Of a stretch of DNA of 64,000 nucleotides, positions 1-64,000 are shown in pieces; within the stretch, counting starts at the first letter, position 1; each line of letters opens with the position of its first letter. The position numbers were made by a program, and so were the translations under genes. The notes beneath the pieces are model-generated. The model saw only the letters and a list, made by a program, of their open reading frames with translations. It searched no databases and was not told where the DNA came from. The DNA lies in NCBI RefSeq assembly GCF_029227915.1, contig NC_079879.1, forward strand, positions 13,516,001-13,580,000. Reading direction: 5' to 3'. Source of the stretch: Hydractinia symbiolongicarpus (Eukaryota; Cnidaria; Hydrozoa; Anthoathecata; Hydractiniidae).

Positions 1-1435
1 AGTTTAGAACGTAGAAAGGCATGGTTGGCAGCCATAAAGGAAGTAAAATTGGTCAGAAAAGCAGATTGAAAATGCCAGATTATGCAGTGCACATTTTATA
101 AGTGGTACGTTTATACATAGTATATAACTATTTTACAAAGATTGACTGTTTTTTAAGTGATAGGATTAGCTAAGCCTGTAGCTAATTAGCTAGCATGTCA
201 GGCTAAATTTTGTTTAGCTGACATTGTTTTAATAACTTTCTTTGTATATATATAGGTGACAAGTCAAATGACCCAAGCAATCCTTATTATGTACCATCTG
301 TTTTTGTATACAAAAAAATTAGAGAAGAAAAGTCAGAACAGCTAATGGGGCGATATGAACGGTTGAAAAGAAGAAGGCAGCACAACAACTGAAGATGAGC
401 CAGGACCTTCAAAATGTGCTAATTTAGATTTTGAACATTTTGATTTTTTAAACAATCAGGCAGTTGATGAGACAACCCAAACAGAGCTAGATACTAGAGA
501 TTGCTTAATTTTGCAACTTAAAAATAAAGTGACACAGCTAACTGCAGAATTAAATTCAAAAGGTATCAACAAATTAAAAAAACCTAAAAAATAATGTTCT
601 CATACTTTGATGTTAAGGATGATCCAAATCCAAAGAATTATTTCAATAGATTTTGTCCCTCATAAAGAATAAAAATATTACGCTATCACCAAAACTTGTT
701 GCTGAGGAGTAATTGTTTCTAGTTCTGGTTAAATTATGACTTGGTCTCCTACATATCGATATAGCTTATCGTGTTGGTTTAAAGATTTGCGATATTAGTA
801 CTATTTATCGTCAATTGGTTGTTGTTTTGGCTAAAGTGTTGGAACCTTTAATTATATGGCCAGAGAGAGATGCTGCGCAAAAAAATATACCAACTGATTT
901 TAGAAAATTCAAAAATTGCAATTGCATAATTGACCGCACAGAGATATTCATTGAAAGGCCATTTAATCTGAATGCTAGAGCTCAGACTTGGTTAAATTAC
1001 AAGAATACAAACACCATAAAGTACTTAGTTGGAATATCGCCTGCTGGAGCTTTAACCTTTTTATCTCAAGGCTGGGGTGGAAAAGTTTCCGATAAGGAAA
1101 TAACAATAAAATCAGGATTTTTAGATAAATTGGGACATGATGACTGCATACTTGCTGATAGAGGGTTTACAGTTGCAAATGAAAATGCAACAAAAGGTGC
1201 CATTTTGAAAATTCTAAATTTCACCAGAGGAAAGTCTCAGATGACTGGAAAAGAAATCGATGAATCACGTGAAATTGCGAAATATACGAATTCATGTTGA
1301 ACGTGTAATTGGTCATATGAGAAAGTTCAGAATACTTTAGTCTATTATACCGATAAATCAAGTAGATTTAACAAACAATGCCATGGTCTGTATTTGTGGT
1401 CTTGTCAATCTAAACAGAAGTGTTGTTCCTAATAA
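1..1435 (+). pseudogene. Decayed THAP-DDE transposase (PIF/ISL2EU-like DNA transposon)
   Basis: Remnant of a cut-and-paste DNA transposase. A first piece (1-about 69) reads like part of a THAP domain (RRKAWLAAIKEVK) and then hits a stop. After an intron-like TATATAG acceptor near 255, the frame GDKSNDPSNPYYVPSVFVY is the typical THAP C-terminal part. A stop/frameshift near 393 is followed by a coiled-coil-like stretch (QLKNKVTQLTAEL) to about 593. The DDE_Tnp_4-type catalytic core is open from 815: first Asp in CNCIIDRTEIFIERP, second in CILADRGFTVAN. The third acidic residue lies in RIHVERVIGHMRKF, but it is reached only through a +1 frameshift near 1283, followed by an internal stop and an end at 1435 (SVVPNK). 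At least three lesions make it inactive. The family name is inferred from the THAP-plus-DDE_Tnp_4 architecture; no terminal repeats or target duplication were located. Confidence 0.85.
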
Positions 1436-1492
1436 ATAATATTAGTTATAGTATTATATATACATTATATACGTTTTGTAACATAATGTTCA

Positions 1493-1911
1493 TTAGTTTT
1501 TATATTTACATTCTGAACAGTACCATTTATGTTTTGGAGCTTTAACAACTTTCACACATGAATAGTGAAACCATTCTATTTTGCAATTTTTTCCATCACA
1601 TGCAATCATAGGTGGAAACGATGTTCTGCGACTTAAAGTTCCATTGCTGTCTGAAAACACTTGGTGTGTTTATAAGATAATTAATTGTTGAGATCACCCC
1701 AGCCAATATCTGGTAGTAATCTAACATCAGATTTCCAATCGTTTAAGGAAAGTGGGTCTGGCAATTGAGTACCATGAGACAATTTTAATTTCTTTTGATA
1801 TTGAATTTGATTTTTGGTATCTGATGATTTGAAGTACTCAGATTCACTCCATGTGCTAGGCATGCTTCGCGTTAATAGTGTGTTTACACCACGTGTTTCT
1901 AAATAAAACAA
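1493..1911 (-). pseudogene. Second ORF of the THAP-DDE element, ending in a PHD finger
   Basis: Convergent with the transposase remnant and only about 60 bp from it. The upstream open part (1911-1681) encodes MFYLETRGVNTLL...DIGWGDLNN. After a frame break or intron near 1690-1650 the C-terminal piece reads MIACDGKNCKIEWFHYSC, then VKAPKHKWYCSECKYKN and a stop at 1493. Spacing of C-D-C, WFHYSC and WYCSEC is that of a PHD zinc finger, whose family role is reading histone H3 tails. Elements of the ISL2EU type are known to carry a second gene beside the transposase. A transposon-borne accessory protein is therefore the best reading, and a host gene is less likely because nothing continues upstream. 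The body of the protein is not recognised. Confidence 0.6.
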
Positions 1912-4457
1912 ATGCGCATAATTATTGCTAATTATGCTAGCGCTATCAAGTTATTTCAAACTAATTGGCTTAACAACTTCTAAGTACAATGCAACGTGTA
2001 ATAATGGCAGATGAAGAGGTGGCACGCTTTCTTCACGTAACTTCTTCTTTTTGCCTGCCAGTGTCCTTGTGCGTCCTCACGGAGATAAACAAATGACGTC
2101 ACTTTAAAAAAGGTCTATAGGATCGTGCTTTCCACAAATGGTTAAAGAGATGTTGGGTTTTAAATTCTGTTAATGACGTCATTAACCCATCTGTTCCAAA
2201 ATGTGTGTGTTGGCCGAATTTGGAAAATTGGTCATATGCAGGAGATGACTTCAGTTATTTCTACCTATATATCTATTTGGCCCCAAGCCCAAAAAAGTGC
2301 AATGCAATGGCTTCACTAATCTTATTTGATGAATTGTGCTGTAACTTGTTGAAAATTAACAATTAAGACATTTTTTGGCTACATCAAAGGAAAATAAAAA
2401 CATCTACTTTGCCTGTCACAGACAGACACATAGTTTTTGTATTATAAGAGATAAAAATCAAGTCAAAGAAAAGAAACAACCACAAACAACACCAGCCTGA
2501 TACAGGATTTGAAGAGAACTTACATTCTGGATTGTTCTTACTTTATGGGAAACTTCTGACTTATACGGTAACAATTATTTTACCCTACAGTTGTTTTTAT
2601 TTTACTCTATTTTGCAGGAAAATGTGAGACTCGTGGACTCAGTTTTTATTACATTTAAAAAATGTTTTGCCTTTTTATTATATTTTGAATTTGTAGAGTA
2701 ATAACTTTTGCAATTGAAATATTTACACATAAGTATATAATTTGGCAAATTCAGTAAAAAATTGTGAAAAAAGGCCAAATTAATACGTATCCCAGAAAAT
2801 TTTATAAAAATTAGTACGATTAACCCTTTTTGTATTGGTGGGGGGATGATCAGCCAAACCCCCCCCCCCCTGTTTAACTTTTTTCATAACTTTCTATGTT
2901 TTTTATATTTTTGCTCCTTAATTTTTTTTCTAAGTTCTTTTCTACCCCTCGCTTACTGTCCAATAGAAAGCATTAAATGAATTTCTTGAAAAGTTGAAAG
3001 ATATACCATAACTGATCTAAAAAAAACCCTGGTTGTTTTTTAATTTTCAAGATTTTCAAGATCAAGGGCATCAAGATCAGCGGCATTTATTGACAACTTG
3101 GGTTTAATAGAGTCTTGGTACACGATATGCCTACCTAAAAACTGTTAATTCAGTCAGCGCGTCTCCTTATTTCCTTGATTTGTTTGTACTAGAAAATTGA
3201 AAATAGTTGCGAATCTACCAAAAGACACATGCCATGTTTTGGTTAACTCCCTTTTTAAAAATGCAAATTACAGTAATGTAATTTTTTGGAGAAAATTTAA
3301 AGCCTGGTAACCCAAAACTTTCTGTGTTTTCTTGGGGCTAGTCCTCTGATCCCCATTGGCCTTAGCTAAAAGGGTATGTTGTTTGTTGTGTAACGAAGGA
3401 AAGAAACATGATCAGAATATGTGCTGCACAATTTTAGTACTGATTAGTGCCAAAAACTGCCAATCGCAGGTTATATTATACAATTAGCTAGGTATACTTA
3501 GCTGGTTATGTTATGTTATGTTTTAATTTTCTAAAAGTTTAGTATTTTTGATGGTGTGGCGTTGTTTTGAGTCGTTTCGGCTTGTTTTGAGTGGTTTTGG
3601 TTCATTTTCGGTTGTTTTTAGCTTACATTAAATGTACACTTATTTTATAACCTTAAAACCTTTAGGGGACTTGTTTTAGTATCATATTGCTATATTATTT
3701 TTTTTTATATTTGTGTAACTAATTTTTTAACATTCCAGTGCATTTGGTGATGTCATTGTCAAAAATGCTGGCATCAGCAATTTTTTGTCTAGTCTGGTCA
3801 GGGTTATCTTCGAGAGGCAAGAAGAGAGGAGTTTTGAAGGTCATACCTTAGTGTGAAGGGCTGATTGTGAAAATCTTGTAAGGCTGCAAGAGTGTCAGGT
3901 GTTGTTCATAGATGTCAAAAGCATCTGGATATACTGTAGTTTAGTCTTACCAGATTATAAATGATGGTGTCATCCTGAATGACTGGCAGTCGAGTGTAAT
4001 AGTCAATTGTTTCACTTAGACTGTTAGTTAAAGAATTTTTCTGTATCTCTCAAGATATTAGTTCTACTATAGAATTTAAGATGCCAGTCGTGTCAAGCAT
4101 GATTGGCATTGTTTCACAAAACAGTAGAAAAATGACAATTCTATCAAACTATGTGGCAGATTAAGTTTTTTGATTTTTGCGAAGCTTTACAAATAAAAAT
4201 GAAAAGGAACAAAAAACCAAAAATCTAGAACAAAAATAAATAAAAAAGGATAAATTCTTGTTTTCCAGCATTTTGTTATAAGTTTTTCAACATCTCCAGG
4301 GATTGGTTGAAGTAAATCCCACTACGGTGACTTCTTTATCAAATTTCAGTTTAAGTTTTAAAAACTATCAACTATGTAATATGACTTGTTGTTCAAAGGT
4401 ACACTTTGTGTAATTACACATTTTTTGTAAAAAAAATTGTTAATCCCTATCTTTTAG
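1912..4457. other. Intergenic or 5' intron of alpha-catenin, repeat remnants
   Basis: No protein-coding exon is recognised. It holds a Helitron end fragment (about 2115-2451) and a G-run/C-run repeat (2837-2870). The missing first exon(s) of alpha-catenin, encoding about the first 105 residues of the family, were looked for here and not found. They probably lie upstream of the window. Confidence 0.5.
2115..2451 (-). mobile_element. Helitron-like fragment (5' end retained)
   Basis: This stretch matches the left-terminal half (minus orientation) of the two Helitrons at 31838-33288. Shared landmarks are the TGACGTCATTAACCC-type block, the GTGCAATGCAATGGCTTCA block and the end TTGTATTATAAGAGA followed by host T. 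Read on the minus strand the element starts TCTCTTATAATAC, the expected Helitron 5' TC. The 3' CTAG end is missing, so it is truncated. Confidence 0.6.
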
Positions 4458-7400
4458 GTGATGTAATGAGGGCCTCATCTCGTGAATTTGCAGCTGATCC
4501 AATAACTGCACCAAAACGTAATTCAATGATACGTGCATCCAGAGCATTGTTATCTTCAGTCACCAGGCTCCTGTGTGTGGCAGACATGGCTGACGTGTAC
4601 AGGTTGCTAACAACTCTCAAACTGGTGCGATGTAGTTTAAAATACATTTTCTAACTTGTTTTGTTTAATGTGATGTTTCCTCTGTTATTTATTTGTTGTT
4701 ATGTTAATTTTTATTTTTTTTCTCAAGGTTGATAAAAGATTAAAAGAACTTGAAAAAGCGCAAACGTCTGCTGATTTAGTTCAATCATTTAAGAATTACG
4801 GTGATGATTTAATAAAATTAGCAAGGTTGGCTGGTATTCGACAGGCTGTAAGTAGCTATAAGTCGTACTGAGTCTTAAAGGTAAAGTGTAAGCAAGTACT
4901 TATATTAGGTAACAATTCATTGCCACTCTTCTCCTTACAGGATTTGAAAGATCTAAGACATCGGGAAGAAATGGCAGCAGCACAAGCCACATTGAGGAAA
5001 TCGAGTAGAATGCTGTTAACAGCATCAAAAGTATATTTTTGAACATATATTTTTAACATTGTGTTTGCAATAGAACTAATGACTACGTTTGCTTGAGAAG
5101 CACTCCTTAATTAAGCCAAGTTAAATCAGTCTCCATTGTCTTTTCTTTATTCAAAGTCATTGAAAATCAAAAAGATAATAAGGTTAACAAATCTGACTTT
5201 TAAAAAATAGTATTTGTCTTTATCAGATGCGCAAGGACCATATCCTAGGGGTTGTTACTCATTGTCTGTCATTTCCAAGAATGGGTTGATATCGGATTCA
5301 GGTTCTACTGCTGACATCAAAGGGTCAATATCTTTGTCATTGTTACTGGACACCTTTTATGGGAGAAGGGTTGACTTAAGAACAAGATGAGCAAAATTTC
5401 TTCAATGTTTTTGCCATCAAAACATATTCGCAGGAAAATGGTCAAAGGTATGGGCCTAAAGAGATATCACATGTTACGAAATTTCTGATCCATAGATGTG
5501 CTCAAGTGTTCATACAGTCTCATCAAACCACTATCGCTGTTTCCCACTTATGCAGGGTGTCCTGAAAATACCATTATCTGTTAAATTAGCTGTGGCAATG
5601 AAGAAAAACAACATGTTAATTGATAGATTCAGAGAACTTGTAAACAAACTTAAGAAAGAGCTGACAGACGAAATAATTGTGGACTCAGTTTCTTTTGTTG
5701 ACTTTACAGAAATCAAAGATCCTGTCAGTGATACAGAGAACAAAACAGTGATCCTTCAATGTAAGAAAACTATTGGAAATATTCCCAAAACGACAAACAA
5801 AGCAGATGATCAAGCCAGTAGCAAGGGAGCAAAGAACATAAGAACTTTTTTCAAAACACTGCTGAAAAAATAAAAATGAGGAAAAAGGGAAAAAACTAAA
5901 AAATATAATAGTATTCAATTAGATTTTTAAAGATGTAGCTAATTTTTTTTCCATATTTTATGTTGGAAAATATTGATAATTTGGCCTTGCAAAAATTTCA
6001 TGCTACAGCCCAAATTTTTATAAAAAATCTTTCCTAGGTCACAAAAAATAGGATTTTTTTCGGTGCATTTTAATTTTGCAATTCACCCAAAATTTATTTT
6101 TTCAGGCATTTTGATTTCACAGTTTGTGATAAATCCATTTTGCACAGCATTTTAATTTTGTGTTTTTTAGGTCTGACCGCGAAATCACGAAAATTTCTTG
6201 CCACAAAAATCTCTTGCCTTAAAGTAGTTTCCTTCATCAAACTCTCTACTTTCCGTGTTTGGTTTTGCCAATTTAAAGCATTTGTCATTTGTTGACTTGA
6301 ATTTTGAGAACATGAAATCAAGAAGGTCAATATTAACAATAAAAACTAAGTTTCGTTTCTTCTAATGCATTTTCGAATTTAGCAAACAGATATTGATATC
6401 CAGAAAAATTTTTCTTTTGGACTTTTAATTTAAAGCTAGAAAATTTCCCATTATCTGTTATACTTGTTGTTCGAGTAACGGGAAACTAACTGAATAGGGC
6501 ATTGTTGTGGAAATACGAGTGCATTTAACCAGCAGTTACGTTCAGCACGTCTACAATCAATAATATGATGGAGATTAAAATAATCTGCGCCAGCTACTAC
6601 AGTACAACCATGTTGATAAGATGTTGATGCAGAGTGAATTGTTTGGTATACCAAGTATTTAAACAGGTTTTGAGTCATTCAACTTTTCAAGACTCTAACA
6701 ACTAATTTTATCCCTACCGATTGTTCAGCAGCGTTGTTGTCGACGTATTTATCTTTATTCTACTTTGTGTTTTTTTTGTCGTTGTTTACTGAGATATCTT
6801 TTCTTCAGTCAGTCTTCTTTGTCAGTTGTTTCCTCCACAATATAACAGTTTACTACTATGTAACTGAACAAATACTTTAAGATAATGGTTGATTCACATT
6901 TATTTGATAATATAAAGTAATTTCTTAACGTAGGAAACTGTCGACCACAAATGCACACTGTTACAACATATACAACACAAATACAGTAAATATATACAAA
7001 AAAACTGTTACACACGATTAACAGATAAACAAAACAACGGCATGCATCACTATTATGCACAACGAAATCAGTTTCTTAGACATTTATAATTAACATGACG
7101 CCACACGGTACAACACACGAGCATAAACACAACCATGACGCCACACGGTACAACACACGAGCATAAACACAACCATGACGCCACACGGTACAACACACGA
7201 GCATAAACACAACCATGACGCCACACGGTACAACACACGAGCATAAACACAACCATGACGCCACACGGTACAACACACGAGCATAAACACAACCATGACG
7301 CCACACGGTACAACACACGAGCATAAACACAACCATGACGCCACACGGTACAACACACGAGCATAAACACAACCATGACACCACACGGTACAACACACGA

Positions 7401-10400
7401 GCATAAACACAACCATGACGCCACACGGTACAACACACGAGCATAAACACAACCATGACGCCACACCGTACAACACACGAGCATAAACACAACTACTAAT
7501 AAATAATGATCCCTCCGAAATCCCACTTTGTCCATTTTAACGTTGTTGAGTTTTCAGTAAACTTGTCAATGCTTATTGTGTAATTTGTAGGCACGTTTGA
7601 AACATCCTGAAGTGGAGTCTGCATACAACAACAAAGAATTGGTTTTCAAAGAAGTAAAACATGCGCTGTCTAAAATTGCTGACACAGCACAAGCGGTGGG
7701 GCGGGGTGAGCGACATCCATTTGAAGAAATTGGTTTTCTTGCAAATGCACTGGACGAATTGATGGTTTGTGTTTTTTGTCTTTGTTTTATAATGAAAATG
7801 ATCCCAGCCTTTTACAGTAAAAGACCATAATTTGGAAAAAAAACATTTACAGCTTTCTTTTTTTTTTCAAGCCATATTGCTATTTCCTTTTTAAATACCT
7901 TTTTAGACATCACCTCGTTGCCCCTCATAAGGCATTTCAATTTTTTTATCCAAAGAATCCTTTGTGCCCACCCCACCTCTTTTACAAATATTTCCCAAAT
8001 TTTTTAATTTAATTGCTTTTCAAACTTCTTAACAAGAAGCCCTGGGGGCTCTAAGAATTTCCGCGCGCTACCAAAATATTTGATGAAAACCTGCTAATTC
8101 GTTGTGTTATTGTGCCAAACATTCGAAGGGGTTTGGTGCATGAACCTCTGAAGATAAAGCCCATCAGTGACATTATATCTTACAACAAACGCAAACAAAA
8201 CAAAACGTGTCATAATAAACTCACATTTTAAAAGAAATTGCTAACAAAAAATACAGCCTATCATTCATGGTTGAAAGTCTTGCGATTGAGACGTTTATGG
8301 TCTTAAACGGCATTAGTTGACAAAAAATCAAAATTTTGATGTAACCATCATTTTCAGCATACTTTTTTTTATTAACTGTGTCAATTTTTGTCGAAAATAA
8401 AGCAGTTTTAATTTTTGGATAAATTTTGGCCTGAAATGACATTTAGGTGACAAAAAATCAAACTTTTGTACCATCCTCATTTTCAGCATACTTTATTTGT
8501 TAACCGTGCCAGATTTAGCCGAAAATGAAGTGGTTTTAATTTTTGGACCAATATTGGTCTAAAATGGCATTTAGGTGACAAAAATCAAAATTTTGATGTC
8601 ACCATTATGTTCAGCATACTTTTTTTGTTAACTTTGCCAATTTTTGTTGAAAATGAAGTAGTTTTAATTTTTGGACCAATTTTGGCCTAAAATGACATTT
8701 AAGGTGGCAAAAAACCGAAATTTTGATGTCACCATCATGTTCACCATACTTTTTTTGTTAATTGTGCCAAAATTTGTCAAAAATATAGTAGTTTTAATTT
8801 TTGGACCAATTTTGGCCTAAAATAACATTTAAGAAACAAGAAATCAAAATTTTGATGTCACCATCATGTTCAGCATACTTTATTTGTTAACTGTTCCAAA
8901 TTTTGTTGAAAATAAAGTAGTTCTAATTTTTGGACCAATTTTGGCCTAAAATGACATTTAGGTGACAAAACTCAAAATTATTATGTCACCATTATGTTCA
9001 GCATTTTTTTGTTAACTGTGCCAAATTTTGTCGAAAACCCATACCAATTTTGGCCTGAAGCGTCAATACTAGACTTCCCAGTAGTTAAGGAGCTTGGGTA
9101 CGAAGTTTACATCTGTGACGGACCAACGTGAAATCCCAGGGTCGATTTTTTTTCAAAAATGCTCCGAAAGAAAAAAACGACCGTTTTAAAGAATTTCCTA
9201 CGCCTTCGGGCGCGGAAATTCAATAAAATCGCTTGAACAAAGTCGAAAATGGAAAATGAACTATTAAAAACGTGATATTTTACTATGCTTTTATTATGTT
9301 TCCTTCCCTGTAGGTGTACTCGAAACTCCCCCCTTCCTTTAAACCTGGGCAACCTTATCGAATTGTTTTTGTGATCTACTTAACATTAAGTGCATACACT
9401 ATTTAAATTTCTTATTCGTCTAAACAGTCTGAAATTTAATGCTTTTCAAGTGCGTAATAAATCACTTTTTCCCTGAAACTGTCAATCAGTTTATTTACAC
9501 TTCATTTTTGTATGGATTACACTAATCTTTTTTTTTTCAAAATGTGCGAACATTGAATGTTTTGTTTTCACATAATAAACAGTTTTTTGTTGTTGCTGTT
9601 GTTGTGACGGCATATTCAGTAAGTAGTTTATAACAAAGTTTAAACTGCATAAAAATGTTGACAAAATGGAAGGATCTTTGGTGGATAAATATATGGAGGA
9701 ATGCAAGTTAGATTTTTATATGAATGCTTTGGACACTGCTGTGGTATGTTTGGAAAATTGTTGAGCTGTGAAATTGTTTTTAATATAACTTTAACCACAA
9801 GCTTGTAAGTACTTGTAAATGATCCAAAAAAACCAACCTACTTGCGTATGTTCTTAGGCACAATTAGATCAAGAGCCTGAAGAATTTTACGATCGTAAAG
9901 TTCAGTCCACCCTGCAGACACTAGTAGATGATATTGTTGGAGGAGCTTCAAAACTAGCTGAGACTGTGTGTACGAGAGATGTCACAAGGGAAAAGATATT
10001 TACAGAATGTAAAAATGTGAAATCTTCTTTGTCAACATTGCTTGAAGAATGCAATGAGGAGGTAAAAGTTGTAATATTGTTTATTTTTTTTTATTTTTTT
10101 TTTTGTCATATCAGATATTACATTTTCTTTAAAAAGTTTCCCAGTTTCCCATCTATTCCGTACGTTTTACTGAGTTTCTTTCAACGAGATGCTTATTTAA
10201 TTTTAGCAAAACTTACTGCTCATAGAAGCTGCAAAAAGTTTGTTTCAGTACTTAAATAAATTAGTTGTTAGCCTGTGGGAACATTAACGGAAATTCACTC
10301 GTCGTTACTCGCAGCCACCATTATTGGCTTACAGACAGACAAGGGGTGTTCTAGTATAAAAACAAAAAATATAATTATTTTTAGCTGGATGATATTTAGA

Positions 10401-13400
10401 TGAAGTATAGTAAACGCCTTGTTCAATTTTTTAGAATAAAGATAATCCAGAGGAAATTGATGCTGCAATAGGAACAGTTGAAAATGATGTGAAGGATTTG
10501 TCTAAACAGGTAAAATTCACTTTCCAATGCACGGTTTTATTGTCAACGTTTGCCTCGATAACTCAAATACAGTTCTTTGTTGTCTCTCTTCTGTCTCTTC
10601 TAATGTTTTGTTTTTCTTATCTTTATTTGTTTGGGAGCAAAGTGTGCTTCATAATTTTAGTTACGTAAATCTGTCGCCGATCATTTGTCAGACTCTTTCA
10701 TGGATGCCAGTTCTCCATTAACATTGCTTATTGAGGCTGCAGAGACTGGTGATCAGAAAAAAATTAAAGAATATTCTGACAGGTTTTCCAAGCATGCAAG
10801 AAAATTATCAGAGGTAGATTTTGAATTACCGCATTGCATTTTAATTGTTTTGTAGTATGTAACGCAATGTTACCTGGGTACTTGGAACATTGATGATCGT
10901 TGTCTTTGTGTTTAAAGTTAAAAAATGACGATTAACGATCTTTTAAGTATACATACTAGTTGTTTTATCGGACATAGACAGTATTCTGTAAAAAAATTGG
11001 TTTTCTAATGGCTTTTTGTACTGTAGTACACGCTCTTTTTTATCAGAATACCAAAATTCTAATCTTTCTATGGCTATTATTCTGGTTTCTTTATTGTTCT
11101 AAACAATAGACGTCTATTTCTTATATTAATACAAAAGCTGTATCTGTCTGTCTGTGACCGGCAAAGTCGATTATATTTTGTACAATTTTCCTTGAAAACG
11201 ACTTTAAAATATCTTCTATAAATGTGCCGTATTTTATAAAAGTTTTGTTAAGTTTTTAATTGGCTAGAACTCACGTGATTTAATAAAATGCTATTGTATT
11301 GTGATTTGTCGCGACGAGTTTTAAAACCACGGGTAATGTACAAGTATTTAGTTAGTGAACCTCTTCTTATGAATAACACTTTTCCTTTTTGTGTTCTTAG
11401 GTATCCACATTAGCTTGTACTTTATCAGATAACGCTGAAGGAGTCAAAATGGCCAGGATTGCAGCTAGACAACTCGATCTTTTTTACCCGCAGGTATGAT
11501 TCCTCTCTCTTTATTGACGACTTAATTTGTGTATACTTATTGAACAATTTTTTCTATAATTATTCATTTATTTATTTATTTATTAGGTTCTAAGTGCTGC
11601 GACCACACTCGGTGCACGACCACATAGTAAAGTTGCGCAAGAAAACATGGACACGTTTCGTGATGTATGGGAAGAACAAGTGAGGCTACTCACCGAGGCT
11701 GTAGACGACATCACCACAGTAGATGACTTCCTGATCGTCTCTGGTAAGATACTGTATTTGTCCACCAGTGTGTCGAAACAGCTTTGATACAATGTTCTAA
11801 ATCTTTAATCTTTTACGAAATTTGCAAGATAAACTTTTTCGGAAGTTATAATTTGGAACTTGAGAGAGAGAGAGAGAAATGATTCGTATTTTTAAATGTA
11901 GATCAATCTTGTCAATTTCTCTACTAGAGGGTCACATTTTGGAGGACATCAACTTATGTGTAAAAGCAGTGGACGAGCGTGATGTTGAAGCATTAGATTT
12001 GAAGGCAGGCGCTGTTCGCAGTCGCATCACACGAGTGAGAGAAGTTGTTTCAGCAGAAATGGAGAATTATGAAAGTGGACCTTTTACAGAAGCAGTCAAT
12101 CGCTCTGTGCATATTATGACAAATAACAGTACGAATAGTTTGTATTTTCTTTGTAGTTTTGTTTCTTTTTGTTTCTTTTTAATTGTTTTTTTTGTTGTTT
12201 GTTGTTTGTGCTTTCAGTTTTTTTGTGTTTTTGTTTATTGTTTGTTGTTAATTTTGTGTATTTGTTTTTGTTTAGTTTAGTTTAGTTTGTTTTGTTTTGT
12301 TTTGTTTTGTTGTAACCTTTACTTGTTTTTTGTAGTAATGCCACAGTTTGTTGAATATGTCGAATATCTGATCGAAGCGTTAAGCCAAGCTACTTTAGTT
12401 ACTGACACTGACAAGAACTCATTTATTGACGCTGTTAGACTTGTTTACGAAGGGATGAGAGATATTAGAAAGTCTGTTGCAATGAGGAAGGTATGGACCC
12501 GGTACCTTAAGGGCTACATGCGGTATTACTTTGTGCTAACAAATGGAAGTTTTTTTTTTAAGCCTTCGAGTGATTCAGAGAGTGAATCTGAAGACGATTG
12601 GGATCACGAAGAAACGTTGCTGAGCAAAATGGCGGATGCGCTAGCAAAACGCAAAGAAAAATTTGCTTACCAGCAACTGAAAGCCGGAGGTTTGTTTTTA
12701 AACATTTAAGAAATTAGATAAAATAATAAATTGTGTTTGACTTATCAGAAAATAAATAAATAGAGCTGTTAAATAAAATTTACTTAATATCACGATACTT
12801 TATCCTTAGGAAAGGTTCAGTTTGAACTTCATAGTGAAGGGCGTGACGACCCAGGCTGTCAAGGTATTGCGTCCATAGTTGTAAATGGTGTGGAGCATTG
12901 TCCCAAAAAGCAAGGTCACAATGTTGTTGTGTTAGATAAGGTTGGAGATGTTATTTCCACCAAGGCTTTCGATACGGCGGAACATCGCGAGGGCGCTGCA
13001 ATGTCCAAGTACCTAGAAGATATACCTGAGGACCACGTTGCACTGATTGCTGTTCAAGGAACATCAGGTACGTTAAGGAAACGTAGTGTAAATGTATGAT
13101 TGGTTTTCTGCATAGTCTAACTTTTCATGTGTTTACTTTTTACTCGGCTTTAGGGGAGGGTGTTAGCGCTGCAAATTCCGCTTTGAAACGACTTGGTGCA
13201 GTGGAGCCTATCAATCCTGGACATGGTTGTTCTTGGGCATTTGCTGGTTACAAAGGAAATCACCGCGATAAAAGCTGGGTGTCGCAAATTTACCGACCTC
13301 GTTACCAGGGTCCGGCCATGATTTCTGATACGATCAATACACCCGCAGCGGACATGGGTAAGGTATATTTCTATTGTGCTACTCACAATGCCTGTCATAT

Positions 13401-16400
13401 AAAATTAAATTTTTCATGCTCTGTTTTGTTTCTGCGCAGGCAAAATATTGGTAGAAATCAACTCAGAAGGTGCTGAAGATGAACCCTACTTACGAAACGC
13501 ATCTATCAAAGTAAACGGAATCGAAAGATGCCCCGTGGGACGCGGAATGAATATAGTATTGCTGGATAATGCTGGCAATTACTTAATGTCGAAGAATTTT
13601 GATACTGCAGATCCACAGATTGGTCCCAGTGAGGGCTACAAAATGAAATTGTTTCTTGATAATCTTCCCAATGGAAGAATTGTTTGCTTGTCATCTTTAG
13701 AAAACGTTGGTAAGTTGTCTCCAGTAAAGAAACTGCTCTGCTCTACATCATGTTCTGCATTTTACACAGTGACAACGAGAACTGATTATTTCAGGCGATG
13801 GTATGAAAGAGATTGTTCCCGCTCTCCTTAACATTGGCGCAGAACTACCTCTTAATCCGAGTGAGAATGGCTCGTTGGCCTTACTTGGATACACTGGTCC
13901 CAAAGGAGCGGATTGGGTAAAGCAAGTTATTAGTAAGAGAGGCGAAGGTCCATCAAAAATCGTTGAATTTTTCATTACACCAGCTGCGGAGGAGGAAGTA
14001 AACGAGGGACACGAAGTGTTGTCAGACTATGAAACGATTAATATGGATGATTTGACACGCGATTCACAAACTGATAATAAACATACTGCTATCAAAAGAA
14101 GTGCACGGGTAAGTAGCTGGTCGTAAAACGTTTTTCCTGATTTTCTCAGTTTTTTATAATAGCGGATTTTTATGAAGTTGGTATGACGTCATAGTTTTTG
14201 TTACGATCACTCGTCAGTAAACAGAGGACAGGAGAAAAATCTTTTTATGTGTTTGTTTTTGTTATTATATTTCTTATATTTCTCGCTTGTAAATTACTTT
14301 AAGCATTACATTCCATCGTTATTTTTACCGATTATGATATGATGATATAGGTCTTCGTACACTGGATTTTGTCAGGCATTTTTTTAAACTATTTTCTCGG
14401 TCGAAATATCACATGGTACCACTTACCCTACCCTTCCGTTTTTTACTTGTAACTTCTGTTTGCCTGGCTTATTTTGCTTGAAACTTTTAATAGCTGAGTT
14501 TCTGTCTATATGAATTTGATTTGGGAAAAAAATTAAAGTTGCGCCCTCAACAGGTGGCCAGCTACGCCCATATTTCTAAGGTCCCTTATGCAAAAATTAA
14601 ACATAATTTTTTTTAGAATATAAAGTGAATTTTACGATATATGGTCAATATATTAGTTTTATATTTTATTGTGTAGTGTTTACGTCTTTATTATGCCCTC
14701 ACATATTATTTTGCGCCAAGTGGGTGTAATTTACACCCGCATTTTGCGGCAAATCAGTTTTTATCGGTTTGGCACCCCATTTTTGGTTTAATTAACAGTT
14801 CTAGCACAATAGGCACCTTATTACATAAGTGTTGCCCTAAATAACATTAAGACACAAATTTGCTAAGTATTATATAAAAACTGTTTTGAAATTTCCATAG
14901 TCAACATAAGATAATAAGATAATAAATATAGTAATTTTAGCGCCTCAATAACATAATCGGTAGACCTGTAATTAAAACAAAGGACTAAAATCAAATATTC
15001 TAGAAGAAAAAAATTGTGCAATTTGATCTTTTAGAGCATATTTGCATATTATATACTCAAAAAAATGAAAACCAAGCAATTTTTATAATTTTGCTGACGT
15101 CAGCAATTTATCACGTGACTTAAACTAAACATTTTTCCGCCATTTTAATTATTTTATGTCAGTTAACATTTGTGCCAAATATTTTTCAAAATAAGCAAGT
15201 AGATCAGAAAATATAGGGGTAGGGCATTTTTGCCACCCCCCCCCCCCCCCCCCACCCACAACCTTTGACCAGGTCACTCAGACCCCAACCTAAATAGGGT
15301 TAAACAAGAACTACACATATCTGAATTAAAGTAAAGCTAAACTAGCAAAAATTCCCATAAAACTACACAATATGACAGGTTTGAATTTGGAAAAATAATT
15401 CAACAAAAACCAATACGGACCTGCAAATAGCTTTAATAGCCGACCGGGAGAATATCCCAATAATCTTACAGAGATATTGGAAATGTTATCACCATGTCTT
15501 CATTAATTTTCGCGGGAAGTTTTTTTTTTAAAAACTCTGCATTACCCTACGGTTTTGCTCTATAATTTGTGTAAGAAATTTCGAATAATGATGGACATGT
15601 AAAAAAACACTTGTTATTTAATTTATTTTTAATTGTCTGTAGTATTTTTTCCATTATGTAAAGTTTTCCCTATATGCTTGTAAGAAAAAAAAGTAACTTA
15701 TAACTTGCAAAATACATTAATAATAACAAAAGCTATTTTGTCCTCGTTTCAGTAAAATATTTTTAAGATTAAAATAATTTTTTTCATGTTTCAGTCTGTG
15801 ATGAGAGCTCTTCCTGAAGAAGAGAAAGCCAAAATCAATAAACTCGCTGAAGGTTTGACAGTGGAAAAGAACCGTCTGATAACAGAGGTAAATAAATGGG
15901 ATGAGCAAGGCAATGACATTATTGTGTTAGCAAAGCGGATGTGCATGGTCATGATGGACATGAGTGACTTTGCAAGGTGAACTTTTTTTCAATTTATAAG
16001 GACGTGTATGTACAGTATACTTCCGATAACTCGAATTTTCGAGGAATTAAGTTTGTTTTTTCTTGTTTTCTGCGAGTCGAACTCAAACAAACTGTACACA
16101 TTCATTGAAAATATTTTCTAAATGTGTTTTATTAGTGTTTTTTTTTTCTATTTTTTCTTAAAGTTCAAGTTATCGAGTGTTTTTTGATCCAGGAAACTGC
16201 TAAAATAGTTACTTAGCGAGTGTTTGTATTATTGGGGTACGACTTATCGATTGATTGTTATAAAAAATATTAGCGAAGGTTTAAAGGAAATTCGAAAACA
16301 GTTCCAGTTACTGGGGTTAAAATGAACAGGATCATACTCTATATTCTTTTTCTTTAATAATAGAGGTTCGGGTCCTTTAAAGACGACCATGGATGTTGTT

Positions 16401-17737
16401 AGAGCAGCTGAGGTAAGAATATTTCGACTAATACTTGAACCCTGTTCTTTCCGGGATATAGGGGACAAGTGTAATGTGGGATGAGGTGCGCAAATGCCCT
16501 ACTCCTTGTGTTGGATTGTAAGTCATAAAACGTAGTGCGAATGTTGTTAGAAATCATACCTTAAATGCTGAAGTCAGCATTTTTGTTGAAACTCTAGTTT
16601 TAAGAGATCTATTGATTGGCATATATTTGCAGTAATATTTGGTCTTTCAATTCCATAATTATATAAAATCAGCCATCAGGAGTCTTAAGGTCATTGCGTT
16701 TACTGTATTTCAACCAATTCTCATCGTGCAACTGTTGTGTCACGATTCTAGTGTGACAATCTGTTATGCATGTTGTGCAGTTTATTTAAAATGCGAGAAA
16801 AAGCAAAAGCTGCACATATCGCGCGACATTTAGTACTACTGTTGTGCCATGCTGTGGAGATGTTATATCGTTCGACTAAAAACACGTTACTGGATAGTCA
16901 AAATGGTGAACGACAAGTGTTAGCAATGTGTCATTAGACTGTGGTACGATGGCAGTGCAACAGTCGCGCTATAATAAAAGTTTAGTGGAAACCAAGCTAA
17001 TAAATTTAATCCTTTTTATGTGTAGAAAATTGCGAAATATGGAGCTCAGATGAACAAATTGGCTAGTGAGATTGCCGAAATGGTAAGACTGTTTCTTTTT
17101 GAACTTGTCACAAAGAATAATGGAACTATTTGGATATTTTGCTTTTTTAATTTTAGTGTCCACATAGTCACACAAGAAGCGACTTACTTGCATATCTTCA
17201 GCGTATAGCGTTGTACTCACATCAACTGACTATTACCGCGCGTGTCAAATCTGATGTTCATATGATCAGTGGAGAGGTTATCATGTCGGGAGTAAGTTTT
17301 AAATATGCACCAAATTAAGTTTTTAATTTTAACTCACTCACATTTGATGTCTACATGATGTATTTGCCGTTCTTATTATTATTCTGTGTTTTTTTTAGGC
17401 TGAGAACGCAACGTCTCTAATTGAAGCTGCTAAAAACCTGATGAATGCTGTCATCTTGACGTTAAAAGCATCTTATATCGCTTCCACAAAACATAGAACT
17501 GACGGAGTAAGTAAATAACTTTTTTGTTTGTTTGATTGTTTGTTTGTTTGTTTGTGTTCAGAGTCGCCTGTATGTATTGCATCTTTTTTCCAGTTACAAG
17601 TTGTCAGTTGGCGCATGCGTGCTCCTGAGAAGAAGCCGCTGTTCAAGGTTGACACTCTCAACAAAACCCGTCCTATTCGTGCAACTGACTTTGATGTAGC
17701 ATCCTCGCCAACTGAAGGTTTGAATGATTTCTTGTAA
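4458..17737 (+). CDS. CTNNA-like: Alpha-catenin with two inserted ILEI domains (N-terminus off window)
   Basis: Cytoskeletal adaptor linking cadherin/beta-catenin to F-actin. Exons: 4458-4624, 4728-4847, 4941-5030, 7591-7764, 9858-10061, 10435-10509, 10661-10813, 11401-11493, 11587-11743, 11928-12128, 12336-12490, 12563-12689, 12810-13067, 13154-13357, 13440-13709, 13795-14108, 15795-15976, 16364-16412, 17026-17082, 17157-17291, 17399-17506, 17594-17737. All phases agree, giving 1144 residues visible. Residues 1-529 are the N/M helical bundles (RALLSSVTRLLCVADMADVY; NIQ-type LTLLIEAAETGD). Residues 530-545 are the acidic Ser linker (SSDSESESEDD). Residues 572-725 and 726 to about 876 are two ILEI domains. 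Residues 921-1144 are the actin-binding domain (NDIIVLAKRMCMVMMDMSDF, LLAYLQRIALYSHQL, APEKKPL). The family is normally about 900 residues with no ILEI domain; the 391-residue linker region is the novelty. About 105 N-terminal residues are missing upstream. Confidence 0.95.
5496..5873 (+). pseudogene. Unassigned ORF tail in intron, probably mobile-element derived
   Basis: Open frame of 125 codons, same strand as alpha-catenin, not spliced into it. The C-terminal part is Lys/Asp-rich (MKKNNMLIDRFRELVNKLKK, FVDFTEIKDPVSD) and ends KGAKNIRTFFKTLLKK and a stop. The end resembles a PIP-box-like I-x-x-F-F motif at a disordered C-terminus. Upstream the frame is broken but other frames keep protein-like text (FLIHRCAQVFIQSHQTT), as in a decaying gene. 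No family is recognised. Confidence 0.3.
7096..7495. repeat. 40-bp minisatellite, about ten copies, in alpha-catenin intron
   Basis: Unit of 40 bp built around CCATGACGCCACACGG then TACAACACACGAGCATAAAC. About ten head-to-tail copies are nearly identical; single changes (GACACCACACGG near 7379, CACACCGTAC near 7465) mark individual units. Because 40 is not a multiple of three and the unit lacks stops on the minus strand, three long artificial ORFs appear there; these are not genes. Confidence 0.95.
8239..9120. repeat. Repeat element with six internal ~129-bp tandem units
   Basis: The left part begins GCTAACAAAAAATACAGCC. Then about six units follow, starting near 8317, 8448, 8573, 8705, 8835 and 8962. 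Each contains GACAAAAAATCAAAATTTTG, TTCAGCATACTTT, GTTAACTGTGCC, a TTTTTGGACCAATTTTGGCC block and AAATGACATTT. The right part ends GGTACGAAGTTT then CATCTGTGACG. A one-unit version of the same element lies at 42593-42845 and again at 47451-47703. It lies inside the alpha-catenin intron 7765-9857. Confidence 0.85.
9666..9743 (+). CDS. Possible alternative first exon of alpha-catenin
   Basis: An ATG opens a 26-codon frame (MEGSLVDKYMEECKLDFYMN, ALDTAV) ending at a GTATGT donor in phase 0. It would join cleanly to the next catenin exon at 9858 (AQLDQEPEEFYD). The exon before it (7591-7764) already joins 9858 in phase 0 and matches the family there, so this one is not needed in the main transcript. 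It could start a shorter isoform lacking the N-terminal beta-catenin-binding part. No promoter evidence; speculative. Confidence 0.25.
12491..12562 (+). other. 72-nt stop-free phase-0 intron (possible exitron) in alpha-catenin
   Basis: The intron has a GTATGG donor and a poly-T/AAG acceptor. It is 72 nt long, a multiple of three, in phase 0 and without a stop, so retention would add 24 residues (VWTRYLKGYMRYYFVLTNGS then FFFK) exactly between the M domain and the acidic linker. Confidence 0.5.
12563..12689 (+). other. Alpha-catenin acidic linker exon (phosphorylation-linker equivalent)
   Basis: This exon starts PSSDSESESEDDWDHEE, then a charged helix (SKMADALAKRKEKFAY) ending phase 1 at the ILEI module. 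Vertebrate alpha-catenins carry a CK1/CK2-phosphorylated Ser/Thr-Asp/Glu linker at the same place, between the M and actin-binding domains. Several Ser-x-x-Glu/Asp sites are visible, so CK2 control is plausible but inferred. Confidence 0.75.
12810..13357 (+). other. ILEI domain 1 inside alpha-catenin (two exons)
   Basis: Exons 12810-13067 and 13154-13357, both phase 1 at each end. Core motifs: IASIVVNGVEHCP, GHNVVVLDKVGDVISTKAFDT, DHVALIAVQGTSG, ALKRLGAVE and GCSWAFAGYKG. These line up with the FAM3/PANDER ILEI pattern (GLNIALVNG...AFD, LVFVASYDDP, LFSELGS, DSWVFVGAKG). In known proteins (FAM3, POMGNT1, CEMIP/TMEM2) the domain is extracellular or luminal; in POMGNT1 it binds glycans. Here it sits in what should be a cytosolic protein. 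The function in this setting is unknown. Confidence 0.88.
13440..14108 (+). other. ILEI domain 2 plus C-terminal acidic linker (two exons)
   Basis: Exons 13440-13709 and 13795-14108. Motifs: NASIKVNGIERCP, GMNIVLLDNAGNYLMSKNFDT, GRIVCLSSLENVG, ALLNIGAELPL and GSLALLGYTGPKG. The domain ends about VEFFITP. The rest of the second exon encodes an acidic spacer (PAAEEEVNEGHEV...) leading in phase 0 to the actin-binding domain. The internal intron falls at the same site and phase as in domain 1 (after the SG/VG following the third strand). That indicates duplication of a two-exon unit. Confidence 0.86.
14109..15794 (+). other. Alpha-catenin intron 3' of the ILEI module, repeat-bearing
   Basis: Contains no exon. 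It has a poly-C run (15236-15253) in a repeat that also ends AAATAGGGTTAAAC, matching the family at 2837 and 61504. It also has a 17-nt perfect palindrome GGGTGTAATTTACACCC at 14722-14738. Confidence 0.7.
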
Positions 17738-18928
17738 TGGGTTAAGCTTTGTACCTGGATCCTAGTTTTATACGTGAGATTATAGCTATACACGAACCAC
17801 GAAGTTTATTTTACCCTGCCTAGATGTAAAGTACAGTGTATGCTACATTGGATGCACAAGCGAACTAGCTACCTTTTTTTTATCTCGTCTTGATTGGATT
17901 TTTACCTTTTTTTATTTGTTATACGCATTTTGCACCTTGACACTGTTGTAAAGTTTTAAATGTGGAAATTTTTTTTATTATTTTTTTTATTACTTTTTTG
18001 TTGTTTACTTTCTCTTTATTTAAGAATATTTTATTGAATTATTTTGGTGTAATGCATGGATTTAACGTTATTTTTCCAACTTATTTAACATATTCACAAT
18101 ATCTTATCATGTAACGTGAATGTACATTATTTTAAAACGAAGATTTCACTTTTCAAAAAATATTTCTTCTTGCATGCACAAGCAAGTTATTGTTTTACAT
18201 ATTATTTCCAAATATAGTTTCTACGGGATAGCCACTTAGTGTTGAAAGTGCCTACCTGAATTCCTCACACTGTTATAAATGAATGTATACACTGCCTGCC
18301 GAATTCCCTTTCATGGTATGTTAGTAATGTGGAACTAGCTAAACACACCTACGCTGTGGACTCCTGTGATTACGAAACGAAGCCCATAATTACTCGACCA
18401 CGCTCCTCTTAATGACCACTGAGACATTATGAGCAAACATATACATAATTCCGTCTGATATCGAACTAGTTTGATTTTCTTGGCTGCTGCACCAAATGTT
18501 CTTACTTTCTCAGTTGATACCTCAAAAGTATTCTCAAAGTGAGTGATGAATGCATGCTTGATTTGAATGGCGCATATTTTTTTTATTGTTTGCTCTCACA
18601 ATCCGTATAATTTGTGGGAATTTGAGGAATTCTGAAGTCATTTAATTTCCGTTATTACACAAAAATTCATCGAAATAGTATATCTGTAATTTACGAGAAG
18701 TCGTTTGACATTATAAGTAGTTATACATGAACATCTAGCTCGTGTAGCGTATATATCTAGTGAAGCGAATAATTCCATGCGTGCTTTACGCAGGTGGCAG
18801 GCCTAGGTTAAGTAAATATGGTAGATAGAAATTTTGAAAGAAGAAGAGTTTTTAATGTAAATAATATAAAGATTTTATAGTGGAATTGATTCTTAATTAA
18901 GAACTGTCTTTGTCTGTTACTTTACCAA
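17738..18928. other. Intergenic: alpha-catenin 3' region and SLC17 5' region
   Basis: 1.2 kb between two genes in the same orientation. No ORF, RNA gene or clear repeat was recognised. It must hold the catenin 3' UTR and the SLC17 promoter and 5' UTR, but I cannot place a TATA box or polyadenylation site with confidence. Confidence 0.6.
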
Positions 18929-21900
18929 ATGAGTGGCAACGACAGGGGGTATTTTGCTGAACCGTATGAACGAAGTGAAGGTAATCGTGCTTATTCTCCT
19001 CAATATGAATGGGCTGATCGCAGAAATCGCGAAATTGTAAGTCCGAGAGAAGAAAGATATACTAAAAGACGTTCCCCCACGTCTCCCACCACATATCGAA
19101 CAACTGAACAGAATCCGTCCAGCTATGATGATCAGACTAGATTAAGAAATTATTACGGAGATGGTTCTAACTCGCAATCAAATGATTATGGAGGTAATAC
19201 CTCAAAAGCGTATCAACAAAGTGAAAAGCAAGCGAATTACCAGGGCTCGTATGGACAAAATGAATATAACAAAAATAGTTCGCAAATCTATTCTCAAAAA
19301 ACCTTGAGTCCTCCAAGTTATCGTAAAAATGAATACGAAAATACCGCTGGATATGGCCAGCCTGGTGAAAACGAATATAACCGTACTAATGCTGGTTCTT
19401 ATGGAGAAACCAGTGGGAAGAGTAGACATTCCCCTGCGTACGAATCTACTAGCAGAAGTGGTAGGTCGGCCCCCTCTGAATCTTTCAGAACTAGTCAAAA
19501 TGAACAATCAGGAAAGGCGCCTAACAACGATCGAGATTCTTACCGTCATCGAGACTACAATAAAGATATACCTAGCGCGAAACGTGAGGATGAAAATACT
19601 AAAAACAGTAGTGCTAAACACAAAAGTAAAAGATCAGGTAGAGAAGTTGGTAAAATAAAATCATCGAGCAAAGACTCGAATAATTCCTACGGGGATACGT
19701 CCTTTGACAGAAGATTGTCCAATTCAATCGCAATGGCTAACGCTCACGAAAGATATAAAATTAAAAATAACAGTAAAGATAGCATCGAAGATGACGGCAG
19801 CCGATCATTTGATCGAAGATTATCGAACTCGATCGCTCTTCCCAATGTCCATGATCCTACCAAGCGAAACAAAACTTCGTCGATACCAAAACAAACAAAG
19901 ACTCCAACCAACACACCCATTAGAACGTCAACGAAGGAACAACCATCCAAAATAATTATAGACGAACCTGTCTCAAATCTAGATGTGACTGGTGAAAAAG
20001 CGCGATTGCTGTCGGTTCGTAGGCTGGACACTCCTGATCCGCAACGAAGAATGAGTGACGCAAATGAATCAGACACTTCATCTACAATATCTGATTCCGA
20101 CGATTCTCCTGATGTGTTTTTACCAAAAAGATATATTTTAGCTATTATGATGTTCTTAGGTTTCGTGAACATGTATGCGATACGTGTCAACTTAAATGTA
20201 GCAATCGGAGCTATGGTGAATAATCACACATTAATTAAAGGAGGTGTGGCCTCGGTAGAAGTAAGATTTTTCTCGAATTTATTTTTTTTTTAACGAATCA
20301 TTATGTTTTTTATATTTTTATTTGTAATTTCTTTTTTCTTTAAGGCTCCAGAATTTGATTGGTCGTCTAGATTGCAAGGTAAAATATTCAACCCTAAATT
20401 TTCTACGGTACCAATATGGCTATAACGGTGGCGGTAGGGGGCAGAACTTCCTTAAGTATTTACACAGCGTGGAATTAGAGGGTAGCTAGTTGTAACTTAT
20501 TTCCGCCAATCACGGTATAAATTCTTGGAAAGTTTTGGATTTTTTTTTAAATGCTAGAAAGTTAACTTTTCAAAATGCGCAGCGAACAGTCGATTCTTGT
20601 TAAGTATTAATCTTTAAGGGCGTGAAAATTGTCTTAACTGTAGAGTGAATAAAATAACTTCGGCAAATAAATTTTCTTTACTTCAACCGAAGCATTTTAG
20701 TTTAAATGAGACGGATCAAATCTTAATGGTAATGAAAATTACAAGTTACCAGGAAAGAATGTTCAACTATTCTTCCCTTCTATCTGCAGGTGTTGTGCTC
20801 GGTTCGTTTTATTATGGATACATGGTGCTTCAAATACCCGCCGGCTATTTTGCGATGAGATTCGGTGGAACGAAAATATTCGGCGTGGCAATCTTCTTAG
20901 CATCCCTTTTTACACTTGTAACGCCCTTCGCAGCAAGGTTCAATGTCTGGGCGTTAGTCATTCTGCGAGTCTTAGAAGGATTGGTGTTGGTAAGTCATTA
21001 TTTTTAACAACCCCGTTCCCTGAGATTTTACAATCATAGACAAATGTAATGAAACAGCTCGGTTAATTTTGAATTTAGCCGTCACAGGTGATGACAATGG
21101 TTCTTTTTATTTTAATCGTGCATTTTAAGCTTGTCAAAGTCCCCCTTGTCAAATTCCCCCTTGTCAATGTTCCCGTGTCAATGCTCCCTTGTCAATGTTC
21201 CCGTGTGAATGCTCCCTTGTCAATGTTCACTTGTCAATGTTCACAGCGGCCTTAGAACTTTGGGTCTTAGAATATCTCTTGAAATATGCTAATTGTTGCT
21301 GACGTCAGCACGATCATTTTTCCTGAATTTCACAACCTTCATGACGTGGATTATGTTGTTGTGTCGATACACACTAAAAATTCCACTTGCAAAATTTACA
21401 CTCTCACTACCTGGCCTACTATTTTAACCATTTGACCGTTTTGACAAATGACGAAAAACCTTGTTTCATTAATTCTGTCCATGATTGTAGATATTAGATC
21501 AGAGGGGGAAAAGAAGCCCTGGCGACAAGGGTGTTCTAAACAAAAACTTGAAACGACTAAGAAAGCGCCAAGATGTTCTTAATTTTCTAAATATGACGAT
21601 AACTTGACTGAATCTAGAGTGAATACAGAAGTAATCTGATTGAACAGCTGTTTCCGAAGCATTTCTGCGTTGTGATATAACCATTGACTAACATACATTT
21701 TAGGGTGTCATGTTGCCATGCAACCATCAGATCTGGAGCTTGTGGGCACCTCTCCAAGAGCGAACCACGTTAGTAACCATAGCAATTGCTGGCATGAACG
21801 TAGGAACGGTAGTCACCATGCCTCTAACTGGTTTATTGACTAAATATGGTTTTGATGGAGGCTGGGCATCAGTGTTTTATTGTTTTGGTAAGCAGTGCGA

Positions 21901-24167
21901 CGAAGCTGTGCTGCTTATTTACTTATTTGCTTATTTAAATATTTGTTTTCTCGTCTTGTTTGTAATTTAATTTGAAATCAATTTTAGGAGTATTTGGAAT
22001 ATTGTGGTTCGGTTTATGGGTATGCATTGCTCACCCCTCTCCAGCATCGCATCCCACCATCTCGAAAAAAGAAAGAAAATACATCGAAAAAAATGTAACC
22101 ACAAGAAAGGTAGGGATTTTGATATTTGAATGGTTCTGAAAAATAATTTCGTCCGTCACAGTTTAGCGGTGATGGATTGTGATTGGATTTTGCAAACAGT
22201 CCTAAGGACTATATGTTATAGAGGAAAAAAGTTGCTCATCAATTTTTTTGATTTTTGTAAGATATTTAGTTTCATCTACATCCTTGGTCAAAATATGTTG
22301 AGACAACACAAATAATTTTAAACTTTTCCGTCACAAGTAATTTCATCACCACAAATAATTGCGTAGCCTATTTCTATATTAGGTTCACACATTTGATTTG
22401 TCAAATTTTACTTGTCAATAATCAGAGCGGACTTAGGAGCTTAGGTTATTTGGTTAAATCCAAACCTTCGTGGGCCAAGAATGTTAGTTAGAAACTTTTC
22501 AATGCTGTCTGTCTATGTGTGTGCAAAAGTAGCGACTTTGAAGCCTGCCGAGTGCAGCGCAATGACTGTTTGATATTTTCATCTATTTTAAAAAATATTT
22601 AAAAAATAGGCAAAAACTTTTTATCCCAGATTGTAGATACTTAAATTTATTTTTTAAAAATCTTGCAAAATTAAATCTTGGCATAGTAAAGTTTGGATTA
22701 TTTTTAATTACAGATGGAAAAATAATGTCGTGGCTTGAGGTAGAGCGTTGGCCTCCAGTGCGGAAGGTCTTAGGTTTAAACCCTGACCGAGTCATGCCAG
22801 AGACTATAAAAGTGTGAATTGATCCTTTCTACTTAACGTTCAGCATGAGAATAGGATTGATATCTTAGGCGGTTGTCTAGTTGAGCGGTTGTTGTGCTTG
22901 CACGCCTTCCGTAGCTTGAATGGGAGCCCCTTCGCAGGATTCTCATCGATAAGAGTTCCTATAGAAACTGAAGAGGCTATCCTGGTTAAATAATAGTAGT
23001 AATAATAAAAATAATAATACTTGCTTTTTAGAACGTTCGTTAACGTTCATGAGCATTTAAGCTCAGATATGAGATATTCTATATGGTTATGCTAAGCCTT
23101 AGTACCTTTTTGATGTGTGTGTTTTGCACTGTTATATGAGTATTTACACTCAATACTCTACACGGTTATTTTATTCTCTTAAACTTATTTTCTCATTTAG
23201 AGCATGAGTATCCCATGGAAAGCAATGTTAAAATCGAGACCAGTATGGGGTGTGATCATCGGAAACGTGGCAAACGATTGGGGCTTGTACACTATCTTGA
23301 TTTGTTTGCCTCTATTTTTGATGGACATTATGAAATTTAACGTGCAAACTGTAAGATGTTTATAAATTTTTTTTTCTAATTTAAAGGTCTGGCATTTTTT
23401 ACAACTCACAACTCTATTTAGATGGGCTTCATAGCATCGCTACCATTTTTATTGAAAGCTATTGTCGGACCAGTAGGTGGATTAATAGCGGACATTCTTC
23501 GTTACAAATACACCAGCACAGCTAACGTAAGAAGAATCTTTTATGCTATAGGTAAGTTTAAACATCCTTTCAATCGCGTTTCTCATTTTGTTAGATGTTA
23601 TCTGTAAGTGATATATTACTTTAGGCGCAATGTCGGCTGCCGTAATGATCGTCATCGCCGGGTACAGTCACACACCTACCATGGCTGTGATCAGCATGTG
23701 TATAGGCGTTGCCTTGTCAGGTTTGCTACACAGTGGCTATGAAGTTAATGTGTTGGATATTGCACCATGCTTATCTGGAGTAGTCATGGGTATCTCGAAC
23801 ACTGCTGGAACTACTACTGGCTTCTTGAGTCCGCTTCTTGTTGGATATATGACAGAAAACAAAGTAAGCCAATCATTGCATTTTTTTTCTTGTAACCACA
23901 TTTTATGCATCTCACTAGACACTAGCAGTTCCTTGTCGTGTGTCATCAGTTTAGGCATGTTTTTCTCAGCTCATACGTGACTTGTTTACTTTGTTCATTT
24001 TCATGTTTATTTAGCTTCGATCAGAATGGGTGACTGTATTTTGGATCACATTTTTCATCTACCTTATTGGAACTGTTTTATTTTGTTTGTTGTTATCTGG
24101 AGAAGCACAACACTGGGCACTCGATGAGGATGATGACAAAGAACACGATGTTCATCGAAGACCATAA
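18929..24167 (+). CDS. SLC17A5-like: SLC17 family (sialin-like) anion transporter with long N-terminal extension
   Basis: Major-facilitator organic anion transporter of the SLC17 group (sialin, vesicular glutamate and phosphate transporters). Exons: 18929-20260, 20345-20378, 20790-20989, 21704-21887, 21988-22109, 23201-23350, 23422-23551, 23625-23863, 24015-24167. Phases agree, giving 847 residues. From about residue 395 the MFS core starts: PKRYILAIMMFLGFVNMYAI, then RVNLNVAIGAMV, NHT glycosylation site, LGSFYYGYMVLQIPAGYFA, LRVLEGLVLGVMLPCNHQIW, SLWAPLQER, DIAPCLSGVVMGISNTAGT and a C-terminal GEAQHWAL. Family proteins are about 500 residues, so the first 390 residues (Ser/Asn/Tyr/Arg-rich, no membrane helices) are an extra cytosolic tail. 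The chosen ATG is the first in a long open frame after the 5' region. Substrate cannot be told from sequence; sialin-type by overall similarity. Confidence 0.93.
21128..21246. repeat. Short-period minisatellite in SLC17 intron
   Basis: About six or seven repeats of a unit like CCCTTGTCAATGTTCC, with small variants (CCCGTGTCAATGCTCC, ACTTGTCAATGTTC). It is followed by ACAGCGGCCTTAGAACTT, which has a diverged partner near 22408-22450 (ACTTGTCAATAATCAGAGCGG...), so the array probably belongs to a dispersed element. Confidence 0.7.
22728..23020 (+). mobile_element. tRNA-derived SINE in SLC17 intron
   Basis: Pol III promoter-like boxes are visible: A box TGGCTTGAGGTAGAGCG at 22731-22747 and B box GGTTTAAACCC at 22773-22783, with spacing typical of tRNA-derived SINEs. 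A unique body follows, then a 3' tail of TAATAGTAGTAATAATAAAA-type triplets (22988-23020). Sense orientation within the intron between SLC17 exons 5 and 6. Confidence 0.75.
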
Positions 24168-27100
24168 ATTAATAGTCTTTTGCTATGAAGTTTTACACAA
24201 AAGCAATCAAGATGAAGAATTACTGTCAAAGATACGGCAACATAAGGGTCGTGCTCGTAAATCTTCGTAAATAATAATGAACAGAATAATATAGACAGTT
24301 AATTGACACTAATGAAAGTAATTTAATTTTCGGGAAAAATATATTTTATATGTAAAATTGCAATTTGCATTTAGTTTGACGAGAGAGATTTTCTAATTGA
24401 TGATCTCAGTTGCGTGAGTTACCATTAAAGCTGTCTCTTAACTTATTTTTTTAAATATCTATAAAAAAGAAATTGCAAACTTTTGAAGGTGATTTTAACT
24501 TTCTCTATCATAATTAATCCTGTACATAGCAAACAATTGAAAAGTTTTGCTACAAACTGATGTTCGATTGTTGTTTTAAAACCGTTTGATGCTAACTTTA
24601 TCATTCGCGCAGTTGAAACTGTTTTCTGAAAAACGGGAAAAACTCGTTTGTAAAGTACAGCGATTTCCTATGCATGTTTGTTACATGCAGGTTTGATTGT
24701 GCCCCCTACCAATACTCGATATTTGGAAGCTATAGTTCTGATTTAAGAAGCAAAAAAGTGTTTAACTATATCAACACACTTCTTATTAATTAAAAAACCA
24801 AAAAAAAAGGAATATAAACAACCTCATCGTGTATATGGCGTGTTCTCAAGCTGCTCGTATTGCGTAATTATCGTCATTGCGAAATCTAATCACAGAGATA
24901 TGTCAATTTAAATTTCATTTAACTGAAACGTTGGTCAGTTGACCAGGACCGCAGTTATGTGGCCATTTTAAAATTTCCGTCATCATATATATGGTTATAT
25001 TAATAAAACTATTCCATTATTACAAGCGGTTATCTATAACATGGTAGTTTTTTAAATTCGTACCGTACTTTGTGAGTAAGCAAGACCCAAAATATTAAAA
25101 ATCTTTAAGAATCATGCAAAAGCTCAAATTCGTTCTTTGTCCTTACCAGGTTTTTTACATTTAGACAGAACTAAATAATAAAAAATGCAATGAGAAAGAC
25201 GTTAGGATTCGTTCACAGGGCATTTTAATGAATTTTATAGAAGTTGACTGCAACAGTCGGTTGATCATTATTGGCCATTTCGTAAAAACGATTTAGATGC
25301 AAAAAGACCCTGGAAATGATAAGAGTAATGATTCATTAGATCTCCATACAGCTGACCTCAAGCTCAATTGAACTGAACTTACATAAGATATATAGTTGTT
25401 TTAACAAGAAGACAGAGGTTAAACTTCGTTATTATGATACAGTGCCAGCGGTAACAGTTTAATGAAGAAACTTTGAAGTACAAAATATATAGCAGTTGCG
25501 GGATTTAATAGTTCATTTTAACAATAATTTATGCTGTGGTTATTCGCTATTGCACAATATTTGACATAAAGCATAGCTTTATATTGTTATGGTGGAGTTT
25601 AGAAGATGAACACGTACCGATTATTTTCATTCACGCTAAACAAGTGGAAGTCGCGGTGGATAAAAGACTACCAAGTAACGGTGCGTAGTGAAGAATATGG
25701 TTGTTAAGTATATAGTATACTCATTTTTTAAGCACAGAATTAGCATACATATCGAGATTTGAAACTCGGACATTGCAGAATTAAATTAAGAACAATAGAC
25801 TTTATTTTTGAAGACCGAGCATGTCAAACACAGAATTTAGGCTGCTTTTAAAAAAAGCGTAGCATCTTTTAATATGCGATAAAATAATTAAGTTTTTTAA
25901 GAGTTATCTTGGCACACCTGAGTAAAGCACTTTGTACCATAAAACGTAGACGTGTATATGTACGCATGCTGAGATCTAATGGTGGTTCATTAATTGCTTC
26001 TTACGTTGCTAACTTAACCAAGTGCGACTTTAATTGCTAACTACCTAGGAGCTCTTAGCCTCGCCCCAGGCTTTTTTAAGTTTTTACATCGGTACAAAAC
26101 CTAAAAAACTTTTTTTACTTTCTATCCGATGTTAAAAAACAGCCCTTTGGAAGAGGGCGACGAACTCTTCTTCGTTTTTTTCTATCCCTGAAGGAAGCAA
26201 CCGATCAGTAGCATATATTTATACGCGTTTTTTTTTGGAAGAACGTCTAAATTTAATTTGGAGCTCTGGACATGCTTATTTTTAACACTTTTTCAGTATG
26301 GAATGTTCTTATTTGTGCTCTTTCGAAAAGTGAATGAATTGCGTTGAAGTTATTGTAAAAGCATGTAAAAAGAAAAAAAAAGCTATTCGGAATTATTTTT
26401 GTTAGCAAGTCTTATGCCGCGCTATTTTTTTCTTCAACTATTGAAGGAATTCAGGCTGGATACGTTCTTAACATCTTTTTAATTTTGGTCAAATTATCAC
26501 CCTTCTTACAAGATACTTAACAATAGTTTAAAAATCAAATATTATCTTTAACGTTTAAGCTAGAGCATTTAATCGCAAAACAGGAAAATTTTTGTACTTT
26601 CACCTTCGTGTTTTTTGTTCCGTTTATATTGTGAACACAATACATTCAACAGTGCTTCTATTCTTTCACACCTCGGACACCAAAATTCCTCTTAAGGCCA
26701 GCAAAATTGTTTCAAATTAGGGGTCACTTAAGCAATAAACAGTTTTCCAGCTCTGTGAGTGTTACCACTTTCGTTGGTTAAATATTACAGCGCATTTTAA
26801 CAGCAATTGATAAACTGCGACATCTTAGATCAGTATGTAATTGGTAATTAAGAGTATTATTAATGTCGATTATCATTTCCGACATATTAAAGGGTATTGA
26901 TCATTTTCTAGAATTTATCTAGTTTAATATGTTCACTATACAAGATGCTTTCTTGTACATTTTTTGTCAGAAATGCCGTGACAATACCGAAAGATAAAAG
27001 CTGGGAAGATCATGTTTGTTTACTGACCGGTATTGATTTCTACTCATTCGCGGTGAATTCAGTCTTGTAATGATTACGAAATTCGACATGTGTTTTTTTG

Positions 27101-27700
27101 GAAAAACAAATGCCGAACCGGTACTTTCATAATTTCACAATAAACTTTTACAGAATAAACAGCCGCTATTTTTTGAAGAAACATCAAGGATATTCAGCTA
27201 TATAGCTATAGGTAGCCAAGACGCTAGCTAGCTGTATTCTTTGTCATTATGTTTTAGTACCTTTAAGATAGGTATGTGTTATTTTACTAATTGAGTTTCT
27301 ATCCTGTTGCAATTGTTAATTTGTTGTGGCTATTATATATAGCTAGCTAACTGGCAGCATTTTTAAAACCTAGTAAAACCCCTGAAAACTAAGCATTTTT
27401 TTTACTGTGGGGTCTTTCGACGAGCATTCGCTATTTCTCGAACTTCTAACCAGCCCAAACAAGAAATTTTCTGGTCCTGTATCCTAAATTGTATCTTCTT
27501 TGTTAATACAATTTTTAGGCCGTACTTGTTATTTAAAGAACTGTTTGTAGAATTTTTAAGACAAGATGATCAGCAATTAAATAACAGTTTCAAAAGGATT
27601 GGTGAATGCAAAAGTAGCAAAAATTAAAAAAAATTTAACTTCATGGATTTGGCTATCTTATAACCATTGTATATATACCACTTAGGGGCCTTCGAAAAAA
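24168..27700. other. Gene-poor intergenic region after SLC17
   Basis: 3.5 kb of AT-rich sequence with no recognisable exon or RNA gene on either strand. It will contain the SLC17 3' UTR. Confidence 0.6.
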
Positions 27701-27713
27701 AATTTCAGGCCCA

Positions 27714-27974
27714 CGTTAGTGGGATATCGCCACTAAGATGCAGACCCCTCCCCCCTCTTTTAACGGATTTCCGTCCATGAAATACACACAGTCGGATAAA
27801 TCTTGGAAGGCTCAGGGGCGTGTTTTGTAGATGGGAATCGATGACAAGAGGAAATATCCTCATGAATGACGATGAATTTTCAGGCCACAAACAAATTTTC
27901 AAGATTTCTTAATCCCTAGCAGATTTTTTATCAAACTTCAGACCCCCTTCCCCCCTTACTGGCGATATCCCGCT

Positions 27975-27976
<2 letters not shown>
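27714..27976. mobile_element. MITE-like element with ~23-bp terminal inverted repeats
   Basis: The left end GTTAGTGGGATATCGCCA (27714-27731, continuing CTAAG) pairs with the right end TGGCGATATCCCGCTAAC (27959-27976), one mismatch in 18. A further homology runs inward to a CAGACCCC block. The interior is about 220 bp and has no credible coding. The size and ends fit a non-autonomous DNA transposon. Target duplication is unclear because the right flank is a TA microsatellite. Confidence 0.65.

Positions 27977-28059
<83 letters not shown>
27977..28059. repeat. (TA)n microsatellite, first block
   Basis: Uninterrupted AT dinucleotide run of about 83 bp immediately after the TIR element. Confidence 0.97.
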
Positions 28060-28062
<3 letters not shown>

Positions 28063-28097
28063 TTCTTAAAGCAGCAACGTCTAAGTTTAAATATAAG

Positions 28098-31837
<3,740 letters not shown>

Positions 31838-32563
31838 CTAGTCGATAAGGCCCGTGGAGAAATCCACTTAGGCAGATGGACAATGGAAAAATAGGTTGTT
31901 TTAGATGTTTTGATGACGTCAGCAGTGCAGATCCCTAAAAAATTCGCATAATTTATTTTAGTTTTTGATAGTAATGTGTAGAGATTGACACGCTGATCAA
32001 AATAATGTATAGAATAATATGTTTTGGAGGAACGCCTAAGGAGATATAAGGGTATAAAAATTTTGCTGACGTCATCAAAGTGCCGTCAAACCCTCCAAAA
32101 ATTTTTTTAAGAAATTTCTATACCTGCTGCCTTCCTCGTATAGATCTTGGAACGCTGATCAAGAAAATGTATAAGATCATGTACTTTTGACAAACGGTTG
32201 CAAAGATATTAAGGTTTGAAGGCTTTTTGATGACGTCATCAACCCGTCCTTTCCGAAAGGGATTTGGGGACCCAGGTTTAGGAAACTTACCCAAATTGGT
32301 CCCAGGTAGTCCCTAGTTACCCACGCAGGAGATGACGTCAGTTATTTCCAACCGTTTCCAAGTTATTTAGCCTTAAATTTAAAAGTGCAATGCAATGGCT
32401 TCACTAATCTTAGTATACTTTCCTTTGACGTCAATATTGGTTTAACGTCAAAGTTTGCGAATTTACAGAACAAATTTATAGACGATGTTTTATAGACTTT
32501 ATCAAAGAAATTTTATCCACTTTGCAAAAGTCACAGACAGAAGCTCTGTATTATTATAAGAGA
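31838..32563 (-). mobile_element. Non-autonomous Helitron, copy 1
   Basis: On the minus strand the element begins TCTCTTATAATAATACAGAG and ends in CTAG (a CTRR end). A terminal hairpin GTGGA-TTTC-TCCAC lies 12 nt before the CTAG. Host A/T flanks fit: minus-strand CTAG is followed by T (plus-strand A at 31837). It has no terminal inverted repeats, no target duplication and no coding capacity (726 bp), as expected of a Helitron passenger. Confidence 0.8.
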
Positions 32564-33288
32564 CTAGTCGATAAAGACCCGTGGAGAAATCCACTTAGGC
32601 AATAGGACATTGAAAATGTTGGTTTGCTGGCGTCAGCATTGCAAATCCAAAAAAAAAAAAAAAATTGGCGAAATTTAGTTTATTCGTTGCCTGTAACGTG
32701 TAGAGGTTGAAACGCTGATCAAAATAATATAGGATCATAACTTTTCTACGAACAACAAAAGACATAAAAGGGTTTTAAAATTTTGCTGACGTCAGCAATG
32801 GCCCGTTAAAACGCAAAAAAAAATTTTCAGAAATTTATATCCCTGTTACCTTCATCGTATAGACCTTGAAACGATGATCAAGAAAATGTATAGGATCATA
32901 TATCTTTGACAAACGGTTGCAGAGATATTAGGGTTTAAAGATTTTTTGATGACGTCATCAACCCGTCCATTCCAAAACGGATTCGGGGACCCAGGTTTGG
33001 GAAACTTACCCAAATTGGTCCAAGGTGGTCCCTAGTTACCCACGCGGTGAAAAATCATTGACGTCACCAACTCGTTTCCAAGTTATTTAGCCTCAAAGTT
33101 TTAGGTGCACTGTAATGGCTTCATTAATTTAATATAGGATATTGACGTTAAAGTGGTGTTATTGACGTCGCGCCGTAGTGTCTAATATTTACCATATTAG
33201 ACATGCATTTTTCGGCAATATCAAAGGAAAATGAAGACATCCACTTTGCCTGTCACAGAGACACGGAACTGGCGTATTATTATATAGA
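32564..33288 (-). mobile_element. Non-autonomous Helitron, copy 2, inserted at the end of copy 1
   Basis: 725 bp, same orientation and family, directly abutting copy 1. The minus strand begins TCTATATAATAATACGCC and ends CTAG with the GTGGA/TCCAC hairpin. Host T follows at 33289 on the plus strand. The A preceding its CTAG is the last base of copy 1, so this copy appears to have inserted at the A-T junction between copy 1 and the host. Internal blocks (GATGACGTCATCAACCCGTC, GGACCCAGGTTTGGGAAACT) match copy 1. Confidence 0.82.
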
Positions 33289-35158
33289 TGGTGGGATATT
33301 TGTTGAGGTGGTATATATGCCTGTTGTTTATGTATCTATATATAATTTTCACATTGATGTTAGTACAGTTAGGAAAAGTAAGACAAAAAAATTATTTTCA
33401 CATTTATCAGGAAACATGGGGAAACTATTTAAAGAAGTGGTAAGTTGTATATAATTTCACAGATCTTTTCATTGACAAGCGCATATATTGCCAAATTTGA
33501 CCATGTATTACCTGTACCAAGCCTGTTTATGTGTACTAATTTGTTAATGCTTAACTGTGTCAAGCCTGGTCTTGTGTTTAAGCCTGTTAATGTCTGAAGT
33601 GTGCCAAGCCTACCCATGTTTTAGCTGTATTAAGTCTGCCAATTTCTTATCAGTACCAAGGACTCATTCTTTAGGAAATTTTGTTTGTTTGAAAAAGCTT
33701 AAAGTAGAGAAAAAACAACTTATGTGAAATGTTCTGTTATTCTTAAAAATTTTGTTTTTAGTGGTGATACTTGCAGTGTATACTTATTGTGTGTATCAAG
33801 CCTTTAAATGTCTTAACTGCTAAACCTTGACATTGTTTTCACTGTACCAAGTCTCCTAATTTTGAGTATATCAATCAAATCAGCTATTGTCTTAACTTTA
33901 TCGACTTTGCTAAAAGGTCATAAAAAAGTTAGCACATGCATGGCGTGTATTAACCTTTTGCCTTTCTGGTACAATTTAACTATAGACTGTATTTGACTGG
34001 AATAAGACGTGTCTATTTTTACTATACCAACCAAAATCTTGTTTAAATGTTAGTGCATCTATTTGGTTGTTCAACATGTACACATTGAAGAAACGTAAAT
34101 AACCTTATATATTGTGTAATTATTTTGCCGAATGAAGCAATACAGTTGTTGTCATGAAATATGTATGAATCTCTACAAATGTTTCACGCTGCTGCTATAT
34201 AAGTGTCAATCTTGAACGACTTCTTTTTTAACAGCACATATTGGGTGCTCATGTATTTTTAAAAGGTTTGAACATTTTGGTGAGAGATTTTTAAGGAGTC
34301 ATTGTTTAGGAAATTTTTAGTTCGTTTGAGTAAGTTTGTAGTAGAGTAAAAGAAAATTTTTGTGAAATGTTTTGTTATTCTGGACGTTATTTAGTTGTGA
34401 TATATATTTAATGGTGGCATATAGTGTATATATTCATCTGTCGTGATTTTTTTTCTGTTTACTCATCTAGTCCATTCATGCATTTAACATTTTTTCTTGT
34501 TTATCGTGCATACACTTTCTTTTTATATTTTTAGCACCTAGCTTTGTGTATTTATTTTTTTTCAAACTATTAATTTAACTTAACTTCACCTGTTTTCAAC
34601 AACACATGTTGTTTTTAAGTAACTTTTTTGTTACTGCATCATTTTGAGAACTTGTGGTAGTTGAAATATTTCCTGGTTGGGTTAAAATAACGTTTCCATG
34701 ATTTCTTTGTATTCTGGTTTTTATATTTGCTTTCTGATAATAATTCACTCTTTCCAATTTGTTTGCTTAATTTTTTTAATAAGTTTTGGTGCGATTAGTT
34801 TTAGTTTTGAGGTGTTTACACTGTTTTTTTTTATTAATAGTAGATAATACGTGATAAATACTGTATTCTTTTAATTCGTCGTTTTTGAAAATGAACAAAC
34901 TTTGTAGTTATAAATTTTTAATAAATATATTGCTTTTCGGTGAATTGCGAAAACTATGTTTTAGCAATCAATGTTAGCCTGTACTGTGGATGGTTGAAAG
35001 AAACTTTATTACTTATTTAGACTAAAAAAAACTTTCATTTGATCTATCGTGGTACCAAACGATTTTATTAAGAACAAGATAAGATTTTGCGTTGAGAAAA
35101 AAGGGTTTTGTTGTGTCAGAAAGGTTGTGAATACACCACAAGTTTTTGGAGGGATGGT
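33289..35158. other. Intergenic upstream of STK32, degenerate repeats
   Basis: Holds an irregular array of CTGTACCAAGCCTGTTAATG-like units (about 33505-33875). It also holds a diverged direct repeat pair of about 130 bp (33660-33790 and 34295-34430, sharing TTTAGGAAATTTT and GTGAAATGTT.TGTTATTCT). No gene was recognised; STK32 5' UTR and promoter should be near the right end. Confidence 0.55.
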
Positions 35159-38857
<3,699 letters not shown>

Positions 38858-41272
38858 ATATATTTTTCTAATTATTATTATAATTTTAACAAGTTAAAAT
38901 TGTGTGATCACAAGTTTGCTTCTTATTCGTTTGCAATATTCGCATCAGACTAACTAAGCGTCGCATGCGACGAACTATATTTTTTTCATTCAAGAAACTT
39001 CAGAAATGCTCCATGTCTCTTCATTTTTAGCACCTTTTCTGATAAAATCGTTACCCTGTTTTATATTTCAAAATGCTTTCTACTGATTTAATTTCTTGCA
39101 CATATTTTACAAGTTATTGCGGTTTGCAGTGCATAGAATCTAAGCCTTATCTAAATGTTCCCTATAAACATCGTATAATGAGCGATGCTTTCATGGATGA
39201 CTTACTGCAACTTTTCAATGCTATTGATATATTCACAGCGTCACTGTTTTTCCCAAGCCTTTTTTTAGGCAAATCAACCGGAAACAAAAATGTCTGAATT
39301 TTATTTTTACACTTAGGTCATGAATTATGATATTCTCAAACGCAAAAAGTGCAAAAATCATTATTGATAATAAGCGTGTTGGGGGGCGGGGTCCTTTGTT
39401 TTGTTAAACACTTGTAAATACAGTTTATTAGAGATAGATATTTATATTTTATGATGAAGTAAATATTCTGGTGTGGAAACCATGCTTGTCCGGTGTGAAT
39501 ATCAGTTTCAAGTGTGGAAACCAGGCTATTGTACATTTGTAATACTAACAACCGTTCATTACTTTGAAGTTTTTTGTTTTTAAATTTGATCTATATTCTC
39601 ACCCAAAGACATTTGTGTAGCCCATCCTATAAGGGTGTGTCTGCCAGATAGCTCAAAATGTCCGATCTGACTTTTCGATGACTTATTTCCATTTTCTTTC
39701 CTTGCCAGACCATTTTGTCCACAGTGTATTTGTTACATAGGCATACGCGACCAATTACAAAGGGGTTGCATTTTGAATTTTTTTTTAGCTTTATCAAGTA
39801 AAAATAAAAAACAGGATTTCTTCGAATATTTAACTGGCACGTTGATTTTAGGGGATAAATGAACGGGTTTATGTAAGATCCGGCTTTTATTACCTACAAT
39901 TTTTTGTAAACACAAGGCTAAAACAATTTCTTTTGCTTTTGTAAAAGGCGTGAACATGTTTTTTTGCCAAATAAGCTTCTAATACAAATGTGAAAGATAT
40001 TTCACATATTTGTCAAATTACCATGGCAACGGATGGGTGTTTCAATTTCTTGACCACATTACGTAATAAAATAAGTAATTATTAATTGGGTGACAAAGTA
40101 CCGCGGATGATGTAGTTCAAAAATGTACCAATTTTGTTTTCGAGAAATTTTCCTTCGCGCGAAATGTAAACTCTGCTGAACATAACTCGTTCAAAGCGTG
40201 TCTAGATATTACACCACGATTTAACAAGCGAAATGTGACAATATTATGTAAGACAAACTTTCCGAAACAGGCTTATAATTCTATTTCAGAAAATGAATCT
40301 CTTTTCGCCTGATTTCTATTTTTACGAAAGTAGTAAGATCAAATAAATGAGGTTAAACAAGCTGCTTGTATGCAAATCGGATCACTATCTGGAATGAGAA
40401 TTTCCAAAGCAAACATCAAAATTGCTTTGACGTCATTGTATTACTCCAGATAGACCTTTAGAACTTTCTCGACAACAAAGGCTAGGGGAGTTTAAAAAAC
40501 TTTGACTTCATTTTATAAAGTCGAAATTATTTTTATAAAGATTAAAAATTCAAAAATACATATTCTCAAAATTTATTCTAAGCGGGCTTCAAAAATTTAA
40601 ATAATATTTTCTACCGCTCCGTATACCAATTTAAGGGTATAATTTCCGCGGACACAAATATTCGCGTTTATGCTAATAGAAATTTTGAAAAACATTATTC
40701 GTTGAGATTTCTTCTTGTTAAATATTTCACATTCACGACAGTTTATTTCCTACAGTTTCTCAAATGGTCGCATTACGTTTTAAAAGAAAAAGGATTTTTT
40801 TTATACTTCTTTATTGGCGAGAGTTTGTCTTATGCATTACATGATTTTTTTGCACACGTGAAATTAAAATCCAAGCATTTTGCGAATGTTTTGTTCTAAC
40901 CCAGTAACTTGTGTTTTTCGTCACTTCAAAACATCAGTTCACAATACAGCACCCCTTAGCAGTAGTCACGCATCGATGAACCTTTTCCTAAAGCTGTAAT
41001 GCAAACGTATTTCTCATTAACATTAATATAGCATTATTTTAGCAAAGAAGCGTAAAGAGATGAGTTCCTAAAAGCTCGCCAATTTTCGAAAAAATGTTTT
41101 GAATAAGACATACGTTAGCTTGGAGTTGGCTTAGTAAGCGCCGAGAAGATGACTCCTTTTGCCGTAAAAGTCAGGTTTATCGCCAGAATTACAAGCCATG
41201 GCAAAAATTTACGAATTAAATGACTTAGAAATAAATACATTTTATATCAGTTAAAACACAGGAATGGTAACT
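38858..41272. other. STK32 3' flank between convergent genes (copy 1)
   Basis: No additional gene was recognised. Small ORFs at 39073-39297 and 40702-40899 have no recognisable domain and recur only because the whole block is duplicated. The same sequence occurs at 43716-46130. Confidence 0.6.
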
Positions 41273-41957
41273 TCAAAACCAATCTGTATGATTTAATTTG
41301 AAGCCTCGATCTGGAATCGTAGTTAAAGATTTCTGAAATTTATACTTTTTGTTAACTTTGTGATGATTGTTTTTGTTTTTGACCCCATTTTCCCAAAATT
41401 GATCTCTTTTCTTCAGTTTAGTTTCCTTTCTTTTCATATTTCGTTTTTTTCTTCTTTCCTAAAAAAGAACATATATATAAAATAATGTAAACAAGTAACA
41501 TAATTTCTAAATAATCTCAAGTAAAAATCTGATAAAAAGTTTACGCAATTGTACAATTGCCCTCTCATGCATTTCAATACTTGTACTTTCTGTTATATAT
41601 ATTTGAAATAAACAAACACACAAACAGGACAACCAGCCACCAGTTTAAGTATAAACTTACCAGCGTAGCAGCTGATCTTAGGTTCTTTTTTTCATTTCGA
41701 TTCCATGTTTTTTTCCCAATAACTTGCACCAATCTGACATCATTACCAGCTAACATATCCTCCTCTCTGTTATATTTATGCGTCGCTTTACGGGGTGGTG
41801 GGCGTGTCGCGCTGATAATACCATACACAGACAAACCTTCTTGCTCGATGGAATTTGGATCGTAGCGTGTATAATCATACTAAAAAACGAAGATTAGATA
41901 ATTATAAAATCTTTTTCTTTAACGAGCACTTACCTGAAGATATGTCAGAAACTCATG
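41273..41957 (-). pseudogene. Orphan last three exons of ZCCHC7 (duplication copy 1)
   Basis: Exons 41934-41957, 41661-41879 and 41273-41458 duplicate the functional ones at 46792-46815, 46519-46737 and 46131-46316. No upstream ZCCHC7 exon lies between them and the copy-2 set. They could therefore be used only if splicing skipped the proximal set or if transcription ran past its poly(A) site. Sequence is intact, so this is a partial gene copy, not a decayed one. Confidence 0.85.
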
Positions 41958-42592
41958 CTGTAAAATAGAGTGGCCACAAAAGTAGGGTGGTTTTAAACTT
42001 CACGTTATTTAGAAGAGCTTTTAAGGGACGTTACTTTTATGTTATTTATGACATTTTAGGAGGTACGGCCACCCTGAAAAGAGGTTTAGAAATCTAAAGG
42101 AATCGCGAAATATCTGCGAATTCGCGCTTTACAAAACAAAACACTCAAGGTTGTTATTTACATGGTAAAAAGGTTCATGCGTTCATATATAAGACTTGTC
42201 ATTAGCCCTGTGGAAAGATACACAGGAATTTTTCTGCCGCAACTCGCAGTCGTTATTATTGACTGAGATGTGAAGTTCAATAGCAACATATAGATGGGAA
42301 AAAAAATAGCGGAATGAAGTGAACACAATTGAGATTTGCTATTTTTTTTCTATACATACCATTTTTTGTCAGGATTCTTATTTTTTGAAACTGAAGTTAG
42401 TTTAAAACTTATGCCATAAAACATCATTTAAAGTTGTCTGTCTTTTAAAAAATCTTTTAAAATTTTGGACCTAAAATTTTGCAGAGAAACAATTACTTAA
42501 TCAGAACAAGATGCAGGCGCTGCATAAACTATCTCGCTATTAAAAATAGACAACTATGAATCATCGAAAATGCAACCCAATTCTACAATTTC

Positions 42593-42845
42593 TGCTAACA
42601 AAAAATACAGCCTATCATTCATGGTTGAAAGTTGCGCGATTGAAACATTTATGGTCTTAAACGGCATTTAGTTGACAAAAAATCAAAATTTTGATGTCAC
42701 CATCATGTTCAGGATGCTTTTTTGTTAACTGTGCTAATTTTTGTCGAAAACAAATACCAATTTTGGCCTGAAACATCATTTAGATGACTTCCAAGCACTT
42801 AGAGAGTTTAGGTACGAAGTTTAAATCTGTGACGTTGCAAATGAC
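42593..42845. repeat. One-unit copy of the 129-bp-unit repeat element at the duplication edge
   Basis: Starts GCTAACAAAAAATACAGCC, contains a single GACAAAAAATCAAAATTTTG unit, and ends GGTACGAAGTTT and CTGTGACGTTGCAAATGAC. It is homologous in order to the six-unit element at 8239-9120. Its end coincides with the duplication breakpoint. Confidence 0.85.
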
Positions 42846-42856
42846 AACGTCACAGC

Positions 42857-47703
<4,847 letters not shown>

Positions 47704-48284
47704 CATTTGGGACAGGGTTTGTTAGGAGTTGGAAACCAATACTATCCTTGCAGGCGAGATAGTAATAAAGGGATACAATCAGGGCACAGACCTCACAAGC
47801 TCAGTCTGTACTTTTGACCTCGGGCTTTGTATTTAACAGTGCAACATCAAAACCGGTCAGTATCCGTTTTATTACCTGACTGCATCCTATCTGAAAATAA
47901 ACATTCCTTTGTGAACAAAAAACAATAAAGTTATTTTTGAGTTGCTATTCCCAAGCCACCAAGGAAGAATAAAAACGCATGTTCGATTTTTATACTTTTG
48001 GAATTTAAGATCGCTCGATTTTAAAAATTTGTAAGTTAACAACATTGTTTATATGAATTGAAACAAAATTTTATACTAACTGGTTTTTTGTATCAGTACA
48101 AAATACTAACAATGATTTCAATATGTTTTTAAATATCAAACAATTGACTGAAAACATACACGCATCCGGCATATGTACTTGATAAAACGATGTAACACTT
48201 CACTAACTCAACAACATAAAACTTAACATATAAATTTAACCTCTTAAATTTAAGCTTTAGAAGCTAATAAAGATTACACCTTAC
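47704..48284 (-). other. ZCCHC7 intron remnant carrying the right duplication breakpoint
   Basis: This sequence lies between ZCCHC7 exon 13 (ends 48285) and the copy-2 exon 14. No exon was seen. It begins exactly where copy 2 stops matching copy 1 (47704). Confidence 0.7.
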
Positions 48285-49616
48285 TTTTTGATTGTGATTA
48301 ATCCGTTCTTGATTAATCAAATTCCTCGCATCACTAGGTTCCAATTTAGGTTCCAATTCTACTGCAACATCGTTTTCATGATCAAAATCATCAAAGCTAT
48401 TGATGTTAATATCTGGAGATGAACGTAAACTGGCCAACTTTGTTTGCGGATCACAATGTTCGTCTTCTGAGTCGCTGAGTATACGCTGAAGATTATTTAA
48501 TGCAACATCTGAACACAAAATACACACATTTAAAAAATGTGTCATCCCTCATATAGGTTAAATTCATATATACGAGCACATAAAAATAATACATTGAATA
48601 AAAATATTCTATAAATTTTGGTTGAGAAGTTGCATAAGTTTCTCTCTCTTACAGGCTCGACTGTTGCTTACTTGTTAATTGACTATCTATGTGCGAAGGC
48701 AAATCTCCGCAGACAAAATTTAAACTTTAGTTTTTGGTGACGCTTGCATGAGAGTTTCCCCTTCAGCGTCCGTTGAGAAGGTTTGAACTGTTTGCATCAC
48801 ACTCCTAAACCTACTCGGCCTGAATTTCGGCTTTTTTGATCGGTTTGATCGGATCGATATTTTACTTCACGTTGGCCGGTGACCCGTCATGTAAATATAC
48901 TTTAAGATTTCAGGAAACAATCCTCTCTCTATGCTTTTTTCCAAAAGGTCGAGTTTAACCCGATCTAAAGGGACAAATGTATGACAAATTCAAAAGGACA
49001 CTTTCCTGGTAACCAGCTAAGATTGTGCGTATGATTTTTTACGTAAAAATGGAAATCCGTTACGAAAATCTACATAAAAAAAGATTTAGGTGAAAGAATG
49101 GCCGAAAAGATCAATTGCAGCTAATTTCCAGAGCTAGTTTCTGTTTTTGAAGGGAAAGCTAACCTAAAAATAGCCAAACCAAAACATAAAATTCTTTTAA
49201 TATTATCTTAGATGATCAAAAAAAACAAATGCCAAATCGAAAAATCAGTGTGATTAAGCTTTTCCTCATTTTTACTCACGGGAAAATAATATTGCAGATC
49301 AAAGTTAAGACTTTGATACTGGGCCTCTAAAACTTTTGCAGGTCATGTACGAAGCCAAGTGGACTTCCCAATAGCTTTCGAATGATACAACAAACAAACT
49401 AACAAACAAAATAAAACAAACAAATAAAAACAAACAAACTTACAATCCAGATCATATTCTCGTGTTGGTTTCTTACTCTTTTTCTTTTTTTTTAATTTTA
49501 TTGAATTTTTCTTATATTTTGTCTTTTCAGCTTCATAATTTTTTACTATTGTTTTCACACTCGCCGAAGAAAATACAAAAGGTATATAATCAAGATTATT
49601 AACAAAATCACTTTTC

Positions 49617-49700
49617 GCTGTTACGTCATTACTTTGACTCGATGTTACGTGATTACTTTGACTCGATGTTACGTCATTACTTTGACTTGATGTGTCGGTT
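49617..49700 (-). repeat. In-frame 27-bp coding repeat in the ZCCHC7 Lys-rich exon
   Basis: Three tandem nine-residue units T-S-S-Q-S-N-(D/H)-V read within the large exon. DNA units contain GTTACGTCATTACTTTGACT on the plus strand. Length is a multiple of three, so copy-number change would keep the frame. Confidence 0.8.
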
Positions 49701-50555
49701 GCAGTTACAGTTTTTGTGATGTTTTTTTCTGTTGATGTTTTTTCACTGGATAAGGAAATAAGACCTTTATTATTTGTTGTGTTCTTTTTTTCTAATTCAA
49801 CTTTCTTCTTTTTTCTTTTATTTCCATTCTCTTCGTCTTCATTTATATTTAATTCATTCAACATGGACCAGTTAACTTTTCTCTTTAGACCAGTTTTTTC
49901 TTTTATAGTATGAATAAAGTTTTTGATTGGTTTAAGCGTTTTACCTCGCTTACTACTGTTTGAGTCTAATTCGTTTTTATTTTTTTCTGCTTTTGAAACC
50001 TCCCACTCATCAACAACTACTAAATTCATTTCGTCATGTTCATTTTCATCTTTATGTAATGCGTTTTCTGACTTTCTTTTATTTTTTACAGACTTTTCTT
50101 TCAAACTAGTCTCGTTTTTTAACTTGTTGCTTTTCTTTTCCTTTTTTAAACTACTGTCTTTCGTAGAGTCCTCTTCATAAGAAAAGTTTTTCGGATTTTT
50201 TTCCTTTTTTCCTTTCTTACTAGTCTTTGAAGAACTCTTCTTTGTTTTAGGCAATTCACTATCCTCCGGAGCACTCTCTTTCTCTGTAGATGTTTTTTTT
50301 TCTTTTAATTTAACATTTGGTTTGTCGTGGGTTTTTTCCTTTGTTTTATTTTTGTTGCTGTTATTTTTGACTTCCCTCTCTTTGACTATTTTTGTTTTTG
50401 TCTTTTTGGTGTGTTGAGAATTCTCCTTGTCTATCTTGCAGTCTTCTCGTTTAACGTCTTCGCATATCTTATAGTTAACAACAAACTGCGAAAACACTGG
50501 TCTTTTTGAGTACCTTGCTTCAGCACATTCCTGAATTTTTATGATAAAACGTTAT

Positions 50556-51290
50556 ACACATTGCACACACAGCACAAACACCAATACACAGACCATGTAT
50601 ACACCCATACACAAACAATGTATGCACCAATACAGACAATGTATACACCGATACACAAACAATGTTTACACAGATACGCAAACAATGTATACAACCATAC
50701 ACAGACCACGTAACACCGATACACAAGCAATGTATACACCGATACACAAAAAATGTATACACCGATACACAGACCATGTATAATACACCCATACACAAAC
50801 ATATATATACCGATACACAAACAATGTTTACACCGACACACAGACAACGTATACTCCGATACACAAAAAATGTATACACCGATACACAGATAATGTATAG
50901 ACAGATACACAAACAATGTATACACCGATACACAGATAATGTATACACCGATACACAAACAATGTATACACCGATACACAGATAATGTATAGACAGATAC
51001 ACAAGCAATGTATACACCCATACACAGACAACGTAACACCGATACACAAACAATGTATACACCGATACACAGATAATGTATACACTGATACACAAACAAT
51101 GTATACATCGATACACAGATAATGTATAGACAGATACACAAGCAATGTATACACCGATACACAGACAACGTAACACCGATACACAAACAATGTATACACC
51201 GATACACAGATAATGTATACACCGATACACAAAAAATGCAACGTATACACCGATACACAAACTATATATACACCAATACACACACACACA
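50556..51290. repeat. Minisatellite of ~23-24 bp in a ZCCHC7 intron
   Basis: About 30 units like GTATACACCGATACACAAAC + AAT, alternating with GATACACAGATAAT variants, over some 730 bp between coding exons at 51373 and 50530. Units lacking stops create long false Cys/Val/Tyr-rich ORFs on the minus strand. Variant units occur in blocks, which indicates higher-order expansion. Confidence 0.93.
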
Positions 51291-53055
51291 TTAAATAACG
51301 TTATACACAACATATCGACACTAAGTTTTAAATACGAAACTACAATCTGAAAACAGAAAACGAGTTACCTACCTCACCAAAATGATTTTTAGATGCACAG
51401 TTGTAACAAAATATTCTTTTATTTTCTCGGTAGGGTTGTTCAGGTATGGTTACAGTGTGATCAATAACCTGGAAGAATATGGTACACACATAGCAACAAA
51501 ATTTAGTGAGAGATGAAAAGGAAGTGAAATGTAGGAAAGGTGGTTGACTTACAGTTGCATGGTATTGTCTCCAGATTTCTGTGCAAGACTAAACAAAAAA
51601 TATACTTTCATGGATTTCAATACTAATTTTCCACACAGGAAAAAAACTTGTTCTACCCCAGTCCAACATACCTTTTTATCGTGACCGCGAGTGTCACATC
51701 GATGACAATACTTTTTGTGAAATGGTTTTGCGTGTGGTTCAGGACAATCCTAAAAGAAACAACTCAAAGACCTTATAATGCGCATACTGCACACATAATT
51801 ACAATTTGTGGAAAAAAGTAAAATCATACTTTTGATATATGACCAATATCCATACAATTATAACAGATGTCATTCGGACATGCGTGACGCAAATGACCAA
51901 TTCGTCCACAAAGGTAACAGGTTGGCTTTTTCTAAAATCAAATTTAAATCAAACCATTTTTAATTTCCAAAACAACATAAGCAAACCCATAGAACAGTTA
52001 TTCTACTTTCATTACAAGTTGTTATAAAACTATATATTGGGTGTTATTATTATTCACTGATGTGGAAATATCTAGACTGACTTTATAACCTTATAAAAAT
52101 TGCTACTTTTCTTCGCTTGCTTTTATAAAAACTATGAAGTCAAGTTTAATTTGGTATGTTTCCTTGTTTTTGAACGCAGAGTATACTATGTGTAGTGTTA
52201 TTTTGCTCATGTGATTTATCATTTAGGCTGCCCAACTTTTATTTATAAGAAATTGTAACTGGCTGCAATACCGAAACTTAGCAATTCGGAATTTCTTAAC
52301 AATAAAATGGAATAGCATTGTTTAACTGGATTCATCCATTCCTGACGAACATCCTCACATCTTTATAGTGTAAAGCCACTTCCATCCCTCTCATTTACCT
52401 TTCATCCCCACATTAAGTTTGGATTCCATTCCCCACCTTTCCCCCTTCCCTCTTTTCTCCCATCCCTCCCATTGCTCCAGCTTTCCTTATTTGTTTGAAA
52501 CTGAAACAACTTGTTCTGTTTTCTGATACTGATTTTTATTACAAGGATAAAAAAAGCCTATGCCAGGGTGGAAAAAGATTTTTTCAATTAACAATGTTTA
52601 CACAAAGAAGCAAAAACAAGAATTTGAGTTAGCAAATACATAATTTTTTCAGATATAGCTCTTGTTTAAATGAGGAGCATTCGTATTATCAAAAGCGTGC
52701 TGTGATCAAAACATGTCAACTAACATGAAATTTAATGCAGCATACATGGTCTGGTCAAACAAACATCGCATTTGGTGCAGATTTTATGCAACAATGATGC
52801 GCTGTCAATTTTATATTATTTTGACATATGATGCTTTAGTGAGTGTATGGTCAAGAAACAAAATAAACATGCACACATCTAAAAGTGTGACTAAGAGAGA
52901 ATATATAAATAAATTTATATTTTTATTAAACGTACCTTGACGTCATTACAATCTCTACCTAGATGACCTTTCTTGTTGCAATTGTAGCAATAAATGTTAG
53001 GTAGCTTTTCTCCAACATAATAACGTGGAGCGGATTTTCGACGACCAGATGGTAG

Positions 53056-55814
53056 CTAAATAAAGGAAATAACATAAAAACCTTTAATCAGAAAAAATGT
53101 TCTCAATCAATAAAATTCAATTTGTTCACAAAAGTTTACATCTACATATATCAGAAACAATTTTTTCTTGATCACTTCTACGTTCTAGGCTAAAAGGTAT
53201 AATATAAGCATTTATGAATATAGAGACAAAACTAAAATATTAACGTTCTGGACATACCGAGCTCTGTTTTTTTTCTTACAAATAAAGGTAAAAAGTACAA
53301 CAGAGAAGCACAAAAAGCTAATTTTAGATATCAATTCAGAATTACACCTTAAAAAGAAAAACAGAGACAATGTTTTAATACTTAAGTGGAGTAAATTTGA
53401 ATAGTGTGATTTTTATGCGATTAGCCTGTAAATCGAAATGCCTATATCTATTAGGTTTAAAAATCAGCAACTCCAAAAAGGTGTTTCATAATTTTTTACG
53501 TCTTTCCAGTTTATTATTTTGCAGCAAAAACAGCACTACTTGATAGGAAATTATACTTTTTTATACCTTTGTTTTGCAGTTTGGGAAATATAGACAATAT
53601 TCTCAACAGCATGTGCTACATGGTAGTAGTAGTTAGTAGTATGTATCCTTAAAATCTAATAATTCCTAGCTTAAAAGGCACTTGATCTTATTTAACCCTA
53701 ATTGATGGCTTTTCTTTCACAACCTACTATCCTCACCTTTATTAGCAACTTACATGATAATTCTTGGGCAGTGTGACATTGTTTACCTTAATACAGGTAA
53801 ACAATGTCTTGCATTCATGTAGGTATAATACCTTTTTCCAAAAAAAGAAACACAGGAAACAGCCCGCCGTTAACACTGGACTGAGCATTTAGTAAATTAT
53901 GTTGCACTTGTGTTTTTGCTTAATACCCTTTTAGCACATTTTTAACACATTTTTAACACACCCCGTCATAGCAGAAAAAAATTAGTAAACATTAACAGAT
54001 TAATTATGAAACATGATACACTCTGGTAAAATGCCGGGTTAAGCCACAAGTAACGGTGTTACCTGGCGCTGAACACCAGAATTTTATTTTTCAGAGAATA
54101 TTACTAGTGAAAGTTCAAAAGAAATGTTACTCCAAGCTGACTGCTTAGTACAGGTAAACAATCTGACATATCCATACTGGACTGGATGCTTAGTACAGGT
54201 AAACCGTGTTGCACATGAGTATATAGGCATAACACCATTTTTAAAAAAACTTTATGGCGACTTCGGTTAAAAAAAAGTCAGGAAACTGCCTGCTGTTATC
54301 CTGTTCAGTTAAAAAAATAATCAGCAATTTTATTTTGCAGCATAAGTTTTCTTAACAGTAATAAAAGTTGTAGCTGCCTAATTGCATTTATTTAGCATAA
54401 GAATTGTTGCAGCTAAATAATGCATTTGGCTTCTTTCACTTTTTATGCGGATGTAGCTAAAGAGAGCTAGATGAACACAACTTCGACATAAAAATAAATA
54501 ATATTTATTAGGTTAAAAACCTAGTAAATATTATTTATTTACTAGGTTTTTAACCTAGTAAATAAATAATATTTACTAGGTTTAATTTTAAAAAAATAAA
54601 ATAAAATAATTTTTAAATAAATAAAATAATTTTTACCATAAAAATATATATGCTGAACGACCATGTATATGTTTCTTTAAAGTATTAACATACGTTCACA
54701 TGAACATGTCATTTAAAAAGGTTAAAAACCTGTTTTACCTAACTGAATAGTAATAAGTAAGGGTAGCTAGCTAGCTAGCTGTAGTATGATCCTAAAAAAT
54801 CTTTGTTCCTAGCCAAAAATCCTAAAAATAGTGCGTTTAAGATTTGCACATGGCTAAAAAACGCGATATATTTATTTTAACATGTAAGAACATATAGATA
54901 ACAAATATCACAAAAAAAAGCTTTTAGAAGACATGAAAGTTCAAACAGACCTTTAAACCCAGCACTGGCAACGACCACTTTCAAAACCAAAATGGGCTTC
55001 GTCATCATGTTCCTTCGTTGGCATCAACAGGCCGCAAAAATCTTGGATTGGTGTTTTAAAGAATTAGACGTTTTGATTGCCATACTATGTGCGAGCGGTC
55101 AAAACAAAGTAATAAAACTGTCAGTAAAACTGTCCTATTTGTTTTCTGTGGCTCCCGAGCGGAATTGGTGATTGAGATCACGGGGGTAATTACTATTAAA
55201 AATGCCGTATTTAAATAATGTGTTCGTTTCAATCACCTAAGTTATTTATTTAATTAAGGTTGGTAAATAAAATAATTAAATTATGTAAAAAAATAAATTA
55301 ATTTCTTAAATATATTTTAATCAATAATAAGATTTTCAATTAAACAACCCCCTGGTTTTTAAAAATCGCGGAAAGATCAAAGGAATATTGGTAGCCATTG
55401 TGCGTGATGGACAAGCATATACAGGTATTAGAATATAGAAGAAAAAATGGATGAGTAATTTATTGCAAAGAGAGGAACAGGGTGCATATCACCAAATTGT
55501 AATACATTGCTACATTAATAGCTTTCACACATTTTTAATTCTTTTTCCTTAAAAACAGGATCTGCTTTAGTCGCAAAGAATCTACATTTCTGAACTTTGA
55601 TGCTATCCTTACACCCAATCTTGTGATAAAAAAATTTCTGTACTCATGTGGAACAAAAAAATGCATTTGAAATTTTTCAAAATGATAAACTCAAACATAA
55701 TAGTTTATTCCTTGGAGCTTAAAAATTGTACAAGATTAAAATTCTTAGTTTATATTGTAAGTTACAATCGCTTCACAGATCAGTGGGTCAGACAAAAATG
55801 GGAAACATGCTTAC
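53056..55814 (-). other. Long ZCCHC7 intron with nested palindromes
   Basis: No exon was recognised. It contains the compound inverted repeat at 54491-54590 and a GCTAGCTAGCTAGCT run near 54767. Confidence 0.7.
54491..54590. repeat. Nested palindrome built from AATAAATAATATTTACTAGG
   Basis: Alternating forward and reverse copies of a block like AATAATATTTACTAGGTT meet head to head (TTAGGTTAAAAACCTAG) and again (CTAGGTTTTTAACCTAG), about 100 bp in all. It can fold into more than one hairpin. Confidence 0.8.
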
Positions 55815-58531
55815 ATGTAAATCAGCATCATCAACATCCCATTGTTCACCATCCTCACCTAATAAATAAAAGTTTCTTTAACATAATATATATAGAAAAC
55901 TAGCACATAGATAATGGCAAATGTGATTTAATATACATTTCATAAAATCATAATGTAGGCTTGCGAAAACTTTAAATAAGTGATTTTTTATTTGTAAACG
56001 TAATGGCCTACCTATGACAGCTTGAAGTTTTTTCGTTTTTGTTAAAGCAACATCAGTACCCAAAATAATATTGGTTGTATCAGGTATAAGTAATTCTAAA
56101 ATTAAATAACAAAGCACATGCAATTATGATTAAGTTTAAATCATGTTTCATACTACACTATATATACCTGGAAAAGTTTCGTTTGCTTCAGATTTGTTCG
56201 CATCATCATCAGTGCTCACCTTGGCATCTAAAAAATAATTCATCACTTACATGTATCCAATGCAATATATGTTTCTGGGGGATGTGTATCCTTGCTGCAT
56301 GATTCATAATATTTAAGATTCATGTATGACCTTACTGTTGACTCTGAGATACAGTGAAATATTTTAACCACTATTAAAATTACATAAAGGATGTTTTTAT
56401 TGTAAAGTGGGGGAGGGTAATTATTACACCGGAGGGTTGTCAGGGTAAATATTACACCCTTAATTTACAAGAAATGGAAGTAGAATTCAGCTGTAGCTAG
56501 CTCTAAGCACATTTATACTTCCATAATTGGTAATTAAATATATAATACAAACTCAAGTATTCAACTGATAACTGTGAATAATGCTCTAAATTATCATCAC
56601 ATTTTTTCCGCTGATAACAAGTTTCTATCGTGCCTGAGTAACTTTCACTTTTATTCCGATGGAAATACTCTTCTCACGTATTGTTGACACATTTTGTTCT
56701 TTAATATTATAGCTTTTAGAGTCCATCATTTGTTTTCATTGGGTACTTATGTATATTTTACAGAATAGCAGTGTAATAGATATCAGCGTCATGTTGATAT
56801 GGAGGGAAAGTTTAACGCTCCGATGTCAAGGTTCAATCCAAGTTACCAAGTGACCTAGACAATTTAACTAGGCCAAGTTGTATGGTTAAACTTATTTAAG
56901 TGTGCTTTATTAACTTGCTTATACATTGTAAAAACACGTTTTTTACTTTTTAGATGTAAACAATAAGTAGATAACATCTTTGAATACTCGTGTTCTTTTA
57001 AACTACAGCCTTTCACCATATTCATAAGAAAAATCTTTTTTCTTATGGCTATGCTTTCACTAACTAAAATCATGCAGGCAACAGAAATACTGTGGTGCCG
57101 TTCAATTCGTAATAATAATTGTATATCGTATTAAAAAGAAGTCCAGAAGATCTTTCTCCCACACGACACAGCAGGCAATAAGTCAGCCCTGCCCTCAGTT
57201 TTGTGGGGAGAGATGTTCTGTGAAGACTCTAACAATTGAGTCTCCTGTATAGTTTTGCTTCATGTTAAACTGTGCCTGTGACAAGCATTTCCGAAGCATG
57301 TCATCTGCGACTTCTGCGATATAAAACCTTTCAGTACCTGTTGTAAAAGGTTTTTGATGTAAATTATTTATAAGAAAGTTATTGTTTCCTTTTCAGAGCT
57401 TAGTTGTATTATTCACGTACGGTGCAGTTGTTGGTTACAGCGTAATTTTACAGCGAAATACTTTTCCTCAAAGGCGTAATAATTAATAAATTTTGCGGCT
57501 AATTGTTACGCTCAATAATTTGCGAAAAAATGTGGAACAAGGCAGTTAAGAACTAGAACTAATAATTCTTTTTACTTTTAAAGATGGTACCATAGCCTTT
57601 ACGAAATCACAACAAAGGAAATTTAAGCCGATTGCGCTGGGCAGAAAAACAAAGTTTTGTGATATGGCATAATAATTACCCTCGCTCACTACACATGTGC
57701 ACATGCATTTTAAATGATGTAAGCGAAATGTTACAGTTACAAGAACATAACAAGACGTTGTGTAGTAGAAAAACCTATCAAAAAATGTACAGCTTGGAAA
57801 CAGGAAAGGTAATGTTTAAAGGGTTGCACAATCCAAAACACACTTGTTCAAAAATGAAGCTAAATTGATAATACATACACACCAGTATTTAAGTGCAAAG
57901 CATAATGTGCTTGTCCATATAAAATATCTTCTATATCACTGTTGTCGTCACTGCAAAGAAATATGGGTTTTAATAAAACATACGTAGCCAGAAAGCTCTC
58001 TCCACAAACGAGATTATAGGCTAATTTAAACTACATTTCTTTTGTTGTTTTGAAAACAATGTCTAAGTCTGCGTTAATTAAGATTCAAAAATGAAGTTTA
58101 TATTTAAATGAGTTTGGCGTTATTGTACTTTTCATACAAAAAACTCCCCTCGCCTTTTTACTTTAAATTTTCTGGTTCATAATTTTCACCAGTCAATAAA
58201 AGGGATGGAAAGTTTTAAGGGGCATTGGAAAATTGGCGGCAATTAAGATCCAATATTCAAATATACTGTCAACACGTAATTAGAAATTATTGCTAAGTTT
58301 TTTAATAATCCACCAAATTTGCACCAATATTTTTACCAAAATAAAAAAAAATGTAATGATTTTTTCATGGGGTAGCACAGTTTTCATAATTTTTTTCTAT
58401 TATTATTATTTCATTGAAATTTTTTGTTATGATTATATTGATATGAGAAACCTTTCATTGGAGTGGTCTTCATTGTAAATTTCATTTTCATATGCCAGCA
58501 GGTCATCAGAATCTTCAATATCTTGAGTCAT

Positions 58532-60342
58532 TTTACTAAAAAAATTAAATTAAGTTTTTTATGGTAAACAATTAACATCTGATTAATTTTCAGAACGGGT
58601 CTAATATTACTAAAGAAAGATAAAGTTTGCTATTTCATAAATGTGATATCATAGTTTGTGCAGGATAATTAAATCTGAAAATGTTGAAATGTATAACCAT
58701 AAGACGAAAAAAGTGTTGTAAAATGTAAAAATCCCACTTTGAGACAAACTATTTCAATGATCACTGTGTTAGGTTTTAACTTAAATTTACAAAAAGGAAC
58801 AAACATTACTATTTTAACACAAGATGAAAAAGAGTTTGGTAAATGTTCTAGTTATGTGAGTTGGTGAGTTGGTGAGGCGTGAGTAAGTGAGCTGGAGAGT
58901 TGCAAAATTTTCCAGGGGGAGATTAACAGATAATTCTATTAGGAGAAGACTGGATCGAATTTTTAGCTGTAATATTTGACAATGTATATTTTTTTGTATA
59001 TGGTGGGATGGAATTTGGATCCCAGAATTTGGTATTTTCAGGGGTATAAAAGTACCAAAGGTGGCTAGCGATAATAGTGACAAGGGGTGGAAAGTAATTT
59101 AAAAATAACGAGTTAAAAAAACACTTACAGCGCTCCAACACGTGTCACCTTTTTTTCAAATAAAAAACATCTTGCAGGTGCATCAAATCCGTTCACCGCA
59201 GATAAAAATAGAGTTAGCCTTTTGCGCGAAAAGCTTTACGAGCTAATATCCCATCAGACAGCAGACCAGGTCTATTTTGGACTATTCCAGCGAAAAAACG
59301 GGTTACGTGCTAATAATAATAAAAAAAATTCCGGAAAAATAACCACATGAAAAACCGCAGCTGTATTCACCAACTCACCAACTCACTAACTCACCAACTT
59401 GAAGATTACCTATACTCGATGAAAAAAAATAAAGTTAAGTTAGTCCTTTTAATTATTTATGAACACTAGGGAGGGGGTTGTGATGTCTTATTTGGGTGAT
59501 GTCCTATTTGAAAATTCTGCTACCATCAATTTTTTTAGGCAGTAAACATGTTGGAAGAAGACTATTATTGTCAATAATTTATTTCATGTGATACCTCCTA
59601 GATGTTGCCAAAAAAAACAAGTCAGTTAAAGGTAGGGTGTATTTCACAGAACAATAGGAAATGACCCATTGCCTCCACACAATGTAATATTCTGATTTCA
59701 CATTGAGAAAAAATGGATGTGCAGACACATTTTAGTAGATAGAGAATAAAAACAACAGACCACCTTAAAGAAATCCTTTAAAAAAGAAATATTCGCTTTA
59801 CATTGCCGACTTTTTGAAAAACGTTTGTTGATCTAGCTACAAAAAAGACAACTGTCAAAGTAAAAAGAATTGTGTTACTTCGTTAACCATATATTTATTG
59901 AGCAAATTGTATCAAACACTGGTTCTAGCACAACAATATTCCAAAAAACTGTTGACCAAGTTTGTTCATTGTACCCTTCTTAGTAAATCTGCCATGTAAA
60001 ATCTGACAAAGTTATGTGCAGGGACAATAGAATACAAGACTTGATGTCGCACTGTGAACTTCTGCCACTAGGAAAGGCATGTTAGACCCACATAGCCCTT
60101 GTTGACAGACAAGAAATGTTGACATAAATTCATGTTTTTTTTACCCAAGTAAGTTCTCATGGGGTTCCAACATTAGAACATTGGTGTTGTGTTTTTTTAA
60201 ATTTTAATGAATGCAGGCTTTTTTTTAATGGTATATGCGGCTTATTGGTATCCTCTATTTAGATAGTCTTATAAGACTGTGCAAAGAGCATTAAAAGAAC
60301 ACTTAAATTTTTTCAAAAATAATTTTAATATATTATAATTTA
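58532..60342. other. ZCCHC7 upstream region and intergenic
   Basis: Holds the probable ZCCHC7 5' exon. It also holds an inverted pair of (GTGAGTTG)-type arrays (58856-58876 and 59371-59398). No other gene was recognised. Confidence 0.55.
59129..59220 (-). other. Probable 5' UTR exon of ZCCHC7
   Basis: On the minus strand, sequence ending GTGTTGGAGCGCT is followed by a consensus GTAAGT donor (59123-59128). The next acceptor, TTTTTTTAG, lies five bases before the coding ATG at 58531. A short noncoding first exon is therefore likely. The upstream limit is a guess; no core promoter motif was identified. Confidence 0.4.
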
Positions 60343-60885
60343 CTAGTCGATAAAGCCCATGGAAAAATCCACTGAGGCAATAAAAATGAAAAAGAAGCGT
60401 CATTTGAATTCTGATGGCATCAGCAACCCATCCAAAAACATCTATTGTGTAGAGCGTAAAAGGCTGATCAAGAAAATGTATATGATCATTGCTTTTGATG
60501 AGCAGTTAATGCGATATATATAAGTGTTTTAAAATTTTGCCAAAGTCATCAATGGCAAATTTTTTTTTAGAAATTTGTATACCAGTTGCCTTTATCGTAC
60601 AGATCTTGAAACGCTGATCAAGAAAATGTATAGGATCATGTACTTTTGACAAACAGTTGCAGAGATATTAGGATTTGAAGGGTTTTTGATGACATCAGCA
60701 ACCCGTCCATGCTGAAACGGATTCAGGGACCCAGGTTTTGGACAATTACCCAAATTGGCCCTAGGTGGTCCCTAGTTACCCAGGCGGTGAAAAATCATTG
60801 ACGTCACCACCTCGTTTCCAAGAAATTTGACCTTAAAGTTTAAGGTGCACTGTAAGGTCTCCATTTAATATAGAATATTGATCTG
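60343..60885 (-). mobile_element. Non-autonomous Helitron, copy 3 (truncated)
   Basis: Plus-strand CTAGTCGATAAAGCCC with host A before it gives a minus-strand 3' CTAG end; the hairpin is weakened (GTGG became ATGG). Blocks GACCCAGGTTTTGGACAATT, TACCCAGGCGGTGAAAAATC and GTGCACTGTAAGG follow in the same order as copies 1 and 2. The TC end is absent; similarity fades near 60885. Confidence 0.78.
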
Positions 60886-61560
60886 CCTCCCTGGTCAATA
60901 ACTTTTCATAGGATTGTTCAAATTGAATCAAACTTAGCACACTTATAGTACGTCATAAAAGGAACAAAAATTTTGCTTGCGTACGTCATCAGAAGCTTGA
61001 AAATTGTTAAAAATGCCACTATCTGCTTAAAATATAATTACTTTTGTTCTAGAGCGAATTTTTACATTCTGTTTGAAGTTTCTGAAAGCTAAATAAAATT
61101 TTTTTAACATATCTTCCGGTTTTTACATGGATCGGATAAAAAATTGACAAAAATTGCCCGAAAATCCGTTTTTTTCCGATTTTCAGGTAAAACCCGACTA
61201 AATCTGGAAATCAGATTAGTCACCTGTCAAAATTATTCAAATTGATTCTTCTTGATGAAACAAAGTTGTGTTGCAAGTTTCAAGTTCTAAGGATAATCCC
61301 AACATGAGTTATTATATTTTCCCCATTATAAGGATTTTATAGAGATTTTAGGGGTAGTTTCGAGTAATGGCCAATATCAAAGCCTCTGAAAGGTATGGGA
61401 CCTAAAAAGTTAGCATGCAGGTGTCTAATAGATAAATGTTGAAACTCAGTAAGTATCATAGCCATATAAGAAAGCAATCAGGAGTTATTAAAAAAAACCG
61501 TCAGGGGGGGGGGGGGGAATCCGCCCCCCCCCCCCCTGGACCAAATAGAGTTAAAACCAA
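60886..61560. repeat. Dispersed repeat with G-run/C-run hairpin
   Basis: Ends with about 14 G (61504-61517), a short AATCCG spacer, about 13 C (61524-61536) and then TGGACCAAATAGAGTTAAA. Related ends occur at 2823-2876 and 15226-15307 (both with a homopolymer and an AACCCT/AGGGTT-type flank). No coding capacity was recognised. Confidence 0.6.
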
Positions 61561-63240
61561 AACAGGAAAATATTTTGCTGTATAACTTTTAAAAACAAGT
61601 TTTAGAGCATGCAAATATTTTTATCTTTTCACCTTTACAGCTAGTTATTTTATTAATTCAAGACAAGAGAACAAAATTATCCAAACATTTTTTAGTGAGA
61701 GACAAATTAATTTTTTTACTTTTGCAACAAAAATGTATTGCGTACATGATGCGAAAAAATAAGTGCTACGTTTTCAAATTCAAAAAAATGTTTATCCACC
61801 TGGCTTGAATAAAACTTTTAAAAATTTATACAGAAAAAAAAATACCGCAGGTGGGTTTCATTCACTTACAGCATAAAAAAAAATCAATTCAATTCAGACC
61901 TGCTATGGTCTCCAATTGTTTTGTCAAAAAAAGAAATTATCTACAGTTAAATTCATGATAAAATGTATGTTCTGCCTGTAAGTGCAGTTTCGCAGACTTG
62001 CTTACTTACCAGGAGTCGGTGAATTAGCTAGGATGGTCAGGTTGGCTATGAATAGGCTTGCTCGTGGATTAAAAGGACTAGCACTATTAAATAATTCTGA
62101 GATCTAAAATTGTCCGACCAAGACGGAAATCTGAATCTGAAAAAAACTGATATTTACATTATTCCCATTTTCCGCTTTTATGAAACGAATTCAATATTAA
62201 CATTTTTACAATAATTAAACAAATATAAAACAAGCCTATCAATAAGAAAACAACATCAAGCAATAAGTCGCTCCCCCAAAGTTAGACTGGGCGAGCAATC
62301 TGAATAAATAGAATAAGTTTATAAATGAATATTTTATTATAAAATCTTTTTTATCTATTTTATCTTGTCTTTTTATATATTGTAGTTTTTTTAATACAAA
62401 TAATAAAAAAGATAACATTGTTTTTCTTGTGAGATGAATTGATATTGCTCATCCAGACAAAATTTTGTGAAATACACCTTTATGATACTTCAATTGTACA
62501 TGCGTTCCTATGGCTCTCCATCGTTTACAATATCGGAAGAAAGGATGTAAAAAATATGTTTTTTATAAGAGTTTGTTAGAGAGGAAAGTGTGTTTTCTTA
62601 ATTTTTTTAACTTCCTTTGTATCAATTTCTTTCAAATTTTCAGGAAACGTTAATAATAATAAAATACAACTTGTACTTTTCATTAAAAACAAAATGCGGC
62701 AAGAAAAGCTATATGAAATCTTCTTAATAAGCTCTTAGTTTAACTAACACTAACTCTTAATGTTAGTTTTCCCAAATTATTATAAAGGTATATTGGGGGA
62801 GCAATTTATGGCTCAGCTAGTTTCTTGTTTTTTAGAATAGGACGAGACTTTGCGTGAGCAAGAGTAATCCCTTTCCCCTTATTGATAGGCCTGATAAGAG
62901 TTAATAGTGCCTTTCACATCTTTCCTCGTTTTATACAGTCTTTTTATTCATTTATTGCTGTCAAAGACCGGTTTCCATCAGGAAAAAAATCACTCTAGGA
63001 CTAGTTATGATCATTGATTGTGTAACTTTTTAAAGGAGGTATTGAAAATGATTGGAGGTCACTGGGTGGCTAATTAAGGGTTATTTAGGGGTAGTTAGGG
63101 TCATGGGGCTAATTGGGGTCTTGGGCTGGTTTAGGGTTGTGATTGCACCGTTTAGTATTACCCCTTATTACCTGGGTAAAAGGGCGGCATCCAATATTTC
63201 TGAATATCGCGTAATGTGATTGGTTAGAGCTTATGTCATA
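61561..63240. other. Intergenic, nothing recognised
   Basis: AT-rich sequence with no supported gene, RNA or clear element. Confidence 0.5.
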
Positions 63241-63647
63241 GCGGGCAATATTCCACGGTATTGCCCGCTACCATAGCAACCATGTTTAAAGCTTAAATAT
63301 GGTAGCATTAACACGGAAAAAAGTAAACAAAACGCGAAAAATAAGTGAAACTTATTTTATGTTTTCAAGAATTCTATGTTGCAGCTACAACAAAAAAATG
63401 TGATGTTTACACGATATTCGATTTTAAAAAAAACATATTGGTGGTTCGAACGTATGTTCCATATGGGAATAGTTTCTATAAAGACATGGTTTCTACGTCC
63501 TGCTTATAATGTTATATTTTTTATCATAAAATACAGTACCCGGATAATAATCCTTGTCATAACTGTTTACTTCGTGCAATACCTTAGAATATTGCTCTCT
63601 GTCACATATTGCCCTCACAAGCTCGGGCAATAAACAGTTATTATAGG

Positions 63648-63972
<325 letters not shown>

Positions 63973-64000
63973 AACTGTTATTTAGCTAGCCTATTATAGC

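Follow-up and report, generated by a model that had tools for sequence, protein, structure and literature searches.

A tandem of ILEI domains between the M and actin-binding domains of a cnidarian alpha-catenin

The alpha-catenin gene of Hydractinia symbiolongicarpus encodes a pair of ILEI domains that separate its M domain (Vinculin/alpha-catenin type) from its actin-binding domain (ABD). The same insert is common to 13 alpha-catenins and is absent from 167 others that were gathered. Alpha-catenin ties cell junctions to actin and ranks with the best-conserved components of cell adhesion in animals. Its M-to-ABD linker probably transmits tension, and elsewhere ILEI domains belong to proteins that are secreted or reside in the Golgi. 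On balance, we lean slightly towards a cnidarian form of alpha-catenin in which an ancient insertion of an ILEI tandem would act as a folded spacer tuning actin engagement.

The analyzed stretch of DNA (the window) comprises 64,000 nucleotides. Its spliced exon model translates to 961 amino acids that are identical, residue for residue, to positions 286–1246 of P0001, an archive protein of H. symbiolongicarpus named "catenin alpha-2-like isoform X2" (1246 residues). The features are collected in Table 1. The gene starts upstream of the window, with the N-terminal codons (P0001 1–104) about 5 kb before base 1. The M-domain exons form a block at 9858..12490 (+) corresponding to P0001 286–631, the final exon ending in phase 0, and those of the ABD and C-terminal tail span 15795..17737 (+). 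All four ILEI exons have AG/GT borders and in-frame joins, which bears out the phase compatibility of consecutive exons proposed in an earlier reading of the letters alone (the sequence-only reading). Five ILEI exons had been counted there; four do encode ILEI domains, and the first (12563–12689) encodes an acidic pre-linker instead. The module, previously placed at residues 572–876, occupies residues 675–982 of the full protein. The linker helix preceding it is visible in the structural model of a coral relative (P0005), and the stretch matching the acidic post-ILEI linker is disordered in the model of another coral relative (P0012).

Table 1. Features of the alpha-catenin gene in the window
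Feature	Position	Strand	P0001 residues	Phase or remark	Basis
Alpha-catenin N domain, part	exons 4458-4624, 4728-4847, 4941-5030 (4458..5030)	+	102-227		alignment to P0001
Alpha-catenin N domain, end	exon 7591..7764	+	228-285		alignment to P0001
M domain, exons 1-4 of 7	9858-10061, 10435-10509, 10661-10813, 11401-11493	+			splice model, Pfam, P0001
M domain, exons 5-7 of 7	11587-11743, 11928-12128, 12336-12490	+			splice model, Pfam, P0001
Linker before the ILEI domains: acidic, followed by a probable helix	exon 12563..12689	+	632-673	phases 0-1	
ILEI domain 1, first exon	12810..13067	+		phases 1-1	Pfam PF15711, splice model
ILEI domain 1, second exon	13154..13357	+		phases 1-1	Pfam PF15711, splice model
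ILEI domain 2, first exon	13440..13709	+		phases 1-1	Pfam PF15711, splice model
ILEI domain 2, remainder	13795..13988	+		5' part of exon 13795-14108	Pfam, P0001
Acidic post-ILEI linker	13989..14108	+		same exon as end of ILEI domain 2; ends in phase 0	
ABD and C-terminal tail (P0001 1023-1246), exons 1-3 of 6	15795-15976, 16364-16412, 17026-17082	+			
ABD and C-terminal tail, exons 4-6 of 6	17157-17291, 17399-17506, 17594-17737	+		stop TAA	

The identity of the domains was established with Pfam. The chain matches the Vinculin family (PF01044) with an E-value of 2.7e-175 and 585.6 bits (cut-off 38.1), and both M-domain and actin-binding-domain folds are present. Identity to the bilaterian alpha-catenins among the matches listed is 46–50%. 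The two ILEI domains match PF15711 with 60.0 bits (E 3.3e-16) and 50.0 bits (E 4.3e-13), both above the cut-off of 27, and sit where the sequence-only reading had put them. Structure prediction for a coral relative agrees, giving a model that matches the POMGNT1 stem and FAM3A/B/C, which have the same ILEI fold and the same Pfam domain. The structural alignments with FAM3B and FAM3C run from 533 to 798–808 of the model, an extent that is unexplained. Antibody chains that appeared in one search at E-values of 0.06–0.17 were taken as chance matches. An assembly or annotation artefact fusing two loci has no finding in its favor and a negligible probability: the module is found in 13 alpha-catenins, several of them from separate genomes and contigs, the splice sites are intact, and the identity of the splice model to P0001, together with these other carriers, contradicts it.

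The Hydractinia genome was searched with one protein query, and no second, ordinary alpha-catenin was found. The tenth match (C4:21051068) contains a Vinculin-family piece of 24.8 bits, below the cut-off, and was taken for a putative alpha-catulin; alpha-catulin is present in cnidarians (PMC13245172). From these matches, the ILEI-bearing gene seems to be the only alpha-catenin of Hydractinia.

Relatives were drawn from the best 120 of 422 and the best 120 of 1102 matches. Besides Hydractinia, carriers are found among corals, sea anemones and a jellyfish, and the eight named carriers of the 13 are hydrozoan, hexacoral or octocoral. No named scyphozoan, cubozoan, myxozoan, Hydra or Nematostella protein is among these matches. 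The sequence-only reading had proposed a lineage-specific mechanosensor. A mechanosensor role is putative, and lineage specificity holds only in a broad sense, for a group spanning hydrozoans, hexacorals and octocorals; the anthozoan relatives with the same insert rule out a purely hydrozoan novelty. The bilaterian alpha-catenins (alpha-E, alpha-N, HMP-1) are devoid of ILEI domains and, among the matches listed, measure about 860–1000 residues, against about 1250 for the cnidarian ILEI form. In a tree of 180 catenins, in which no row bears the name vinculin or catulin, the 167 ILEI-free proteins all lie outside the carriers. Monophyly of the ILEI1 copies is weak. The trees fit a single tandem, which would be older than the split between Hydrozoa and Anthozoa. 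As the catenin tree is unrooted, contains no row named as coming from a sponge, placozoan or ctenophore, and has its midpoint root among the carriers, a cnidarian gain is not separable from a bilaterian loss.

The archive names the ILEI-bearing proteins as ordinary catenins (catenin alpha-2-like), with both Pfam domains attached. The novelty of the architecture suggested by the sequence-only reading is thereby restricted, the proteins being already deposited. A search of titles and abstracts, with few subscription papers, returned no report of ILEI domains in alpha-catenin. ILEI is unmentioned in the available parts of PMC11613877, PMC13245172 and PMC3141441. The earlier literature may still contain a trace of the insert. 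The alpha-catenin of Nematostella reportedly has a "novel insert" affecting F-actin binding (Clarke et al. 2016), said to be placed between the N and M domains; it may be the same as, or related to, the Hydractinia ILEI insert.

Linker isoforms exist in vertebrate alpha-catenins, and the block of five exons from 12563 to 14108 amounts to 391 codons, is frame-neutral and lies between phase-0 introns; the four ILEI exons without the pre-linker exon are not frame-neutral. The block could thus be an optional cassette, skipped in some tissues to yield an alpha-catenin of ordinary length, and the archive name "isoform X2" implies further annotated isoforms. This is quite unlikely, given the absence of ILEI-free proteins among the carriers in the tree and the existence of contigs of 4.0–5.1 kb that encode the full ILEI-bearing protein of 1262–1280 amino acids, as spliced transcripts would.

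The binding residues of GlcNAc-binding ILEI domains of the POMGNT1 stem type were scored as the triad Arg129, Asp179 and Arg207. FAM3 proteins are secreted and POMGNT1 resides in the Golgi; the triad is present in POMGNT1, FAM3B and FAM3C, and was kept in 14 of 15 domains from six non-catenin proteins found by similarity. In contrast, it is complete in only one of 26 catenin copies, the first ILEI domain of P0002, and the count is unchanged if Glu is accepted for Asp179. Asp179 occurs in four copies and Arg207 in two, whereas Arg129 is retained in all 13 second domains. The two window copies have Q/G/G and R/E/N at these positions, so that neither is complete, and the description of the module as ligand- or glycan-binding-like was not upheld, although ligands of another kind are conceivable. 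A module reading a ligand or glycan within the force path, such as a cytosolic reader of O-GlcNAc, would fit the resemblance to the POMGNT1 stem, the constant Arg129 of ILEI2 and the intact P0002 domain. FAM3C and Fam3L2 bind GlcNAc, and Fam3L1, which is without Asp179 and Arg207, gave no rescue like that of Fam3L2 (PMC9802357). The triad count rules out such a reader as the main reading and leaves it very improbable.

Triad loss is not peculiar to catenin, as the non-catenin ILEI copies of Hydractinia often miss part of it. At eight other ILEI places in the genome (L003, L004 and six in L011–L014), Arg129 is found only in two POMGNT1-like ones. The other six pieces, one of which lies beside MAM domains, are without it, which weakens the idea that the triad was erased upon entry into the cell.

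The cysteines set the catenin domains apart. The cysteine pair near the N-terminus of the ILEI domain is present in 14 of 15 other domains and in none of the 26 catenin copies, one of which is cut short there; a different cysteine is retained in all 13 first domains. No hydrophobic leader was seen in the four catenin N-termini inspected. Outside catenins, a close likeness was seen with cnidarian proteins combining tandem ILEI and F5/8C domains (three from Oculina patagonica and two others), which are 33–36% identical to the catenin module and have the same C-terminal extension, W..Q...GP. Unlike the catenins, all five have a hydrophobic leader, judged by eye, and most of their domains keep the cysteine pair and the triad; no vinculin-family domain is listed for them. 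The ILEI pieces of a Hydractinia gene of extracellular type (L011, contig C1) score about equally against catenin and F5/8C copies. This gene, too, lacks Arg129 and Arg207; it differs by adjoining MAM exons, which presumably belong to the same gene. The tandem most likely derives from an extracellular ILEI gene. Because of the C-terminal extension common with the catenin module, an origin in cnidarian extracellular ILEI genes seems more likely than one in FAM3 or POMGNT1 itself.

Absence of the cysteine pair takes away a possible brace, and the module lies in series between the M domain and the ABD. It might therefore serve as an extensible shock absorber, the ILEI domains unfolding at junction forces, lengthening the chain by at most about 100 nm (308 residues × ~0.36 nm) and limiting the load on the actin bond. 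This is rather unlikely, as the ILEI domains in catenin are about as well conserved as the M domain, suggesting a role beyond length. Somewhat unlikely, too, is a distinct kind of junction mechanotransducer in which the ILEI pair, acquired from extracellular proteins, would be gated by tension and dock a cnidarian partner. It would provide a cadherin–actin coupling distinct from that of the listed bilaterian alpha-catenins, fixed before the hydrozoan–anthozoan split and with no ordinary alpha-catenin as backup.

In the folded-spacer reading that we slightly favor, exons for the ILEI tandem would have entered the alpha-catenin gene between the M domain and the ABD before hydrozoans and anthozoans split. 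Inside catenin, the domains keep the ILEI fold and lack the cysteine pair and, nearly always, the complete triad. They would form a spacer of two folded domains, constitutively present and in line with the path of force: the M domain would be followed by a helix, ILEI1, ILEI2, an acidic flexible linker and the ABD. The spacer would set the reach and freedom of the ABD and the ILEI pair would offer protein surfaces, which together may tune the affinity for F-actin and the coupling of junctions.

The adhesion machinery of animals thus looks rebuilt at one of its core pieces in these cnidarians, with domains of extracellular type transferred to a protein that is elsewhere cytosolic. Since a conserved two-domain insertion sits in the tension linker of what is apparently the only alpha-catenin, results obtained with the vertebrate and fly proteins may not transfer to cnidarian models standing in for early animals.

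Eighteen exons of the + strand, all in frame and with AG/GT borders, encode 961 residues of an alpha-catenin (Table). The model is identical to residues 286–1246 of the archived Hydractinia symbiolongicarpus protein P0001 ('catenin alpha-2-like isoform X2', 1246 aa). The N-terminal coding portion falls outside the window (C5:13516001-13580000 in the 481 Mb, 76-contig genome that was searched), some 5 kb farther upstream, so that a transposase fragment preceding the window's alpha-catenin exons is located inside the gene. A possible alternative first exon, with an ATG and a GT donor, is in frame with the exon starting at 9858. Its end, FYMNALDTAV, resembles FLANALDELM, the end of the exon 7591-7764, and its use would yield an alpha-catenin without the N domain. 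Downstream of the gene are an exon of a major-facilitator transporter and a second, weakly matching piece. A near-perfect tandem duplication adjoining a protein-kinase exon is either a recent duplication or an assembly doubling.

Features of the window
Feature	Position	Strand	Remark
Transposase fragment	740-1297		DDE_Tnp_4
Four earlier alpha-catenin exons	4458-7764	+	second exon end, 4847, set from P0001 residues
Tandem repeat	7094-7493		40-bp unit x10
Tandem repeat	8313-9037		128-bp x5.7
Candidate first exon	9666-9743
Eighteen alpha-catenin exons	9858-17737	+
Acidic pre-linker	12563-12689	+	one exon
ILEI domain 1	12810-13067, 13154-13357	+	two exons; profile match
ILEI domain 2	13440-13709, 13795-13988	+	exon 13440-13709 plus 13795-13988; profile match
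Acidic post-linker	13989-14108	+
Major-facilitator exon	20618-21004		MFS_1, 37.2 bits
Second major-facilitator piece	23612-23977		weak match
Tandem repeat	28198-28342		AT x72
Protein-kinase exon	35920-36246		Pfam Pkinase
Tandem duplication	37990-42857, 42848-47715		offset 4858, 99.6% identical, 18 mismatches
Tandem repeat	50578-51286		23/137-bp
Tandem repeat	63649-63752		TTA x35

The sequence-only reading had assigned five exons to two ILEI domains between the M domain and the actin-binding domain (ABD). Both domains were recovered, but the fold occupies four exons, the first of the five encoding an acidic pre-linker. A phase-1 intron lies at the start of each domain, and another splits each of them at the equivalent position; repeated 1-1 exon pairs are commonly left by exon shuffling of extracellular modules. 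That this alpha-catenin has the two-ILEI architecture and fold is nearly certain.

Of 17 proteins returned by a search with the ILEI region, 11 are module-bearing alpha-catenins; the remaining six comprise five with F5/8C domains and one Notch-named model. Two further searches used catenin parts (best 120 of 422 and best 120 of 1102 matches, the second query being alignment A1 of eight carriers of the module), and no module-less protein named as cnidarian was among these best matches. The ILEI profile matched 19 of the 186 gathered proteins, namely 13 alpha-catenins and the six non-catenin proteins. Named carriers are from Hydractinia, Clytia, Orbicella, Actinia, Stylophora, Actinostola, Desmophyllum and Dendronephthya. 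Five more, 60–95% identical to the nearest named carrier, were treated as hydrozoan (P0002) or anthozoan (the other four) from these identities and the trees. With the module removed, a single branch with a support of 100 parts the 13 carriers from 167 non-carriers (FastTree); the tree is unrooted, with its midpoint root among carriers and the long branches of carriers P0001 and P0003 flagged, and does not separate cnidarian gain from bilaterian loss. Within the Hydractinia genome, one clam alpha-catenin query gave no indication of a second, ordinary-type alpha-catenin: nine of ten matches are in the window's gene and one is on contig C4 (45% over 53 aa), with further weak alpha-catenin matches nearby.

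A tree was built from 41 ILEI domains: the 13 second catenin copies cluster (96/92), the 13 first copies cluster weakly (74/36), and the 15 domains from the six other proteins are set apart (100/100). Since hydrozoan and anthozoan copies split inside both catenin groups, the tandem very probably predates the Hydrozoa–Anthozoa split, as judged from this topology. The relatives found are cnidarian extracellular-type ILEI proteins, including F5/8C proteins. Two of the 12 ILEI matches in the Hydractinia genome are in the window's alpha-catenin; two ILEI exons on C4 (L003, L004) look, by eye, like two POMGNT1 stem copies. The extracellular-type locus L011 (424-5649) holds an ILEI domain beside MAM domains and is possibly a living relative of the module's donor. 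Its ILEI pieces reach 58.5 and 51.2 bits when scored against the catenin copies and a similar 57.0 and 43.9 bits against the non-catenin ones, so that no single donor is fixed.

Two cysteine columns occupied in 15/15 and 14/15 non-catenin domains are occupied in 1/26 and 0/26 catenin copies, one copy being cut short there. A different cysteine is kept in all 13 first catenin domains and in none of the 15 non-catenin ones. The GlcNAc-binding residues of POMGNT1 are Arg129, Asp179 and Arg207, according to PMC9802357. This triad is complete in POMGNT1, FAM3B, FAM3C and 14 of the 15 non-catenin domains. Among the 26 catenin copies, just one retains it in full, namely domain 1 of P0002, a count that speaks against POMGNT1-like GlcNAc binding by the glycan-binding-like module initially proposed. 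Arg129 alone is conserved in all 13 second domains. Simple erasure of the triad in the cytosol is countered by the absence of Arg129 from six of eight other Hydractinia ILEI pieces examined, the MAM-linked piece of L011 also lacking Arg207; the catenin copies are not alone in their triad loss. Between three hydrozoan and five anthozoan alpha-catenins, conservation is 48 and 45% in the ILEI domains versus 49% in the M domain, 60% in the N domain, 65% in the ABD, and 37 and 27% in the linkers flanking the pair. By this measure the catenin ILEI domains are conserved despite triad loss.

Alpha-catenin is under pull between beta-catenin and actin, and the linker preceding the ABD is likely stretched by tension (PMC7588230). 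Lying within this linker, the ILEI pair must, we infer, pass on its load. The simplest reading, as a complete known lectin site is absent, is that the pair would act as a folded spacer and contact surface changing the freedom of the ABD. Bolder forms would have it lengthen by unfolding or serve as a tension-gated docking site. The explanation as a whole, with the spacer mechanism, is judged slightly better than even. According to Clarke et al. (2016), the F-actin affinity of Nematostella alpha-catenin is reportedly influenced by a novel insert; should that insert be the ILEI module, the reading that the pair tunes actin engagement would be supported and the novelty reduced. Module-bearing proteins are already in the archive and part of the finding may be in print. 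That so central a junction protein carries an insertion is surprising, and the idea lends itself to direct tests.
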